NCBI RefSeq assembly: GCF_024267655.1
Contig: NZ_CP100595.1
Span: forward strand, 1,116,001 to 1,180,000
Length of the DNA stretch: 64,000 bases
Direction of reading: 5' to 3'
Origin: Arcobacter roscoffensis
Lineage (GTDB): Bacteria > Campylobacterota > Campylobacteria > Campylobacterales > Arcobacteraceae
Of this stretch, positions 1-64,000 are shown piece after piece. The stretch's first letter is position 1. The number at the start of each line of letters is the position of its first letter. Under the pieces are notes generated by a model. The model was given only the letters and a program-made list of their open reading frames with translations. It was not told where the DNA came from and searched no databases. The position numbers were made by a program, and so were the translations under genes.

Positions 1-520
1 TTTCAATAAACTTTAGTAAATACTCCCAATAATCATACCCAACTAGATATATTTTAAAACCTTTTGGCATTTTTCCTGTTTGTGTAAGAGTTAAAACTTC
101 AAACATTTCATCAAGTGTACCAAATCCTCCTGGAAATACAACACAAGCTTTTGAGTATTTTACTAACATATATTTTCTTGAGAAAAAATAGTTAAAAGTA
201 AGATTTTTATTTGTGTATTTATTTAAAGACTTTTCAAAAGGTAAATAAATACTCAAGCCAATAGATTGGGCACAATTTGCATCATATGCTCCTTTATTAG
301 CTGCTTGCATAATACCATCTCCACCACCTGTGATAATATTTATTCTATTTTTACTTAAATTAAAAGCTAAATCATAGGCTAGTTTTGCATATTTGTCATC
401 TTCATTTGTTCTTGCACTACCAAAAATAGTTACATTATTTTTTAAATCTTTTAGTAGCTCTTTGCCATTTGTAAAATCATCATTTATCTTTTTTTTATAT
501 ACTGTATCAGGACTTAACAT
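1..520 (-). CDS. LOG-family (TIGR00730-type) Rossmann-fold protein, C-terminus cut off by window edge
   Basis: The reverse strand encodes about 173 residues before the window ends. Two signatures of the LOG / 'lysine decarboxylase-like' family are visible: a glycine-rich GGGDGIMQAANKGA segment near residues 66-80 and the PGGFGTLDE motif near residues 134-142. Family members hydrolyse cytokinin or nucleoside 5'-monophosphates to free base and ribose 5-phosphate; the old name lysine decarboxylase is wrong for most of them. The start ATG at 518-520 has a strong GGAGG ribosome site just upstream (524-530). It is transcribed divergently from the kinase gene at 641. The in vivo substrate cannot be told from sequence. 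Confidence 0.85.
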   Translation of the reverse strand, partial: MLSPDTVYKKKINDDFTNGKELLKDLKNNVTIFGSARTNEDDKYAKLAYDLAFNLSKNRINIITGGGDGIMQAANKGAYDANCAQSIGLSIYLPFEKSLNKYTNKNLTFNYFFSRKYMLVKYSKACVVFPGGFGTLDEMFEVLTLTQTGKMPKGFKIYLVGYDYWEYLLKFIE

Positions 521-582
521 AATATCCTCCTTTATAAAAAAATATTATTTATATAAATTATATGCCAATTTACATTAAAAAA

Positions 583-614
583 CTCACTATTTTCTCACTT
601 GGTTTTGCTACACT
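583..614 (+). promoter_or_regulatory. Tandem CTCACT operator plus -10 box upstream of the Cache kinase gene
   Basis: CTCACT at 583-588 and CTCACTT at 594-600 form a direct repeat with 11-bp start-to-start spacing, one helical turn, as in the boxes of OmpR/PhoB-family regulators. A -10-like TACACT lies at 609-614, 15 bp after the start of the second repeat, so the repeat occupies the -35 position. The same layout recurs at 3080-3111 and 5958-5989. Binding by the regulator encoded at 2395-3075 is inferred. Confidence 0.7.
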
Positions 615-640
615 TATATTTTAGATTAGGAGACTTTAAC

Positions 641-2173
641 TTGTTTAGTGAAAAAAACATTCCCAAACTCATTATTTTAACACCTATTATTACAGTTATT
701 ATGATTGCATTTTTTACTATTTATTTTTTTATAGAAAATCAAAACAACTATTTTGAAGCACAAAGTATTGAAGTTGAAAAAGCATATATTAACAAGCAAA
801 AAAATATTTTAAAAAAAGAAGTAGATTACATCATAAACTATATTGAACATCATGTAAAAAGAAACAATAAATTAAGTGAAGAAGAGTTAAAAAAAGAGCT
901 TTTAAAATATATAGAGACTATTAGATATGAAAAACATGGGTATATCTGGGTTCATGATACAGATTATTATTTAAGAGCCCATCCCTTTAGACAAGACAGC
1001 ATTGATACATATGATATAGATTTGCAAGATGCTATGGGAACTTATATTACAAAAGAGTTTATTGATAAAACTATTAAGAATCCAGATGGAATTTTTATAG
1101 AGTATTATTGGCAAAAACCTAAAAATGTTCATTTTTCAAAAAAACTTGGTTTTTTTAGATTGTATGAAAAATACAATTGGGTAATTGGAGCTGGACTTTA
1201 TATCGATGATATTCAAAACTCAATTTATGAAAATAAAAAGATTTTAGAAGAGAAAATTAATAAACATATTAGACTTGTTGTAACTATTTCTTTCTTAGTT
1301 ATTTTAGTAATAGGACTTTTGTCTTTTATCATGTCAAAAAAAATTACACAAGTTTTTAAAGCCTATCAAGATAGTGTAAAGAAAAAAGAGTTATTACTTG
1401 AAGATTTAAATAGAAACTTAGAGCTCAAAGTTCAAAAAGCTATTAAAGAAGTAAAGAAAAAAGATAGAGCTATGCTTCATCAATCAAGACTAGCTAGAAT
1501 GGGAACAATGCTTAGCATGATTGCTCATCAGTGGAGACAACCCTTAAGTGAAGTTTCTGGTATCTTAATGGAGTTAGAAACTGCTAATAAATTTAAAAAA
1601 GTTGATTCAAATATGATAAAAGATAGTGTAGATGAATCAAATAAACAAATTCAGTTTATGTCAAATACTATTGAAGATTTTAGAAACTTTTTTAAACCTG
1701 ATAAAAAGAAGATTGATTTTTATATTGATAGTGCTTGTAGTGAAGCGGTTACTTTAGTTTATGCTTCTTTAAAGAATTTTAACATCAAATTAAACAAAAA
1801 TGTAAAGTATAATTGTTTTATTCATGGTTATGAAAGAGAGTTCGCTCAAGTTATGTTAAATCTTATTTCAAATGCAAAGGATATTTTAATTCAAAGAAAT
1901 ATCAAAGATCCTAAAATTGATATTACTTTGGATAAGAAATTTAATAATGCAATTATAAAAGTACAAGATAATGCAGGTGGGGTTGAAGATGAGTATTTGG
2001 ATTTAATCTTTGAACCATATTTTACTACAAAAAGCAGTTCAAAAGGTACTGGCTTGGGACTTTATATGGCTAAGATGATTATTGAAAAGAATATGCAAGG
2101 AGAGTTATTTGTAGAAAATAAAAAAGAAGGAGCTTGTTTTTTTATTATTTTACCAATTGAACAAAAAGTATAA
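641..2173 (+). CDS. Membrane-bound sensor histidine kinase with periplasmic single Cache domain
   Basis: Predicted inner-membrane kinase of 510 residues. A first membrane helix at about residues 10-32 is followed by a periplasmic sCache-type sensor domain (about 40-210; GYIWVHD and WVIGAGLYIDD segments), a second helix (about 220-245), a coiled linker, a HisKA-like domain with phospho-acceptor His296 in AHQWRQPL, and an HATPase domain (NLISNAKD N-box, DNAGG, GTGLGL). An ATG at 599 is in frame but lies upstream of the predicted -10 box, so I chose the TTG at 641, which has AGGAGA at 628-633. It very likely pairs with the regulator at 2395 to control the TRAP and Pxp genes. The ligand is inferred to be 5-oxoproline or a related acid; this is not shown by the sequence. 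Confidence 0.88.
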   Translation: MFSEKNIPKLIILTPIITVIMIAFFTIYFFIENQNNYFEAQSIEVEKAYINKQKNILKKEVDYIINYIEHHVKRNNKLSEEELKKELLKYIETIRYEKHGYIWVHDTDYYLRAHPFRQDSIDTYDIDLQDAMGTYITKEFIDKTIKNPDGIFIEYYWQKPKNVHFSKKLGFFRLYEKYNWVIGAGLYIDDIQNSIYENKKILEEKINKHIRLVVTISFLVILVIGLLSFIMSKKITQVFKAYQDSVKKKELLLEDLNRNLELKVQKAIKEVKKKDRAMLHQSRLARMGTMLSMIAHQWRQPLSEVSGILMELETANKFKKVDSNMIKDSVDESNKQIQFMSNTIEDFRNFFKPDKKKIDFYIDSACSEAVTLVYASLKNFNIKLNKNVKYNCFIHGYEREFAQVMLNLISNAKDILIQRNIKDPKIDITLDKKFNNAIIKVQDNAGGVEDEYLDLIFEPYFTTKSSSKGTGLGLYMAKMIIEKNMQGELFVENKKEGACFFIILPIEQKV

Positions 2174-2198
2174 AATGATACTTGTTTGATACTATTTT

Positions 2199-2411
2199 TT
2201 TGGATATAAAAAAGAGTTTGAAAAAGTAAAAGAACATCCTTCTTTTTCAGTTGAAATTCTAAAAAAGTATGGATAAACAAAACAAAGGTTATTGGATATT
2301 ATTGAGCAACACCATGAAAAATGTCATGGCTCAGCTTATCCAAAAGGCTTAAAAAAAGATGAAATAGACTTAGATTATTTAAATAAGGTTTTTGATGGAA
2401 GATTTAATTAA
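2199..2411 (+). pseudogene. Decayed fragment of an HD-GYP domain
   Basis: One forward frame between the kinase and the regulator reads EFEKVKEHPSFSVEILKKYG, then a stop (TAA near 2274), then IIEQHHEKCHGSAYPKGLKK and a final KVFD. These pieces align in order with the HD-GYP protein at 38093-39136 (EEFDVMKTHAHIGYEIL, HHEKYDGSGYPKGLKG, VVDVFD). The upstream HD half, most of the spacer and the downstream end are missing, and the catalytic GSGYP has become GSAYP. There is no start codon or ribosome site. It is a non-functional remnant of a gene that once sat here, probably an HD-GYP output protein. Its last bases overlap the regulator start. Confidence 0.75.
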
Positions 2412-3075
2412 ACAACTTCAAAACTATACAGTTTTATGCGTAGAAGATGAAGAGGGAATTAGAAAAAGATTAGTAAATACTTTAAAATACTATTTTAAAG
2501 ATGTTTATGAAGCAAATAATGGTGAAGATGGTTTTGATATGTATCAAGAGTATAAGCCTTCACTAATTATAAGCGATATAGAAATGCCTAATCAAAATGG
2601 TATTTCTATGATAGAGCAGATTAGAGAAAATGACTTTGATACTATTGTTATTATGATTACTGCTTATTCAAATGAAGAATATTTATTAGAACTTATAAAT
2701 TTAAATATCAATCAATATATTTTAAAGCCTGTAAATTCAGACTCTTTATTAAGTGGTATAATAAAAGCTTTTGGTAATAGTTTAAATGAAGTAATAAACT
2801 TTAGTGAAAATATGTTCTTTGATAAAACTCAGATGGAGCTTTTTTATAAAAATGAACTTGTACCTTTGAGAAAACGAGATAAAGAGTTTTTACTGCTTCT
2901 TCACAAGAATAGGAACGGTGTGCTTACTTATGACTTAATTGAAGAGTATTTATGGAGAGATAAGTCAATGAGTTTATCAGCACTAAAAACTTTCATCAAA
3001 GAGTTTCGTCAAAGAATACCTGTGGATATTATCACGAATGTGCCACAAATTGGTTACAAACTTTTAAATCTATAA
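2395..3075 (+). CDS. OmpR/PhoB-family response regulator
   Basis: Cytoplasmic DNA-binding regulator of 226 residues. An N-terminal receiver domain (about 12-125) has the acidic pair in CVEDEEG, phospho-acceptor Asp61 in ISDIEMPNQNG, and the conserved Lys in YILKPVN. A C-terminal winged-helix Trans_reg_C domain (about 140-226) ends in the usual IGYKL strand. The ATG at 2395 has AAGG six bases upstream; a TTG at 2392 is possible but less likely. The gene follows the Cache kinase on the same strand and precedes dctP. OmpR-type dimers bind 11-bp direct repeats, which matches the CTCACT repeats at 583, 3080 and 5958, so it probably activates all three promoters, including its own operon. Confidence 0.92.
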   Translation: MEDLIKQLQNYTVLCVEDEEGIRKRLVNTLKYYFKDVYEANNGEDGFDMYQEYKPSLIISDIEMPNQNGISMIEQIRENDFDTIVIMITAYSNEEYLLELINLNINQYILKPVNSDSLLSGIIKAFGNSLNEVINFSENMFFDKTQMELFYKNELVPLRKRDKEFLLLLHKNRNGVLTYDLIEEYLWRDKSMSLSALKTFIKEFRQRIPVDIITNVPQIGYKLLNL

Positions 3076-3079
3076 AAAA

Positions 3080-3111
3080 CTCACTATAAACTCACTTGAT
3101 TGTTTTATGAT
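3080..3111 (+). promoter_or_regulatory. Tandem CTCACT operator plus -10 box upstream of dctP
   Basis: CTCACT at 3080-3085 and CTCACTT at 3091-3097 are 11 bp apart, start to start. TATGAT at 3106-3111 is a good -10 box, again 15 bp after the second repeat begins. There is no separate -35 hexamer, which fits an activator-dependent promoter. It lies just after the regulator's stop codon and would drive dctPQM. Confidence 0.75.
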
Positions 3112-3138
3112 TTCCTTATAAAAATAAGGAGAAACAAA

Positions 3139-4095
3139 ATGATTAAGAAAAGTTTACTAATAGCCTCACTTGCATCTTTAGCTTTAGCTGGAAATGTTAA
3201 GATGGATTTAAATGCAAAATATGGAGCAAATAACTTCCATACAAAAGGTGCTGTACAGTTTGCAGGTCTTGTAAAAGACTATTCAAATGGAAGTGTAAAT
3301 ATTACAGTTCATCCAGGAAGTGCATTAATTAAAGGAAACCCTTTAAAAGCGGTAAAAGATGCAACTGTTGCAATGACTGATATGTTTATTCCCTTTACAT
3401 CAGGTGGAGGAAAAGTATTTGGAGTTTCAGCTTTACCTTTTATTGCAAACTCATATGAAGATGCTTATAAGTTATACCAATTATCAAAACCTGCATATGA
3501 AAAAACTGCAAGAAAGTGGAATCAAAAACTACTTTATTCTGTAACATGGCCAGCTTCTGGTTTTTACTCTAAAGATTCAATTTCATCAATCAATGATTTT
3601 AAAGGTATCAAAACTAGAACTTATGATAAAAACTCAGCTGCGTTTATTAACCTATCAGGTGGAAATGCTGTAGCACTTCCTTGGGGAGAGGTTTATTCAG
3701 CACTTAGAACAGGTATGGTTGACTCAGTTGTAACATCTTCATCATCAGGAAAAGATGGTAAGTTTTGGGAAGTTTTAAATAACTATACAAAAATCAATTA
3801 TGCATACCCACTTCAAGCAGTTACTATTAACTTAGATTATTGGAATTCTTTAGATAAGGCACAACAAGAAGCTGTTTTAAAAGCTGCAAAACAAATAGAA
3901 GAGTCTCAATGGAAAGCTGTTAAAGTTGAAGAAAAAGAAGCACTTGAGACTTTAGCTAAAAATGGAATGAAAATAGTAGATGCTACTCCTGCACTAAAAG
4001 CAGATTTAGACAAAATTGCAAATAAGTTATTAGAAGAGTATTTAGAAGATGCAAATTCTGATATTAAGAAAATATTCAAAGAATATAGAAAGTAA
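3139..4095 (+). CDS. dctP: TRAP transporter substrate-binding protein, DctP family
   Basis: Periplasmic solute-binding protein of 318 residues for a TRAP uptake system. The start ATG at 3139 has AAGGAGA at 3126-3132 and gives a clean signal peptide (MIKKSLLIASLASLALAG). The mature part has the DctP fold pattern, including the TVAMTDMF segment and the conserved carboxylate-binding arginine (Arg160 in GIKTRTYDK). DctP proteins bind organic acids through that arginine and hand them to the DctQM membrane pair. Its own operator-promoter lies at 3080-3111. Neighbouring 5-oxoprolinase genes suggest 5-oxoproline as ligand; DctP proteins binding pyroglutamate are known from Bordetella. Specificity is inferred. 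Confidence 0.93.
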   Translation: MIKKSLLIASLASLALAGNVKMDLNAKYGANNFHTKGAVQFAGLVKDYSNGSVNITVHPGSALIKGNPLKAVKDATVAMTDMFIPFTSGGGKVFGVSALPFIANSYEDAYKLYQLSKPAYEKTARKWNQKLLYSVTWPASGFYSKDSISSINDFKGIKTRTYDKNSAAFINLSGGNAVALPWGEVYSALRTGMVDSVVTSSSSGKDGKFWEVLNNYTKINYAYPLQAVTINLDYWNSLDKAQQEAVLKAAKQIEESQWKAVKVEEKEALETLAKNGMKIVDATPALKADLDKIANKLLEEYLEDANSDIKKIFKEYRK

Positions 4096-4100
4096 TAGTT

Positions 4101-4586
4101 ATGAACTATATTTCAAACTTTATAGATAAGCTTACCAAAATGGGGGCTTATCTTGCGGGATTTTTATTAGTTTCACTGGTTTTATTAATTTTGACAGAGA
4201 TTTTTTTGAGATCTTTTTTTGATATTTCTACGATGATAGCAGATGAGTATAGTGGGTATTTATATTTAGCATCTATATTTTTAAGTTTAGCTTATGCTTT
4301 TTCAAAAGATGCTCATATTAGAATCAACATAATTACTTCAAGATTATCAAAAAAGACAAATAAGAAGATTGATATTGTTGCAGCAATTATTACTTTAGGT
4401 GTTTTAATTTTTGCCTTATATAGAACAATTTTATTTACTTATGACTCTTATGATTTAGAAATGTTATCAGAAAATGTATCTGAAACACCACTTTATCTAA
4501 CACAACTTGCAATGCCAATAGGGATTACTATTTTTATATTAGCAGTTGTATTATTTATATTCAAAGGATTCTCAAATGATAGCTGA
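4101..4586 (+). CDS. dctQ: TRAP transporter small permease subunit, DctQ family
   Basis: Inner-membrane protein of 161 residues with four predicted helices (about 16-36, 48-66, 88-107, 132-154), the normal topology and length of DctQ. The charged stretch between helices 2 and 3 contains the HIRIN segment typical of the family. DctQ forms a complex with the large DctM subunit and supports sodium-driven uptake of the ligand delivered by DctP. The gene begins 5 bases after the dctP stop and its end overlaps the dctM start by 11 bases, so the three subunits are translated together. Confidence 0.92.
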   Translation: MNYISNFIDKLTKMGAYLAGFLLVSLVLLILTEIFLRSFFDISTMIADEYSGYLYLASIFLSLAYAFSKDAHIRINIITSRLSKKTNKKIDIVAAIITLGVLIFALYRTILFTYDSYDLEMLSENVSETPLYLTQLAMPIGITIFILAVVLFIFKGFSNDS

Positions 4587-5910
4587 TCCACTAATTTTAG
4601 CAGTAATTTTAATTACTGTAATGTTTGTTTTTTTATTATCATCTTTATGGATTGGTGTGTCATTAATGCTTACAGGTATTATAGGAATGCTAATTTATGA
4701 TCATAATTTACCACCTGTAATTAGTATTTTTGATAAAGTAGGAGATTTACTTGCTTCATCTTTATACGATGCTATGAATTCATGGTCACTAGCAGCACTT
4801 CCTATGTTTATTTTGATGGGAGAGATTTTATATAAATCTTCAATTTCTGCAAAACTTTTAAATGGACTTAGACCTTGGCTTTCACATATTCCAGGGGGAC
4901 TTCTACATGTAAATGTAGCTGCATGTTCACTTTTTGCAGCAGTTTCAGGTTCAAGTACAGCAACAACTGCAACAGTTGGAAAAATCACACTTGATGAGCT
5001 TCAAAAAAGAGGTTATTCAAAACACTTAGCTATGGGTTCACTTGCTGGTTCTGGAACTTTGGGATATTTGATTCCTCCTTCATTAATTATGATTATTTAT
5101 GGAGTAATGGCTGATGTATCTATTGGTAAACTATTTTTAGCAGGATTACTTCCAGGGCTTCTAATGGCTTCTTTATACTCATTTTATATTATGTATAAAG
5201 CAAAAGTAGATCCAAGTGTTTTACCTGCAAATGAAGAAAAGTATACATGGAGTGATAAACTTCACTCACTAAAAGACTTAGCACCAATTTTCTTATTGAT
5301 TTCATTGGTTTTAGGTTCTATTTATGGTGGATATGCAACTCCTACAGAAGCTGCTGCGTTAGGTGTATTAGGAAGTCTAATTTTAGCGGCTTATTTTAAA
5401 GCGGTATCTTTAGAAATTTTAAAAAATGCTTTATTAAATAGTATTAGAACATCTGTAATGATTGGATTTATTATTGCTGGAGCTGTTTTCTTATCACAAG
5501 TAATTGGATTTTTAGGAATAGCAAGAGCTATGAGTGAGTTTATTACAGGACTTGGATTGACTCCAATGATGCTTATTTTAATAATTGGTATTATGTACAT
5601 AATTTTAGGAATGATATTAGAAGCTATTTCTATTGTTGTTATGACACTTCCTATTGTTTTACCAATTGTTGTATTAGCAGGTTTTGATCCTTTATGGTTT
5701 GGGGTTTTTCTAGTATTTATGGTTGAGATGGCTCAAATTACGCCACCTGTAGGTTTTTCATTGTTTGTGATACAAAGTATAAGTAATGAAAAAATACAAA
5801 CAATTTTAAAAGCAACATTCCCATTTTTTATTCTGATGATTGTAACAGTTGTGATTATTACTGTTTTCCCAGAAATAGTATTTTTCTTACCAGATCAGAT
5901 GATTAAATAG
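4576..5910 (+). CDS. dctM: TRAP transporter large permease subunit, DctM family
   Basis: Very hydrophobic inner-membrane protein of 444 residues with about a dozen helices, the transport subunit of the TRAP system. It shows the family segments AAVSGSSTATTATVG, GTLGYLIPPS and the C-terminal QITPPVGFS, with helical hairpins that bind sodium and substrate. I place the start at ATG 4576 (MIADPLIL), with AAGGA at 4563-4567 inside dctQ; an earlier in-frame ATG at 4546 would add an unlikely 10-residue leader inside dctQ. A strong terminator follows at 5915-5945 and ends the dctPQM unit. Confidence 0.93.
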   Translation: MIADPLILAVILITVMFVFLLSSLWIGVSLMLTGIIGMLIYDHNLPPVISIFDKVGDLLASSLYDAMNSWSLAALPMFILMGEILYKSSISAKLLNGLRPWLSHIPGGLLHVNVAACSLFAAVSGSSTATTATVGKITLDELQKRGYSKHLAMGSLAGSGTLGYLIPPSLIMIIYGVMADVSIGKLFLAGLLPGLLMASLYSFYIMYKAKVDPSVLPANEEKYTWSDKLHSLKDLAPIFLLISLVLGSIYGGYATPTEAAALGVLGSLILAAYFKAVSLEILKNALLNSIRTSVMIGFIIAGAVFLSQVIGFLGIARAMSEFITGLGLTPMMLILIIGIMYIILGMILEAISIVVMTLPIVLPIVVLAGFDPLWFGVFLVFMVEMAQITPPVGFSLFVIQSISNEKIQTILKATFPFFILMIVTVVIITVFPEIVFFLPDQMIK

Positions 5911-5914
5911 TTAC

Positions 5915-5945
5915 AAAAAAGAAGTAGTTTGCTACTTCTTTTTTT
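5915..5945 (+). terminator. Rho-independent terminator after dctM
   Basis: An A-run and GAAGTAG (to 5927), a TTTG loop, CTACTTC and a T-run form a 13-bp stem followed by Ts. It starts 5 bases after the dctM stop codon. Confidence 0.85.
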
Positions 5946-5957
5946 ATTTGTATAAAA

Positions 5958-5989
5958 CTCACTTTTTCCCTACTTTGAGTTGTTAGTAT
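5958..5989 (+). promoter_or_regulatory. Third copy of the tandem operator, upstream of the pxp operon
   Basis: CTCACT at 5958-5963 is followed 11 bp later by CCTACTT at 5969-5975 (two mismatches from CTCACTT). TAGTAT at 5984-5989 is the -10 box, 15 bp after the second repeat starts, as at the other two sites. It lies between the dctM terminator and the small membrane-protein gene, so the pxp genes would be co-regulated with the transporter from their own promoter. The weaker second half-site may mean lower affinity. Confidence 0.65.
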
Positions 5990-6012
5990 TAAAAAAACTT
6001 TAGGTGGAAAAT

Positions 6013-6213
6013 ATGCTTGAATTATTATATGTTTTTATATGTGTGATGATATATCTTATCTCTTTTATATACAGAAGAGTGTCAATACTTGCTAGTTTAG
6101 TGGTTTTATATACAGCTTATGTTTTAGAGGTTAGTTTACCTTTTGCTCTTGGTGTTTTAGTTGTTTTAACATTACTAAGACTTAAAAAAACAGGGATAAA
6201 AGAAGAACTTTAA
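6013..6213 (+). CDS. Small two-helix membrane protein, unknown function
   Basis: A 66-residue hydrophobic protein with two predicted membrane helices (about 2-19 and 26-56) separated by a short IYRRVS loop, ending in a basic and acidic tail (RLKKTGIKEEL). AGGTGG at 6002-6007 places translation at ATG 6013; a GTG at 6004 is in frame but overlaps that ribosome site. It is the first gene of the operator-controlled pxp unit and lies 40 bp before pxpA. I do not recognise a family. Its position suggests an accessory role in 5-oxoproline uptake or in 5-oxoprolinase function. Confidence 0.65.
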   Translation: MLELLYVFICVMIYLISFIYRRVSILASLVVLYTAYVLEVSLPFALGVLVVLTLLRLKKTGIKEEL

Positions 6214-6253
6214 AAAATTATATGTTTAAGATATGGTAGAATAAGGAATATCA

Positions 6254-7006
6254 ATGCAAGGTAATGAAATGGCAACTATTAGATTAAACTGTGATATGGG
6301 TGAGAGTTTTGGTATTTGGAAGATGGGTTTAGATGATCAAGTTATGCCTTATATCGATATGGCAAATTTAGCTTGTGGTTTTCATGCAAGTGATGCTGTA
6401 ACTATGAATAAATCAGTAGCTCTTGCAAAGCAAAACAATGTAACAATAGGTGCTCATCCCGCATATCAAGATTTAGTAGGTTTTGGAAGAAGAACAATGC
6501 AATGTTCTTTAGAAGAAATAAAATCAATAGTTTTATACCAATTAGGTGCATTAAGTGCTTTTTGTAAAGCTCATAAAACAGCAATATCTTATGTAAAACC
6601 ACATGGTGCTTTATATAATGACATGATGAGAGATGAGAATATTTATAAGGCAATTGTAAGTGCTATTGCTTCTTTTGATAAAAATATAAAAATTATGATT
6701 TTATCAAGCCCTAAAAATGAAGCCTATAAACATACAGCACTTTTATATGGAATAAATGTAATTTATGAAGTATTTGCAGATAGAAACTATAATGATGATG
6801 GAACACTAGTTTCAAGAACAAGAGAAAATGCAGTAATTCATGATGAATTGGATGTGGCTGAGAGAATTGGTACTTTAAAGAACTATGGTTATTTACATAG
6901 TGTAAGTGGGCAAAAACTTTATATGGCGGTTGATACTATTTGTGTTCATGGGGATAATGAAAAAGCATTATCATTTATAAAGCTACTTAAAAAAGCGATG
7001 ACATAA
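6254..7006 (+). CDS. pxpA: 5-oxoprolinase subunit PxpA (LamB/YcsF family)
   Basis: Subunit A of the ATP-dependent prokaryotic 5-oxoprolinase, which with PxpB and PxpC opens 5-oxoproline to glutamate. Family motifs are clear: RLNCDMGESFG near the start, NLACGFHASD, IGAHPAYQD, YVKPHGALYN, EVFADRNY and TICVHGDN. Two starts are good: ATG 6254 (AAGGA at 6243-6247, 250 residues) and ATG 6269 (AAGG at 6258-6261, 245 residues, closer to the 244 of E. coli PxpA). The stop overlaps the pxpB start (TAATG), so the two are coupled. It acts in the cytoplasm and would supply glutamate from imported 5-oxoproline or from spontaneous glutamine cyclisation. Confidence 0.95.
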   Translation: MQGNEMATIRLNCDMGESFGIWKMGLDDQVMPYIDMANLACGFHASDAVTMNKSVALAKQNNVTIGAHPAYQDLVGFGRRTMQCSLEEIKSIVLYQLGALSAFCKAHKTAISYVKPHGALYNDMMRDENIYKAIVSAIASFDKNIKIMILSSPKNEAYKHTALLYGINVIYEVFADRNYNDDGTLVSRTRENAVIHDELDVAERIGTLKNYGYLHSVSGQKLYMAVDTICVHGDNEKALSFIKLLKKAMT

Positions 7007-7680
7007 TGCAGTTTAAAGTAGCATCTGTAGATTCCTTGATTATTTATTTTGGAGATGAAATAGCCCAAGATGTGGCTTTGAAAGTAAAAAAAGCTTATCA
7101 AGGCTTAAAGAGTTTAAAGCTTGAGGGTTTAATAGAAATAATTCCTTCATACACTTCGATTTTTATAAGCTATGATATTTTTAAATATGATTATGAGAGT
7201 TTAGTAAAGCTTTTAAAACAAGAAATAAATCTTGATTCAAAAATAGAGTTTGAAGAAAAAATAGTAACTATTGATACATATTATGACCCTGAAGTTGGTC
7301 TTGATTTAAAAGATATGGCTTTTAAAACTAATCTTAGTATTGATGATATTATTGGAATTCATTCAAATAAACTTTATGATGTATATGCAATTGGTTTTTT
7401 ACCAGGCTTTGCTTATTTAGCAAGCGTGGATGAGGCTATAGCAATGCCAAGATTAAGTACTCCAAGAAAACAAATACCAAAAGGCTCTGTTAGTATTGCA
7501 GATACTCAAACAGCAGTTTATCCACAAGCAAGTCCTGGGGGCTGGAATATTTTAGGTCGTACTGCTCTTGAACTATTTGATAGAAGTTTAGATACTTTAT
7601 CTCCTTTAAGTGTTGGTGATAAGGTAAAGTTTAATCCTATTACAAAAAAAGAGTTTTTAGCACAAGGGGGAGTTTTATGA
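7006..7680 (+). CDS. pxpB: 5-oxoprolinase subunit PxpB (KipI-like)
   Basis: Carboxyltransferase-domain protein of 224 residues (allophanate hydrolase subunit 1 family). Recognisable segments are IGFLPGFAYLA, PRLSTPRKQIPKGSV and the SPGGWNILGRT block, all typical of PxpB/KipI. It forms the ATP-dependent 5-oxoprolinase with PxpA and PxpC. In Bacillus the same protein was first named as the sporulation-kinase inhibitor KipI; here the intact pxpABC order supports the enzymatic role. It overlaps pxpA by one base and pxpC by four (ATGA). Confidence 0.94.
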   Translation: MQFKVASVDSLIIYFGDEIAQDVALKVKKAYQGLKSLKLEGLIEIIPSYTSIFISYDIFKYDYESLVKLLKQEINLDSKIEFEEKIVTIDTYYDPEVGLDLKDMAFKTNLSIDDIIGIHSNKLYDVYAIGFLPGFAYLASVDEAIAMPRLSTPRKQIPKGSVSIADTQTAVYPQASPGGWNILGRTALELFDRSLDTLSPLSVGDKVKFNPITKKEFLAQGGVL

Positions 7681-8588
7681 GTTTAGAAATAATCAACTCT
7701 CCTATTTTTGCAACCATTCAAGATAAAGGAAGATTCGGCTTTAATTCAATTGGAGTTACAAACTCAGGAGTTATGGATGAGTATGCTTATTTAATAGCAA
7801 ATAAACTTTTAGAAAATAGCGAAGATGAAAATATAATTGAAATAGCTTTTTCAAACGTAGAGTTTAAAGCTTTAAAAGATATAAAAGTTGCTCTTACAGG
7901 AGCTAAGTGTGAGTTTTTTATCAATAACACTTTGTATCCAACTTGGCAAACTTATAGTGTCAAAGCTGGCGATATAATAAAAGTTGGGAAGATAGAAGAG
8001 GGTGCTAGAGTTTATTTTGGTGTTAAAGGTGGCTTTGATATTAAAAAAGAGTTTGGTAGTAATTCAACAACACTAAAAGAAAAACTTGGTGGAATAAATG
8101 CAGATAGATTACAAAAAGGTCAAATCTTAGAGTCTAAGAAAATTAATGAATTTTATAATATTAGATTAAAAGAAAAATTTGTTCCTAAATATGAAGATAC
8201 TTTAGAGCTAAGGGTAATCTTGTCTTATCAAGATGAATTTTTCTATAAAGAGGAAATAGCTAAGTTTTTCTCTTCAATTTACACAGTATCAAATGAATTT
8301 AATAGAATGGGTTGTAAGCTTCAAGGTGAGCCTGTTTCTTGTAGTATTGATGGAATTATTTCTGAGGGAATTGGATTTGGTTCAATTCAAATACCAAGTG
8401 ATGGACAGCCAATCATTTTACTTAAAGATAGACAAACAATAGGTGGTTATCCTAAAATTGGCTCAGTTTTAAGTATAGATTGTTTTAAATTAGCTCAAGC
8501 AAAACCAAAAACAAAAATAAAATTTAAGCCTATAGAAATTAAAAAAGCCCAAGACATAGTAAAAAAGTTTTACTCTTCTTTACGATAA
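7677..8588 (+). CDS. pxpC: 5-oxoprolinase subunit PxpC (KipA-like)
   Basis: Biotin-dependent-carboxyltransferase-like protein of 303 residues (allophanate hydrolase subunit 2 family). It has the N-terminal IQDKGRFGFNSIGV segment, SGVMDEYAYLIAN, and the conserved IPSDGQPIILLKDRQTIGGYPKIG block near the C-terminus. It completes the PxpABC complex that converts 5-oxoproline to glutamate with ATP. It is translationally coupled to pxpB through an ATGA overlap. Its last 9 bases overlap the end of the convergent gene on the other strand. Confidence 0.94.
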   Translation: MSLEIINSPIFATIQDKGRFGFNSIGVTNSGVMDEYAYLIANKLLENSEDENIIEIAFSNVEFKALKDIKVALTGAKCEFFINNTLYPTWQTYSVKAGDIIKVGKIEEGARVYFGVKGGFDIKKEFGSNSTTLKEKLGGINADRLQKGQILESKKINEFYNIRLKEKFVPKYEDTLELRVILSYQDEFFYKEEIAKFFSSIYTVSNEFNRMGCKLQGEPVSCSIDGIISEGIGFGSIQIPSDGQPIILLKDRQTIGGYPKIGSVLSIDCFKLAQAKPKTKIKFKPIEIKKAQDIVKKFYSSLR

Positions 8589-9365
8589 AAGAGCTTCAAG
8601 AAGCTCTTTTGAGTCCGTCCCTTTTTCATAAGCTTTGATTTTATATTCAAAATTAGCTTTTAAAACAATACCTGATTTACTTTTTAAAGTGCTATTTGCT
8701 AAAAGTCTTTTTATATTATTGATTAGACTTTGTGCATCTTTTTGTGTTTTATCACTAAAAAGAACTAAAAATTTGTTGTTTAGAAATCTTACTATTTCAA
8801 ATTCACATTTGTCATCTTCTAAATGTTTTTTTAGGAAATTACAAATGAAAATAAGTAGATTATTTGAGATTACATCTCCATACTCTTTTTGAACATAATT
8901 ATAATCAACTAAATCAACCATAGAAATAATTCCATTGTTTTTGAAATAAGTATTTTCGTCTAAAACTTCATTGTACAGCCATTTTCTATTATATGAACTT
9001 GTTAAATCGTCTAAGAAAATTTTTTTATTTAGTTCTTGAATCTCTTTTTCTAAGTCATCCATATGTTTATAAATACTAGTTAAGGCATCGGTGTCTTTAT
9101 CCTCAATAGCCTTTTTTGTATCTTTTGCAACTTTTTTAAGCTCTTTTGCATTGTTTGCCGTAATATCCATATAGCTTTCAATTGTATTAAAGTCTTCAAT
9201 AATTAGTTCATTTATCTCATTATTAAATTTTTCATCATTAAAATCTATTTCTAAAGTTTTTGCATTTTTATTAAACTTTTCAAAATAAATCGATGGCATA
9301 ATTATTTCATTGTTTAATAGCTCATTTATAGTAAGATTTGTAATCTTTCTAAGCTCTTTTTTCAT
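8580..9365 (-). CDS. Degenerate GGDEF-domain protein
   Basis: Soluble protein of 261 residues. The N-terminal half is helical and acidic (about 40-115) and resembles a coiled or signalling linker. The C-terminal half aligns with a GGDEF domain: LDDLTSSYNRKWL at about 118-130 matches the usual D-x-LTGLxNRR start. However, the active-site GGDEF is replaced by LNNKF at 195-199, so cyclase activity is not expected. It overlaps the GGDEF-EAL gene upstream by four bases (ATGA), which couples their translation. A role as a c-di-GMP or protein-binding partner of that phosphodiesterase is likely but inferred. Confidence 0.8.
   Translation of the reverse strand: MKKELRKITNLTINELLNNEIIMPSIYFEKFNKNAKTLEIDFNDEKFNNEINELIIEDFNTIESYMDITANNAKELKKVAKDTKKAIEDKDTDALTSIYKHMDDLEKEIQELNKKIFLDDLTSSYNRKWLYNEVLDENTYFKNNGIISMVDLVDYNYVQKEYGDVISNNLLIFICNFLKKHLEDDKCEFEIVRFLNNKFLVLFSDKTQKDAQSLINNIKRLLANSTLKSKSGIVLKANFEYKIKAYEKGTDSKELLEALLS
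8587..8610. terminator. Bidirectional hairpin terminator between pxpC and the convergent gene
   Basis: AAAAGAGCTTC and GAAGCTCTTTT form an 11-bp stem over an AA centre. On the plus strand it begins at the pxpC stop; on the minus strand it lies within the last codons of the degenerate GGDEF gene. The flanking T-runs are short (4 bases). Confidence 0.6.
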
Positions 9366-10585
9366 TTCTTTTCTCCGATTATATTCCCAATTGGCTGGGG
9401 TTTACCTATGTAGTAGCCTTGCGAATAGTCAATTCCAACAGCATTTACATATCTTAATATTTTTAAATCACTTACAAACTCTGCAACTGTTTTTATATTT
9501 TGTTGTTTACAAAAGTGAACAATACTTTTAATTAGGTTTAAATAAATCTCTTCGTTTATTTTCTTTATTAGTGAACCATCAATCTTAATATAATCTACAT
9601 TTAGATTTAAGATATATTCATAGTTTGAAAAACCTGTACCAAAATCATCAATAGCTATTTTAACTCCATATTTTTTAACTTTTGCAATAAATTCGTTTAC
9701 TATATTGTAATTAGAGATTTTTTCACTCTCTAAAATTTCAATTGTAAGGTACTCACCGATATGATTTGTATTTATCTTTCCAATAATTGACTTTTGTACA
9801 TAAGGGTTTAAAATATCTGTATAGTCAAGATTTATACTAATGTGAATTTTGTATTTTATGATATAGTCAACAACTTTATCTATTAGCAGTTCCATTAGTT
9901 TATGATAAAGTCTTGCTTTTTTAGCTTTTTGAATAAAAACAAAAGGAGATAAAACATTCCCTTCTTTATCAAAAACTCTCATTAAAGCTTCATATTTATA
10001 AAGTTCTTCTGTATCTGAGTCTACAATTGCTTGTAAATATGGTTCAACAAGTTTGTTCTCTATATTGTAAGTTAGAAGCTCTATAATATTTTCATTACTA
10101 TGGTCATTTTCATAAAGTTTTGCATCATAATATGTAAAATGTATATTGTTTATTTTTGCATTGTATAAGGCTTTTTCAGCATAAACTCTTAAGTAAGAGT
10201 CTTTTGATTTAGAACAACCAATAGTAATATCAATATTAATAGGTGTTTGCTTTGTTTTAAGATTGAAATTATGGTTGATTACTTTTTTAAATATAAGCTT
10301 TCTAATTTCTGTAATTTCTTCTTGTGTTAAATTATCGTAAAGGGTTAAAGAAAAAACATCAGCATGTAAGTTTTTAAGTTCTGTATAGATATTTCTTTTA
10401 AGGGATTTTTTTATTAATTTCGTTATTTTATTTTTTAAAAGGCTTTTTAATTGATTAATTATAAAATCACCATTTTTAAATCCGTAGATTGCATTAATAT
10501 CCTTCATATAAAGGATATCAATCAAAAATAGAGTTTTTACATTTTTTTTATGTATTTGTTTGTATATAAAACCATTTAAAAACAA
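9362..10585 (-). CDS. GGDEF-EAL protein, probable c-di-GMP phosphodiesterase
   Basis: Protein of 407 residues without membrane segments. The N-terminal GGDEF-like domain (about 15-160) is degenerate: HADVF at 74-78 replaces GGDEF. The EAL domain (about 170-400) keeps the catalytic signature residues: EAL at 199-201, DDFGTG at 313-318, YIKIDGSLI, and the TVAEFV glutamate near the end. It should hydrolyse c-di-GMP to pGpG, with the GGDEF-like part perhaps binding GTP as a regulator. No ATG fits the N-terminus; the TTG at 10583-10585 has AAGG seven bases upstream. It is the first gene of a two-gene unit with the degenerate GGDEF gene. Confidence 0.88.
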   Translation of the reverse strand: MFLNGFIYKQIHKKNVKTLFLIDILYMKDINAIYGFKNGDFIINQLKSLLKNKITKLIKKSLKRNIYTELKNLHADVFSLTLYDNLTQEEITEIRKLIFKKVINHNFNLKTKQTPINIDITIGCSKSKDSYLRVYAEKALYNAKINNIHFTYYDAKLYENDHSNENIIELLTYNIENKLVEPYLQAIVDSDTEELYKYEALMRVFDKEGNVLSPFVFIQKAKKARLYHKLMELLIDKVVDYIIKYKIHISINLDYTDILNPYVQKSIIGKINTNHIGEYLTIEILESEKISNYNIVNEFIAKVKKYGVKIAIDDFGTGFSNYEYILNLNVDYIKIDGSLIKKINEEIYLNLIKSIVHFCKQQNIKTVAEFVSDLKILRYVNAVGIDYSQGYYIGKPQPIGNIIGEKK

Positions 10586-10604
10586 AAATTAACCTTATTT
10601 AAAG

Positions 10605-10713
10605 AAAGATAAATCATTATATATAATTTATCTTTAAGAATTGTAAAAAATTTAAATAAAAGTTATCAAATTTACAATTTTTATAAAGCTTTTTTGTAAA
10701 AACTTTTATTTAA
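10605..10713. repeat. Nested inverted repeats in the divergent intergenic region
   Basis: Three perfect inverted-repeat pairs lie in this AT-rich gap: AAAGATAAAT 10605-10614 with its complement at 10626-10635; AATTGTAAA 10639-10647 with 10671-10679; and the 13-bp TTAAATAAAAGTT 10652-10664 with 10701-10713. The last two pairs interlock rather than nest cleanly, so they could form alternative structures. They sit between divergent genes starting at 10585 and 10763. No gene is seen in the gap. Confidence 0.6.
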
Positions 10714-10762
10714 TACTATTTTTGATAAAATCCAGCAACTATATAAGATAGGATTTAAATAA

Positions 10763-11389
10763 ATGAAAAAGATAAATATAAAAGATTTATATATTGATAT
10801 TGATTTAATACAACTTAATGAATTTATAAAAGTAAATAAAACAATAATTATTGATTATAAGGGTAATTTACTCTCTGAAAATGAGAATAAAGAGGCTGTA
10901 GTGTTTATATCATCAAAACTTGATGAATTAAAGCGTATAAATGATTTAAAGCTATTAGGAACAACTCTTTTTGAAAAATATAAGCCTGTAGTTTCTGGAA
11001 CAAACTGTAAAATAAAACCTTTAAATAATTGGCAAGAAATTATTGATTTTAATAGAAAAACAATGCTTTACTTTGATCATCAAAGTGATGGGGTTGAAAT
11101 CTTTGAAGATTCCATTTTAGAAGATTATGGATGGCATGCTAGTGCCCTAGAAGTAAACTACAGACAAATCAGTGATTTTATAGAAGAAAACTGTGAAGGT
11201 GTTTTATTATGCTATGATAATGAAATACAATTTAGTGGTTTTGCAATAGAAGATAATATTGAAGATTTAAGATCTTCTGTAAAAAAGTTTATTATAGAAG
11301 AAGCTAAGAAAAATATTGAAACAAATGTTGTTGATTTAGATGATGAAGATGCTCAAGAAGCTTGTGAGTTTTTTGGTATAGAGGAATAA
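10763..11389 (+). CDS. Conserved-looking hypothetical acidic protein
   Basis: Soluble protein of 208 residues with no signal peptide or membrane segment; I do not recognise a family. It is rich in Asp, Glu and Lys, with a mixed alpha/beta pattern, a central KPLNNWQEIIDFNRKT segment and an acidic C-terminal tail (VVDLDDEDAQEACEFFGIEE). The start ATG has AGGATT upstream. The dedA-like gene begins one base after its stop, so the two are almost certainly co-transcribed. Confidence 0.75.
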   Translation: MKKINIKDLYIDIDLIQLNEFIKVNKTIIIDYKGNLLSENENKEAVVFISSKLDELKRINDLKLLGTTLFEKYKPVVSGTNCKIKPLNNWQEIIDFNRKTMLYFDHQSDGVEIFEDSILEDYGWHASALEVNYRQISDFIEENCEGVLLCYDNEIQFSGFAIEDNIEDLRSSVKKFIIEEAKKNIETNVVDLDDEDAQEACEFFGIEE

Positions 11390-11390
11390 A

Positions 11391-11921
11391 ATGGAAGAAT
11401 TGATTAGAGACTGGGGCTATATAGCTCTTTTTGCTTACTCATTTGGTGGTGGCTTTGTTGGTTTAGTATTTGCAGGGATTTTATCTTATGCAGGTGATTT
11501 GAACTTATTTATTTGTATTTTAGTAGCAGGGGTATCAAACTTTTTGGGTGATCAGTTTCTTTTCTTTTTAGCTAGAAAAAATAAAGCATATGCAAAAGAT
11601 ATGATGAAAAAATATGGAAGAAAAATTGCAATGGCACATTTACTTATGAGAAAATATGGCTCATTTGTAGTATTTTTCCAAAAATATGTTTACGGTATTA
11701 AAACTTTAATACCACTTGCAATGGGGCTTACAAAGTATTCAGGAATAAAGTTTTCTATTTTGAATATATTTGCAACAGCTCTTTGGGCAACTGTAGTAGG
11801 TTATGCATCTTACGCAGCAGGTGAGGTTATCTTAAGTTCAGCAGATGAGTTTAAGTATGTTGGTTTAGGAATTGTAGCAGTAATACTTCTTACAGTTTCT
11901 TACTATTTTAGAAAAATATAA
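11391..11921 (+). CDS. DedA/VTT-family membrane protein
   Basis: Integral inner-membrane protein of 176 residues. It has the DedA (SNARE-associated/VTT) layout: an N-terminal re-entrant hydrophobic region (about 10-55), a cytoplasmic basic segment, a second hydrophobic core with the QKYVYGIKTLIPLAMGL segment in the place of the usual GRF-x-PG-x-R motif, and a C-terminal helix (about 155-173). DedA proteins are linked to undecaprenyl-phosphate or phospholipid flipping and to proton-dependent homeostasis. The classic arginine motif is altered here, so substrate inference is weak. The downstream helicase begins 10 bases later. Confidence 0.85.
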   Translation: MEELIRDWGYIALFAYSFGGGFVGLVFAGILSYAGDLNLFICILVAGVSNFLGDQFLFFLARKNKAYAKDMMKKYGRKIAMAHLLMRKYGSFVVFFQKYVYGIKTLIPLAMGLTKYSGIKFSILNIFATALWATVVGYASYAAGEVILSSADEFKYVGLGIVAVILLTVSYYFRKI

Positions 11922-11931
11922 AGGCTATAAA

Positions 11932-13299
11932 ATTTCTACATTTAATAAATTAAATTTAAAAGATGAGTTTGTAAAAAACTTAGACTCATTAGAGTATAAA
12001 CAAATGACAAAGATACAAGAACTATCTTTACCACATACTTTAGACAATAAAGATATTATTGCTAAAGCTAAGACAGGTTCAGGAAAAACAGTAGCTTTTT
12101 CAATACCAATAGTAAATAAATTAGATGTTAAAAAGTTTAAAATACAGTCTTTAGTTTTAGCTCCAACAAGAGAACTTGCAAACCAAATAGCACAAGAAAT
12201 AAGAAAATTGTCACGTCATATTCATAATGTTAAGGTTTTAACTTTAACAGGTGGAGTTCCATTTAAACCTCAAGTAGCTTCACTTTTCCATGGGGCACAT
12301 ATAATTGTAGGAACACCAGGAAGAGTACTACAACATATTAAAGAAGAGAATATAAACTTCGAATCTTTAAATACATTTGTTTTGGATGAAGCAGATAAAA
12401 TGCTTGATATGGGATTCTTTGATGATATCAAACTTATTATTGATGAGCTTCCAAAACAAAAACAATCTATGCTATTTTCAGCAACTTATGAAGAAGGAAT
12501 TGAAAGTCTTGCTTCATTTGTTTTAAATGAGCCTATAAAAGTTGAAGTTGAAGATGAAGAAAAAGTTAACATAAAACAGGTTTTATATAAAGCAGATGAA
12601 GCTGTAAAAACTTCAATACTTCCATCACTAATTAGTTCAAATGAAGCTAATACTACTTTGATATTCTGTAATACAAAAGTTAAATGTGATGAGTTAGCAG
12701 ATGAATTATATGACTTAGGTTTAGATGTTTTAACTTTACATTCTGATTTAGAACAAAGAGATAGGGATGAGGTTATAACTTTATTTGCAAGTAAATCTTA
12801 TCCTATTTTAATAGCAACAGATGTAGCTTCAAGAGGTTTACATATTGATGATATTGATTTAGTAATAAATTATGATTTAGCAAGGGATGAAAAAGTTCAT
12901 ACCCATAGAATAGGAAGAACTGCAAGAGCTGGTAAAGGTGGTATGGCTATATCTTTATACGAAGCTTGGGAAGAAGAAAAAATAGAAGATTTAAAAGAGT
13001 TTTTTGATGATATTAAATTTGATGAAGTTTCAAATATAATAGAAAACCCATCTTTTAAAATTGATAGTGATTATAGAACACTCTTTATAAATGGTGGTAA
13101 AAAACAAAAACTAAGAGCAGGGGATATTTTAGGTGCTTTAACAGCAGGACTTGGTCTTGAAAAAACAAGTGTGGGAAAAATCACATCTTATGATTTTTGT
13201 TCATATGTTGCTGTTAAAAAAGAAGATATAAAAAAAGCACATGATGGATTAAGTAATAAAAGAATTAAAGGAAAATATTTTAGAGTTTTCATAAAATAA
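11932..13299 (+). CDS. dbpA: DbpA-type DEAD-box RNA helicase with apparent ATT start
   Basis: ATP-dependent RNA helicase of about 455 residues, probably acting in 50S ribosome assembly. Motifs in order: Q-motif FNKLNLKDEF...MTKIQ, Walker A AKTGSGKT, PTRELANQ, TPGRV, DEAD, SAT, ATDVASRGL, HRIGRTARAG, then a DbpA RNA-binding domain (about the last 70 residues; GDILGALTAGLGL to YFRVFIK). The first ATG (12004) would remove the Phe-containing half of the Q motif. The frame is open further up and contains no ATG, GTG, TTG or CTG. An AAGG at 11921-11924 is seven bases before an ATT at 11932, giving (M)STFNKLNL, exactly where relatives begin. I therefore infer an AUU start. Confidence 0.85.
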   Translation: MSTFNKLNLKDEFVKNLDSLEYKQMTKIQELSLPHTLDNKDIIAKAKTGSGKTVAFSIPIVNKLDVKKFKIQSLVLAPTRELANQIAQEIRKLSRHIHNVKVLTLTGGVPFKPQVASLFHGAHIIVGTPGRVLQHIKEENINFESLNTFVLDEADKMLDMGFFDDIKLIIDELPKQKQSMLFSATYEEGIESLASFVLNEPIKVEVEDEEKVNIKQVLYKADEAVKTSILPSLISSNEANTTLIFCNTKVKCDELADELYDLGLDVLTLHSDLEQRDRDEVITLFASKSYPILIATDVASRGLHIDDIDLVINYDLARDEKVHTHRIGRTARAGKGGMAISLYEAWEEEKIEDLKEFFDDIKFDEVSNIIENPSFKIDSDYRTLFINGGKKQKLRAGDILGALTAGLGLEKTSVGKITSYDFCSYVAVKKEDIKKAHDGLSNKRIKGKYFRVFIK

Positions 13300-13326
13300 C
13301 TTATTTCAAAAAGTAACCAAGTTTAT

Positions 13327-13363
13327 AAAAGTGAAGGTATAACTATTTAAATTCTTCACTTTT
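13327..13363 (+). terminator. Probable terminator after dbpA
   Basis: AAAAGTGAAG at 13327-13336 and CTTCACTTTT at 13354-13363 form a 10-bp stem with a 17-base loop. It begins 28 bases after the helicase stop. The T-run is short, so it may be a weak terminator. Confidence 0.5.
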
Positions 13364-13401
13364 AGAGCTTTTTAAATATAATTTAAATAGCTAGAGGAAA
13401 G

Positions 13402-15855
13402 ATGATACATATGATAAATAAAATTTTAAACTATTTTCTACTTAAAAATACACTTTTTCTTAAAATTATTTTAGTGTTTACTCTACCTGCACTTGGTATG
13501 CTTTATTTTAGTACAGTTTTAGTGTATGAAAAAGTTCAAACTTTAAACGAAGTAAAAAATGTACAAAAAAATATTGACTACACCTTAATCTCACAAAAAT
13601 TGATTCATTCTTTACAGCTTGAAAGGGGAATGAGTGCAATATATATTAATTCAAAAAAGAATATAAAGCAACTTAATCAACAAAAAGCATTTGTAAACAA
13701 GGCATATGAAAATTACTTAAATAAAACACTTAATCTTAAACTAAATAGTAAAACAATTGAAAAAATAAAAGATATCAAATTAAAACTTTACAAACTAGAA
13801 CCAATAAGACAGAGTGTTTTAAATGTAAATAGAAATGAAGTAGGTCTGATTTTTCAAGAGTATACACACATAATCAATTATCTAATAAATAGTTTAACAA
13901 GTATAAAACCTGTAAATTCAGCTACAAGCTTTAATAATAGATTTTCATACTTAGTAAATCTACTTGTACTAAAAGAAAACATGTCTATTCAAAGAGGCAT
14001 TATTGCAATGGCTATTGCAAGTAATAAAATAGAGCAAAAGACATTAAACGAATTACAAAAAAATAGTGTATTAGAACAAGAAAATATAAAACAGTTTTTA
14101 GTAAAAGCAAGCAATGAAGAAGTAGAAAGATTAAATACTCTTTTAAATTTAAATGAAACAAAAAAAATTAATGAAATAAAAAACTCTTTATTAAATAATA
14201 AAATTCCTACAGATATAACAGTTAAAAAGTGGTGGGAAATTGCAAGTGTTAAAATAGAAGCTTTAAGTGATATTTATAATTTTGTGGTTCTTCAAACTTC
14301 TAAATACTCAAAAAGTTTGCAAACAGAAGCATATATGGCTCAGATATTTAGTTTGGCATTTTTACTTGTATCTTTTTTAACATTAATTAGTCTTTTCTTT
14401 GTTTTAAGAAGTATTGTTTCAAATGAACAAAAAAGTTTTAATAAAATTAAAAAACAACAAGAAGTTTATAAACTTTTAAATAAAACAAATAAATTTTTAA
14501 TAAAAATCAATGATGAAAAAGAGTTGTTTTCTGAAATATGTAAATTGATTTATGAAAATAAAAATATGTCTTTTGGTTTTATTTATAAAATAAAAAGACA
14601 TAATAACTTTAAACTTATTGCTCAAGAGGGTGAATTAAAAGATATTTTAAATGAAAAGTTTAGGCGTGAAGAAAAAAGAGACAATTTAGTAAAAAAAGTA
14701 TTAGAAATAAACAATAATGTTATTGTAAATGATTATGAAGAAGAAAACATTTCACTTTTAAATGATGTAGCTACAACTTATGATATAAAATCTGCTGCTG
14801 CCTTTGCTATAAAAAAGTTTAAAAAAATTGATGCTGTTTTAGTTTTATATTCAAATGAAAAAGAGTTTTTTGATGAAGAAATAGAAATTCTTTTTGGAAA
14901 AATGATAAATGATATGAGTCATACTTTAGAAAGAATTGAGTATGAAAAAACAAGAAAAGAACAAGAAGATGAATTAAGGCTTGCTTCTTATGCTTTTGAA
15001 TCAAATGAACCTATGATTATCACAGATAAAGATACATTTATAATTAATGCAAATAATGCTTTTTGTAAGGTTATGGGTTATAGTAAAAATGATGTGATCG
15101 GAAGACGTCCTAGTATGTTTAAATCAAAACATCAAGATAAAGAGTTTTATAATAAACTTTGGTATGATTTAACAAAAAATGGCTCGTGGTCTGGTGAGAT
15201 TTATAATACAAAAAAAGACAAACAAAAAATACCTTTAAGATCAACTATTACAGCAATCAAAGACAATGAAGGACTTGTAACTCACTATTTAGGACAGTAT
15301 ATTGATATTAGTGAGCAAATAGATAAGCAAAAAGTATTAGAGTATCAAGCAACTCATGATAACCTAACAGGACTGCCAAATAGATTATTATTATTAGATA
15401 GAATTGAACATGCAATTACAAAGACTATAAGACATGATATTGTTGGAGGTCTTATTTTTATAGACCTTGACAACTTTAAACAAATCAATGATACTCTAGG
15501 ACATGATGTAGGTGATAAGCTTCTATTTGCAGTTGCTCAAAAGCTAAAAGAAAGTATTAGACAAGAAGATACAATAGCAAGAATTGGTGGAGATGAGTTT
15601 ATTGTATTAGTTGATTGTATTGGTTCAAATAGTGATGAAGCGAAAGAGAACTTAAGTAATTTAGCTCAAAAAATAAAAGAGTCTTTAAATAGTATAGAGT
15701 ATATAGATGGACATAAAAATATATCAACTCCAAGTATTGGTGTTACTTTATTTAAAGACTCATCTGTAACGGCAAGAGATATTATAAAACAAGCAGATAC
15801 CGCAATGTATGCAGCTAAAAAACAAGGTAAAAACTCAGTAGAGTTTTTTAATTGA
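13402..15855 (+). CDS. NIT-GAF-PAS-GGDEF diguanylate cyclase
   Basis: Membrane-anchored sensor of 817 residues. A helix at about 18-37 leads into a helical periplasmic domain (about 50-300) with LQLERGMSAIYI and VLKENMSIQRGIIAMA segments typical of nitrate/nitrite-sensing (NIT) domains. A second helix (about 312-334), a GAF-like domain (about 360-510), a PAS domain (about 530-650; EPMIITDKDTFIINANNAFC) and a GGDEF domain (about 655-817) follow. The catalytic RIGGDEF is intact, so it should make c-di-GMP. ATG 13402 has GAGGAAA closely upstream; ATG 13411 is a possible alternative. Nitrate or nitrite as ligand is inferred from the fold only. Confidence 0.9.
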   Translation: MIHMINKILNYFLLKNTLFLKIILVFTLPALGMLYFSTVLVYEKVQTLNEVKNVQKNIDYTLISQKLIHSLQLERGMSAIYINSKKNIKQLNQQKAFVNKAYENYLNKTLNLKLNSKTIEKIKDIKLKLYKLEPIRQSVLNVNRNEVGLIFQEYTHIINYLINSLTSIKPVNSATSFNNRFSYLVNLLVLKENMSIQRGIIAMAIASNKIEQKTLNELQKNSVLEQENIKQFLVKASNEEVERLNTLLNLNETKKINEIKNSLLNNKIPTDITVKKWWEIASVKIEALSDIYNFVVLQTSKYSKSLQTEAYMAQIFSLAFLLVSFLTLISLFFVLRSIVSNEQKSFNKIKKQQEVYKLLNKTNKFLIKINDEKELFSEICKLIYENKNMSFGFIYKIKRHNNFKLIAQEGELKDILNEKFRREEKRDNLVKKVLEINNNVIVNDYEEENISLLNDVATTYDIKSAAAFAIKKFKKIDAVLVLYSNEKEFFDEEIEILFGKMINDMSHTLERIEYEKTRKEQEDELRLASYAFESNEPMIITDKDTFIINANNAFCKVMGYSKNDVIGRRPSMFKSKHQDKEFYNKLWYDLTKNGSWSGEIYNTKKDKQKIPLRSTITAIKDNEGLVTHYLGQYIDISEQIDKQKVLEYQATHDNLTGLPNRLLLLDRIEHAITKTIRHDIVGGLIFIDLDNFKQINDTLGHDVGDKLLFAVAQKLKESIRQEDTIARIGGDEFIVLVDCIGSNSDEAKENLSNLAQKIKESLNSIEYIDGHKNISTPSIGVTLFKDSSVTARDIIKQADTAMYAAKKQGKNSVEFFN

Positions 15856-15897
15856 TTTATGCTAGAATTTTGCTTTTAAAAAATATAAGGAATTAAA

Positions 15898-16179
15898 ATG
15901 AAATCAGCAAGTGCAAGACACTTATTAGTAGAATCAGAAGAATTATGTAATGAATTAAAACAAAAAATTGCAAATGGTGAAAAGTTTGAAGATATTGCGA
16001 AAGAGTATTCAAAATGTCCATCAGGTGCACAAGGTGGAGATTTAGGTACATTTTTCCAAGGTCAAATGGTTCCAGAATTTGATAAAGTAGTATTTAACGA
16101 TGAATTAAATGTAGTTCATGGACCAGTACAAACTCAATTTGGATACCACTTATTAGAAACAACTGCTAGAAATGACTAA
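15898..16179 (+). CDS. Small parvulin-type peptidyl-prolyl isomerase
   Basis: A 93-residue single-domain rotamase of the PpiC/parvulin family. It shows the conserved ARHLLVESEE start, FEDIAKEYSKCPSG, GGDLGTFFQGQMVPEFD and the C-terminal FGYHLLE. There is no signal peptide, so it acts in the cytoplasm, like E. coli PpiC, catalysing cis-trans isomerisation of X-Pro bonds. TAGAAT and AAGGA upstream give a plausible promoter and ribosome site. A hairpin terminator follows directly. Confidence 0.93.
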   Translation: MKSASARHLLVESEELCNELKQKIANGEKFEDIAKEYSKCPSGAQGGDLGTFFQGQMVPEFDKVVFNDELNVVHGPVQTQFGYHLLETTARND

Positions 16180-16180
16180 A

Positions 16181-16205
16181 TAAAAGAGAGTTTTACTCTC
16201 TTTTA
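16181..16205 (+). terminator. Terminator after the parvulin gene
   Basis: TAAAAGAGAG at 16181-16190 and CTCTCTTTTA at 16196-16205 form a 10-bp stem over a TTTTA loop, starting just after the stop codon. Confidence 0.7.
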
Positions 16206-16250
16206 TACTTTTAAATAAGATAACTTTACTCCTCTTTAAGAAAAACCTAT

Positions 16251-16277
16251 TATAATATATTTATGCAACTTAGTTGC
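16251..16277 (+). promoter_or_regulatory. ribA promoter -10 box with overlapping start-site dyad
   Basis: TATAAT at 16251-16256 is a perfect -10 box. GCAACT-T-AGTTGC at 16265-16277 is a perfect 6+6 dyad that spans the expected transcription start, a typical repressor position. No riboswitch-like structure is apparent in the short leader before ribA at 16303. No cognate repressor is visible in the window. Confidence 0.5.
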
Positions 16278-16302
16278 AAAATAAAATAAATAAGAATAAA
16301 TT

Positions 16303-16878
16303 ATGGAAATTAAAAAATCAAATATTGCAAAACTTCCATCAAAACATGGAAAGTTTTTTATTAAAGCTTATAAGCAAGATAATCAAGAGCATTTAGCAAT
16401 TATGAGTGAAAACTTTAATCAATTACAAAATCCTTATGTTAGAGTTCATAGTGAATGTCTAACAGGAGATGCCTTAGGAAGTCTAAAGTGCGATTGTCAA
16501 AACCAATTAGATTTGGCATTAAACTTTATTTCAAAGCAAGGTGGTTTGGTGATATATCATAGACAAGAGGGAAGAAATATAGGTTTATTAAATAAGATAA
16601 ATGCCTATGCTCTTCAAGATAAGGGAAGAAATACAGTAGAGGCAAATCTAGAATTAGGCTTTGCAGAAGATGAAAGAGATTATAGTGTAGTAAAGTTTAT
16701 TTTTGAAGATTTAGATATAAATAGTATTAAGCTTATTACAAACAATCCTAAAAAAATAGAATATATAAACTCAATAGGTGTAAGTATTGTTGAGAGGATT
16801 CCTGCTATTACAGAGGTAAATGAGTTTAATAAAAACTATTTAAATACTAAAAAAGAGCATTTTGGACATATGTTATAG
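16303..16878 (+). CDS. ribA: GTP cyclohydrolase II
   Basis: Stand-alone RibA of 191 residues, which opens GTP to 2,5-diamino-6-ribosylamino-pyrimidinone phosphate with loss of formate and pyrophosphate, the first step of riboflavin synthesis. The zinc-binding cysteines lie in SECLTGDALGSLKCDCQ (about 46-62), and IYHRQEGRNIGL (about 86-97) and LITNNPKKIE are conserved family segments. There is no fused DHBP synthase (RibB) domain. A start-site dyad upstream suggests repression. The last bases overlap the end of the convergent kinase gene. Confidence 0.95.
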   Translation: MEIKKSNIAKLPSKHGKFFIKAYKQDNQEHLAIMSENFNQLQNPYVRVHSECLTGDALGSLKCDCQNQLDLALNFISKQGGLVIYHRQEGRNIGLLNKINAYALQDKGRNTVEANLELGFAEDERDYSVVKFIFEDLDINSIKLITNNPKKIEYINSIGVSIVERIPAITEVNEFNKNYLNTKKEHFGHML

Positions 16879-18210
16879 GGGAATTACTACAGTAAATTTT
16901 GCACCTTTTAGCTTTTTGTTTTCATGTGTATATTCATGATTAGCAACACTAATAGTGCCTTTACAGTACTTTGAGATTAGCTCGTGGGACATGTAAAGGC
17001 CTATTCCCGTACCTAAAGATTTGTGCTTTGTTGTAAAATATGGTTCAAAGATTTTTGTTATTACTTCTTCCTTTATACCTTGTGCACTATCTAAAAACTC
17101 AATTTCTAAATTTTTATCTTTTTGTTTAATATCAATAAAAAAATATCTATTTTCTGTATTTATTTCTTTTTGTTTAAAAGCATCTTTTGCATTGTTGCAA
17201 ATATTTATAAAGGCTTGAATTAAGATACTTTCATTTGAGTATAAATCATGATTTTTATCAATTGTAATTTGAGTTTTTATAAAATTATTCTCAAAAATAT
17301 TTTGAGTAAGAGATTCTAAATCTCTAATTACTTTTTTTATACTAATAATACTCATAGACTCATTATCTGCCATAAAAAAGCTTCTAAAATCATCAATAGT
17401 CTTAGATAAGTAATTTGCTTGTTTTATGATATTATCAGAAGCTTGAATAAGCTCTTCTTTTTTTAATTCATTATTTATTTCTAGTGAAAATTTTGTTCCA
17501 CTTGCGAGTGTTGTAATCACAGATAAGGGTTGTCTCCATTGATGAGCAATATTTCCAAGCATTTCACCAATTGCTGCAATTTTTGATTGATTTAAAAGAA
17601 GTTTTTGATCTCTTGTTTTTTCTTGCTCTAATAGTGACTTCTTTTTAAAAATATAAATTAGAATAGCAAATAAAATAAGTATCGATACTAGTGTATAAAC
17701 TAAAATTACCATTATTTCAAATTTTTTAGATTCATCTAAAACTATTTGTTTATGAAGCTGTTTCCATTTGATTTTCTCTATGCGTTCAACTATCTTATTT
17801 ACTTCTTGTTTATTATCAAAAAGATTTTTTCTATTTTGAGGATCTATATTAAGTAGATTTTCTTCTAATATTGAAATAGAGTTTAAAACATGGGTTTTTA
17901 GTTTATCTATATCTTTGTATTCTCTTAATTCAAAGGCAGATAAAAAACCAAGTGAACCTTCTAGGTAATCTACACTATCATAAATTAAGTCTTCATCACT
18001 TTTTAGAAAACCTTCAATTGCTAAGTTGTAAGCTTTTTCGTTTAAAATTGAGACTTTTAAAATATGCCTTACAGATTCATTTGTAATAAAGTTTTTTCCT
18101 ACTTCATTTACTTTATGGGGTACATATTTAGTATATCCCCACCAAAAGTAAGAAACACTACAAATTATAAACATAAGTAGTAATAAAATATATAAAATTC
18201 TATTCTTCAT
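16873..18210 (-). CDS. Membrane-bound sensor histidine kinase with helical periplasmic domain
   Basis: Kinase of 445 residues. An N-terminal helix (about 5-24), a periplasmic helical sensor of about 130 residues, and a second helix (about 168-190) precede a HisKA-like domain with His223 in NIAHQWRQPLS and an HATPase domain (NICNNAKDAF, DSAQG, GTGIGLYMSHEL). No receiver is attached and no regulator lies next to it. Its start is 4 bases from the stop of the secreted protein gene at 18215, so the two are an operon and the secreted protein may be a periplasmic sensing partner. The cognate regulator is unknown. Confidence 0.9.
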   Translation of the reverse strand: MKNRILYILLLLMFIICSVSYFWWGYTKYVPHKVNEVGKNFITNESVRHILKVSILNEKAYNLAIEGFLKSDEDLIYDSVDYLEGSLGFLSAFELREYKDIDKLKTHVLNSISILEENLLNIDPQNRKNLFDNKQEVNKIVERIEKIKWKQLHKQIVLDESKKFEIMVILVYTLVSILILFAILIYIFKKKSLLEQEKTRDQKLLLNQSKIAAIGEMLGNIAHQWRQPLSVITTLASGTKFSLEINNELKKEELIQASDNIIKQANYLSKTIDDFRSFFMADNESMSIISIKKVIRDLESLTQNIFENNFIKTQITIDKNHDLYSNESILIQAFINICNNAKDAFKQKEINTENRYFFIDIKQKDKNLEIEFLDSAQGIKEEVITKIFEPYFTTKHKSLGTGIGLYMSHELISKYCKGTISVANHEYTHENKKLKGAKFTVVIPL

Positions 18211-18214
18211 ATAT

Positions 18215-18688
18215 TTATTTAAACTCTATACTTTTTATCATCCAAATCCATTTGGGAAGATTTTTAGCGAAGTTTTCATTCGCTTTTTTATATTTAGGGT
18301 AAACAACTCTTAAGGGCCCTTTTTTATCATAGCCTACAATTTGTCCATTGATTCTAGTTGCTAAGAGAATATGGAATTTTTCCCACTCTTTTTTTGTGAT
18401 ATTTACACTATATCCATCAAGTGCATTAAAACTAATGCTTTTTGTATTTTCATTGGCAAAAAAGTTTGCAAATGTTTTTAAATCAACACCAGAATATTTT
18501 GTTTTTATTTTTGTATATGGATCAAGTATTTCAAAAGATTTAATACCTAAGGATTCAATAGTTTTTATAGAAACTCTTTTTTTTATATTGGGTTTTAACT
18601 CCCCAGAAAATTTTATGGTTTTTGATGAAAGTTCACTTTGTGCTAAAAGTGAAGAAAAAAAAAGACAAAAAAGTAAAAGATATTTCAA
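18215..18688 (-). CDS. Secreted molybdopterin-domain-like protein
   Basis: A 157-residue protein with a clear signal peptide (MKYLLLFCLFFSSLLAQ). The mature part follows the small oxidoreductase molybdopterin-binding-like pattern: SGVDLKTFA, then DGYSVNITKKEW, LLATRINGQIVGYDKKGPLRVVYP, and a terminal WIWMIKSIEF. No cysteine occupies the molybdenum-ligand position of sulfite oxidase and the domain is short, so it is probably a ligand-binding or accessory version rather than an enzyme. It is immediately upstream of the kinase at 16873, which suggests periplasmic sensing together. The function is inferred. Confidence 0.75.
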   Translation of the reverse strand: MKYLLLFCLFFSSLLAQSELSSKTIKFSGELKPNIKKRVSIKTIESLGIKSFEILDPYTKIKTKYSGVDLKTFANFFANENTKSISFNALDGYSVNITKKEWEKFHILLATRINGQIVGYDKKGPLRVVYPKYKKANENFAKNLPKWIWMIKSIEFK

Positions 18689-18759
18689 TAAATACTCCAG
18701 ATATTTAAATATAATTTAAAGTATAACATCTTTGATATAAAGAATACTTAATAAAATAA

Positions 18760-19125
18760 TTAAAAAGTATCTTTATCTTCTACTTCTTCCTCCCATAAAA
18801 CAGATACTCCGTACTCTTCATCAGTAATTACATATTTAAAATACTCTCCTGTTCCCTTTCTTCCATGAAGCCTTACTACAGTTTGACCATCTTGTAATAA
18901 TTTTTTCATTTCTCTTTCACTAAAACTTCTTTTATTCCATCTTAAAAAAGCATTTGAGTATACTCTAAATCTACATGAGGAATCAGTTGTAAATACATAC
19001 TGTTCACTTTCATCATACTCTTTCTTTGCATTTTCACATGAGTAAAGTTTTATTTTCTTACCTTGGGCTGTAATATTTTTTGAGCTAACAACACCTTTAC
19101 AGTAAGGACACTCTCCTAATATCAT
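18760..19125 (-). CDS. Topoisomerase C-terminal-like zinc-ribbon protein
   Basis: A 121-residue soluble protein. It resembles a free-standing copy of the C-terminal zinc-ribbon repeat of type IA topoisomerases: ECPYCKG at 5-10, a second cysteine site with YSCEN and SSCRFRVYSN, then the family-like FSEREMKKLLQDGQTVVRLHGRKGTGEYFKYVI. There is no topoisomerase catalytic domain, so it may bind nucleic acid alone or assist another protein. It is alone on its strand between two unrelated genes; the flanking gaps are about 80 bp and AT-rich. Confidence 0.7.
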   Translation of the reverse strand: MILGECPYCKGVVSSKNITAQGKKIKLYSCENAKKEYDESEQYVFTTDSSCRFRVYSNAFLRWNKRSFSEREMKKLLQDGQTVVRLHGRKGTGEYFKYVITDEEYGVSVLWEEEVEDKDTF

Positions 19126-19205
19126 TTAATATCCTGTTTTTTATTTGAGATTCTAGCTTAATTTTTTTAAAATCTAAAAAAATATTTCAAATTGAAAGCA
19201 AAGAG

Positions 19206-21467
19206 TTAAATTTCTTTACCTTCAAAATTATTTTTAGCCACATTTTGAACTACTTTTGAAGCTATTATATTTGTTTGTTTTGCAATGCTGTCAGTTTTTT
19301 GAGCAATTTTTGTATTTTCTTGGGCGTAAATATCAAGTTTGTTAACTATATCATCAATAAAGCTAATTTTTCTTTCTTGCTCTTTTGCGGCATTTGTTAC
19401 ATCATCAATAAGATGGTTTGTTTGAGTAACTTTTTCTTCTAAATCTTCAAAGCCTTCAATAAGAGAATCACTTATTTGTTTCCCTTCATCAGTTTTTAAA
19501 GAGGCACTCTCAACTAATGCTGTTATTTCTTTTGCCGCTTGAGCACTTCTATTAGCAAGGTTTCTAACTTCCTGTGCTACAACTGCAAAGCCTTTGCCTG
19601 CTTCGCCAGCAGTTGCTGCTTCTACTGCTGCATTTAATGATAAAATATTTGTCTGGAATGCAATTTGATCAATGATAGTAATCGCTTCATTTATTGCTTT
19701 TACTTTTTCATTTATGTCATCCATTGAAGAAGCTGTTTTTGAAGCTAAATCTTTTCCTTTTAGTGATGAATCTTTTGTAAAAGTAGAAATATCAGACATC
19801 TCTTTTGCTCTTGCGCTTGTATGGGAGATAGTTGTTGAAATATCATTAATTGCTTCTGTTGTTTCATTTAAAGCATTATTTTGTTTATGTGCATTTTCAT
19901 TTAAAACTTTTACATCTGTTGTTAGTTTAGACGAACTTTCTTGTAAAGTAATACCATCACGTTGATTCGAAGTTAACATATTTGTAATCATTTTATTCAT
20001 AGAGATAATTTGTTTACCAATGTCACCACTAGTTTTTTCATCCAATTTAGGTGTAAAATCATTTTTTGAGTAACTGTTTAATACTTTTGAAAGCTTATTA
20101 ATATCATCACCCATAAATTTTTGTAAGTTCTCAAGCATGGTATTAATAAGTGTTTTTAATTCAGCTAAAGAGTCTGTATTAGATTGTTTCTCAATTCTTT
20201 TGTTTAAGTGACCTTCTTTTACACTATTTACTACATCTTTTACATTATTAATCAAAATATTTTCTTCTTTGATACTTTTACTTATTTCTAAAATATTATC
20301 ATTGATGTTCTTTGCCATTTGTCCAAATTCATCATTTTGATTTATTATAATTTTTTCTGGGCTGTTTGATTGTTTATTTAAAAACTTAAAGAAATTATTT
20401 AAGCCATTTTGAATAGTGTTTAATTTTGTATTTAAAACTTTTGTAGAGTAAAATACCACTAATCCTATTAAAATAGTAGTTATTAAACCTGCTAAAATAG
20501 AGAAGTTTTTGATGATAAAAGCACTTTGTAAATATTCATCATTTGGAACAGATAATCCAAAACCCCAAGTTACATCAGAATTGGAAATTATAAAAGAAGT
20601 AAGATAATTAAATGAGTCTTGATTGTTATATAAAGATTTTTCATCAAAGAAAAAGTCTTTATTTTTTTGAATATTTTTTATAATCTCTTTACTTCTATTT
20701 GTTTTTGAAACATCAAAAAGGTTTTTGCCTAAAAGTTTTTCATTTGGATGGGAAATAACTGTTCCTTTTGAACTTAATATATATCCATAGCCATTATCTA
20801 GAATTTTTAGTTTAGAAACTTTTTGTACTATTTTATCAAGAGAAATATCAATTCCTACAACACCAACAAATTTTCCATTATTGTACATAGGAACTGAAAC
20901 AGTTGTATTTAGTACTTCTTTATTATTTACATTAAATTTGTAAGGTTCTGTAATGTACTCTTTTTTTGTTTCTTTAGGTTTTGTAATCCAAATATTGTTT
21001 TCCAATACAGGATATTGCCAAACTAAGTTTATTTCACCATTGTTTTTCATAACATAAGGCGAGAATCTTCCTTTTTCATCGTGGGCGTATCTATTTGCCA
21101 TTGAAGGAATATTTTTATAAAATGTATTTGCTTCAAAATAAGTCCAAACCCCAACAATATATGGGTTTTTCTCTAAGATAGAACTCATAAGCTCTATTAA
21201 AATAGGCTTAGAGTACATAACATCTTCTTTTAAAGCAGTTTCTAAAGAAGCACTAAATGTTTTGATTAGAACAACAGACTTTTCAATATCTCCTTTAATT
21301 TCTAAAGCATTTTTATGTCCCAGTTCTTTCATATAATCTTTTGAAATCTTTTGGGTTTCACTAAATACTTTACTTGAAATTAGAAAAGTTGATATTGTAG
21401 ATAAAAATACAAGTACACCTAAAACACTAAATAATAATTTCTTACTAAAACTTAAATTATTGAACAT
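19206..21467 (-). CDS. Methyl-accepting chemotaxis protein with dCache ligand domain
   Basis: Transmembrane chemoreceptor of 753 residues. A first helix (about 10-30) and a long periplasmic dCache_1 domain (about 40-310; [41 protein letters not shown]) are followed by a second helix (about 318-340), a HAMP-like linker and the cytoplasmic signalling helical hairpin. The highly conserved tip lies at about 605-635 ([19 protein letters not shown], then [20 protein letters not shown]). There is no C-terminal CheR-docking pentapeptide. AGGGG precedes the ATG. The ligand is unknown; dCache domains commonly bind amino or organic acids. Confidence 0.95.
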
Positions 21468-21557
21468 TATTAAACCCCTAACAAAAATAGTAAAAATAAT
21501 ACAAAAATATTGTTTAGTGATTGTTGGTTAAGAGTTTAAATATAAAACTAAAAGAGC

Positions 21558-23240
21558 TTAAGAGAATATCTTAAGAATAATCTCTTTTAGCTCTTTTTTC
21601 ATAGTCTCACTTAGTGTTTTTTTATTTGAGTAAATATAAAAAGGTACGGTGTTTTGCATAGAGTGTTTAAGTCTTTTTCTAAGCGTTGAAATCTCATCTA
21701 TATCTATCAAAGATTCGCCATCATAAAAACAAAAGTCTTTTTGAATACCAATTTTAAATGACACTATTTGATAAGTAAGAAATAGCTCATCTTTCTTATT
21801 TTCCCATCTTTTAGTAAAGGCATCTAACTCTTTTTGAAGGGTTTTAGCTCTATTTTCTGTGATATATCCAAAACTTTCTCTAAACTTATATCTTTGAACT
21901 GTTTCAAATCCTAACTCTTTATAAAACTCATTTAGGTTTTTCCAATGGGATTTAAATCTTCTTTTTCCAAATAGAACTTCTTCAAAACAATAAAGATATT
22001 TTTTATCTTGTGTAGTTAAGATTTTCTTATCTTTTATATAAAAGTACTCTTTTTTAAATAGTGAGATTAGCCAGTTCTCATCTAGCATAGATATTGTATC
22101 AAGTTGTTTTTCCACATCTTTTTCTTCATTGAAATTCCAAAGCATTGATATATTATCTTCATTATTTGCTGATTTGATTTTGTCATTAAAGAAATTATTA
22201 GAAAGATATAAAACTACATTTTCTAAAAGAGCATCTGTCTTTGCAATGCCATGATTATAAATCACTTTTTTGTATAAATTAAATCTCATTTCTAACATAT
22301 GTTCTATATCAATTAGTGACATATCAAAGAAACTTAAATAAAATTTATTCTTCTCTTCTACTAAAACAGCTTGTTTTGTGATTCTAATATGATCACTAGG
22401 ACCTGTGATATATCCACTTGCAAGCATATCTCTATTTACATAATCAAGTCTATCAGCATCAACAGTACTATCTATATAATTATGTAAAACTTTAAAGTCA
22501 AAACCATTATAAACTTTTTCTTCTAATATAAATAAACACAGTTTTTTTATTAGTTTTATGTATTCTTTATCAACACTTTTTTTAAGTAGGTCTTCTACTT
22601 CATAATCAAAAAGAAGTTCTAAAAGGTTTTTCCCTATTGCTTCATGAAGTACTTCTTTTGAATCTTGTGTTATCTGCTCATATTTAGTTTTAAATTCTAT
22701 TTCTTTTTTAAGTAAAACTTCTTTATTTAACTCTTTTTCTATGATTTTTCTATAAACTTTTTTTAGGGCATACTCTATTTGATGAGAGAAAGGAAGGTGC
22801 CCCACATCATGTAATAATCCAACTATTCTAATAGTTTGTAAAACAATACAATAAGAAACTCTATGAGCCTTTGATTTTGTAGGAATATTAAATTGATATA
22901 AAGCTTTGTTATCGAAATACTCCATATCTTTTAAATCAAGTTTTAAGGCATCCTCTTCAATGATTTTTAAAATTACATCTTTTAGTGAATCAAGGAAGTC
23001 GTTTTTTGTTTTTTTATTTGCATTTAAAAGAGAGTTTTTAAACATAAATGAAGCTAAATGCATAGTTCCAAGTGAATGTATAAACCTCTTTGTTGTAATA
23101 GATGGATAAGAAAAATATGCTAATGCATTTTGTGTAATAAACTGTAATCTGTTTACTATTTTTGTTTGTAATAATTTGTCTTCTAATTTTGTGTACTCTA
23201 TATGATTATAGATAGTATCATTTATTAATCTATTTTGTAT
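21558..23240 (-). CDS. HD-domain phosphohydrolase (dGTPase/SAMHD-like) with apparent ATA start
   Basis: Soluble protein of about 560 residues with an HD metal-dependent phosphohydrolase domain: TKRFIHSLGTMHLA supplies the first histidine, LLHDVGHLPFSH the HD pair, and YIDSTVDADRLDYVNRDM a downstream aspartate site. These match dGTPase/SAMHD-type proteins, so it may hydrolyse dNTPs. The first ATG (23063) would remove the first metal-ligand region. The open frame extends up to 23250 with no ATG, GTG, TTG or CTG. An AAGGA (complement of 23247-23251) lies six bases before an ATA at 23238-23240. I infer an AUA start. It follows the PhoH-like gene by 12 bases and is probably co-transcribed. Confidence 0.82.
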   Translation of the reverse strand: MQNRLINDTIYNHIEYTKLEDKLLQTKIVNRLQFITQNALAYFSYPSITTKRFIHSLGTMHLASFMFKNSLLNANKKTKNDFLDSLKDVILKIIEEDALKLDLKDMEYFDNKALYQFNIPTKSKAHRVSYCIVLQTIRIVGLLHDVGHLPFSHQIEYALKKVYRKIIEKELNKEVLLKKEIEFKTKYEQITQDSKEVLHEAIGKNLLELLFDYEVEDLLKKSVDKEYIKLIKKLCLFILEEKVYNGFDFKVLHNYIDSTVDADRLDYVNRDMLASGYITGPSDHIRITKQAVLVEEKNKFYLSFFDMSLIDIEHMLEMRFNLYKKVIYNHGIAKTDALLENVVLYLSNNFFNDKIKSANNEDNISMLWNFNEEKDVEKQLDTISMLDENWLISLFKKEYFYIKDKKILTTQDKKYLYCFEEVLFGKRRFKSHWKNLNEFYKELGFETVQRYKFRESFGYITENRAKTLQKELDAFTKRWENKKDELFLTYQIVSFKIGIQKDFCFYDGESLIDIDEISTLRKRLKHSMQNTVPFYIYSNKKTLSETMKKELKEIILKIFS

Positions 23241-23252
23241 TTTAAATCCTTA

Positions 23253-24632
23253 TTAGTTCTCTTTTTTCTTTTCAAAAATTCGCTCTGTAAATTGTGCATA
23301 TTTACCTCTTACTGCTTTATCAAGTTCAATTGCAAACATATTAAGCTCTTCATGTTTACTACTTGTTTGCTTTAATAAAGTTGTAAGACCGTTATTGTAT
23401 TTATTTAAATATAAATTATCAATTTGTCTGTTTGAACCAATCACTATAGCCATACAAGATTCATCAAGTCTTGATAGAATTAATTGTGTTGTTTTTTCAC
23501 TTGAGTTTTGCCACTCATCCATGATAACTATAGCACTTGATAGAGTTCTTCCTCTAGCTTCTCCTGGCCATAAAGTTTCAATACAGTATTTTGACTGAAG
23601 TTCACTTATCTTTGACTCAATTGATTCTTTATTATCCTTATTTTCACTTTTTTTAAGTTGTTTTTTTGCTATAAATTCCAAAGTGTCATGTACAGCCATA
23701 TTATAGATTCTAAATTTTTCATCATTTCCTGCAAGATAACCAATATCAGCACCTTTATCTAAAGATTCAATTGAGTTCCTAACATATACTATTTTGTCAT
23801 ATAGTCCTAAGTCAATAAGTCTCATGGCACTTACTATTGACATAAGTGTTTTCCCACTTCCTGCTTTTGCATCAATTACAAGTAAATCATACATATTAGA
23901 TAAAATAGCTTTTGTAAATAGTTTTTGCTTTAAATTTACAGGTTTTACATTTAATGACTTAAAGTCTGTTTCTTTTAAAATATCGAGTTTACCATTGTAA
24001 ACAATACCATAAGTTGAATTTCCATCAGGGCTTTCAAAACTATATGAAAAGTTTTCATATACGTAGTGTTCATCTATATTAAATATATTTTTTTTATCAA
24101 GACTATTAAAGTTACTTGAGTCAAAATCAAGTTTTTTAACAAACTCAAAGCTTGGAACAGTTGATTTATCATCATGTAAAGTCTCTGTTTTTAAACCCTT
24201 AAATAAAGCGAAAGTTCTAGCATAAACATCAAGAGATAAAAAAATAGTCTGTAAGCCTTTATAGTATTCTTGAGCAATAGATGCAACTTCTATGATTCTT
24301 TTATCATTACTTTCACTTATATGGATTTGTTCTATTTGTGTATCATAAACATCTTTTGAAATGATATGTAAGTTTAGTTCATCATTAAAAAACTTTATTA
24401 CTTTAAAGCCTAGTTTATAATCAACTTCTTTTATTTTCATTTTGGCTAATAATCTAGCAAACTCTCTTGAATAAAAACCTAATTCATTTGTCAACTTCTT
24501 CTTATCTTCAAGTTCTAGTAAAACTGTTTCTGGGATTACAATATGGTTAGTTTTATTGTCAGATATTTTATAAAGATTTTGAATATTCTGTAAAATGATA
24601 TTTGTGTCTAATACGTATATTTTATCTTTCAT
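23253..24632 (-). CDS. PhoH-family ATPase with N-terminal PIN domain
   Basis: Cytoplasmic protein of 459 residues. The N-terminal PIN nuclease-like domain (about 1-150) starts YVLDTNIILQN and keeps other acidic residues. The C-terminal PhoH ATPase (about 225-450) has Walker A DAKAGSGKT (about 255-263), Walker B IVIMDEWQNS and the IGSNRQID sensor segment; DEWQN replaces the more usual DEAQN. PIN-PhoH proteins (PhoH2 type) are linked to RNA unwinding and cleavage. The gene is followed by the HD-domain gene. A possible role in nucleotide or RNA turnover is inferred. Confidence 0.9.
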   Translation of the reverse strand: MKDKIYVLDTNIILQNIQNLYKISDNKTNHIVIPETVLLELEDKKKLTNELGFYSREFARLLAKMKIKEVDYKLGFKVIKFFNDELNLHIISKDVYDTQIEQIHISESNDKRIIEVASIAQEYYKGLQTIFLSLDVYARTFALFKGLKTETLHDDKSTVPSFEFVKKLDFDSSNFNSLDKKNIFNIDEHYVYENFSYSFESPDGNSTYGIVYNGKLDILKETDFKSLNVKPVNLKQKLFTKAILSNMYDLLVIDAKAGSGKTLMSIVSAMRLIDLGLYDKIVYVRNSIESLDKGADIGYLAGNDEKFRIYNMAVHDTLEFIAKKQLKKSENKDNKESIESKISELQSKYCIETLWPGEARGRTLSSAIVIMDEWQNSSEKTTQLILSRLDESCMAIVIGSNRQIDNLYLNKYNNGLTTLLKQTSSKHEELNMFAIELDKAVRGKYAQFTERIFEKKKEN

Positions 24633-24753
24633 AAAAAAAGTCTAGCACATATAAGTTACAAAATAATAACAGTCTTGCATTAAAATTATACTTTAGCTAT
24701 AATCATTTCCATTAAAAATAACTATTAAAAAATAAATAATTATAGGTTTTCTT

Positions 24754-26322
24754 GTGACTAAATTTAAGAGAAACAATATTAAAAATCTTCTAAAAACTTC
24801 ATTAGACCTTGCAAATGAAGCAATCTATCTAATAGACTCAAATGGTAAAATTCTTTTAGCTAATACGACAGCATGTCAAGCTTTAGGTTATGATAAAAAA
24901 GAAGTATCAAGTTTAAATGTTTTCGATGTGGACGCTTTAGTTAAATCAAAAGATGAATATAAAGAGAAATTTGAACTATTTAAACAAAATAAATCTAATA
25001 ATGCTTCTGTTATAGAATCAATACATAAGAGAAAAGACGGCACTACTTTCCCTGTTGAGATAAGTTCAAGACTAATTGATATTGATGGTAAAGAACATCT
25101 AATATCTTATGTATTAGACATTTCCCATAGGGTTAAACAAGATGAAGAATTAAAGCTTTATTTTGAGTTTATTAAAGAATCAAGTGATATGATTTTTTTA
25201 GTTGATTTTCAAAGTCAAAAAATAGAGTTTGCTAATGAGAAAGTTTGCAAGACTTTAGAATATAGTTTAGAAGAATTAAAGCAAATGAGAATTTCTCAAT
25301 TAAGAGAAGGGATATTAGACTCAGCAGAAATACCAGAAGTTTTTAAAGATATAAAAAATAAGAAAAACATGATTACATATGGTAAATATATTGGCAAAAA
25401 TAATAACAGTGTTTTTGTGGAAACCTCATTAAGTTTGAAAAATTATCATGGTAAAGATTATATTATGGCAATTTCTAGAGATATTAGTGAACGATTAGAG
25501 ATTGAGAAACAAAGGGAAGCTTTAAATAGAAAACTTGAAAACTATAATAATACATTAAAAGAAGAAGTTGCAAAAATAAAAAGTGAACTTACTGAGTATG
25601 AAAATATCATGCAAAGACAAGCTAAGATGGCAGCAATGGGTGAGATGTTAGAAAATATCGCCCATCAGTGGAGACAGCCTTTATCAATTATTTCAGTTTT
25701 ATCAACAGGGATGAAAATACAAAATGATACAGGAACACTTGATAAGCAGACTTTAACAAATGGCTTAAATGATATAAATACAAGTTCTCAATATCTTTCT
25801 AAAACTATTGATGATTTTAGTAATTTCTTTAAACCAAGCTATAAGAAAACTAAATTTAATATAAGTGAAGTTATCAAATACACAATAAATCTTACTAAAA
25901 CAAATTTTAAATCTCAAAATATAAAGATAGTTGAAAATATTATAGATTTAGAAGTTTATACTTTTAAAAATGAACTTATTCAAGTACTTTTAAATATTTT
26001 AAATAATGCTGGGGATGAGCTTATAAAGTTAGATAAAAAAAGAAAACTAATTATGATAGAAACTTATGAAAATGATGAATATTTATTTATAAAAGTTTTA
26101 GATAACGCTGGCGGAATTAAAAAATCAATAGTAAATAGAGTCTTTGAGCCATACTTTACTACAAAACATAAATCACAAGGTACAGGAGTAGGGCTTTATA
26201 TGTGTGAAACTATTGTAAAAAAACACATGCAAGGTTTAATTGAAGTTGAGAATAAAGAGTTTATGTTTGAAGATGATAAGTATACAGGTGCTCAATTTAT
26301 ATTAAGTTTACCGAAAAATTAA
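24754..26322 (+). CDS. Soluble PAS-PAS sensor histidine kinase
   Basis: Cytoplasmic kinase of 522 residues with no membrane segment. PAS 1 (about 12-130; AIYLIDSNGKILLANTTACQ) and PAS 2 (about 135-250; MIFLVDFQSQKIEFANEKVC) precede a coiled coil (about 255-290), the HisKA-like domain with His304 in NIAHQWRQPLS, and HATPase (NILNNAGDEL, DNAGG, GTGVGLYMCET). The start is GTG 24754 with AGG at 24744-24746. No regulator is adjacent. A hairpin terminator follows. What the PAS domains sense is unknown. Confidence 0.9.
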   Translation: MTKFKRNNIKNLLKTSLDLANEAIYLIDSNGKILLANTTACQALGYDKKEVSSLNVFDVDALVKSKDEYKEKFELFKQNKSNNASVIESIHKRKDGTTFPVEISSRLIDIDGKEHLISYVLDISHRVKQDEELKLYFEFIKESSDMIFLVDFQSQKIEFANEKVCKTLEYSLEELKQMRISQLREGILDSAEIPEVFKDIKNKKNMITYGKYIGKNNNSVFVETSLSLKNYHGKDYIMAISRDISERLEIEKQREALNRKLENYNNTLKEEVAKIKSELTEYENIMQRQAKMAAMGEMLENIAHQWRQPLSIISVLSTGMKIQNDTGTLDKQTLTNGLNDINTSSQYLSKTIDDFSNFFKPSYKKTKFNISEVIKYTINLTKTNFKSQNIKIVENIIDLEVYTFKNELIQVLLNILNNAGDELIKLDKKRKLIMIETYENDEYLFIKVLDNAGGIKKSIVNRVFEPYFTTKHKSQGTGVGLYMCETIVKKHMQGLIEVENKEFMFEDDKYTGAQFILSLPKN

Positions 26323-26325
26323 TTT

Positions 26326-26356
26326 TAGCACTATGTGTTAATGAGTGCTAGTTTTT
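26326..26356 (+). terminator. Terminator after the PAS-PAS kinase
   Basis: TAGCACT at 26326-26332 and AGTGCTA at 26344-26350 form a 7-bp stem with an 11-base loop, followed by GTTTTT. Confidence 0.6.
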
Positions 26357-26433
26357 ATTGAAAATTAAGTTTTATACATTTATAATTACATTAACTTTAG
26401 TCACAAACACTAAAGAGTACTTTTTTATTACGG

Positions 26434-26446
26434 TAAGGAGGTTGAT
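26434..26446 (+). other. Orphan near-perfect Shine-Dalgarno in an intergenic gap
   Basis: TAAGGAGGTTGAT matches the anti-Shine-Dalgarno complement with a single inserted T. The nearest possible start codons run into stops within five codons, so no gene follows it. The rest of the gap (26357-26552) holds nothing else I can identify. It may be what is left of a lost gene. Confidence 0.35.
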
Positions 26447-26552
26447 AAGGTTTGATTAAAGGATAAAATTAAAATATAAAAAAGTGTAAAAGAGGCAATA
26501 GCACTCTATTTTTTAAGTAATCTCCCTGATATTATAAAGACATCAATAGAAT

Positions 26553-26580
26553 AAAATATAGGCAATTTGCCTATATTTTT
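26553..26580. terminator. Bidirectional terminator downstream of the flavin reductase gene
   Basis: AAAATATAGGCAA at 26553-26565 and its perfect complement at 26567-26579 form a 13-bp dyad around one base. It abuts the stop codon of the minus-strand gene and is followed by Ts on the plus strand. Confidence 0.65.
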
Positions 26581-27088
26581 AAACTTTTGAAAGTTTTACT
26601 AATTGTTCAATCATATTTTTTGAAGCATCTTCATTTAACTGTTTTTCATAAGTTGTTAAAATTTCTCTTGCTAAAATATTTGCACCTAAGTGTTGGAACA
26701 TGATTCTCATAGCCTGAAGACCCTTAGCTCCACCTCCACCACTGTGAGTTGCTAATCCTACAACTTTTTCGTTGAAAGCATCTCTCCAATCTTTAGTCGA
26801 TCTTGAAGTCCATGCCATTGCATTATTTAGAACAGGAGGCATTACTCCATTGTATTCAGGAGCGATTACAATAAATGCTTTTAAATCTAAAATAGTATTT
26901 GCTAAATCTAATGCTGTTTCTGGGATTCCATTTCTTTCTTCTTCAATAGTACTATATAGTGGTAAATCTAAATCTACTAGGTTAATTAACTCCACTTCGC
27001 AAGATAAGCTTTCGGCAAGCTCTTTTAATTTATCACCTAATTTTCTATTGTTATTTGCACTTGCAACTAAAATACCAATTTTTGACAT
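26579..27088 (-). CDS. NADPH-dependent FMN reductase family protein
   Basis: Flavodoxin-fold protein of 169 residues. The flavin-phosphate loop is GILVASANNNRK (about 4-15), and the family PEYNG motif is at about 76-80, followed by PPVLNNAMAW and a GLATHSGGGGAKGL glycine-rich loop. Members reduce FMN, quinones, azo dyes or chromate with NAD(P)H in the cytoplasm; the substrate is not evident. It is transcribed alone, with a terminator at its end. Confidence 0.9.
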   Translation of the reverse strand: MSKIGILVASANNNRKLGDKLKELAESLSCEVELINLVDLDLPLYSTIEEERNGIPETALDLANTILDLKAFIVIAPEYNGVMPPVLNNAMAWTSRSTKDWRDAFNEKVVGLATHSGGGGAKGLQAMRIMFQHLGANILAREILTTYEKQLNEDASKNMIEQLVKLSKV

Positions 27089-27196
27089 ATTTAATTCCTT
27101 ATAATTTATAATATTTTTAGAAGTATATCTTATTTATTACTTATAAAGTGAAATTCTTATATCATTTTAATTAAATTATGATAAAACAGTTGGACA

Positions 27197-29080
27197 ATGA
27201 AAAATAATAATGAAAAAAACATTCTTTATATTATAAGATACACACCACCTTTTTTTATTATTTTAATATCTATCATTTTGACTATTATTCTATATTCTGA
27301 TAAGAAAAAAACTATTTTAGAACAAAAGAAAACTATAAAAAAAGAACTTTTAGAAGAACAAAAACAAATTATTAAAAGTGAAGTAGATAGAACTTATAGA
27401 TATATTACTTACCTCGAAGAAAACGCTGAAAGAAACTTAAAAAAACACATAAAAGACAGGGTGAATGAAGCTTATAATTTGATAGATGGTATATATAATA
27501 AATATAAAAATACTAAATCAAAAAATGAAATTTTTAATCTTATAAAAACAAGTTTAAATGAGCTTAGATATGATGATAAACAAGGTTATTTCTTTGCTTA
27601 TAATAGATTTTTGGATACTGTTGTATATCCAATCTCAACCGATAGAAGACATTTTAGAAAATTTGATAAATTTGGAAATAGTATCATTGATGAAATAAAA
27701 ATGACTTTTCAAGATAAAAAAGAAAGATTTGGAACCTACTTTTGGTATAAACCTAATTCCGGTGATGAACAACATAAAAAAATCTCTTACTACAAATATT
27801 TTGAAGCTTTTGATATAGTTATAGGAACAGGTATTTATTTAGATGACTTTGAAAGTAGAATACAGAAAAAAGTTTTAGATTATACAAAGCTTGTAAGTTA
27901 TGGTAAGAATAGTTATATTTTTGTTATTGATTATGATACAGTTTATTTAAGTCATAAAAATGAAGAGTATATTGGTGAAACGGCAAAACAGAATAATGAT
28001 ACAAAATATGTTGATGAAGTAATAGCAAAGCTTATTGGTATTGCAAAAAATGGTAGTGGTTTTTATGAATATATTCAAAATAAAAAGCCAGGTACAAATA
28101 TTCCCATGAAAAAAACTAGTTATGTAAGAGGAAATAATAACTGGAATTGGCTAATTGGTATGGGTGTTTATAGTGATGATATATTAGAAAGAATAGAAGA
28201 AAAAGAGAAACTTATTGATGAAAAATTTGATGAATATATTAAAAATATCATTATAGTTTCTATTCTGCTTACTATTTTATTGTTGTTATTTTCAATTTAT
28301 ATTTCAAATATTCTTGAAGAGAAATTTAATTTATATAGAAATGATATAGAAAAAAAGCAAGATATTTTATTTCAACAATCAAAAATGGCAGCAATGGGAG
28401 AGATGATAGGAAACATTGCTCACCAATGGAGACAGCCTTTATCTACTATTACTACTGTATCAAGTGGTATGTCTTTACAAAAGCAAATGGGTGTTTTAAA
28501 TGATGACTTTTTTGAAGAGGGTACAAAAAAGATTACTAAATCAGCTCAATATTTATCCCAAACAATTGATGATTTTAGAAACTTTTTTAATCCAGCAAAA
28601 GAGAAAAATAGTTTTGTTTTAGAAAATGCTTTTAATTCAACACTTGATTTAGTTGATGCACAATTTAGGACTAAGAATATAGAAATTTTTAAAGATATCG
28701 AAAAACTTACAATAAACTCATACGAAAATGAATTGATACAAGTTTTTATTAATATTTTAAATAATGCAAAAGATGCCTTTTTAGAAAATGAAATAAAAGG
28801 TAAAAGGTACATATTTATAAAAGCTTATGTAGATAAGTCATTACTTGCTATTGAGATAAAAGATAGTGCAGGGGGAATTCCAAATGATATTTTGCCTAGA
28901 GTATTTGAACCATATTTTACTACAAAAGCACATAAAGATGGAACAGGAATTGGTCTTTATATGACTAAAGAGATTATTACTAAACACTTAGATGGTAAAA
29001 TCAGTGTTGAAAATAGTGAATACGAGTTTGAAGATAAAACTTATAATGGAGCACTTTTTAAGATTATATTGCCCCTATAA
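27197..29080 (+). CDS. Membrane-bound histidine kinase with tandem Cache sensor
   Basis: Kinase of 627 residues. A helix (about 12-33) precedes a long periplasmic region with two Cache modules: DDKQGYFFAYN to IVIGTGIYLDDF (about 115-215) and YGKNSYIFVIDYDT to WLIGMGVYSDDI (about 235-335). A second helix (about 350-373) is followed by the HisKA-like domain with His409 in NIAHQWRQPLS and HATPase (NILNNAKDAF, DSAGG, GTGIGLYMTKEI). The kinase core closely resembles those at 24754, 16873 and 39198. No partner regulator is adjacent. Its end is convergent with the hybrid kinase at 29087. Confidence 0.92.
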   Translation: MKNNNEKNILYIIRYTPPFFIILISIILTIILYSDKKKTILEQKKTIKKELLEEQKQIIKSEVDRTYRYITYLEENAERNLKKHIKDRVNEAYNLIDGIYNKYKNTKSKNEIFNLIKTSLNELRYDDKQGYFFAYNRFLDTVVYPISTDRRHFRKFDKFGNSIIDEIKMTFQDKKERFGTYFWYKPNSGDEQHKKISYYKYFEAFDIVIGTGIYLDDFESRIQKKVLDYTKLVSYGKNSYIFVIDYDTVYLSHKNEEYIGETAKQNNDTKYVDEVIAKLIGIAKNGSGFYEYIQNKKPGTNIPMKKTSYVRGNNNWNWLIGMGVYSDDILERIEEKEKLIDEKFDEYIKNIIIVSILLTILLLLFSIYISNILEEKFNLYRNDIEKKQDILFQQSKMAAMGEMIGNIAHQWRQPLSTITTVSSGMSLQKQMGVLNDDFFEEGTKKITKSAQYLSQTIDDFRNFFNPAKEKNSFVLENAFNSTLDLVDAQFRTKNIEIFKDIEKLTINSYENELIQVFINILNNAKDAFLENEIKGKRYIFIKAYVDKSLLAIEIKDSAGGIPNDILPRVFEPYFTTKAHKDGTGIGLYMTKEIITKHLDGKISVENSEYEFEDKTYNGALFKIILPL

Positions 29081-29110
29081 AAATAGTTAAATATCTTTAA
29101 AACTATTTTT
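29079..29110. terminator. Bidirectional terminator between convergent kinase genes
   Basis: AAAAATAGTT at 29079-29088 and AACTATTTTT at 29101-29110 form a 10-bp stem with a 12-base loop. It overlaps the ends of both convergent genes and has T-runs on both strands. Confidence 0.7.
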
Positions 29111-30736
29111 TAAAAGGTTCATTATCTTATTTTGTTTTTCTTTTGAAAGTATGTTTTCTTCAAGTTCTTGTAGAATTTTACAAATATCTATAAATCCCAA
29201 ATTCAAACAAGAGTTTTTGATATAGTTTGCTTTTGCAATAATATTTGATGAGTCATTTTCTTTTATAAAAGTATCAAGTTCATCTAAATCTTTATGTATT
29301 TCTTTTTTAAACTTTGATACTATCATTTCAGCTATATTTTCAGAAATACCAATATTTTGTGAAATCTTTTTTATATTAATATCTAACTTTAAGTGTTCAT
29401 TACTTTGTTTATTTGTATATTTGGCAATAAGCTTTTTTAGTTCGTTTGCATTTATAGGTTTGCTCAAGTAATCATTCATCCCAAGTTCTAAAAGTTTTTC
29501 TTTGTCTCCTTTTATTGCATTTGCTGTTAGTGCAATAATAGGAATATTTTTTAGTTTATTTATTCCTTGATAATTTTTTATCTTTTTAAATGAATCAATA
29601 CCATTTAAAATAGGCATATTAATATCCATTAAAATTAAATCATACTCTTCAGGGCTTTTTATATACTTATCATAGGCAATAGCGCCATTTTCTGCTATTT
29701 CAAGATTTATTTGAAGCTCATTTAAAATAGCCTTTAGTAGTTCTTGATTAGCATAATTATCCTCAGCTAATAATATATTTATTTTTGAAGATATATTCTC
29801 TTCTAGTCTATTTTGATATTCATCTTTACTTATTTCTTCTTTTGTGTCTTCAAAAACTTCACAAATTAGAGTAAACTTAAAAGTACTTCCTTTATTTTCT
29901 TTGCTTTGTATTTCTAAGTTTGAAGCAAAAAGCTTTAAAAGCTCAGTAGATATACTAAGTCCTAACCCTGTTCCAACAGTTTGTTTATTTGATATATCTT
30001 CTAATTGAATAAATGGTTTAGTTATAGCTTCAATTTTATTTGAAGCTATTCCTATGCCTGTATCTTTTATAATAAACTCTAATTTTGTCTTATTTTCAAA
30101 AGCCTCAATAAGATTTATTCTAAACTCTACCTTACCTTCTTCTTTTGTAAATTTAATTGCATTTGAAAGTAGATTTGTGATTATTTGCTTTAGTCTTAGG
30201 CTATCTGTGTTTATATATTTAGGAATATTCTCATCTATTTTAGAAAAGAAATTTAGATTCTTTTCTTTTATTTTATAGGAAAATAAATCTAAAACATCTG
30301 TATATATAGCATATATATTTGTTTTACTTTTTGATATATTAAAATTACCATTTTCAATTTTAGAAAAATCAAGAATGTCATTTATTATGGATAATAGTGA
30401 ATTAGCACTTGAATTTATAATAGATGAGTATTTAATACTTTTTTCATCTAAGCTTTGTGAATCATTGAGAATTTTTGAAAAACCTATTATTGCATTTAGA
30501 GGAGTTCTAATCTCATGACTCATATTTGCTAAAAAGTCAGACTTGGCTTGATCTGCTTTTCTAGCTTGAACTAGTGCTTTTTCAAGACTTGCTGTTCTTT
30601 CTTTTACTTGATTTTCTAGGTCCTGATTTATTTGCCATAATTCAAAACTTTTTTCTTCAAGAAGCCTTTCACTCTCTTTTCTAGCTTTTCTTTCCCTTTC
30701 AAATCTACTTTTCCAAGGGTTATTCTCTTCAATCAT
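29087..30736 (-). CDS. Soluble hybrid histidine kinase with receiver and degenerate HPt, partner of H-NOX
   Basis: Cytoplasmic protein of 549 residues without its own sensor domain. A coiled coil (about 10-60) leads to HisKA with His74 in MSHEIRTPLNAI, HATPase (NLLSNAIKF, GTGLGLSI), a receiver domain with Asp371 in LMDINMPILNG, and an HPt-like helical bundle (about 450-549). In that bundle the expected phospho-histidine is Asn504 (AKANYIKNSC), whereas the two neighbouring hybrid kinases have AKAHYIKNSC. The start ATG overlaps the H-NOX stop (TAATG), so the two are coupled, and the H-NOX protein very likely supplies the NO signal. The relay must end at another HPt protein. Confidence 0.9.
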   Translation of the reverse strand: MIEENNPWKSRFERERKARKESERLLEEKSFELWQINQDLENQVKERTASLEKALVQARKADQAKSDFLANMSHEIRTPLNAIIGFSKILNDSQSLDEKSIKYSSIINSSANSLLSIINDILDFSKIENGNFNISKSKTNIYAIYTDVLDLFSYKIKEKNLNFFSKIDENIPKYINTDSLRLKQIITNLLSNAIKFTKEEGKVEFRINLIEAFENKTKLEFIIKDTGIGIASNKIEAITKPFIQLEDISNKQTVGTGLGLSISTELLKLFASNLEIQSKENKGSTFKFTLICEVFEDTKEEISKDEYQNRLEENISSKINILLAEDNYANQELLKAILNELQINLEIAENGAIAYDKYIKSPEEYDLILMDINMPILNGIDSFKKIKNYQGINKLKNIPIIALTANAIKGDKEKLLELGMNDYLSKPINANELKKLIAKYTNKQSNEHLKLDINIKKISQNIGISENIAEMIVSKFKKEIHKDLDELDTFIKENDSSNIIAKANYIKNSCLNLGFIDICKILQELEENILSKEKQNKIMNLLKNSFKDI

Positions 30737-31275
30737 TAGATTTTCTTTATAGTAAACTTAACTTCATAAGGTTCATCACAAACAGTTTTATATTTTACAT
30801 CAAGTGGTTCATTAAAGTACTCTCCACATGCTTCAATAAGACCATGAGCAAAGGCTTCTAATCTTTTGCTTGATTTATATACAAGTTCTAAACTTTCTTC
30901 ATCTTTTTGAACTGTTTCAAACTTTGGTAAATCAGCATCAGGATAAAGTTTTTTAACTTCTACGTGAACATACTCTTCTACACTATCAATAAAATCAAGA
31001 GCATTTCCCACACTTTTAATATCTTTTCCATATAGTTTTACAAGTGTAGAAAATAGATGTTTTCCAAAAATAAATAAAAGATCATTTGGGGCTTTCCCTG
31101 TTATTTCAGATAAAGCTGTTAATAGTTTCACCATATGATCAAAAGGATAATTACCACCTTGAGAAAAGGCTCCATGGTTTTCAAGCATAGCTTTTTCTAT
31201 CATTTTATCTGCAACATCAAAACCTAAAGCTTCTTCTACAAACTCTATCATTTCTGTAAAAATTACACCTCTCAT
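30736..31275 (-). CDS. H-NOX haem-based gas sensor (HNOB domain)
   Basis: Haem protein of 179 residues matching bacterial stand-alone H-NOX. The haem-ligand histidine is His104 in EYVHVEV, close to position 102 of well-studied members, and the distorting proline lies in DADLPKF. The haem-propionate motif Y-x-S-x-R appears as Y133-K-S135-S-K137, so the arginine is replaced by lysine, with Arg138 next to it. Facultative bacteria use such proteins to bind NO and control an adjacent kinase, often feeding c-di-GMP enzymes. Here the gene is coupled to the kinase at 29087 and downstream of an HD-GYP gene. AAGGAG precedes the ATG. Confidence 0.93.
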   Translation of the reverse strand: MRGVIFTEMIEFVEEALGFDVADKMIEKAMLENHGAFSQGGNYPFDHMVKLLTALSEITGKAPNDLLFIFGKHLFSTLVKLYGKDIKSVGNALDFIDSVEEYVHVEVKKLYPDADLPKFETVQKDEESLELVYKSSKRLEAFAHGLIEACGEYFNEPLDVKYKTVCDEPYEVKFTIKKI

Positions 31276-31284
31276 TTTTTCTCC

Positions 31285-34200
31285 TTATTTTAGTGAATTT
31301 ATTTTATTTTTTAAACTATTGTAAATTTTTTGAATCTCTAAAGAGCTTAACTCTTCACAACTTTCAAGAGATTGAAGATTAAGACAAATGTCATCTAAAG
31401 CAAGATTCAAACAAGAGTTTTTAATATAATGAGCCTTAGCAGAGATATTTTCATGGTCATTGTCTTGAATAAAAGAATGAAGTTCATCTAAATCCTTGTG
31501 AATTTCCTTTTTGAACTTTTCAATAATCATAATAGCAATGTTCTTAGAAACCCCAAGCTTAGAAATAACCTTGTCAATGTCAATCTCAAAAGTCTCAACA
31601 ACTTCCTTCTTGCTTAAATTACTTTCCTCTAAAGATGGCTTAGAGTGCATAGCTTCTTTTTTGTTTAAAAATTTGTCAAATAAAAACTTTAACTCATTAG
31701 TATTAACAGGCTTAGATAAATACTCGTTCATACCAATGTTTAAAAATCTTTCCCTGTCACCTTTAATTGCATTAGCAGTTAAAGCAATAATAGGAATAGT
31801 ACCTAAAGCATGTTGCTTTTCATGTTCTCTAATGGCATTAAATGCCTCAATACCATCCATAATAGGCATGTTAATATCCATTAAAACTAAATCATAAGCC
31901 TCAGGTTTAGAAATAAACTCATCTAAAGTTTCTTTCCCATTAGGTTTGATATTATAATTAAGACCGAAACTTTCTAAAATATAAGAGATTAACTCCTGAT
32001 TAGCAAGATTGTCCTCAGCAACTAAAATGTTTCCATTAAAAGACTCCAATAAAGAGTCTTCATTAATTGAAGGCATAGAATCAACAGCTTTTTTCTGAAG
32101 TTCCTGTAAAGCATCATTAACCTTAGAAGCATAAAAAGGTAAAGATAATGCTTGCTCGTTGTCTTCTAAAATAAGCTTAGATAAGTCTTCTTCATATTCA
32201 AATAAAATTAAGATAGGATTGTCTTTGTGTAATTGTCTAAAATCATCTAAATTATGATCTTTATTGTAATTGAAGATGTAAATATCTTTAGATGAAGATT
32301 TGTTAATGTTAATAGTACCAAAGATAGATAAATACCTTTTAATGTAATGATATAAATCATTGTCAGTATTCTCAACCTTGAAATTTAAATGATGTAAATA
32401 CTCTTTGTTAGTATGAATAGAATCGTCACAAACATCAAATGTTAAATCAAAGAAAAAAGAAGTACCTAAACCAATAGAACTTTTAATACCAATTTTAGAA
32501 CCTAAAGCCTCAATAATATGAGAACAAATACTTAGACCTAAACCAGTACCCTCAAACTCCCTAGTAGACTTGTGGTCAACTTGAATAAAAGGTCTGAAAA
32601 CATTGTCAAGCTTGTCATCAGGAATACCAATACCAGTATCTTTAATTTCAAAGTTAATAGTAGCTTTGCCATCAGAGATGCTTTGTAAAGAGATATTAAG
32701 TTCAACCTTGCCATGCTGAGGAGTAAACTTAATAGCATTAGATAAAAGGTTAGATAGAACTTGTCTTACTCTAACACCATCAGTTAAGATACACATAGGG
32801 ATTCTATGGTCAATGTTAAAAATAAGTTTAAGATTTTTTTCAATAGCATTTTTAGAGAAAAGCTCAATAACATGCTCAGAGATAAAATATAAATCAGTAT
32901 TGTCAATAGTAATGTCAAAATTACCACTTTCAATTTTAGAAATGTCAAGGATGTCATTAATAATAGATAATAAAGAGTTAGCACTAGATTGAATAATTCT
33001 AGCTTGCTTAACTCCATGAATATCTAAAGATTTAGATTTGCAAAGGATGTCAGAGAAACCAATAATAGCATTTAAAGGGGTTCTAATTTCATGACTCATA
33101 TTTGCTAGGAATGTTGACTTCGCTTCATCGGCTTTTTTTGTATTTTCTAAAGCCTTTTGAAGACTTTGTGTTCTTTGTTCTATTTGCTTTTCTAAAGATT
33201 GATTAATTTGAACTAATTGTTTAGTTTTATTATCAACTTTTTCTTCTAAGTGTATATTTAACTCTTTTTGCTCAGTTAATAATATTTTTATTTTATGTGC
33301 CATTTCATTAAATGACTTTTCTAGATTACCTATTTCATCATTTGATTTTACTTCTATTTTATAGTCAAAATCATTGTTTGCGAATTTTTTAGTACCAATA
33401 AGAAGTTTTTCAATTTTAGAAGATATATAATTAGACATCCAAATAGCAACTGCTATTATAAAAATAATCATAATAAAAGTAAGAACTGTAAGTTCATTTA
33501 TTAAAGATTTAATAAATGTTTCTACCTCAAAAGTATTATCATCTACTATTTCTTTCATTTGTTCTGTTTGATGTCTTAATATTTTATTTATATTTCTTTT
33601 TGTGTCATTTGCCGCTGCATGAAACTCTTCTACATTTGCTCCAATTGTTACAAATCCAAAACCTCTTTTTGAATTTGCATATTGACCTGTATAATATGGA
33701 ATGGTAGCAGCAGTTGTTAGTTTCCATACCTTACTCCAATAGATAATAAATGAACCATAACCTCCATCTTCAGTTACTTGCATCCATCCTTTACATTGAG
33801 GAGCAAAGTTTAAATATCTACAATCAAGTCCAATATTTCCATTATCTTTTAACTGTTTTATATTTGGTTTTTTCTTTAAACTTTGATTTTCAAAAGTAGG
33901 GTATGAAGATAGAAATTCATTTATTTCTATATTTGAGTTATAATATTTTTTTGCAGTATCACTACTTAGCCAAGGCATAGCAGGTTTACCTGTATTCTTA
34001 TCATATCCTACAATAAAATAGTCTCTTGGGTGAGAGATGTTTTTCCCTTTATGATCCCACATAAAAGCATAGTTCCCATTGCTTGCATCAGAGATATTTT
34101 GAATAGGGTTGTTACTAGTAGGATTTATTGTATCTGTAAATTGCATAATATGTTCATGATCCAAAGCAAGTGAGATATATCCTCTTTTTTTGCCATCTTT

Positions 34201-35070
34201 ATAAATTGGAGTTACAAATCTTATAATACCTTCAAACTTTTTACCTACAGGATTTTCTTTTCCTGCATAAGCATAATTTTCAGGCTTAAAAGAAATATTT
34301 GCTTTTTGTGCTTTTTGTTTACTAAAGTTTCCTATTACTTTTGTGTGTAGTTGTTCTCCAATTACTTCTGATACATATATCTCACCTTTTTTCAGGTTTT
34401 GAATTTTTTCGAAATAGCTCTCAGAGTTTATATAAGTGTTTTGTTTTTCTGAAATATTTAATAAATTAGGATTTATTTGTGAAACCTTATATAGTTCATT
34501 TCCTTTTAAATCAAAATAGTTTATTTCTTTATAAAGTGGAATAGATTTCTTACTAAATTTAATAGGGTTTGTATAATTAAACTCTTTTTCATTATCTTTT
34601 ATACTTGCCTCAAGTAGTTCATATTTTTCTTTTGAGGGTTGTTTTGTACTTTTCCAAGTATTTATCTTATCATCATAAATATAATCCTCATGAAGAATAA
34701 TTTCTTTAGTCTTATTGTTATAAAAACTTTCTAAAGTATTTTTATTAAGTTCTAAATTTGATAATAATAGTATATCTTTATCTCTTTCATACAAAAAAGC
34801 TGCTACTTTTTGAGCAATTTCAAAAGATAGCCTTTCAATGGCTAATTGAGACTTCTTATCTAAATTTTTAATACTATCTTCAATTGATTCATTGGCAGTA
34901 TTCATTATAATCTCTTTATTTTGATTAAATAAAAACCTTGTACTATTTTGAAGATACTCTTCTAGTTTAATAGCACCTGTGTATGCAATATAAGTAATTA
35001 TAAGTAAAGGAATCACTTTTATTAAAATAAATAGAAGTATTAGTTTTACTTTAATTGAGAAGTTTTTCAT
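31285..35070 (-). CDS. Cache-domain hybrid histidine kinase with receiver and HPt
   Basis: Inner-membrane hybrid kinase of 1,261 residues. A helix (about 8-28), a very long periplasmic Cache-type sensor (about 40-520; YAYAGKENPVGKKFEG, VTPIYKDGKKRGYISLALD, a CRYLNFAPQCKGW cysteine pair), a second helix (about 525-548), HAMP and a coiled coil precede the output. The output has HisKA His660 (MSHEIRTPLNAI), HATPase, a degenerate receiver-like region, a true receiver (Asp1065 in LMDINMPIMDG) and an HPt domain (His1214 in AKAHYIKNSC). The output half is encoded by a 1,756-bp block identical to that of the next gene upstream. It starts one base after that gene's stop. Confidence 0.93.
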   Translation of the reverse strand: MKNFSIKVKLILLFILIKVIPLLIITYIAYTGAIKLEEYLQNSTRFLFNQNKEIIMNTANESIEDSIKNLDKKSQLAIERLSFEIAQKVAAFLYERDKDILLLSNLELNKNTLESFYNNKTKEIILHEDYIYDDKINTWKSTKQPSKEKYELLEASIKDNEKEFNYTNPIKFSKKSIPLYKEINYFDLKGNELYKVSQINPNLLNISEKQNTYINSESYFEKIQNLKKGEIYVSEVIGEQLHTKVIGNFSKQKAQKANISFKPENYAYAGKENPVGKKFEGIIRFVTPIYKDGKKRGYISLALDHEHIMQFTDTINPTSNNPIQNISDASNGNYAFMWDHKGKNISHPRDYFIVGYDKNTGKPAMPWLSSDTAKKYYNSNIEINEFLSSYPTFENQSLKKKPNIKQLKDNGNIGLDCRYLNFAPQCKGWMQVTEDGGYGSFIIYWSKVWKLTTAATIPYYTGQYANSKRGFGFVTIGANVEEFHAAANDTKRNINKILRHQTEQMKEIVDDNTFEVETFIKSLINELTVLTFIMIIFIIAVAIWMSNYISSKIEKLLIGTKKFANNDFDYKIEVKSNDEIGNLEKSFNEMAHKIKILLTEQKELNIHLEEKVDNKTKQLVQINQSLEKQIEQRTQSLQKALENTKKADEAKSTFLANMSHEIRTPLNAIIGFSDILCKSKSLDIHGVKQARIIQSSANSLLSIINDILDISKIESGNFDITIDNTDLYFISEHVIELFSKNAIEKNLKLIFNIDHRIPMCILTDGVRVRQVLSNLLSNAIKFTPQHGKVELNISLQSISDGKATINFEIKDTGIGIPDDKLDNVFRPFIQVDHKSTREFEGTGLGLSICSHIIEALGSKIGIKSSIGLGTSFFFDLTFDVCDDSIHTNKEYLHHLNFKVENTDNDLYHYIKRYLSIFGTININKSSSKDIYIFNYNKDHNLDDFRQLHKDNPILILFEYEEDLSKLILEDNEQALSLPFYASKVNDALQELQKKAVDSMPSINEDSLLESFNGNILVAEDNLANQELISYILESFGLNYNIKPNGKETLDEFISKPEAYDLVLMDINMPIMDGIEAFNAIREHEKQHALGTIPIIALTANAIKGDRERFLNIGMNEYLSKPVNTNELKFLFDKFLNKKEAMHSKPSLEESNLSKKEVVETFEIDIDKVISKLGVSKNIAIMIIEKFKKEIHKDLDELHSFIQDNDHENISAKAHYIKNSCLNLALDDICLNLQSLESCEELSSLEIQKIYNSLKNKINSLK
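31362..33117 (-). repeat. 1,756-bp duplicated block, copy A (kinase output domains)
   Basis: This block matches 35152-36907 at a constant offset of 3,790 bp with no difference that I could find by eye. It covers the coding sequence from the HisKA box to the HPt domain. The sequences diverge abruptly at both ends (last HPt residues on one side; linker just before MSHEIR on the other, first mismatch at 33118). Inside it AAG, GAC and similar codons are more frequent than in neighbouring kinase genes. Confidence 0.92.
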
Positions 35071-35071
35071 T

Positions 35072-38000
35072 TTAGGCCTTTATGCTACTAAGTTGTTTTC
35101 TTATATAGTTAAAACAGTCATTAATTTCATTCACAGATAAATCCATAGAATTTTCAAGAGATTGAAGATTAAGACAAATGTCATCTAAAGCAAGATTCAA
35201 ACAAGAGTTTTTAATATAATGAGCCTTAGCAGAGATATTTTCATGGTCATTGTCTTGAATAAAAGAATGAAGTTCATCTAAATCCTTGTGAATTTCCTTT
35301 TTGAACTTTTCAATAATCATAATAGCAATGTTCTTAGAAACCCCAAGCTTAGAAATAACCTTGTCAATGTCAATCTCAAAAGTCTCAACAACTTCCTTCT
35401 TGCTTAAATTACTTTCCTCTAAAGATGGCTTAGAGTGCATAGCTTCTTTTTTGTTTAAAAATTTGTCAAATAAAAACTTTAACTCATTAGTATTAACAGG
35501 CTTAGATAAATACTCGTTCATACCAATGTTTAAAAATCTTTCCCTGTCACCTTTAATTGCATTAGCAGTTAAAGCAATAATAGGAATAGTACCTAAAGCA
35601 TGTTGCTTTTCATGTTCTCTAATGGCATTAAATGCCTCAATACCATCCATAATAGGCATGTTAATATCCATTAAAACTAAATCATAAGCCTCAGGTTTAG
35701 AAATAAACTCATCTAAAGTTTCTTTCCCATTAGGTTTGATATTATAATTAAGACCGAAACTTTCTAAAATATAAGAGATTAACTCCTGATTAGCAAGATT
35801 GTCCTCAGCAACTAAAATGTTTCCATTAAAAGACTCCAATAAAGAGTCTTCATTAATTGAAGGCATAGAATCAACAGCTTTTTTCTGAAGTTCCTGTAAA
35901 GCATCATTAACCTTAGAAGCATAAAAAGGTAAAGATAATGCTTGCTCGTTGTCTTCTAAAATAAGCTTAGATAAGTCTTCTTCATATTCAAATAAAATTA
36001 AGATAGGATTGTCTTTGTGTAATTGTCTAAAATCATCTAAATTATGATCTTTATTGTAATTGAAGATGTAAATATCTTTAGATGAAGATTTGTTAATGTT
36101 AATAGTACCAAAGATAGATAAATACCTTTTAATGTAATGATATAAATCATTGTCAGTATTCTCAACCTTGAAATTTAAATGATGTAAATACTCTTTGTTA
36201 GTATGAATAGAATCGTCACAAACATCAAATGTTAAATCAAAGAAAAAAGAAGTACCTAAACCAATAGAACTTTTAATACCAATTTTAGAACCTAAAGCCT
36301 CAATAATATGAGAACAAATACTTAGACCTAAACCAGTACCCTCAAACTCCCTAGTAGACTTGTGGTCAACTTGAATAAAAGGTCTGAAAACATTGTCAAG
36401 CTTGTCATCAGGAATACCAATACCAGTATCTTTAATTTCAAAGTTAATAGTAGCTTTGCCATCAGAGATGCTTTGTAAAGAGATATTAAGTTCAACCTTG
36501 CCATGCTGAGGAGTAAACTTAATAGCATTAGATAAAAGGTTAGATAGAACTTGTCTTACTCTAACACCATCAGTTAAGATACACATAGGGATTCTATGGT
36601 CAATGTTAAAAATAAGTTTAAGATTTTTTTCAATAGCATTTTTAGAGAAAAGCTCAATAACATGCTCAGAGATAAAATATAAATCAGTATTGTCAATAGT
36701 AATGTCAAAATTACCACTTTCAATTTTAGAAATGTCAAGGATGTCATTAATAATAGATAATAAAGAGTTAGCACTAGATTGAATAATTCTAGCTTGCTTA
36801 ACTCCATGAATATCTAAAGATTTAGATTTGCAAAGGATGTCAGAGAAACCAATAATAGCATTTAAAGGGGTTCTAATTTCATGACTCATATTTGCTAGGA
36901 ATGTTGATTTCGCTTCATCTGCTTTTTGTGCTTTGATTTGAGAGATTATTACATCAGTAATATCAAGTCTAATAGCCAAGAACTCTTCTATTTCATTTTC
37001 GTAATTTAAGATAGGAACAATAGTAGTATTTACATAGTAATCTTTTCCTTCTTTATCTTTATTCTTTATCTGTCCTTTCCATATTTGTTTACTTAAAATT
37101 GTATTCCATACTTCTTCAAATAGACTAGTTGGCATATCAGGATGTCTTACTATATTGTGATTCTCACCTATTAATTCTTCTTGCGTATATTTAGATATTT
37201 TAATAAAGGCATCATTTACATATGTAATTTTTCCATTCTTGTCTGTCTTTGATACTATGGCACTTAAGTCAACGGCTCTTTTATATTGGTTTAAAAGCTT
37301 ATTAGCATTTCTTAAATCTTGAGTTCTATTTTCTACTTCTGATTCTAGTGTTTCTTTTGCTTCTTTATGTTGCTTTTCATTTTTTTCTGAAATGATATTA
37401 TAGTGAATCGCTAAAATTAGAATAAAGAATATTAATATTGAAACCATTATCAAAGTTTGTTGAGTTGTTAAAATAAACTCATTTCTATATGGCATACTAA
37501 CTTCAATAACTCCTCTTACATCACCTAATTTCCAATTGTTTTTAGGAGTATCTGCTCTTGTATTGTGACAATTTACACAAGACATATCAGTAAATACATC
37601 AGCAATAGCAACTTTGTATTTTTTTGTACTATTAGAAGAAATTTCTTGTGTGTAAATCTCAGAAGGGTTATTCACTAAATATGAAAGAGTCATCTTTTCA
37701 TGTTCTTTTAGAACTCTGTTTTCTCTATTTGGAAAAGGATAATTACTATACATTTTAATTTCAATTTCATTCTTAGGTAATAGCAAACTCAAATCATGTA
37801 AAAGTGTTGCAGGTAGAGGAATAGTTTTTGTATTTGTTTCGTGATCAAAATTAATATTTATATTCTCATGACCTTTAATTTTACTTATTATTTTTTCCGT
37901 ATAGTAAGCTCTAGTTTTTTTTAAATTATCAATAAGTTCTAAAGCTTTTTCTTCCATTTGAGTTTTATTGTTTGCATTTGTATACTTTGGAATAATAAAA

Positions 38001-38092
38001 ACCATAGATACAGTAAGTATTATAGTAATTACAAAAATTGGACCAGTAAAGGGATTAATAAAAGGACTTAAAATTTTTTTGCTTAAATTCAT
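35072..38092 (-). CDS. DUF3365-type haem/PAS hybrid histidine kinase with receiver and HPt
   Basis: Inner-membrane hybrid kinase of 1,006 residues. A helix (about 15-35) is followed by a periplasmic DUF3365-like domain (about 40-205) with a c-type haem motif CVNCH in DMSCVNCHNTRAD, which suggests redox or gas sensing. A second helix (about 213-233) and a PAS domain (about 270-385; IVSKTDKNGKITYVNDAFIK) lead to HisKA His404, HATPase, a degenerate receiver-like region, a receiver (Asp809) and HPt (His958). From HisKA to HPt it is encoded by the duplicated block shared with the gene at 31285. It starts directly after the REC-HD-GYP gene with no gap. Confidence 0.92.
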   Translation of the reverse strand: MNLSKKILSPFINPFTGPIFVITIILTVSMVFIIPKYTNANNKTQMEEKALELIDNLKKTRAYYTEKIISKIKGHENININFDHETNTKTIPLPATLLHDLSLLLPKNEIEIKMYSNYPFPNRENRVLKEHEKMTLSYLVNNPSEIYTQEISSNSTKKYKVAIADVFTDMSCVNCHNTRADTPKNNWKLGDVRGVIEVSMPYRNEFILTTQQTLIMVSILIFFILILAIHYNIISEKNEKQHKEAKETLESEVENRTQDLRNANKLLNQYKRAVDLSAIVSKTDKNGKITYVNDAFIKISKYTQEELIGENHNIVRHPDMPTSLFEEVWNTILSKQIWKGQIKNKDKEGKDYYVNTTIVPILNYENEIEEFLAIRLDITDVIISQIKAQKADEAKSTFLANMSHEIRTPLNAIIGFSDILCKSKSLDIHGVKQARIIQSSANSLLSIINDILDISKIESGNFDITIDNTDLYFISEHVIELFSKNAIEKNLKLIFNIDHRIPMCILTDGVRVRQVLSNLLSNAIKFTPQHGKVELNISLQSISDGKATINFEIKDTGIGIPDDKLDNVFRPFIQVDHKSTREFEGTGLGLSICSHIIEALGSKIGIKSSIGLGTSFFFDLTFDVCDDSIHTNKEYLHHLNFKVENTDNDLYHYIKRYLSIFGTININKSSSKDIYIFNYNKDHNLDDFRQLHKDNPILILFEYEEDLSKLILEDNEQALSLPFYASKVNDALQELQKKAVDSMPSINEDSLLESFNGNILVAEDNLANQELISYILESFGLNYNIKPNGKETLDEFISKPEAYDLVLMDINMPIMDGIEAFNAIREHEKQHALGTIPIIALTANAIKGDRERFLNIGMNEYLSKPVNTNELKFLFDKFLNKKEAMHSKPSLEESNLSKKEVVETFEIDIDKVISKLGVSKNIAIMIIEKFKKEIHKDLDELHSFIQDNDHENISAKAHYIKNSCLNLALDDICLNLQSLENSMDLSVNEINDCFNYIRKQLSSIKA
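35152..36907 (-). repeat. 1,756-bp duplicated block, copy B (kinase output domains)
   Basis: Second copy of the block at 31362-33117, in direct orientation. The two copies are separated by 2,034 bp that hold the entire sensor half of the downstream kinase. Recombination between them would delete 3,790 bp and leave one chimeric, still in-frame kinase gene. Confidence 0.92.
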
Positions 38093-39136
38093 TTAGTTTT
38101 CTTCTTGAAATGAGTTATAGATATTTTTTACTTCGTCAATATTCTCAACAAAAAGTTCAACAACTTTTGGATCAAAATGTTTACCTTTTTCTTCTATTAA
38201 AAGATTCAAAGCATCCTCAAAAGTCCAGGCTTTTTTATATGGTCTATGAGATGTTAAAGCATCAAATACATCAACAACAGCGACTATTCTTCCATAAATA
38301 TGAATATCTTCACCTTTTAAACCCTTTGGGTAACCAGAGCCATCATACTTTTCATGATGATTAATAGCAATAGTAGCACCTGCTTGAAGATATTCACTTT
38401 TAGAGTCTTTTAGTATTTCATAACCAATGTGAGCATGTGTTTTCATAACATCAAACTCTTCTTTATCTAATCTTCCAGGTTTTAATAAAATATCATCTTC
38501 AATTCCTACTTTTCCTAAATCATGGAAAGGTGAAGCATAGTAAATAATATCCTGCTCTTTTGGGCTTAATCCATACTCTCTTGCTAGCATTTTAGAATAG
38601 TGTGCAACTCTTGATACATGTGAAGCTGTTTCTGGGTCTTTGTATTCTGCTGTTTTACCTAAAATACTTAGTGTTTCATGTTCTCTTTCAATAAGCTCTT
38701 TTGTTGCAATTACTACTTCTTCTTCTAAAAGTTTAGCTTTATCTTCAATCAAAAGAGTATTTTTATATAAATTTAGTAAGTTTAAAACTCTTGCTTTAAA
38801 TAAAGTTGCATTTACTGGTTTATTTAAAAAGTCATTAGCCCCTGCTTGAAAAGCATCATTATGTATATCTTGGTCATTTGCTGCTGTAATCATAATTATA
38901 GGCACTTTTGTATTATTCTTTCTAAACTCTTTAATAAAATCAAGACCATTTAGTTGAGGCATCATATAATCTATTAGTATCATGTCAACAGGATTATTTA
39001 ATACATGCAAAAGTGCATCTAATGGCTCAGAGAAGCTTTTTATATTAAGCCCCATATCATTACAAAAAGCTTCGATTAAAAATAAATTGTTTTCATTATC
39101 ATCAATAGAAATAATCTTCATATCTTCTAGTTTCAA
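38093..39136 (-). CDS. Receiver-HD-GYP c-di-GMP phosphodiesterase
   Basis: Cytoplasmic response regulator of 347 residues. The receiver (about 6-125) has phospho-acceptor Asp in LIDYMMPQLNG and the conserved Lys in DFLNKPVN. After a coiled linker, the HD-GYP domain (about 155-335) shows SHVSRVAHYS, FHDLGKVGI, the TH and NHHEKYDGSGYP motifs and VVDVFDALTS, all intact, so it should hydrolyse c-di-GMP. It sits in the middle of the kinase operon and is the only obvious output protein there, so the kinases likely control it by phosphorelay. Its start is preceded by a 61-bp gap after the PAS kinase gene. Confidence 0.95.
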   Translation of the reverse strand: MKLEDMKIISIDDNENNLFLIEAFCNDMGLNIKSFSEPLDALLHVLNNPVDMILIDYMMPQLNGLDFIKEFRKNNTKVPIIMITAANDQDIHNDAFQAGANDFLNKPVNATLFKARVLNLLNLYKNTLLIEDKAKLLEEEVVIATKELIEREHETLSILGKTAEYKDPETASHVSRVAHYSKMLAREYGLSPKEQDIIYYASPFHDLGKVGIEDDILLKPGRLDKEEFDVMKTHAHIGYEILKDSKSEYLQAGATIAINHHEKYDGSGYPKGLKGEDIHIYGRIVAVVDVFDALTSHRPYKKAWTFEDALNLLIEEKGKHFDPKVVELFVENIDEVKNIYNSFQEEN

Positions 39137-39197
39137 GTTAATCCTTTTATCTACTTTTAAAGTATATATAAAAATAGTATTTTAATAGTATCAATTT

Positions 39198-41384
39198 TTA
39201 TTCTTTAAAAACTATACTAAAACAGCAACCTTTATAAGTTATATTATTATATACAAATTCTTTATTAAATACATTAATTTGTGCATTATGTCTTTGCCTT
39301 AAGACTCTGTCAACTATGGCAAGGCCTAAGCCTGTACCGTTTGATTTATGTTTTGTAGTAAAGTAGGGTTCAAATATTTTATCTATGATATTATCAGGAA
39401 TCCCAAGGGCACTATCGTAAATCAAAAGTTCAAGTTCATTTTTATGTTTAACTGTCTTTATAAAAATAAATCTATCACTTTCATTTTTTACATTTTGTTT
39501 TAGAGCATCTTTACTATTATTTATGATATTTATAAAAGCTTCAATTAGTTCATTTTTATTTCCATAAATTTTATAATCATCAATATCTAATATAGCTTGA
39601 ATATAGTTGTTTTTAAGAGATGCCTGAACTAAAGTTAGAGTATCTTCAATAACTTCTTTAATTGATACTTGTATTATCTCATCTTTATTGCCTTTAATAA
39701 AGTTTCTAAAGTTGTCAATTGTATTTGAAAGGTATTTTGCTTGTTTCATAATACTATCTACACAAGTATCAATATCTTTTTGTTCCAAAGTGTTTAGTTG
39801 TGATTGAAGTTTTAAGCCACTTGCATTCATAGTTATAACACTTAAAGGTTGTCTCCATTGATGGGCAATATTACCTATCATTTCTCCCATGGAAGCTAGT
39901 TTAGATTGTTTTTCTAAGGTTTTTTTACTTGTAATGTCTTTTATTGTTAGTAAAAAATTATCTTTATTTGGTAAGGAAGAGATACAAATGCTAACTATTA
40001 TTCGTCTATTCTCTTTTACTAGAATACTTTTTTCAAAGTATTCACTATGTCCAAGTTTTGAAGCATTATGTATAGCATTTAAAAATTTAGTTTTATCTTC
40101 TTTTATAATTAAGTCTATATAACATAAGTTATTTATCTCTTCTTTTTCATATGTAGTTAATTTTATGAAAGCATCATTGAAATTTAAAATTTTAAAGTTA
40201 AAATCAATAATCACAATACTATCTTGAGAGTAGTTAAATATTGATTCAAATTCATTTTTTTGTTTTAATATTTTATCTTGAAGTTCTTTTTCTTTTGTAA
40301 TATCTCTAAACGAACTATAGGTATATGCTTTATGATTAATTTTTATACTAGTAATTTTAATTGATACATCAATCAGTAAGCCATCTTTTGTGATATATTT
40401 AGACTCAAAACCCATTGGGCTTTTTAAATCTTTTTTTATATTTTCTTTTATTTGCTCTTTTTTGTGAATTGCTTCAAAATCCCAAACATAAAGATTTAAA
40501 GCTTCTTTTTTTGTATAACCCAGTACTTTACAAAATTCTTTACTTACCTCAATAACTTTTGCATTTTCATCAACTATAAAAATAGCATCAGAGGATTGTT
40601 CTAAAAGTTTTTTATATTTTACTTTTTCTGCTTCTAAAGTGTCTTGTAATTTTTTTATTTCACTTATATCTCTAGCTATTCCTAAAATACCAGATAATTC
40701 ATTGTTTTCATCTAGCATTTTTGTTTTGATTGTAAGGCAATACTCTTTATGCTTATCATTTGAAAATGTTAACTCTTCAAAGTTTGATACGGGAATATTG
40801 CTATTCATAGCCTCTAAGTCATGCTTCCTAAAAAAGTCACCTAACTGTTTATCTACAAAATCATAGTCGGTTTTTCCTATAATTTGTTCTTTTTTTGCTC
40901 CAAAAAACTCTTCAAATTTTTTATTACAATTAAGATAAGTTCCATCTTTATCTTTCATCCAAAGTAAGTCAGGAAGAAGATACAGAACAGAATCTATGTT
41001 ATTTGCTTTTTTTGCTTTATACTCATTTGTAATATCATTTAAAAATAAAACATAAAAGCCATTTTCAATATTTGCATTTGCTTTTATATGTTTATGTTTC
41101 TTTTTTTTATCAGTTATTGTAAATATTGGAAGTTCAAAGTTGTTATTTGTATTTGTGGAAAATACTTTTAAAATTTCTTCTAAATCACTTTTTTCAATAA
41201 GGTTTTGAAATAAAATATTATTTAATAGAAATTCATTTTTATCATAAGATGTTAGTGTTTTTATATTTGCTGATACGTTTACTATTTTTTTTAAATCTTT
41301 GTCTTCAAAAACTATTGCTGAAGTAGGGCAGTTGTTAAAAAATTGGCTTTCGATAATATTGTTAATGTTATCCAAGGAAGTCAT
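39198..41384 (-). CDS. Soluble multi-PAS sensor histidine kinase
   Basis: Cytoplasmic kinase of about 728 residues with no membrane segment. About four PAS modules are visible: residues 10-120, 130-250 (DLLWMKDKDGTYLNCNKKFE), 255-370 (AIFIVDENAKVIEVSKEFC) and 380-490 (SIVIIDFNFKILNFNDAFI). The HisKA-like domain has His508 in NIAHQWRQPLS, and the HATPase has NIINNSKDAL, DSALG and GTGLGLAIVDRV. I use ATG 41384; a GTG at 41396 is in frame and neither has a clear ribosome site. It is the first gene of the minus-strand signalling run, 61 bp before the REC-HD-GYP gene, which may be its direct target. Confidence 0.88.
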   Translation of the reverse strand: MTSLDNINNIIESQFFNNCPTSAIVFEDKDLKKIVNVSANIKTLTSYDKNEFLLNNILFQNLIEKSDLEEILKVFSTNTNNNFELPIFTITDKKKKHKHIKANANIENGFYVLFLNDITNEYKAKKANNIDSVLYLLPDLLWMKDKDGTYLNCNKKFEEFFGAKKEQIIGKTDYDFVDKQLGDFFRKHDLEAMNSNIPVSNFEELTFSNDKHKEYCLTIKTKMLDENNELSGILGIARDISEIKKLQDTLEAEKVKYKKLLEQSSDAIFIVDENAKVIEVSKEFCKVLGYTKKEALNLYVWDFEAIHKKEQIKENIKKDLKSPMGFESKYITKDGLLIDVSIKITSIKINHKAYTYSSFRDITKEKELQDKILKQKNEFESIFNYSQDSIVIIDFNFKILNFNDAFIKLTTYEKEEINNLCYIDLIIKEDKTKFLNAIHNASKLGHSEYFEKSILVKENRRIIVSICISSLPNKDNFLLTIKDITSKKTLEKQSKLASMGEMIGNIAHQWRQPLSVITMNASGLKLQSQLNTLEQKDIDTCVDSIMKQAKYLSNTIDNFRNFIKGNKDEIIQVSIKEVIEDTLTLVQASLKNNYIQAILDIDDYKIYGNKNELIEAFINIINNSKDALKQNVKNESDRFIFIKTVKHKNELELLIYDSALGIPDNIIDKIFEPYFTTKHKSNGTGLGLAIVDRVLRQRHNAQINVFNKEFVYNNITYKGCCFSIVFKE

Positions 41385-41517
41385 AGTAAGAGTCACTTTA
41401 TAATAAATTATTTTAATATACTATTTTATCATAGTTTAATAAAAGTGTAGTTAAATACTTGAGATTATAAAGTTAAAATTAAAGTTTTTGATTGTTTTGT
41501 TTTGATTATTTAAAAGG

Positions 41518-41604
41518 TGGTGCGAATGGTGAGAATCGAACTCACACTCCGAAACCGGAATGGGATTTTAAGTCCCACGCGTCTACCTATTCCGCCACAC
41601 TCGC
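41518..41604 (-). tRNA. tRNA-Leu (anticodon UAA)
   Basis: The reverse strand folds into an 87-nt class II tRNA with acceptor GCGAGTG/CATTCGC, a long variable arm, T-arm GTGAGTTCGATTCTCAC, encoded CCA, and anticodon loop CTTAAAA giving UAA. It is the last of four clustered tRNA genes. Confidence 0.95.
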
Positions 41605-41627
41605 ACACAGTGTATAATATTTTTAAG

Positions 41628-41703
41628 TGGTGGTTCGAGGCAGAATCGAACTGCCGACACAAGGATTTTCAATCCTTTGCTCTACCGACTGAGCTATCGA
41701 ACC
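41628..41703 (-). tRNA. tRNA-Phe (anticodon GAA)
   Basis: A 76-nt cloverleaf on the reverse strand: acceptor GGTTCGA/TCGAACC, anticodon loop TTGAAAA (GAA), T-arm with TTCGATT, encoded CCA. Confidence 0.96.
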
Positions 41704-41713
41704 ATTACTTAAG

Positions 41714-41798
41714 TGGTGGTGAGGGAAGGATTCGAACCTTCGAAGCCGTAGGCGGCGGATTTACAATCCGCAGGATTTGACCACTCTCCAACCTCACC
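41714..41798 (-). tRNA. tRNA-Tyr (anticodon GUA)
   Basis: An 85-nt class II tRNA on the reverse strand: acceptor GGTGAGG/CCTCACC, anticodon loop TTGTAAA (GUA), long variable arm, T-arm with TTCGAAT, encoded CCA. Confidence 0.96.
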
Positions 41799-41824
41799 AT
41801 TGAGATATAAAATAACATACTTAG

Positions 41825-41899
41825 TGGATGGGGTAGAGGGATTCGAACCCCCGAATAACGATACCAAAAACCGTTGCCTTACCACTTGGCGATACCCCA
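41825..41899 (-). tRNA. tRNA-Gln (anticodon UUG)
   Basis: A 75-nt cloverleaf on the reverse strand: acceptor TGGGGTA/TACCCCA, anticodon loop TTTTGGT (UUG), T-arm with TTCGAAT, encoded CCA. It is the first gene of the tRNA cluster in the direction of transcription. Confidence 0.96.
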
Positions 41900-42014
41900 T
41901 TCCGTTTAAGTGGGTGAAATTATAATAGGTTGTTTATTAAAATAACCTGAAATTATTTCAAAATTTAATTTTTTTTCGAAATAAGTAAAAAAGACTATTT
42001 TTATATAATCTTTT

Positions 42015-42764
42015 TTACTTATAAGGTGTTGCAACAGGTGGGAATTCTTCAAAAGATTTCTTGATTGCTTCACTTATTGTGTTCTTATTTTTGATATTTT
42101 GCATTGGATTTGAGAATTGTAAGTACTCAATTGCACCTTCTTTTGTTTTTTCTTCTTTAAAAACAAAGGCTTCTTTCTTTCCAAGTTTTAAAACATTTTC
42201 ATATAATAGCTTTGCATAATCATTTATATAAGGGAATTCTTTTTGACTTATCTTATCTCCCCATGCAAAAAATACAAACTTTCCGTTTGGTATTAAATTC
42301 GCAGCATCTAAATACATAATATCTCTATCAAACTCTGTGTTTTGGAAAGAATTGTATTTTTCTAAATCTGAATTAAACTTCATAAGAAGCGAAGAAGCAT
42401 CAATATTTGATTCAACTAAGTTAAATAAGTTTTTGAACTCTACAATTTTACCTTTACATTTCTCTTTCATAGCTTGTTTAAAGATAGTGATATAGTTTTC
42501 ACCTTTTATTTCTACAAAATCACCCCATTGATCAAAGTCTTGCTCTAAAAGGTACTTATTTGAATCATAACCTACAGGAGTTACAATTGGATTATATAAG
42601 TAAACTGTACCTATAATATTTTTCTTTCTATCTTTGTTTGTTTTAATTTTCTGCTTTAAGTCTTTTACTGTGATGATATCATCTTCATCATAGTTGAAAT
42701 ACATATAGCTTGAAGTTAAAAAAACTTCTTCATATTTAGTCTCAAATGTTCCAAAATATTGCAT
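42015..42764 (-). CDS. Hypothetical soluble protein
   Basis: Protein of 249 residues with no signal peptide or membrane segment; I do not recognise it with confidence. Visible features are an early IIGTVYLYNPIVTPVGYDS segment, a central KFVFFAWGDKISQ strand-loop, and a QFSNPMQN motif near the C-terminus. The order of an early 'NP' loop, 'AWG' and a late 'NP' recalls DUF1643-like proteins, but the match is weak. AAGGAAA precedes the ATG. It is the last gene of the minus-strand run that starts at mntP. Confidence 0.7.
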   Translation of the reverse strand: MQYFGTFETKYEEVFLTSSYMYFNYDEDDIITVKDLKQKIKTNKDRKKNIIGTVYLYNPIVTPVGYDSNKYLLEQDFDQWGDFVEIKGENYITIFKQAMKEKCKGKIVEFKNLFNLVESNIDASSLLMKFNSDLEKYNSFQNTEFDRDIMYLDAANLIPNGKFVFFAWGDKISQKEFPYINDYAKLLYENVLKLGKKEAFVFKEEKTKEGAIEYLQFSNPMQNIKNKNTISEAIKKSFEEFPPVATPYK

Positions 42765-42793
42765 TTTTTTCCTTATTTATTTATGTTTGAATG

Positions 42794-44947
42794 TTATCTA
42801 ATTTCTTTTTTATATATTCTTAGGTTAGCACACTCTTTGATTAGTTCCTCATAGTATTTTGTATTAGAATACTCTTTGTCTAATTTTTCAAAAAACTCAC
42901 CATAGCCATTTTCTAGATATTTTTTATAGATTTTTGATTTTGAGTATACCCAAAATCTTTCAGGCTCATAGCTTTCTTTGGCTGCTATATAGTAAGGTTC
43001 TCTTTTTTTAGAGAATTTTATATCAAAAGAGGCTAGTTCTGATTTTGCTAACATATAAACTATTTTTGCTCTAAATTCTTTGTTTTTTGCGTATTTTAAA
43101 GCTTTTTTATAGTGTTTTATTGATAAATTTATTTTTTTCTCTTCCAAATTCTTTTCTTTGAAAGAATAAACACTTCTATAAACAGTTGTTAAACTATTTG
43201 AGTTTCCAAAATAACTTAAGTTATATAAGGCGTTTGCATATAAATAGTTATCCATGACACTCTTTGGGTTTAAATCTATTTGCTTTTTTATTTCTAGTGT
43301 TTTTTCTAGAAACTGCTTAGTTGTATAAGTGTATTGTTTACCTTCTCTATTATTTCCTTTGATATTTACATTAAATGGATTAAATCTGATTTTTTCATTT
43401 AAAATATTTGCATTTATATTAAGAGCTTTTCTAAATTGCAGATTATTTATAAGTAGTTTTGTATTTGTATCTTTTAGATTTTTTGATAAGACAAAACTCT
43501 CTTTTTCTTCTAAAATATAAGCTCTTTTTTTATGCTGTTTTATAAAGTACTCTTCAAGTTTTGTTTGGGGCTTTTTATTTATAAAGGCTTTAAACTCTTC
43601 TAAGCTTTTTAAGTCAAAAATAGTTGGTCTTAAATAGTTTACACTTGCACTTAAAATCATTTTTAACTCATCATTTTGGGCTTTATAAAGCTTTTCTAGT
43701 TTTTTGAAAGTATAGTTATGAATAGAATCAGTATTCAAACATTTACCTTCGTGTTCTTTTAAAAGTTGTGACATTTTTTTATAAATAATATTTTCATCTT
43801 CTAAATTTACTTTTTTTAGACTATTTAAATATATTAAATAATTTAAAGTTCTTGTTTCATGATTGCTATTTGTTTTTAGTAGTTTTTCTGAAAACTCTTG
43901 AGCTTTTTTGATGTTTCCATCATATAAATAAAAGTATGATAATGATAAATCAATCAAATACATATCATCTTTTGAAATAGACTCTAAAAAGTTAATATAC
44001 TCTTTTATTTGAAAATCTCTTTCATATAAAGTATGTTCATCAAAAAAGTGTTGAGTATTTAAAAGCTGTCTATAAAGCAAAAAGTCAAACCATTTAGAAT
44101 TAGGATTTAATTCATATAGATTTTGAAGCTCTATTAGTGTGTTTGCATTTGCATTTAAGGCTCTAAGAGTTATAAACTTCTCTTTTTCTTCTTCTGATTT
44201 TGCTAAACTTTTTAGCTCTTCCCAAAGTTCATTTGTGTTTATATGATAGAAGTTATAAAAGCTTAATTGCCAGTTTATTTTTGATTTATCAAAGAGTTTT
44301 GTAAAGTTATAAACACCTAATGCTATTTGTTTGTCTTTTATTAAAATCCCAGCATATAATGCTTCAATCCAGTCTTTTACAATAGTTTTAGACTTGCTGT
44401 CTAAAAGATATTTATAGTTTTCAAAAACTTCTAAAGCATTCATATTTTTATAGTGAGTCAGTCTAAGAGCTAAATAAAAATATCTTAGTTTTAAATACTC
44501 AGAGTCTACTTCGTCTATTTTTTTTAAAGCTTGGTTTATTAAAACTTGTGGGTCTAGTTTTTCTTTTTTCTTTTTGTAGTAATAGTAGTGAGGAACTACT
44601 AAAGATTCTTGTTTTTCTACAAGGTTTAGATAGTCTAAAACCTCTTGATTTTTTATAAGGTTTAGGCTTTCTCTTTTATATACTATTTTTTCAATTTGCT
44701 CTAAAGTAAGACTGTTTTTAAACTGATTTTGCCACTCTTTTAAGTTGGCTTGTTTATTTCTTTTTTCATAATCCCAATGAATTTGATTGTAGATAGCTGA
44801 GTCTTTTAGGTTTCCTGAATTATTAGAAAATGGAAGTTCTCTTTGCTCTAAAAATACAAATTGTTTATCATGAAAACTCCAGCCAGAAGCACAAGCAAAA
44901 AGACTTGTCGTAAAAAGTAAAATAAAAGAAAGTATTTTCAAAATCAT
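42794..44947 (-). CDS. Predicted helical-repeat lipoprotein, unknown function
   Basis: Exported protein of 717 residues. The N-terminus is a signal peptide ending SLFAC, so Cys19 could be lipidated, although Phe at -2 is unusual for a lipobox. The rest is almost entirely helical and rich in Lys, Glu, Leu and Tyr, in a pattern that suggests TPR-like solenoid repeats (for example DNIKKAQEFSEKLLKTN and KHYKKALKYAKN). It overlaps the DUF3142-like gene upstream by four bases, so the two are translationally coupled and probably act together at the envelope. No enzymatic motif is seen. Confidence 0.78.
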   Translation of the reverse strand: MILKILSFILLFTTSLFACASGWSFHDKQFVFLEQRELPFSNNSGNLKDSAIYNQIHWDYEKRNKQANLKEWQNQFKNSLTLEQIEKIVYKRESLNLIKNQEVLDYLNLVEKQESLVVPHYYYYKKKKEKLDPQVLINQALKKIDEVDSEYLKLRYFYLALRLTHYKNMNALEVFENYKYLLDSKSKTIVKDWIEALYAGILIKDKQIALGVYNFTKLFDKSKINWQLSFYNFYHINTNELWEELKSLAKSEEEKEKFITLRALNANANTLIELQNLYELNPNSKWFDFLLYRQLLNTQHFFDEHTLYERDFQIKEYINFLESISKDDMYLIDLSLSYFYLYDGNIKKAQEFSEKLLKTNSNHETRTLNYLIYLNSLKKVNLEDENIIYKKMSQLLKEHEGKCLNTDSIHNYTFKKLEKLYKAQNDELKMILSASVNYLRPTIFDLKSLEEFKAFINKKPQTKLEEYFIKQHKKRAYILEEKESFVLSKNLKDTNTKLLINNLQFRKALNINANILNEKIRFNPFNVNIKGNNREGKQYTYTTKQFLEKTLEIKKQIDLNPKSVMDNYLYANALYNLSYFGNSNSLTTVYRSVYSFKEKNLEEKKINLSIKHYKKALKYAKNKEFRAKIVYMLAKSELASFDIKFSKKREPYYIAAKESYEPERFWVYSKSKIYKKYLENGYGEFFEKLDKEYSNTKYYEELIKECANLRIYKKEIR

Positions 44948-45882
44948 AAATTATCCTTGATTAGATGGTTTAAATTATATCTATTTTTATAAGAGTATCT
45001 ATAGAAAATGATTTCATTAAAAGGCTTTTTGGCTAATGAAAAAAAGTCATTTATAGCTATAGCCAAATCTTTTTCTAAGCTTTGCTCAAACCTAAAAATA
45101 TCACCTTTGTATATGTACTTTTTTTGAAAATACATACTTTTTTTAGCTCTATAAAAGTTTGTATCTATTTTGCTAAAGTTCTCTTTAAAGTTCTCTTCTT
45201 TTAAGCCTTCAAATATATCTAAAGGCATATTTCCTCTAAATCTAATGGCTTGATTATATAAAGGAAGTGCAAGTTTAAGTCTTAGAGGATATTCATCAAA
45301 GTTATAGTGGTATTTTTTAGCAATAATATTATCTAAAATAGAATTTTTAGTGTTTATATCTGTGATACTTGACATATTGTAGTACATCAAAACACCATAA
45401 TCAACAGGTGGTACTCCTGTTTTTGCATAGTATTTTATTTGATGAAGTCTTATTGTAACACTTAGTTTTTTATTAGATTTAGTTTTTAGCTCTTTTAATA
45501 AATCAAAATAGTTTGCTTTATTTAAAAGTGACCAGTCGCAATCTATTTGAAGCTCAGAAAAATCATAAGCTTTTGTTTGCTCCAATATAAGTTTACTTAT
45601 GTTTTTGTAGTTTATATTTTTCATAGCTTCGTTTGTGATATAAACTGTAGGGATGAACTTTTTTGGTGCTTTCTTTATAAATCTTGTTTTTTCAAACTCT
45701 AATTTTTTTGAGTATGAGATATCTAAGACTTTTATATAAAGTTTTTCTTTTACATTCTCTTCTTTGAAGCTATTTTTCCAATGATAAAAAGATACTTCTA
45801 TTTTAGGCTTTTGAGTGAATATAAAATATGAACATACAATAGCTATCAAAACAGCTATTAATATCAGTAATTTAGAAGGCAT
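44944..45882 (-). CDS. Membrane-anchored DUF3142-like protein (TIM-barrel type)
   Basis: Protein of 312 residues with an N-terminal membrane anchor (about 4-22) and a periplasmic domain. The segments ELQIDCDWS, LSVTIRLHQIKYY and GVPPVDYGVLMYYNM resemble DUF3142 proteins, which look like TIM-barrel glycoside-hydrolase relatives; the acidic CDW site could be catalytic. The start overlaps the UvrD-like gene by 11 bases and the end overlaps the predicted lipoprotein gene by four. A role in cell-envelope polysaccharide handling is possible but unproven. Confidence 0.72.
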   Translation of the reverse strand: MPSKLLILIAVLIAIVCSYFIFTQKPKIEVSFYHWKNSFKEENVKEKLYIKVLDISYSKKLEFEKTRFIKKAPKKFIPTVYITNEAMKNINYKNISKLILEQTKAYDFSELQIDCDWSLLNKANYFDLLKELKTKSNKKLSVTIRLHQIKYYAKTGVPPVDYGVLMYYNMSSITDINTKNSILDNIIAKKYHYNFDEYPLRLKLALPLYNQAIRFRGNMPLDIFEGLKEENFKENFSKIDTNFYRAKKSMYFQKKYIYKGDIFRFEQSLEKDLAIAINDFFSLAKKPFNEIIFYRYSYKNRYNLNHLIKDNL

Positions 45883-47497
45883 CGACTTTTTTTACTCTAT
45901 TTTTTTTAAGCCATTCTTCTTGTAGATTTTTCATTTTTTTATCACTTGTTTTTTTAGCATATCTAGGTTTTGCTATTGAACTTACGGCATCACCTTCTTT
46001 GTAAGTATAGTCAAGGTTTAAAGAGGCTAAATCGATGGCTTTTTTTACTCTTGTAGCTGCCACATAGTAGATGTTTAACTCTTCATTTATTCTAAGATAA
46101 GATAGTTTACTTTTGGGATTACTAATCTCTTTTTTTGTAATAAAGTCATTTGTCATCAAAACTTGTTCATACTCTAAACCTTTTGATTTATGAGTTGTTG
46201 TGAAAATAATATCGGCTTCTTCTTTTTTTGTGGTAAGTCTATCTTTGATTTTTTTGTTTATATCAAAGATATTATCTCCATAGGTATTGATAAACTTTAT
46301 AATATTTAAATAGTCTTGGTTTTTTGTATCTTTTGCAAACTGTTCTAACTCATAGATTGATTCAAAGTCTTTGATTTCATCTAGTGTAACTTTGTCGTTT
46401 TTTTTCTCTTTTAGATAAAAAATAGAGTAAACAGTCTGATTCATAAATGAATAAGAGTTATATCCACCCTCAAAGTAAAACTTTTTATCTGAGTGAATAT
46501 GCTGTACTAACTCTTGCATAAGACCAAAGGTTGATCTTGCAATAATAGTATATTGTTTATCCTCATCAATACAGTTTCTATGAAAAGAAGTTTTTGAATC
46601 AATACCTGAAATACTTAAAGGTTTGGTACTATTTTTTTCATAAAGGCTATTGATTCTTCTTTGTAAGTCTTTTGCGTATTCATCTGAAAATCTAAAACTT
46701 TTTGTAAGATTGTAACTTGGTAAATCTATTTTATTTAAGGCATTTATGGCGTATCTAAAAGAGTATATTTGCTGAAAAGAATCCCCTACATAAACCCTTC
46801 TACAGTTTTGTGATTCAACTATTCCTATCATCACATCTGAAATATCTTGGGCTTCATCTACTAAAATCAAGTCATATCCAAGGTTTGAACTGATTTTTTT
46901 ATTTAGGTAAAACATCTTTAGATAAAAGTCATGGGTTGCATCTATTTGTTTGTTTTTCATAGATGATAAGATGTGTTTTAGGTGGGCTAAAACCCTTGAA
47001 GTATCTTTGTTTATAAGCTCCAAAATCTTAGCGCTTAAATCAGATTGTTTTTTATAGTTTTCTATTAGTTTTAAATCAAGTGCTATCAATGAACTATTAC
47101 AATAAAAGTTTACTAAGTCTTTCATAAGCGCAATATACTCAGGAATAGGGTAGTAGTTGTTTCTTTGGTTTACTGTTTGCTCAAAAGAGCATAAAACTCT
47201 CTCAATTACTTGTACTTTTAAATCATGGGCAAGAGTGTATCTATATGCTTCTATTTTATTGTAAGCAAGAGAGTGAATGGTACTTATACTCATGTTTGAT
47301 AGTTCATATTCACTTAGCTTTTTTTGAATGGTTTGTTGAAGAGATTTGTTGTATGCTAGATATAAAATTTTTAGATGTCTATTTTGTTTTGCGTACTCTA
47401 AAAGTGTAGTGGTTTTACCACTTCCTGCAACAGCATTTATTTTAAAAGATGGCTCTTTTGAGTTTATAATCTCTTCTTGTTCTTTTGTATAATTCAT
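45872..47497 (-). CDS. UvrD-like superfamily I DNA helicase
   Basis: Cytoplasmic ATPase of 541 residues. Motifs in order are the Q-like TKEQEEIINS, Walker A NAVAGSGKTTTL (about 21-32), Walker B LVDEAQDIS, motif III VGDSFQQIYSFR, motif IV-like SFRFSDEYA, motif V TTHKSKGLEYEQVLM and motif VI YVAATRVKKAI. It is shorter than UvrD, PcrA or Rep (about 700 residues) because the 1B/2B insertions are reduced, so it belongs to a small UvrD-like subgroup. It lies 5 bases after mntP. Confidence 0.93.
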   Translation of the reverse strand: MNYTKEQEEIINSKEPSFKINAVAGSGKTTTLLEYAKQNRHLKILYLAYNKSLQQTIQKKLSEYELSNMSISTIHSLAYNKIEAYRYTLAHDLKVQVIERVLCSFEQTVNQRNNYYPIPEYIALMKDLVNFYCNSSLIALDLKLIENYKKQSDLSAKILELINKDTSRVLAHLKHILSSMKNKQIDATHDFYLKMFYLNKKISSNLGYDLILVDEAQDISDVMIGIVESQNCRRVYVGDSFQQIYSFRYAINALNKIDLPSYNLTKSFRFSDEYAKDLQRRINSLYEKNSTKPLSISGIDSKTSFHRNCIDEDKQYTIIARSTFGLMQELVQHIHSDKKFYFEGGYNSYSFMNQTVYSIFYLKEKKNDKVTLDEIKDFESIYELEQFAKDTKNQDYLNIIKFINTYGDNIFDINKKIKDRLTTKKEEADIIFTTTHKSKGLEYEQVLMTNDFITKKEISNPKSKLSYLRINEELNIYYVAATRVKKAIDLASLNLDYTYKEGDAVSSIAKPRYAKKTSDKKMKNLQEEWLKKNRVKKVDAF

Positions 47498-47502
47498 TTA
47501 TA

Positions 47503-48048
47503 TTAAGCTAATCCCTCTATCAATATTTTAAATCCTAAAGCTATTAAAATAAAACCACCTAAATACTCTGCTTTATCTTCTAAGTAACCACCTAAGTATT
47601 TACCCACATAAACAGCAACTATACATAAAGCAAAAGTTATAAGTGTGATTAGGATTACTGCATAAAAAATATCAGTATTAGAAAAAGAGAACGTAACACC
47701 AACAGCAAGTGCATCAATAGATGTGGCAACTGCTAAAATAAAAAGTGTTTTGGTTTTTAAATCTTTTACTTCATCTTCAAAGTCATCTTGCCTTGCTTCT
47801 TGTATCATCTTATAACCTAAAAATACTAAAATTACAAAGGCTATATAGTGATCTATGCTATCCACAAAATCTGCAAATAAAGCACCTAAATAGTATCCAA
47901 TTAAAGGCATCATACCCTGAGCGATACCAAAAAAAGCTGCTATTTTTATAGTGTTTGAAAAGTTTATATTTTTATATTTACTTCCACTAGCTATAGATAC
48001 TGCAACACTATCCATAGCTAATGCAATTGCAATAAGTACAAGTTCCAT
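47503..48048 (-). CDS. mntP: Manganese efflux pump MntP
   Basis: Inner-membrane protein of 181 residues with six predicted helices in two inverted halves. The two conserved acidic motifs of the MntP (DUF204) family are visible: ALAMDSVAVSIASG near the N-terminus and ATSIDALAVGVTF in the middle. It exports Mn(II). I see no yybP-ykoY-type manganese riboswitch in the 62-bp gap upstream. It appears to lead the run mntP, uvrD-like, DUF3142-like, lipoprotein. Confidence 0.93.
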   Translation of the reverse strand: MELVLIAIALAMDSVAVSIASGSKYKNINFSNTIKIAAFFGIAQGMMPLIGYYLGALFADFVDSIDHYIAFVILVFLGYKMIQEARQDDFEDEVKDLKTKTLFILAVATSIDALAVGVTFSFSNTDIFYAVILITLITFALCIVAVYVGKYLGGYLEDKAEYLGGFILIALGFKILIEGLA

Positions 48049-48110
48049 TTTTTATCCTAAATTTTATTAAGATTGGAATTGTACTTATTTTATAATTAAA
48101 GCAGTGTTAG

Positions 48111-49940
48111 CTAGGTTAAAACTCTTTTATTTCCGTCTTTTTTAATATTTGAGAAGTTGTCTAAGTAATCAAGGTAAGTAATAAGATATTTTCTACTTAA
48201 AGGGTGTCTTTCTTTGAAATTTGAAATTTCAATAAAGCCATCTTCTTGGATTATACTTTTCATTTGTCTTACTATACTATCTAGACTTTCACTATGAATA
48301 AAAAGATTATGTTGAAGTCTAATTACAAGTTTTTTTGAAGTTAAAAACTTAAGTATATTATCTCCAAGTTTTCTATCTAAGTCTAAATCATCATAGATAT
48401 TATAAGGAGCAGTTGGTGTGATATGCTCTTTTTTAAGTCTTTCTAAAACTATATTTTTTAGTTTGTCTTCATAGTCTTCTTCTATATCTTTACTTTTATA
48501 AAGTTTGTTGTTTTTAACTAAAAATCCTTCATCAACTAAGTGTGTTAAAGCATCTTCGATGAAGCTTTCACTTGCCCATTTGATTCTAAGATTTATAGAA
48601 GCTGGTGAAAGTAGGGCGTATTTGTTTTTTGTATAAATCTCTTTGATAAAGTCAATAATAACTTGTTTTGTTTCAATAGGATAAATCGTAAGTTCTTCTT
48701 TATCTATATATACATTTTCTAAATTATTAGCAAACTCGATTGCCTCTTCATGGCTTAAAGCAAATCTTTGTGAAGATGAAATAAGACCTAAACCTTTTTT
48801 ATGGGCTTCAAGAAGTTTTTTATAAGCATAAGTAAAGTTCTCTTCTTTTAGAGCTTCTAAAAGTTCTCTTTTTTGGTTTTTTTTCATAGGATCTGCGATA
48901 GGATTTAGAACCTTTCCACCTGCAATAGTGTCATTTCCTAATCTTAGGATAATCTTTTCACCAAAAATAGTATATAGTTTTTCATCAGCTTTTATAGTAG
49001 CAAAGCCTTCTTTTAAACTAGTCGTAGAATCAAAAAGTAAAACCCTAACTTCAAGCTTTTTAGAACCTATGAAAAGTGTATATTTTTGATTGTGTTTTAA
49101 CTCTTTTTGTTTTAAAGTATTAAAAGAAATATCAATCATATCAAAGCCTCTTAAAAAGCCTTTTTTACTAAGTAAATCACCTTTTTGAATAGAATTTGCA
49201 TTTATACCTTGTAAGTTTAAAGCAGCTCTGTTTGAGATGTTTGCTTCAATGGCATTTTCATTATGAACTTGGATGTTTTTTATTTTGATTTGTTTTTCAC
49301 TTTGACATAAAAAAACTTTTTCATTTAATTCACAAGGTTTCCCTAAAACTGTACCAGTTACAACAGTACCTATACCTTTTGGAGAGAACACTCTATCTAC
49401 ATAATACCTAAAGAAGTTTTCTTCTTTTTTTGCTTTGTTTTTTATACTAAAAAGTTTATCTTTTAAAGTCTCTATTGAATCAGGCTCAAAAACAGATACA
49501 GCTTGAATAAAATTTATATCAAAATCATACTCTGAAAAAAACTCTTCTATTCTTTTTTCTTGTTTCTCTAACTCATCTTGTGATACTAAGTCTTTTTTCG
49601 TTATCACAATAACTACATCTTTAATACCCAAAAGATTGATAATCTCAATATGCTCAACAGTTTGTGGCATGATACCTTCTTGGGCACTAATAGCAAACAT
49701 AACGCAGTTAAATCCAAAAGCACCTGCAATCATATTTTTGATAAGTTTTTCATGTCCTGGCACATCAATAAATGCTATGTTTTGTTGACCTTTAGAAAGA
49801 TTTGAAAAAGATAAATCAATAGTGATACCTCTTTGTTGTTCCTCTTTTGTAGAGTCACCTTCATAGCCGTTTAAAGCTTTGATTAAAGCAGTTTTCCCAT
49901 GGTCAATATGTCCTGCTGTTCCTATAATAATATTTGACAT
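48111..49940 (-). CDS. selB: Selenocysteine-specific elongation factor SelB
   Basis: GTPase of 609 residues that delivers Sec-tRNA to UGA codons marked by a SECIS hairpin. The N-terminal EF-Tu-like part has G1 GTAGHIDHGKT (about 7-17), DVPGHEK (G3) and TKKDL (G4). Beta-barrel domains follow, and then the SelB-specific winged-helix repeats that bind SECIS RNA (about 370-609). The start overlaps the selA stop by one base (TAATG), so selAB is one unit, with tRNA-Sec just upstream on the other strand. No obvious selenoprotein gene lies in this window. Confidence 0.96.
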   Translation of the reverse strand: MSNIIIGTAGHIDHGKTALIKALNGYEGDSTKEEQQRGITIDLSFSNLSKGQQNIAFIDVPGHEKLIKNMIAGAFGFNCVMFAISAQEGIMPQTVEHIEIINLLGIKDVVIVITKKDLVSQDELEKQEKRIEEFFSEYDFDINFIQAVSVFEPDSIETLKDKLFSIKNKAKKEENFFRYYVDRVFSPKGIGTVVTGTVLGKPCELNEKVFLCQSEKQIKIKNIQVHNENAIEANISNRAALNLQGINANSIQKGDLLSKKGFLRGFDMIDISFNTLKQKELKHNQKYTLFIGSKKLEVRVLLFDSTTSLKEGFATIKADEKLYTIFGEKIILRLGNDTIAGGKVLNPIADPMKKNQKRELLEALKEENFTYAYKKLLEAHKKGLGLISSSQRFALSHEEAIEFANNLENVYIDKEELTIYPIETKQVIIDFIKEIYTKNKYALLSPASINLRIKWASESFIEDALTHLVDEGFLVKNNKLYKSKDIEEDYEDKLKNIVLERLKKEHITPTAPYNIYDDLDLDRKLGDNILKFLTSKKLVIRLQHNLFIHSESLDSIVRQMKSIIQEDGFIEISNFKERHPLSRKYLITYLDYLDNFSNIKKDGNKRVLT

Positions 49941-51286
49941 TAGTTAAAAACTCCTCTTATAATCTCTTGTATTTCTTTTATTTCATGTTCTTGAATACTT
50001 CTAAAATCAATTAGAACTTTTTCATTTTCTATTCTTATTATCAAGTTTTGTTTTCTAAGAAGTTTTTCTATTTTGTTTGCTTTATAGTCTTTGTATTCTA
50101 AAGTAAGGGCAATTGTTGGTATCTTTTTGTTTGGAGTAGTTCCTCCACCTATTAAAGATTGTGTTTTTATAACTTCACACTTACAAATATCTTCTATACT
50201 TTGTTTTAGAGTATTTGCTCTTTGCTCTAAAGTCTTAACATCTTCATGTAACATCTTTAAAGTAGGAATGTCTTGTGTTTGACCTTTTAGATACGAAGTA
50301 AGATTGTCTTCAAGTATTGCTAAAGTGATTTTATCAACTCTTAGCATTCTTAGAAGTTGGTTTTTTTTGATTTTTGCTATTAGCTCTTTTTTACCAACTA
50401 TGATACCAGCTTGAACTGAACCTAAAAGTTTATCTCCTGAGAAACTAAGTAAGCTTGGTTTATGTTTCATATATTTTATAAGTGATGGTTCACTTAAGTC
50501 AAGATTGTAAGGTAAATCTATCATATGACCACTCCCCATGTCATAGTAGTCTATCACATCATGTTCTTGGGCTACTTTTATGATCTCTTCATAAGAAACT
50601 TCTGATGTAAAACCTTCAATAGAGTAGTTTGACTTATGAACTTTCATAAGCATAGATGTATCTTCATCAATAGCATTTTCATAGTCTCTAAGGTGAGTTT
50701 TGTTTGTAGTACCTATCTCTTTTAGTTTTGCACCACTTTGGCTCATAACCTCAGGAACTCTAAAACTTCCACCAATTTCCACAAGCTCACCACGACTTAC
50801 AACTACCTCTTTGTTTTTAGCAAAAGTATTTAGTATCAAAAATACAGCACTAGCATTGTTGTTTACAACAACTGCATCTTCACAACCTGTAAGAGCTTGA
50901 AGAGTAGATACTATATGCTCATATCTTTCACCTCTTTTTCCCTCTTGAAGAGAATACTCTAAGTTGTTGTATGAAGTAGCAACTTTTTTTGCTCTATCAA
51001 AACTATCTGGATTTATCAAAGACCTACCTAAGTTTGTATGTACGATAATACCTGTAGCATTTATAACTTTTTGAAGTGAAGGTTTTGTGATGTCTTGGTA
51101 CTTTTTAAGTACATCATTTATAATATCATCTTGTGTGAAATCTTGGATTTTTTCATCTAAGATATCTTGTCTATACTGATTTATAGTATCTTTACTGATA
51201 CTTGTAATCAACTGTTTTGAAAGCTCTTCAAAAGCTTTGTTGTTGACAAACTTGTCAACCTTTGGAAGGTTCTTAAGTAAACCCAT
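49940..51286 (-). CDS. selA: L-seryl-tRNA(Sec) selenium transferase SelA
   Basis: PLP-dependent enzyme of 448 residues that converts Ser-tRNA(Sec) to Sec-tRNA(Sec) with selenophosphate. The N-terminal tRNA-binding part starts MGLLKNLPKVDKF; the catalytic part has VVNNNASAVFLILNT, YYDMGSGH and the PLP lysine Lys286 in SGDKLLGSVQAG. The ATG at 51286 has AAGGG upstream. The frame stays open further up to 51382, but that stretch is antisense to the tRNA-Sec gene and adds no family sequence. It is coupled to selB downstream. Confidence 0.96.
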   Translation of the reverse strand: MGLLKNLPKVDKFVNNKAFEELSKQLITSISKDTINQYRQDILDEKIQDFTQDDIINDVLKKYQDITKPSLQKVINATGIIVHTNLGRSLINPDSFDRAKKVATSYNNLEYSLQEGKRGERYEHIVSTLQALTGCEDAVVVNNNASAVFLILNTFAKNKEVVVSRGELVEIGGSFRVPEVMSQSGAKLKEIGTTNKTHLRDYENAIDEDTSMLMKVHKSNYSIEGFTSEVSYEEIIKVAQEHDVIDYYDMGSGHMIDLPYNLDLSEPSLIKYMKHKPSLLSFSGDKLLGSVQAGIIVGKKELIAKIKKNQLLRMLRVDKITLAILEDNLTSYLKGQTQDIPTLKMLHEDVKTLEQRANTLKQSIEDICKCEVIKTQSLIGGGTTPNKKIPTIALTLEYKDYKANKIEKLLRKQNLIIRIENEKVLIDFRSIQEHEIKEIQEIIRGVFN

Positions 51287-51343
51287 ATTTACCCTTTCAG
51301 ATAGTTTTAAAATAAAATGCTGTAAGATTTCAATTCTTTTAAG

Positions 51344-51443
51344 CGGGGGGTATGTGATCCTGGTGGACACCGCAGGCTTCAACCCTGATCGGAGGTTCGT
51401 GTGTACGCGCCTCGGTAGGTTCGATTCCTACACCTTCTCGCCA
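51344..51443 (+). tRNA. selC: tRNA-Sec (anticodon UCA)
   Basis: About 100 nt folding as a selenocysteine tRNA: anticodon UCA at 51379-51381 in loop CTTCAAC, a long D stem (GTG-A-TCC with GGA-CAC), a long variable arm containing GAGG/CCTC, T-arm GTAGGTTCGATTCCTAC, an 8-nt 3' acceptor strand ACCTTCTC, then G and encoded CCA. The 5' strand CGGGGGGT pairs over 7 of 8 positions with several G-U pairs and leaves C-C at the first pair, which is unusual. It is divergent from selA. Confidence 0.88.
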
Positions 51444-51577
51444 TTATTTAAATGGCTATACTCCCCTTAAAATCATACTTTCTTACAAAATAATTCAGAG
51501 ATTTTATCTAATATATAATTCATTTTAACTTAATAAAATGGTAAAATTTATTTTACTTTTTGTCAAAATATGCTTTT

Positions 51578-52189
51578 CTATAAATGTCCAGTTTTTACAA
51601 AGATAATAGTTTCTTCTTTTACAAAGGGAAAATGCTCACTTAAATGAGGACTTCTTATCCAAGAACCTTTTGGATAGTTTCCATATTCATCCATAAATAT
51701 ACCTTCTAGCACAAGTATTTCTTCACCTCCCCAGTGTTTATGAGGAATAAACTTTTCATCTTTTGGCCATTTAACTAGTGCTGTTTGAACATCAAGAGGC
51801 ATTACTTTTAGATTGCCTTGTCCTTCTAACCATTCTGAGGTTTCAGTATCAATAATGATTTTTTGTTCATCAGAAAAATGATTTGTCTTTCTAAAAAATA
51901 CACAGTTATCATCTGTTTTTACTAAAGATTCATTTTCCTTACTTAGTTTGAGATAAGTTCCTTTAAGAAATTTTCCATATTGGTTTATGTATGTACCTTC
52001 AAGAACAAATACTTCTACACTATTTATTTTTGTTTCTTGATTTAAGCTAGAGTTTTTTTGTAGTTTGATTAGAGATGTTTCTTCTTCATCTTTTGTTGAT
52101 AAAACTTTTTTAAATACATTTTGAGTATCTATTTGCCATTCTAGATTGTTTGTATCTATTAAAGCTTTTTTTTCATAGTCACTATTCAT
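51578..52189 (-). CDS. Double-cupin protein, ChrR-like
   Basis: Soluble protein of 203 residues made of two cupin domains. The C-terminal one (about 115-203) has a metal-binding pattern: FIPHKHWGGEEILVLEG, then YPKGSWIRSPHLSEH, as in ChrR-type cupins. The N-terminal one (about 20-105) keeps the fold (VEVFVLEGTYI, FLKGTYLKL) but lacks the histidines, so it is likely structural. ChrR proteins are zinc anti-sigma factors, but no ECF sigma gene or N-terminal anti-sigma domain is present, so this is more likely a stand-alone metal-dependent cupin. It is alone on its strand. Confidence 0.82.
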   Translation of the reverse strand: MNSDYEKKALIDTNNLEWQIDTQNVFKKVLSTKDEEETSLIKLQKNSSLNQETKINSVEVFVLEGTYINQYGKFLKGTYLKLSKENESLVKTDDNCVFFRKTNHFSDEQKIIIDTETSEWLEGQGNLKVMPLDVQTALVKWPKDEKFIPHKHWGGEEILVLEGIFMDEYGNYPKGSWIRSPHLSEHFPFVKEETIIFVKTGHL

Positions 52190-52592
52190 GTTAATCCTAA
52201 GAATTTATATCGTTGTTGTATTTTAATCTTTATTTCCTTAGCTTGTAAATAAAAGACTAAAAAATATAAATTTTGATTAGAAAATATACAGAGAATTAAT
52301 TGATAAAAATTTTGTTTTTATTTTTATAATAAAAATAATTTCAAGAGCCAGTTTTTTGCTTAAAATAACTAATCATATAACGATTAAATTTTAATTAAAA
52401 TAACCTATAAATTAATTTTTAAAATTTTTAAATAAATAAAATAACTCTCATAATCCCCTTAAATAAGGTGTTTTAGGGATATATAATTAAAGATGACAGG
52501 TAGTTTATTCATAGCATTAAGATAGCATTGTAAATTAGACAAATAATACTCCCATTAACTAGTTATTTTTTACAATTATTTTGTTTATTTTA

Positions 52593-52621
52593 TTGGTTTT
52601 AGAACAAAATTTAGCTATAAT
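52593..52621 (+). promoter_or_regulatory. Promoter of the sapC-giant protein operon
   Basis: TTGGTT at 52593-52598 and a perfect TATAAT at 52616-52621 are separated by 17 bp. Transcription should start near 52628, which rules out the in-frame start codon at 52625 and supports ATG 52670. The rest of the gap (52190-52592) is AT-rich and shows no gene. Confidence 0.65.
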
Positions 52622-52669
52622 ATTATGAAGTACGTAATATACTCAAAAAATCTTAAGGAGATAAACATA

Positions 52670-53416
52670 ATGTTTAAAAAAATTGTACCTATAACTTTGA
52701 ATAATCACAAAGATTTAAAAGTAAAGCAAATTGATAACTTTAATTTCGTAAGTGATATTCACTTAGCTTCTGTGATGGTTCACGAATTCTCAAGAGCTGC
52801 TGCTACATACCCAATCGTTTTCTTAGAAGATAAAGCAAATGATAAATTTAGACCAGTTGTTATGTTAGGACTTGAAGCAGGTGAAAACCTATTTGTTCAA
52901 GAAGGTAAATGGAAGGCATCTTACATTCCTGCAATTGTTAGAAGATATCCTTTCGCACTTTCTAAAACAGGTGATGAAGATAGATACGTAATTTGTATTG
53001 ATGAAGATAGTGAATTTGTTAACAATGACGAAGGTCAAGCTATATTCAAAGAAGACGGTACAGCTGATGAAGTAATGGATAGAGTAAAAAAATATTTAAC
53101 TGAACTTCAGCAAATGGATTTATTTACTGATAAGTTTTGTGAGGATATGAAGTCTGAAAACATGTTTACACCTCTTAACATGAAAGTTAGAGTTGGTGAT
53201 GAAATTAAAAATGTTGGTGGAGCTTATGTAATCAATGAAGAAAGATTTAATGACTTAAACAATGAAAAGTTTGTTGAGTTAAGAGAGAAGAAATATATTC
53301 CTGTTATTTATTCTCATTTAAGTTCATTAGCTCAAATTGAAAGATTATTGACTTTCAAAGATACATCAAGAGCAGTTACTGAAAAAATCGAAGAAAGATT
53401 TGAAGAAGTAAAATAA
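52670..53416 (+). CDS. SapC-family protein
   Basis: Soluble protein of 248 residues of the SapC family, named after the S-layer locus of Campylobacter fetus. Family-like segments are HLASVMVHEFSRAAATYPIVF, PVVMLGLEAGENLFV, the W-x-A-x-YIPA-x-x-RRYPFAL motif (GKWKASYIPAIVRRYPFAL) and the CIDEDSEF segment. It has no signal peptide. AAGGAG at 52655-52660 sets the start. It is followed after 86 bp by the giant surface protein, the usual kind of partner for SapC genes near large secreted proteins. Its biochemical role is unknown; help in export or assembly of the giant protein is inferred. Confidence 0.88.
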   Translation: MFKKIVPITLNNHKDLKVKQIDNFNFVSDIHLASVMVHEFSRAAATYPIVFLEDKANDKFRPVVMLGLEAGENLFVQEGKWKASYIPAIVRRYPFALSKTGDEDRYVICIDEDSEFVNNDEGQAIFKEDGTADEVMDRVKKYLTELQQMDLFTDKFCEDMKSENMFTPLNMKVRVGDEIKNVGGAYVINEERFNDLNNEKFVELREKKYIPVIYSHLSSLAQIERLLTFKDTSRAVTEKIEERFEEVK

Positions 53417-53438
53417 ACAAAAAATCAGAAGATAGTTT

Positions 53439-53469
53439 ATAGTGCACAAAGTTCTACTTTGTGTACTAT
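53439..53469 (+). other. Intercistronic hairpin between sapC and the giant gene
   Basis: ATAGTGCACAAAG and CTTTGTGTACTAT pair over 13 bp with one G-U pair and a 5-base loop. It is not followed by a T-run, so it is not a classic terminator. It could set the ratio of the two products by partial termination or by protecting the upstream mRNA. Confidence 0.6.
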
Positions 53470-53502
53470 TAAGTTATCAATCATCAAGAAAAAGGATATA
53501 TT

Positions 53503-56500
53503 ATGAAAAGACCAAGTGGATTAAATAATTTACATAGAAGATACCAAAGACATCAAGAGAAACTACAGGCTAAAAAACAAAAAAAACTATTCAAAGAAGG
53601 AAATAGTTTATTTGAAATAGAACCTTTAGAGCAAAGGACACTATTATCTGCTGATCCTTTACTTGGTGCAGGTTCTGCTGCAGTTATTTTAAATGATAAT
53701 GAAAATAAATACCAAGAAACACAAACAATAATCCTTGATGATACTTTAAATGAAAAAGAAACAGTTGTAAAAGATTTAACAACTGAAGATAACTCTTTCT
53801 TACTTGATGCAAAACTTATAGACTTTAATAATATATCTGAATTACTAATTGATGATGAAATCCTAGGGGGAAGTGGTACTATCGAGGCTGATGTTGTAAA
53901 CTATAACATTGTAGCTCCTGGTTACTCTCCAGGTATCCAAAATATTACTGGTGATTATACACAAGATAGTAGCGGTACCCTTCAAATAGAAATTGGTGGA
54001 CTTGATAACTCTGATACAAATAATCCTGAATATGACCAATTAAATGCTTCTGGAAATATTGAGCTTGATGGTACTTTAGAAATTACTATGTGGGATGATT
54101 TTGCTGCAAATGTAGGGGATGAATTTACTATTATTACAGGTTCAAATATTACAGGTGCATTTACAGATATTACAGGTCTTTACGGATTTAATTCTGATTA
54201 CTACTTTGATATTGAACAAACAAGTACAGAAGTAAAACTTATCACGAAAGAGTTGGTATCTGGAGATGATTTCAACTTTGTATTAGATACTGTTCCTCAA
54301 TATGATGAAATAGGAAAAGTTTTAAATGCTGATTATTTAGTATCAGCACAAAATAGTATTGAACTAAATGACATAGATATTCAAGTTTCAGGGTTTGCTG
54401 CAAGTGGTAATTTTGCTATTGAAAAAAACACTAATACTATTGAAATTATTGGTTCGGGTGTATCAGTTACTATGAATGCCTCTGATATTTTTGTTGGGGT
54501 TGAAAATGCAGATTTAGGAATCATTGTTGATAGTAATAAAAAAGTTGCTTTAGAAGCAAGTGGTGATATTGTATTAGATGGTTTTGATTTTGATTTACCT
54601 ACTGCACAAAGTGTATCTGTAAAATTAAATCAAACAGGTACAGAATATACGGATGAGACACTAACTATTGGAACTTCATCTTATACTTTTGATAATATCG
54701 CATCTTCTACAACTCTAAAAGAGATAGGTATTACAGGTTTAGATGTAACATTTAGTGATAATATAGTTTTAAAAGGTGACTTTGCTTTTGTAAGTGATAC
54801 TACAAATAATGTATTTAATGCAATATCATCTAATGCAACAGCTTATATGAGTGCAGGTGATTTTTATGTTGGTGTAAGTAGTGCAAATTTAGGTTTAATG
54901 GTAACTGATGAAGGTGTAGTTTTACAAGCAAATGGTGCTTTAGATGTATCTTTAGGTAGTGATATCGTTTTAAGTGCTGAAAATGTTTCATTTGATTACA
55001 ATGAAACGGCTACAGATTATTTAAATGAAACTATTAGTGTTGGCGCATCAACTTTTACTTTCAATGTTGAGTCTTTACACAAGGCTACAAATATTACTAA
55101 TGGTTCATTAAATGTATTTGACTTTTTAACAGCTTCTGGAAATTTCTCTTTTACTCAATCAAACGATACTGTAACTTTATCTGATAGTACAAATACTTCA
55201 GTAGAATTATTAACTTTAGGTATGACAAATGTTACAGCATTTGCAGGACTAAATGCAAACTCAAGTGATAAAGTAGGTTTTGAACTTTCTAATTTAGACC
55301 TTGCTTTAGTATTTGCTGTTGATACAAAAAACAATGCAAGAAAGTGGACTGCATTACAAGCTAGTACAAATAGTATTTCATTTGTAGGAAGTGATAAACT
55401 AACAATCGAAGCTACATCTACACTTTTAGAAATAAATAGAAGTGCTATTGATGGTACATTAATTGATTTTAAATTAAATCCATTAACAATACAAGTAGGT
55501 ACAGACTCTTTATCTTTAACAATGGATGCAAGTGAAGGTGAACTTTTAAGAGTTTCAGGAGATATGATTATAAACATAAGTGATTTCTTCATCTTTGAAG
55601 GAAGTGTTTATTTTAGTAAATCAACTACAAGTGTAACTTTAACAGACGATAGTGTTGTAAGTGTTGATAATTTGACTTTAGCCATGAATGGTGTAGATGC
55701 ATTTGCTGGTTTAGATGCTCAAAGCTCAAATAAAGTTGGTTTAGACTTAGAAGGTGTTTCTTTTGCCTACTCAATTATGGCAAGCAAGAGTGTCGCAAGT
55801 GATAAATGGACATCGTTTAAAGCTAAAGCAACTGGAGCTTCTTTTGTGGGAATTGATGATGTAACAATTGATGCAAGAGATATTTTAGTAAATATAAATA
55901 CTTCTTCAAATGCTGAGTTTGTTGATTATTCAAAAACATCATATAGTGTAGATTTCCAAAATGGAAACAGTATAGAGTTTGATATGCAAGCTGAAATTAT
56001 AGAATTAAGTGCTGATATAACATTTAATTTATATGATTTTTTAGTTATTGACGGTGGCTTTGCTATTGAAAAATCTACACTAGATGATGTAGTACTAAGT
56101 GATGAATCATTAGTTGATGTTGATTTACTTACTGTTGGTGCAAATAATTTAACTGCATTTGCTGGATTAAATTATGGAAAAACTGATGAGGTTGGGTTAT
56201 CTTTAAGTGGTGTTTCTTTTGCTCTTAGTGTAATGAGTGAAAAAACAGCTAATAAAAGAAAATGGTTAGCCCTTCAAGCAACTGCACAAAACGCAGGTTT
56301 AGTTGGAGTAGATGATTTAGTATTAAAAGGAAGTGATTTAAATATATTGATAAATCAAGCTTCTTCTGATGGTACTTTAGTTGATTTTAGTTCTATGAGT
56401 TTTGCAGTTGATACAAGTTCTTCAACTTCAATTACCTTAGATATGGACGGAAGTGTAGGAGAGTACTTAAAAGTAAGTGGACACTTCGATGTAAATGTAT

Positions 56501-59500
56501 ATAATTTCTTTAGTACAAGCGGTAACTTTGCATTAGAGAAGACAACAGATACAGTAAGCCTAGATAGTGGAGAGAATGTAAATGTAGATTTACTAACAAT
56601 AGGAGCAGATTCAGTAGATGCGTTTGTTGGAGTAAATGGAGGAAGCAGTGATGCAATAGGGATCCAAGCCACAAATACAAACTTTGCATTAGCAATATTA
56701 AATGATAAAACAGTAGGAAGTAATTCTCAATGGATATCATTACAAGCAACAGTAGGGACAGCTGGATTTGTAGGGATAGATGGATTAAGCCTAAGCGCAA
56801 GTAACCTAGATGTACAAATAAATAGAAGTAGTGAAACAGGGTCAGATGCAAGATATGTAGATTATGCAATAAATAATCTAGAAGTAGCAACAGGAACAGA
56901 CACAAGCTTTAACTTAACAATGGATGGAAGCCAAAAAGAGTTAACACAAATTAGTGGAGCTATGGATATAAACATCTTTAACTTCTTTAGTGTAAATGGA
57001 GAGTTTGCATTAAAGAAATATACAGACTATGATATAAAAACAGTAGATAAAGATGATAGTACAAATACAACAACAATAGAAGAAGTAGATGTATTAACAC
57101 TAGGAGCATTAGGAGCAAACGCATTCATAGGAATGAATGGAGGAAGTGATGAAGCCCTAGGACTAAGCGCAGCAGGTGTAAACTTTGCCTTAGCAATAAT
57201 CAATAATAAATCAAATAAAAATGAAAGTTTCACATCCCTACAAGCAACAACAAATAATGTAAGCTTCGTAGGAATAGAAGACTTAACAGTAAGCGCAACA
57301 GACTTAGCATTAAATATCAACCAAGCGTCAAATACAAATAAAGTAGTAGACTATAAAACAATGGAAGATAATGGTGATGCCTTTGATGTACTAGTAGGAA
57401 CAAACCAAACAGTAACATTAGATATGGATGGAAGTAGAGGAGAATTACTAGAAGCATCAGGACACCTAGAATTAAACCTATTTAACTTTATAGGATTAGA
57501 AGGAAACTTCGGATTTGAGAAATCAGTAAGAGAAGTAACCCTAAACTCAGGTGAAAGTATAAAAGTAGATTACCTAGGATTAGGTGGAGAGAATGTAAGT
57601 GCATTCGCAGGATTAAATTATAAACAAGCAGATGCAGTAGGATTAAGCTTAGGAGATATGGACTTCGGATTAGCTTTAATGAGTGATAAGAAAGATAATA
57701 CAAGAAAGTTCACATCATTACAAGCGACAGCATCAAGTGCAGGACTAATCGGAGTAGATGGATTAGTAATAGAAGCTAGTGACTTAGAAGTATATGTAAA
57801 TCAAGGTATCAAAGTAGATGAGATACCAGATGAGACAATAAAAGAGAATACAATTTTAAAAGTAAGCATCACAGAAGATATAAGAGGTGATGTAGTAATA
57901 ACAAAAGATGGCTCAAATGAAATACTAAATATAGATGGAAGTGAAACAAATGAGACATTATTAGCAGAATTAAAAGCAGCATTTGTAAGTTTAGCAGGAA
58001 CAGACGCCGTAAATGTAGAAGTAAGTGGCGATAAAGTAAATGGATATAAAGTAGAGTTTGTAGGAGCACTAGAAGGTGTAAATGTAGAAGGGTTTACAGT
58101 TTCAACAACAGCACCAAGTGCAAGTGTAAGTATATCGACGATAGAAGAGGCGAAAGCGGGAGTAGATGAGATAACAAGATTAACAATCGATACTCCTAGA
58201 GTTGTTACTGCGCCAATAGACACAGAAATATCTACAATAACAAATACTTCAAGTGGAACAAATGAAATTCAAACAATAACTTTCCATGACCCATATGATG
58301 CAGGGACATATACATTATCAAATGGTGTAAGTTCAGTTAGTGTTAAATTTGTAGGAAGTCAAACTTTAACAAATCAAACAAATATACAAAAAGCATTAGT
58401 AACACTATATGGTGGAACAACAGCAGACTATAAAGTTAAGTTTGATTCAAGTTCAAGTGGAAGTCATAAGTATTATATTACCTTCCAAGGAACAAAAGCA
58501 AATAGTAATATTACAGAATTAAATGCAACACCAGATTCTAATATGAAAGCAATTTCTGTTTCTACATATAAAGAAGGAACAGGAGCTCTTAGTGAAACAC
58601 AAGAGTTTAAAGTTTCAACAACAGCAACTGGAAACTATACTTTATCTTTAGATTATAATGGAAATACATATACTACAAGTGCATTAGACTTTAATGCAAC
58701 AGCAAATGAAATTCAAACAGCATTAACAAATGCGATTTCTTCAATAAGTGGAGCAACTGTTTCTGTAGTAGATTCAGTATCAGGTAAAGAAGATACATAT
58801 GAAGTTACATTTGCAGGTACATTATCAGGAGTAGATTTAGCACTTTTATCAATAAAAACAAATCCAGATGCTACAAGCGCGAGTGGGACATTTGATATAT
58901 GGTTTGAAGGAGATAGTAAGCAAACAGTAGCATATTCAACAGATATGAGTGTGTTAGCAAGTAATATTCAAACAGCATTAGAAGCAACAAGTACGATGGG
59001 TGCAGGAAATGTACAAGTAGAGTATGATGCAGCAAATTCAAATGAGACACAAATAAATTTCCTAATAAAAGCGATAGGAACATTAGAGAAGACAGATGTA
59101 AGTGATAAGTTCTATACAGATGATAGTAATCTAAACCTAGCAAGTACAAAATTGTACTATGAAGTAGAAGGGTATAGTGATACAGCAGAAGAGCAAAAGT
59201 TAGTATTTAACTCAGAGACAGAATATAGTTATACATTAACATATAATGGACAAACAACAAGTGCGATATTATCAAGTGCAACAATAACAGAGATACAAGC
59301 TATTATAGATACAGAGTTAACAAGTGATATAAAAGTAAGTAACTTTAATGGAACAGAATTAGTATTAAGCTTTGAAGGAAGTTTAGCAGGGACAGATGTA
59401 GAGACAATAGTAGCAAATGTAGAAGCTAAGACAAGTGAAGCAAGTATAGAAGTAAGTCAAGCAGGGTCAACAACAGTAATTGCAGGGAAAGAGGCAAGTG

Positions 59501-62500
59501 CAATAGTAGTTGATTATAAAGCGATGAATGAGGTATCTGCAACAACAGATGATGATTTCAAAGTATTATCAGGAACAGGTAAATACTTTACTTTAGATAT
59601 GGATGGAAGTGTAGGAGAGTACTTAAAAGTAAGTGGACACTTCGATGTAAATGTATATAATTTCTTTAGTACAAGCGGTAACTTTGCATTAGAGAAGACA
59701 ACAGATACAGTAAGCCTAGATAGTGGAGAGAATGTAAATGTAGATTTACTAACAATAGGAGCAGATTCAGTAGATGCGTTTGTTGGAGTAAATGGAGGAA
59801 GCAGTGATGCAATAGGGATCCAAGCCACAAATACAAACTTTGCATTAGCAATATTAAATGATAAAACAGTAGGAAGTAATTCTCAATGGATATCATTACA
59901 AGCAACAGTAGGGACAGCTGGATTTGTAGGGATAGATGGATTAAGCCTAAGCGCAAGTAACCTAGATGTACAAATAAATAGAAGTAGTGAAACAGGGTCA
60001 GATGCAAGATATGTAGATTATGCAATAAATAATCTAGAAGTAGCAACAGGAACAGACACAAGCTTTAACTTAACAATGGATGGAAGCCAAAAAGAGTTAA
60101 CACAAATTAGTGGAGCTATGGATATAAACATCTTTAACTTCTTTAGTGTAAATGGAGAGTTTGCATTAAAGAAATATACAGACTATGATATAAAAACAGT
60201 AGATAAAGATGATAGTACAAATACAACAACAATAGAAGAAGTAGATGTATTAACACTAGGAGCATTAGGAGCAAACGCATTCATAGGAATGAATGGAGGA
60301 AGTGATGAAGCCCTAGGACTAAGCGCAGCAGGTGTAAACTTTGCCTTAGCAATAATCAATAATAAATCAAATAAAAATGAAAGTTTCACATCCCTACAAG
60401 CAACAACAAATAATGTAAGCTTCGTAGGAATAGAAGACTTAACAGTAAGCGCAACAGACTTAGCATTAAATATCAACCAAGCGTCAAATACAAATAAAGT
60501 AGTAGACTATAAAACAATGGAAGATAATGGTGATGCCTTTGATGTACTAGTAGGAACAAACCAAACAGTAACATTAGATATGGATGGAAGTAGAGGAGAA
60601 CTACTAGAAGCATCAGGACACCTAGAATTAAACCTATTTAACTTTATTGGATTAGAAGGAAACTTCGGATTTGAGAAATCAGTAAGAGAAGTAACACTAA
60701 ACTCAGGTGAAAGTATAAAAGTAGATTACCTAGGATTAGGTGGAGAGAATGTAAGTGCATTCGCAGGATTAAATTATAAACAAGCAGATGCAGTAGGATT
60801 AAGCTTAGGAGATATGGACTTCGGATTAGCTTTAATGAGTGATAAGAAAGATAATACAAGAAAGTTCACATCATTACAAGCGACAGCATCAAGTGCAGGA
60901 CTAATCGGAGTAGATGGATTAGTAATAGAAGCTAGTGACTTAGAAGTATATGTAAATCAAGGTATCAAAGTAGATGAGATACCAGATGAGACAATAAAAG
61001 AGAATACAATTTTAAAAGTAAGCATCACAGAAGATATAAGAGGTGATGTAGTAATAACAAAAGATGGCTCAAATGAAATACTAAATATAGATGGAAGTGA
61101 AACAAATGAGACATTATTAGCAGAATTAAAAGCAGCATTTGTAAGTTTAGCAGGAACAGACGCCGTAAATGTAGAAGTAAGTGGCGATAAAGTAAATGGA
61201 TATAAAGTAGAGTTTGTAGGAGCACTAGAAGGTGTAAATGTAGAAGGGTTTACAGTTTCAACAACAGCACCAAGTGCAAGTGTAAGTATATCGACGATAG
61301 AAGAGGCGAAAGCGGGAGTAGATGAGATAACAAGATTAACAATCGATACTCCTAGAGTTGTTACTGCGCCAGTAAATGTAAGTGTGACAACAACAGCTAC
61401 AGCAGTTTCTGGAATGGATGAAGTAAAACATATTATTTTTAAATCTCCTACATCTTCAACTGGTACATATAAAATTACATCTAACTCTAAAACATCAGAG
61501 ACAATAACTTATGATAAAAATAGTGTAGAAACAAATAAAACAAGAATAAAAAATGCTTTCTTAAGTTTATATAATGATTTAGCAACAGGTGTTTCAAGTG
61601 ATGATATTATAGTTACACAAGAAGTATTAGCAGATGGTAGTCATCAATATAATGTTAAGTTTACAAATGATTTAGGACATAAAGATGTTCCATCATATAA
61701 AGTTTCATGGAGAGGTTTATCTATGAAAATAGCTACAACAGATAATGGTGTAGCACAAGTAAATGAAACTCAAAACTTTAAAATATCAACAACAGCAACA
61801 GGAACATATAATTTATCATTTGCATACAATGGAAATACATACACAACAAGTGAACTTAATTTTACAGCAGATGCAACAGCAATTCAAACAGCATTAAATA
61901 ATGCAGTAACATTAGCAGATACAAGTATAAGTGTAACAGGAAATACTGCAAATGGATTTGATGTTGTATTTGGTGGAAGTCTAAGTGGTATAGATGTAGA
62001 GACATTAAAAGTTAAAACAAATCCAGATGCTACAAGCGCGAGTGGGACATTTGATATATGGTTTGAAGGAGATAGTAAGCAAACAGTAGCATATTCAACA
62101 GATATGAGTGTGTTAGCAAGTAATATTCAAACAGCATTAGAAGCAACAAGTACGATGGGTGCAGGAAATGTACAAGTAGAGTATGATGCAGCAAATTCAA
62201 ATGAGACACAAATAAATTTCCTAATAAAAGCGATAGGAACATTAGAGAAGACAGATGTAAGTGATAAGTTCTATACAGATGATAGTAATCTAAACCTAGC
62301 AAGTACAAAATTGTACTATGAAGTAGAAGGGTATAGTGATACAGCAGAAGAGCAAAAGTTAGTATTTAACTCAGAGACAGAATATAGTTATACATTAACA
62401 TATAATGGACAAACAACAAGTGCGATATTATCAAGTGCAACAATAACAGAGATACAAGCTATTATAGATACAGAGTTAACAAGTGATATAAAAGTAAGTA

Positions 62501-64000
62501 ACTTTAATGGAACAGAATTAGTATTAAGCTTTGAAGGAAGTTTAGCAGGGACAGATGTAGAGACAATAGTAGCAAATGTAGAAGCTAAGACAAGTGAAGC
62601 AAGTATAGAAGTAAGTCAAGCAGGGTCAACAACAGTAATTGCAGGGAAAGAGGCAAGTGCAATAGTAGTTGATTATAAAGCGATGAATGAGGTATCTGCA
62701 ACAACAGATGATGATTTCAAAGTATTATCAGGAACAGGTAAATACTTTACTTTAGATATGGATGGAAGTGTAGGAGAGTACTTAAAAGTAAGTGGACACT
62801 TCGATGTAAATGTATATAATTTCTTTAGTACAAGCGGTAACTTTGCATTAGAGAAGACAACAGATACAGTAAGCCTAGATAGTGGAGAGAATGTAAATGT
62901 AGATTTACTAACAATAGGAGCAGATTCAGTAGATGCGTTTGTTGGAGTAAATGGAGGAAGCAGTGATGCAATAGGGATCCAAGCCACAAATACAAACTTT
63001 GCATTAGCAATATTAAATGATAAAACAGTAGGAAGTAATTCTCAATGGATATCATTACAAGCAACAGTAGGGACAGCTGGATTTGTAGGGATAGATGGAT
63101 TAAGCCTAAGCGCAAGTAACCTAGATGTACAAATAAATAGAAGTAGTGAAACAGGGTCAGATGCAAGATATGTAGATTATGCAATAAATAATCTAGAAGT
63201 AGCAACAGGAACAGACACAAGCTTTAACTTAACAATGGATGGAAGCCAAAAAGAGTTAACACAAATTAGTGGAGCTATGGATATAAACATCTTTAACTTC
63301 TTTAGTGTAAATGGAGAGTTTGCATTAAAGAAATATACAGACTATGATATAAAAACAGTAGATAAAGATGATAGTACAAATACAACAACAATAGAAGAAG
63401 TAGATGTATTAACACTAGGAGCATTAGGAGCAAACGCATTCATAGGAATGAATGGAGGAAGTGATGAAGCCCTAGGACTAAGCGCAGCAGGTGTAAACTT
63501 TGCCTTAGCAATAATCAATAATAAATCAAATAAAAATGAAAGTTTCACATCCCTACAAGCAACAACAAATAATGTAAGCTTCGTAGGAATAGAAGACTTA
63601 ACAGTAAGCGCAACAGACTTAGCATTAAATATCAACCAAGCGTCAAATACAAATAAAGTAGTAGACTATAAAACAATGGAAGATAATGGTGATGCCTTTG
63701 ATGTACTAGTAGGAACAAACCAAACAGTAACATTAGATATGGATGGAAGTAGAGGAGAACTACTAGAAGCATCAGGACACCTAGAATTAAACCTATTTAA
63801 CTTTATTGGATTAGAAGGAAACTTCGGATTTGAGAAATCAGTAAGAGAAGTAACACTAAACTCAGGTGAAAGTATAAAAGTAGATTACCTAGGATTAGGT
63901 GGAGAGAATGTAAGTGCATTCGCAGGATTAAATTATAAACAAGCAGATGCAGTAGGATTAAGCTTAGGAGATATGGACTTCGGATTAGCTTTAATGAGTG
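53503..64000 (+). CDS. Giant repetitive surface protein with LEPR-XLL N-terminus, 3' end beyond window
   Basis: One uninterrupted frame of 3,499 codons with no stop in the window. Start ATG 53503 has AAAGGA upstream. The N-terminus is basic (HRRYQRHQEK) and then has FEIEPLEQRTLLSADP (residues 37-52), the LEPR-XLL type motif of very large secreted proteins. Next comes a passenger-like beta region (about 135-250; APGYSPGIQ, DYTQDSSGTLQIEIGGLD). From about residue 300 a degenerate unit of about 150 residues repeats, with G-x-FALEK, VDLLTLGA, AFAGLN, SLQATA, VGIDGL and LDMDGS segments. After 56449 it becomes 3.16-kb DNA super-repeats. Probably a secreted adhesin or S-layer-like protein; the export system is not in view. 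Confidence 0.9.
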   Translation, partial: MKRPSGLNNLHRRYQRHQEKLQAKKQKKLFKEGNSLFEIEPLEQRTLLSADPLLGAGSAAVILNDNENKYQETQTIILDDTLNEKETVVKDLTTEDNSFLLDAKLIDFNNISELLIDDEILGGSGTIEADVVNYNIVAPGYSPGIQNITGDYTQDSSGTLQIEIGGLDNSDTNNPEYDQLNASGNIELDGTLEITMWDDFAANVGDEFTIITGSNITGAFTDITGLYGFNSDYYFDIEQTSTEVKLITKELVSGDDFNFVLDTVPQYDEIGKVLNADYLVSAQNSIELNDIDIQVSGFAASGNFAIEKNTNTIEIIGSGVSVTMNASDIFVGVENADLGIIVDSNKKVALEASGDIVLDGFDFDLPTAQSVSVKLNQTGTEYTDETLTIGTSSYTFDNIASSTTLKEIGITGLDVTFSDNIVLKGDFAFVSDTTNNVFNAISSNATAYMSAGDFYVGVSSANLGLMVTDEGVVLQANGALDVSLGSDIVLSAENVSFDYNETATDYLNETISVGASTFTFNVESLHKATNITNGSLNVFDFLTASGNFSFTQSNDTVTLSDSTNTSVELLTLGMTNVTAFAGLNANSSDKVGFELSNLDLALVFAVDTKNNARKWTALQASTNSISFVGSDKLTIEATSTLLEINRSAIDGTLIDFKLNPLTIQVGTDSLSLTMDASEGELLRVSGDMIINISDFFIFEGSVYFSKSTTSVTLTDDSVVSVDNLTLAMNGVDAFAGLDAQSSNKVGLDLEGVSFAYSIMASKSVASDKWTSFKAKATGASFVGIDDVTIDARDILVNINTSSNAEFVDYSKTSYSVDFQNGNSIEFDMQAEIIELSADITFNLYDFLVIDGGFAIEKSTLDDVVLSDESLVDVDLLTVGANNLTAFAGLNYGKTDEVGLSLSGVSFALSVMSEKTANKRKWLALQATAQNAGLVGVDDLVLKGSDLNILINQASSDGTLVDFSSMSFAVDTSSSTSITLDMDGSVGEYLKVSGHFDVNVYNFFSTSGNFALEKTTDTVSLDSGENVNVDLLTIGADSVDAFVGVNGGSSDAIGIQATNTNFALAILNDKTVGSNSQWISLQATVGTAGFVGIDGLSLSASNLDVQINRSSETGSDARYVDYAINNLEVATGTDTSFNLTMDGSQKELTQISGAMDINIFNFFSVNGEFALKKYTDYDIKTVDKDDSTNTTTIEEVDVLTLGALGANAFIGMNGGSDEALGLSAAGVNFALAIINNKSNKNESFTSLQATTNNVSFVGIEDLTVSATDLALNINQASNTNKVVDYKTMEDNGDAFDVLVGTNQTVTLDMDGSRGELLEASGHLELNLFNFIGLEGNFGFEKSVREVTLNSGESIKVDYLGLGGENVSAFAGLNYKQADAVGLSLGDMDFGLALMSDKKDNTRKFTSLQATASSAGLIGVDGLVIEASDLEVYVNQGIKVDEIPDETIKENTILKVSITEDIRGDVVITKDGSNEILNIDGSETNETLLAELKAAFVSLAGTDAVNVEVSGDKVNGYKVEFVGALEGVNVEGFTVSTTAPSASVSISTIEEAKAGVDEITRLTIDTPRVVTAPIDTEISTITNTSSGTNEIQTITFHDPYDAGTYTLSNGVSSVSVKFVGSQTLTNQTNIQKALVTLYGGTTADYKVKFDSSSSGSHKYYITFQGTKANSNITELNATPDSNMKAISVSTYKEGTGALSETQEFKVSTTATGNYTLSLDYNGNTYTTSALDFNATANEIQTALTNAISSISGATVSVVDSVSGKEDTYEVTFAGTLSGVDLALLSIKTNPDATSASGTFDIWFEGDSKQTVAYSTDMSVLASNIQTALEATSTMGAGNVQVEYDAANSNETQINFLIKAIGTLEKTDVSDKFYTDDSNLNLASTKLYYEVEGYSDTAEEQKLVFNSETEYSYTLTYNGQTTSAILSSATITEIQAIIDTELTSDIKVSNFNGTELVLSFEGSLAGTDVETIVANVEAKTSEASIEVSQAGSTTVIAGKEASAIVVDYKAMNEVSATTDDDFKVLSGTGKYFTLDMDGSVGEYLKVSGHFDVNVYNFFSTSGNFALEKTTDTVSLDSGENVNVDLLTIGADSVDAFVGVNGGSSDAIGIQATNTNFALAILNDKTVGSNSQWISLQATVGTAGFVGIDGLSLSASNLDVQINRSSETGSDARYVDYAINNLEVATGTDTSFNLTMDGSQKELTQISGAMDINIFNFFSVNGEFALKKYTDYDIKTVDKDDSTNTTTIEEVDVLTLGALGANAFIGMNGGSDEALGLSAAGVNFALAIINNKSNKNESFTSLQATTNNVSFVGIEDLTVSATDLALNINQASNTNKVVDYKTMEDNGDAFDVLVGTNQTVTLDMDGSRGELLEASGHLELNLFNFIGLEGNFGFEKSVREVTLNSGESIKVDYLGLGGENVSAFAGLNYKQADAVGLSLGDMDFGLALMSDKKDNTRKFTSLQATASSAGLIGVDGLVIEASDLEVYVNQGIKVDEIPDETIKENTILKVSITEDIRGDVVITKDGSNEILNIDGSETNETLLAELKAAFVSLAGTDAVNVEVSGDKVNGYKVEFVGALEGVNVEGFTVSTTAPSASVSISTIEEAKAGVDEITRLTIDTPRVVTAPVNVSVTTTATAVSGMDEVKHIIFKSPTSSTGTYKITSNSKTSETITYDKNSVETNKTRIKNAFLSLYNDLATGVSSDDIIVTQEVLADGSHQYNVKFTNDLGHKDVPSYKVSWRGLSMKIATTDNGVAQVNETQNFKISTTATGTYNLSFAYNGNTYTTSELNFTADATAIQTALNNAVTLADTSISVTGNTANGFDVVFGGSLSGIDVETLKVKTNPDATSASGTFDIWFEGDSKQTVAYSTDMSVLASNIQTALEATSTMGAGNVQVEYDAANSNETQINFLIKAIGTLEKTDVSDKFYTDDSNLNLASTKLYYEVEGYSDTAEEQKLVFNSETEYSYTLTYNGQTTSAILSSATITEIQAIIDTELTSDIKVSNFNGTELVLSFEGSLAGTDVETIVANVEAKTSEASIEVSQAGSTTVIAGKEASAIVVDYKAMNEVSATTDDDFKVLSGTGKYFTLDMDGSVGEYLKVSGHFDVNVYNFFSTSGNFALEKTTDTVSLDSGENVNVDLLTIGADSVDAFVGVNGGSSDAIGIQATNTNFALAILNDKTVGSNSQWISLQATVGTAGFVGIDGLSLSASNLDVQINRSSETGSDARYVDYAINNLEVATGTDTSFNLTMDGSQKELTQISGAMDINIFNFFSVNGEFALKKYTDYDIKTVDKDDSTNTTTIEEVDVLTLGALGANAFIGMNGGSDEALGLSAAGVNFALAIINNKSNKNESFTSLQATTNNVSFVGIEDLTVSATDLALNINQASNTNKVVDYKTMEDNGDAFDVLVGTNQTVTLDMDGSRGELLEASGHLELNLFNFIGLEGNFGFEKSVREVTLNSGESIKVDYLGLGGENVSAFAGLNYKQADAVGLSLGDMDFGLALMS
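56449..59604 (+). repeat. Super-repeat unit 1 (3,156 bp) inside the giant gene
   Basis: It is in register with unit 2 at an offset of 3,156 bp up to 58215, with only a few base changes (for example near 57450, 57490 and 57540). A diverged cassette occupies 58216-58854, and identity resumes from 58855 at offset 3,159. The unit is a whole number of codons (1,052), so adding or losing copies keeps the frame. Confidence 0.92.
58216..58854 (+). repeat. Diverged internal cassette of unit 1 (639 bp)
   Basis: This cassette encodes 213 residues and is bordered by near-identical DNA on both sides. Its product is homologous to but clearly different from that of the 642-bp cassette at 61372-62013; both end with STTATG-x-Y, YNGNTYTTS and a GxLSGxD segment. 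Its codons (ATT, GTT, TTC) look like the ordinary part of the gene. Confidence 0.85.
59605..62763 (+). repeat. Super-repeat unit 2 (3,159 bp) inside the giant gene
   Basis: It encodes 1,053 residues. It contains the diverged cassette 61372-62013 (642 bp). Where unit 1 differs slightly from unit 2, unit 3 matches unit 2, so units 2 and 3 are the more recent pair. Confidence 0.92.
61372..62013 (+). repeat. Diverged internal cassette of unit 2 (642 bp)
   Basis: Counterpart of 58216-58854, one codon longer. It encodes 214 residues beginning VNVSVTTTATAVSG, and has FKISTTATGTYNLSF and YNGNTYTTSELNF near its end. Confidence 0.85.
62764..64000 (+). repeat. Super-repeat unit 3, cut by window edge
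   Basis: The first 1,237 bp of a third copy, at offset 3,159 from unit 2, with no difference that I noticed by eye. It continues past the window, so the true copy number is unknown. Confidence 0.9.

Follow-up and report, generated by a model that had tools for sequence, protein, structure and literature searches.

Our study asked where translation begins in a gene for an HD-domain phosphohydrolase of Arcobacter roscoffensis, the reading frame of which is open above its first ATG and holds no standard start codon there. The gene (positions 21558-23240, minus strand; 560 codons, coordinates including the stop) lies in the stretch of 64,000 nucleotides that was analysed as a whole and that we call the window. 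The original prediction placed its start at an AUA codon (ATA 23238-23240, minus strand) and paired it with a second isoleucine-codon start, that of the dbpA gene nearby. We examined the start region itself, the aligned codon in relatives, other genes that appear to start with AUA, AUU or AUC (hereafter AUH), and the initiation machinery.

The start region of the HD gene

Directly upstream of the HD gene is a gene encoding a PIN/PhoH-like ATPase (23253-24632, minus strand), and the minus-strand sequence at their junction reads ...gagaacTAATAAGGATTTAAAATACAAAATAGATTAATAAAT... The PhoH stop codon, TAA 23255-23253, shares the frame of the HD gene, and another TAA follows at once in this frame (23252-23250), giving tandem stops (TAATAA, 23250-23255, minus strand). 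After the second TAA, the frame continues with GGA TTT AAA ATA CAA AAT AGA TTA ATA AAT GAT, on to the ATG at 23063 (23061-23063, minus strand; Met60), which lies within a conserved GTMH motif, is the 63rd codon of the open frame and leaves 501 codons to the stop. The open frame predicted upstream of this ATG was indeed found, beginning at 23249 and not at 23250 as had been proposed, and direct reading of the sequence confirmed that it contains no ATG, GTG or TTG between the tandem stops and ATG 23063. The Shine-Dalgarno (SD) motif AAGGA (23251-23247, minus strand), which overlaps the second TAA, stands six bases before the ATA as stated, and the region of the SD motif and start is predicted to be unpaired. 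Between the proposed ATA and ATG 23063 lie 59 codons, and the motif TKRFIHSLGT is encoded there, again as predicted; its histidine, residue 55 counting from the ATA (codon 23076-23078, minus strand), is taken, by its role in the HD family, to be the first histidine of the HD domain.

The stretch above the first ATG (residues 2-59; 23064-23237, minus strand) is conserved more strongly than any other part of the protein, with 29 invariant columns of 59 in an alignment of 23 homologues. Among the 28 loci of the core clade described below, the third position varies in 56 of the first 59 codons and the first or second position in 26; variation that falls mostly at third positions is the pattern of a translated sequence. 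Residues 4-66 align with SAMHD1-type structures (phmmer; best E-value 4e-12, SAMHD1 chains about 1e-9). His55 and the HD motif His144-Asp145 (22806-22811, minus strand) are invariant in the alignment of 23 sequences and, together with Asp263, in one of 30; we presume by analogy that these residues are the H...HD...D metal ligands, Asp263 above all being assigned in this way. The AlphaFold model of the protein has a mean pLDDT of 81.6, with a weak part at residues 36-50, and its best Foldseek match is SAMHD1 (E-value 6e-9, TM-scores 0.51/0.60), bacterial HD dNTPases being also among the best. The fold and the HD residues are common to SAMHD1, these bacterial enzymes (PDB 6txc, 2q14, 3irh) and the protein studied here, but identity over the structural matches is only 15-18%, and a search of the protein for a SAM domain found none. 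Since its HD residues are invariant and its model is closest to SAMHD1 and the bacterial HD dNTPases, the protein is probably a dNTP triphosphohydrolase.

Start codons of the HD gene in relatives

The HD gene was found in 23 of 60 relatives. A further search found 66 loci in named genomes, and the start was read in 61 of these, L137 (N-terminus off the contig) and L146-L149 (the most distant) being left out. The core clade comprises 27 loci at 64% identity or more and the window, 28 in all, and the more distant group 34 loci at 58% or less. At the aligned start codon, the core loci have ATA (17), ATT (5), ATC (4) or TTG (2) and never ATG, so that 26 of 28 carry an AUH codon; they include the cultured Poseidonibacter lekithochrous, P. 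ostreae, Aliarcobacter vitoriensis, Malaciobacter halophilus and Arcobacter caeni. In all 34 more distant homologues, ATG (33) or GTG (1) stands at the aligned position or no more than three codons away. This comparison of the start region, which had been suggested as a check, supports the AUA start. In L086, L097-L100, L102 and L106-L108, the exact start is ambiguous, since another AUH codon precedes it by one or two codons. According to a quick tree built from 38 proteins, the third base of the start has changed at least seven times among A, C and T within the clade, and all 10 members of the outgroup chosen for it from the 34 distant loci have ATG. Because G occupies only 5% of the four-fold third positions of these genes, the lack of ATG after seven such changes is weak evidence of selection.

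Other readings of the locus were weighed against these data. A protein that begins at ATG 23063, with the stretch above it untranslated, would start at the first ATG, the one that any program limited to ATG, GTG and TTG would pick; this codon has no SD motif, however, the 29 invariant columns and His55 would be lost, and the stretch above it evolves like coding DNA, which leaves this reading extremely improbable. We also consider it very improbable that the start lies further upstream, or in a different frame that programmed frameshifting would join to this one. Six of the 28 core loci (L084, L086, L101, L103, L106 and L140) do contain an upstream in-frame canonical codon, so that a longer start is possible in them, but the other 22, two of which start with TTG, have no ATG, GTG or TTG between the in-frame stop and the start; 20 of the 26 AUH loci thus offer no alternative canonical codon as far up as the in-frame stop, and in L104 a TAG immediately abuts the ATA.

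That the AUA is not an independent start codon, and that the HD protein arises by re-initiation, readthrough or fusion with PhoH, finds its support in the window, where PhoH is in the HD frame and stops only 12 nt before the ATA. Yet two tandem TAA codons separate the two genes, the PhoH stop ranges among the core loci from 11 nt inside the HD gene (-11) to 302 nt ahead of its start codon (+302), in all three frames and with AUH kept, and PhoH is absent from the upstream 2.5 kb at four of the 28 (two with AUH, two with TTG), all of which makes such an origin quite improbable; translational coupling may still add to the use of the AUA where the two genes abut. Nothing was found in favour of a sequencing error, the probability of which we regard as negligible, given that 26 of the 28 loci, which come from separate assemblies and in several cases from cultured strains (Poseidonibacter, Aliarcobacter, Malaciobacter), carry AUH. 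The three explanations that could have overturned the original prediction (a PhoH fusion or re-initiation, a sequencing error and a start at 23063) are thus all unlikely. Comparison with relatives leaves the AUA as the best-supported start of the HD gene, and translation very probably begins at AUA 23240-23238.

Other genes with proposed AUH starts

The companion case named in the original prediction proved to be real: the dbpA RNA helicase gene (11932-13299, plus strand) has a proposed AUU start at 11932-11934, with AAGG (11921-11924, plus strand) seven bases upstream of the ATT and no ATG, GTG or TTG before 12004. We scanned the window and 20 stretches of 20 kb of the genome for coding sequence above the first canonical codon, and found, besides dbpA and the HD gene, ubiB (AUA), cobB (AUU/AUC), rnpA (AUU) and perhaps pnuC, with no canonical codon anywhere in the rnpA frame. 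Like scans of other genomes gave uvrB in G034, baiN in G017 and candidates in G001 that were named by eye as membrane proteins; in the outgroup G050, rnpA was the sole convincing case. In cobB, rnpA and baiN, Pfam domains already begin upstream of the first canonical codon.

Orthologue starts were called by one rule among the loci retrieved, at most 30 per gene, and the resulting counts describe families chosen for having one AUH member, not genome-wide rates. AUH starts were called in 9 of 31 loci for uvrB, 3 of 14 for cobB, 10 of 30 for baiN and 10 of 30 for dbpA, the last with three loci left without a call, two of which (G004 and G022) look like AUH by eye. For ubiB, 11 of 16 loci were used, five without the N-terminus or distant being left out, and AUH was called in 5 of the 11, with five giving no call. 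The same automatic rule gave AUH in 13 of 23 cases for the HD gene; it calls the core loci of G034, G030 and G014 canonical on account of an in-frame TTG or ATG 6-10 codons upstream, before the SD motif, and the locus of G031 has TTG at the start itself. AUG and AUH are exchanged at orthologous starts of uvrB, cobB, baiN and dbpA, as in cobB, where ATC AAA GCT TTA (G000, G022) corresponds to ATG AAA GCT TTA (G008, G013); ubiB and rnpA had AUH-only starts.

In rnpA, an essential gene, 28 of the 30 loci listed have AUH by the rule (ATT 27, ATA 1). Its frame lacks a canonical start near the N-terminus in most genomes of the order (L274 in G000; L250-L279), and its start overlaps the rpmH 3' end, the two genes being in different frames. 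The rpmH codon that overlaps the rnpA ATT ends in A in all 26 loci read (of 30 listed), but so do 216 of the 246 remaining Arg codons in these genes. The rnpA case is weaker than it looks, the ATT being largely fixed by the overlapping rpmH frame.

AUH starts are associated with SD motifs. In uvrB, cobB and baiN taken together, an SD match of at least four bases precedes 22 of 22 AUH starts versus 13 of 50 canonical starts (Fisher 8e-10, kinship ignored). No SD motif was needed for a start to be called in this comparison, and 3 of 75 loci gave no call and were dropped; the seeds of the three families came from a scan that did require an SD motif, so that 3 of the 22 AUH starts are biased. As in leaderless genes, 14 of the 50 canonical starts have a -10-like box in the 17 nt upstream in place of an SD motif, versus none of the 22 AUH starts. 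In ATG-starting uvrB genes (L286, L289, L295, L299, L301 and L303), we noticed TATAAT-like boxes that precede the ATG by a few bases, which suggests that their transcripts are leaderless. In SD-less genes, we also compared SD motifs before AUH codons and before other triplets (0.078 versus 0.028 in G000; 0.062 versus 0.023, with small numbers, in the outgroup G050), and rejected this control as evidence for AUH starts, some of its rows being ordinary ATG starts 1-3 codons downstream and the ratio in the outgroup being the same.

We looked for an altered initiation machinery in the anticodon arm of the initiator tRNA, in IF3 and in the start of infC, and found nothing. In 38 of 41 genomes the arm is intact with its three G-C pairs (GGG/CCC); the pattern used to search for it had no match in the remaining three. 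IF3, the inspection of which had also been proposed, is an ordinary member of its family. Of the 30 infC loci listed (L054-L083), 26 could be read, and every one starts with TTG, unlike the AUU, AUA and AUC starts known for the gene elsewhere.

AUH starts seem to be infrequent. Random stretches of this genome held three or four AUH genes among about 300, a share near 1% with a wide error, and genome-wide rates rest on such sampled stretches. In a blind test of 418 orthologue pairs of sampled genes, three columns showed AUH with an SD motif and none was convincing on reading, so AUH starts are rare in a genome; their true share may well be under 1%.

A codon-score scan of the sampled stretches also produced many false leads, which were removed by eye or by dropping stretches. 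One kind consisted of antisense ORFs of a repeat-rich adhesin (L157; window 53-64 kb). The plus strand of the window carries, from 53473 to 64000, a very long open frame that continues past the end of the window and contains near-identical units at intervals of about 3159 bases, with antisense ORFs that repeat within it at 56355, 59514 and 62673; it probably encodes a giant adhesin. Another false lead was the orfB of IS3, present in three copies in G017 (L202, L208 and L209) as identical-looking IS3-like transposase second frames (named by eye). Frameshifting is usual in IS3 elements, and it is probably through a frameshift that these frames mimic an AUH start. The remaining lead was an ArsC-like gene split by a TGA. 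This ArsC-family gene (Pfam ArsC; L168:2848-3189 in G000, and L188 near position 8705 in G034) has the TGA at the place of the expected catalytic cysteine in both genomes (YGIKT-TGA-xSVRKA), and is a candidate selenoprotein gene.

Discussion

From sequence, we infer the position of the HD start, its being an AUH codon and its association with an SD motif. In the mechanism that we propose, the AAGGA motif would place the ribosome at AUA 23240-23238, where the ordinary fMet initiator tRNA (anticodon CAU) would pair with the first two bases and tolerate the mismatch at the third. The product would be the full 560-residue SAMHD1-like phosphohydrolase with a complete HD site, and its expected N-terminus would be (M)QNRLINDTIYNH, with QNRLIND... 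from the second codon onward. Several other genes of the Arcobacteraceae would use the same solution, i.e. AUA, AUU or AUC together with an SD motif. SD-compensated initiation by the ordinary initiator tRNA is likely, and initiation at AUH starts is probably weak. As a further step, an AUH start would be weaker than AUG, with IF3 limiting, as for infC in E. coli; control of AUH starts by IF3 is a guess from this precedent.

The regulatory part of this explanation, and that part only, is rivalled by a reading in which AUH starts serve no purpose and result from AT-biased mutation of AUG under a strong SD motif, in genes of which little protein is needed and without regulation by IF3. The rarity of G at four-fold third positions (5%), the alternation of orthologues between AUH and AUG, and the SD motif that accompanies each of the 22 AUH starts in uvrB, cobB and baiN are in line with it. 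In the HD gene, on the other hand, AUH is kept clade-wide while the more distant homologues read all have ATG or GTG, which disfavours neutral back-and-forth and is not decisive. We give purposeless relaxation of the start slightly less than even credence. We propose, more tentatively, that SD-compensated AUA, AUC and AUU codons form a regular minor class of starts in the Arcobacteraceae, comprising some ten to a few tens of genes in each genome, which would have strong SD motifs, exchange with AUG and be translated in step with IF3, and of which the AUU of rnpA would be common to most of the order.

Single AUH starts were already known; what is new is that they recur in several unrelated genes of one family, where AUG orthologues serve as natural controls. 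In the literature searched, isoleucine-codon starts are documented for few bacterial genes. If the starts proposed here are true, at least seven unrelated AUH genes and their AUG orthologues would make start-codon fidelity testable in evolution, and would raise the questions of when the third base of the start is dispensable, how far SD strength compensates for it and whether IF3 controls a set of genes. Annotation limited to the usual start codons would shorten or miss AUH genes, and misannotation can affect N-termini, or even an entire gene such as rnpA, in these genomes.

Our literature searches, which reached subscription journals only in small part, found no report, among the papers listed, of AUU or other non-canonical starts in Arcobacter, nor of an AUU start in rnpA/rpmH; those on non-AUG starts in Helicobacter and Campylobacter, and on AUA starts generally, gave no case from the Arcobacteraceae. 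Known systems offer several parallels. The sigR gene of Streptomyces also has a non-canonical start; it was missed by annotation and is repressed by IF3, but this start is GUC (GTC), belongs to a single regulator gene and is experimentally proven (PMC5472188). The infC gene starts with AUU in E. coli and AUC in Streptomyces (PMC5472188), and pcnB of E. coli with AUU, according to a title cited in PMC13009471. The two E. coli genes share with ours an isoleucine start codon, and their own initiation is inefficient or repressed by IF3 (PMC5472188, PMC13009471), whereas the genes found here (the HD phosphohydrolase gene, dbpA, uvrB, cobB, baiN, ubiB and rnpA) are unrelated to IF3. The AUH starts with SD motifs described here fit the weak AUA and AUU starts of staphylococci, which have an extended SD motif and give about 10% of the expression of AUG in poor medium (PMC13009471). 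In S. aureus, infC, ccpN and citZ (AUA) and cvfC1 (AUU) have strong SD motifs, and the starts of ccpN and cvfC1 are kept across relatives (PMC13009471). Those four sites were established by experiment in one species (PMC13009471), whereas the starts proposed here, read from sequence alone, would occur within a bacterial family in seven gene families or more and include AUC as well.

Follow-up and report, generated by a model that had tools for sequence, protein, structure and literature searches.

In the window, the whole 64,000-base stretch of the Arcobacter roscoffensis genome analysed here, two hybrid histidine kinases, A and B, carry unrelated sensor halves joined to a perfectly identical output block. 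In some lineages, this A-B output module very probably undergoes concerted evolution. The best explanation as a whole, held with the same high confidence, is that A and B form an old pair feeding one phosphorelay, whose block has recently been copied from one gene onto the other by gene conversion. Recurrent conversion of the module across several species is well supported.

Both kinase genes lie on the minus strand, 1 base apart, with A ahead of B in the direction of transcription, an arrangement that corrects the initial annotation. The order of transcription runs from the REC-HD-GYP regulator through A, B and H-NOX to a third hybrid kinase. The features of the locus are as follows, with the basis of each in brackets.

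38093..39136, minus strand: REC-HD-GYP response regulator, HD and GYP motifs present (Pfam, neighbourhood in relatives)
35072..38092, minus strand: kinase A, 1006 aa, with a Tll0287-like periplasmic sensor carrying a CxxCH motif, PAS, HisKA, HATPase, REC and HPt (translation, Pfam)
36908..38092, minus strand: sensor half of A, absent from B (pairwise comparison, Pfam, family search)
35152..36907, minus strand: identical output block, A copy (pairwise comparison)
35072..35151, minus strand: A-specific HPt tail, 25 aa plus stop (pairwise and tail comparison)
31285..35070, minus strand: kinase B, 1261 aa, with a large membrane-anchored sensor, HAMP, HisKA, HATPase, REC and HPt (translation, Pfam)
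33118..35070, minus strand: sensor half of B, with orthologues family-wide (family search, synteny, tree)
31362..33117, minus strand: identical output block, B copy (pairwise comparison)
31285..31361, minus strand: B-specific HPt tail, 24 aa plus stop (pairwise and tail comparison)
30736..31275, minus strand: H-NOX (haem-NO-binding) protein (Pfam)
29087..30736, minus strand: third hybrid kinase, soluble, with a related but diverged HisKA-HATPase-REC-HPt, 65-73% nt identical in parts (genome search, Pfam)

In A and B, Pfam identifies HisKA, HATPase_c, REC and HPt in this order, the layout of a tripartite hybrid kinase, with the HPt match scoring 22-24 bits, slightly under the gathering score of 24.6 bits. 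The block contains the NMSHE, MDIN and AHYIKNS motifs and all three phosphorelay residues: the DHp histidine, the REC aspartate and the HPt histidine. In sensor A, a CVNCH motif of the CxxCH type suggests covalently bound haem c. In sensor B, Pfam detects HAMP and a weakly recognised sensor region. A second B-type sensor, 64% identical in amino acids, sits on an orthodox histidine kinase lacking REC and HPt elsewhere in the same genome (G000:C1:627358-629232; L163:4359-6923), and proteins like this kinase occur in many relatives, presenting one sensor family with different outputs. Among NCBIfam models, none of the TorS, BarA and ArcB equivalogs reaches its curated cut-off (best 358 bits, against 676 for TorS), and neither do those of the NosP-NahK-NosR system (NosR regulator 154 against 400 bits, near-NosP kinase 143-160 against 400). 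The H-NOX gene matches PF07700 (HNOB; E 4.9e-37) and has a candidate proximal histidine in YVHVEVKKLYP. The haem-contact motif of H-NOX is YxSxR; the protein at 30736-31275 reads YKSSK, a possible Arg-to-Lys change.

Elsewhere in the window, an open frame of at least 3,499 aa on the plus strand (53503-63999) runs off the end. It contains three near-identical repeats (99% over 300-nt reference copies, spaced 3,156 and 3,159 bases apart), and no confident Pfam domain is found in it; the adhesin-like label is a guess. A cluster of selB, selA and, on the opposite strand, tRNA-Sec occupies 48111-51439.

Direct pairwise comparison within the window matches 31362-33117 to 35152-36907 at 1756 of 1756 positions, bearing out the initial annotation, which had reported 1,756 bp of identity with silent sites included. 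None of the 166 comparable four-fold sites differs between the two blocks. A perfect match over 1,756 bases lies beyond chance. At the offset of 3790, no other run of 14 or more matches accompanies the block, and identity in its flanks falls to the random level of about 25-40% per 100 bases. The borders had been placed just before the HisKA box and inside HPt; the first residue of the block is 652 in B and 396 in A, two positions within the Pfam HisKA match (650-716 in B, 394-460 in A), and the block ends 24-25 residues short of the C-terminus, within the HPt region. The sensor halves, described earlier, along with the HPt ends, as unrelated or diverged, are unrelated, reaching only about 25% aa identity over a forced alignment. 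The genome is a single contig of 3,154,193 bases, and a whole-genome search locates the block at these two places only, the next best matches being pieces of 65-73% identity in the neighbouring third kinase.

The pair itself is old. Family-wide searches covered 104 genomes, the family probably being Arcobacteraceae, and species were compared by one genome each, the window's own being numbered G000 and standing alone for its genus. Orthologous kinases occur across the family, with sensor A 44-60% and sensor B 62-71% identical. Tandem A-B pairs are found in G091, G067, G068, G002, G006, G001 and G017, and in G021 and G022 (L061, L062) an extra hybrid kinase between A and B forms a three-member array. 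Trees built from sensor A and from sensor B agree on the supported groups, (G055,(G061,G063)), (G067,G068), (G002,G006) and (G001,(G021,G022)) with G017. These concordant trees, together with synteny, indicate that the A-B pair predates the species concerned, and the identity in G000 therefore does not stem from a recent origin of one gene.

Within genomes, the A and B blocks are 100.0% identical in G000 and G055, four-fold sites included, whereas the nine other complete pairs are only 55-70% identical in nucleotides; orthologous blocks in different species share 65-81%. In G000 and G055 the paralogues are thus closer to each other than to their orthologues, even at silent sites, while sensor trees and synteny make them older than the species compared, and the pattern extends to several lineages: G000 and G055 by complete sequence, the sole genomes with full block identity at that level, and the drafts G061 and G063 by forks at contig ends. 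In the finished genome of G055, A and B lie at loci separated by 1.31 Mb and agree exactly over 1,791 bases, the identity running from about 20 bases upstream of the HisKA box to the gene end. G062 has no orthologous sensor A, and its B kinase (L158:2537-5488), which lacks the H-box stretch and HPt and is possibly decaying, was left out of the pairs. The initial annotation had envisaged relatives whose pair lacks the block. The relatives do possess it, only in homologous, diverged form, and this difference instead dates the homogenisation in G000.

In the draft genomes, the fork pattern marks the same module. In G061, the sensor-A and sensor-B contigs terminate in an identical exact 127 bases, and both contigs exiting the block open with an identical exact 127 bases. 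In G063, an exact 141 bases are common to both exit contigs and to the contig holding A plus the block, at its end; the last 122 bases of the sensor-B contig are identical to the start of the block. The constant overlaps of 127 and 141 would be the edges of a collapsed repeat left by fixed-word-length assemblers. Past the 3' fork, the tails of G061 and G063 group by type and not by genome, with 18 of 31 residues shared between A tails and 23 of 31 between B tails across species, against 13 of 31 between A and B within G061. Divergence among G055, G061 and G063 is about 16-20% nt in the sensors, and about 19% between G055 and G063 in the block; divergence of this order places homogenisation after each split, separately in each lineage. 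G057 is not counted: its A and B-locus contigs also stop inside the block, but a contig carrying the B sensor could not be located. In the sister pairs G067/G068, G002/G006 and G021/G022, no conversion is visible since the split, A-A and B-B being 84-98% identical in amino acids and A differing from B. The continuing conversion proposed at the outset thus applies to the clade of G055, G061 and G063 and does not hold generally. Homogenisation is lineage-specific, not universal.

In the proposed mechanism, A and B, each with its own sensor, would feed one phosphorelay, and in G000 a non-reciprocal homologous recombination, presumably RecA-dependent, would recently have overwritten one block with the other. 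The tract would extend from the edge of homology just ahead of the HisKA box to the last HPt helix, leaving sensors and tails untouched. Three or more further species would each have undergone the same event independently, with an unchanged 5' edge. This edge coincides with the end of homology, where a KADEAK-like coiled segment precedes the unrelated sensors. Non-reciprocal recombination fits best because both sensors and both tails survive and homology ends at the 5' edge; for G000, the mechanism and its timing are inferred from static sequence. Frequent conversion may preserve identity until a pair escapes and drifts, which would give the all-or-none pattern of 100% or at most 70%. A search for MutL that is positive in 11 of 14 control genomes detected none in the G000 genome, and its absence would lift one obstacle to the recombination of diverged copies. 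The G000 block groups with G091.A in the tree (support 96/95), while the AU test does not reject a placement with G091.B (p 0.22); A is the favoured candidate for the donor copy.

The sensor swapping by deletion suggested in the initial annotation does not follow from this layout. Reciprocal exchange between the direct repeats would always yield sensor A, block and B tail, deleting sensor B, and so would lead to sensor loss. A separate observation concerns G056 (L067:7839-10814), where an A-only kinase occupies the place that the A-B pair has in G067 and G068 and could be the predicted deletion product.

The total identity, silent sites included, and the tandem placement of the genes could also arise if the output half of one kinase had lately been copied onto another sensor, the very recent duplication offered as one option in the initial annotation. 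This origin is extremely improbable, and that option falls away: A and B occur with their own, orthologous sensors family-wide, their order mostly unchanged, the two sensor trees yield matching groups, sensor identities between species are only 62-71% for B and 44-60% for A, and the tails of G061 and G063 remain type-specific. The sensor-B tree and synteny likewise oppose the arrival of B in G000 as a non-orthologous newcomer. Equalisation of diverged or merely similar blocks during assembly or polishing is highly unlikely. Short-read polishing can make near-identical repeats equal, but it could not equalise copies that diverge by about 33%, and at most a few last differences would have been erased. 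Furthermore, G000 is a single contig with both junctions unique, the independent finished genome G055 has the identity at distant loci, and two drafts fork at the same module edges.

Conversion might proceed without functional meaning, driven by long homology and missing mismatch repair, a reading that contests the benefit and not the conversion itself, and that is given somewhat less than an even chance. The absence of MutL accords with it, and the divergence of most other pairs, which have escaped conversion, shows that function does not depend on identity. Against it, conversion recurs in four or more species, with the same edges of the module and distant loci included, while the output domains of the chemoreceptors (MCPs) of the same genome are not homogenised: among 25 in G000 no pair is identical, the best reaching 93%. 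General output-domain homogenisation is thus not seen in the chemoreceptor family of G000, the sole family compared. Repetition across species is recurrence, not proof of selection, and selection for sameness of the blocks, like a benefit from shared wiring, is hypothetical. The initial proposal that gene conversion keeps two sensors on one output is well supported, in several species and not in G000 alone.

The closest known counterparts share parts of this arrangement. In Campylobacter jejuni, of the same phylum, Tlp2, Tlp3 and Tlp4 have ligand-binding halves that differ, joined to one and the same signalling segment, a region of Tlp3 being identical to residues 513-659 of Tlp2 and 520-665 of Tlp4 (PMC3879368); these are chemoreceptors sharing about 147 aa, whereas the phosphorelay module common to A and B, which are hybrid kinases, measures 586 aa. 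Another paper treats recombination among the Tlps without the term gene conversion (PMC6433261). Long-lasting, recurrent concerted evolution in prokaryotes is described for 26 genes by Wang and Chen 2018 (PMC6053082), likewise with within-genome paralogues closer than orthologues and conversion as the driver. In the present case, unlike theirs, an internal module alone is converted, sensors and tails are spared and many lineages have escaped; a term search of their text finds no kinase or two-component gene named. In the Shewanella H-NOX/HnoK-HnoS network, several kinases with different inputs, one of them H-NOX-linked, converge on c-di-GMP regulators with HD-GYP and EAL, an HD-GYP protein being among the targets (PMC6335343). 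The kinases here differ in being hybrids with HPt, two of them with an identical output half, and the HD-GYP regulator here keeps its HD and GYP motifs, whereas the Shewanella one is degenerate. BarA, TorS and ArcB have the same HisKA-HATPase-REC-HPt layout and are the best NCBIfam resemblances, but A and B score far under the curated cut-offs and their sensors are unlike. A literature search of a limited collection, itself weak evidence, returned no direct report of histidine-kinase conversion or of a hybrid-kinase output module evolving in concert.

In most relatives compared, the REC-HD-GYP regulator is 69-76% identical and adjoins A or B, a conserved neighbourhood that makes it the probable common target of both kinases. 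The input of A (haem c/redox and PAS) and that of B (a putative periplasmic signal) would then reach the same HD-GYP c-di-GMP phosphodiesterase regulator. A and B likely act on it with identical output specificity, and the two signals probably stay wired into one pathway. The identical DHp and ATPase halves could further allow mixed A/B dimers, in which one enzyme would carry a sensor of either kind and compare the two signals, with conversion kept by selection for mixed pairing and partner specificity even at a distance of 1.3 Mb; this extension is speculative and unlikely.

The usual account of kinase paralogues is that they diverge once duplicated, thereby insulating their pathways. Some lineages do the reverse: a whole phosphorelay half is copied again and again, even across distant loci, and the sensors remain distinct. 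Short-read assemblies can be expected to break or collapse at modules of this kind, which serves as a warning. In related species the halves drift, offering a natural contrast between wired-together and drifted-apart pairs, and through this contrast cross-talk, mixed dimers and signal integration become open to direct testing.
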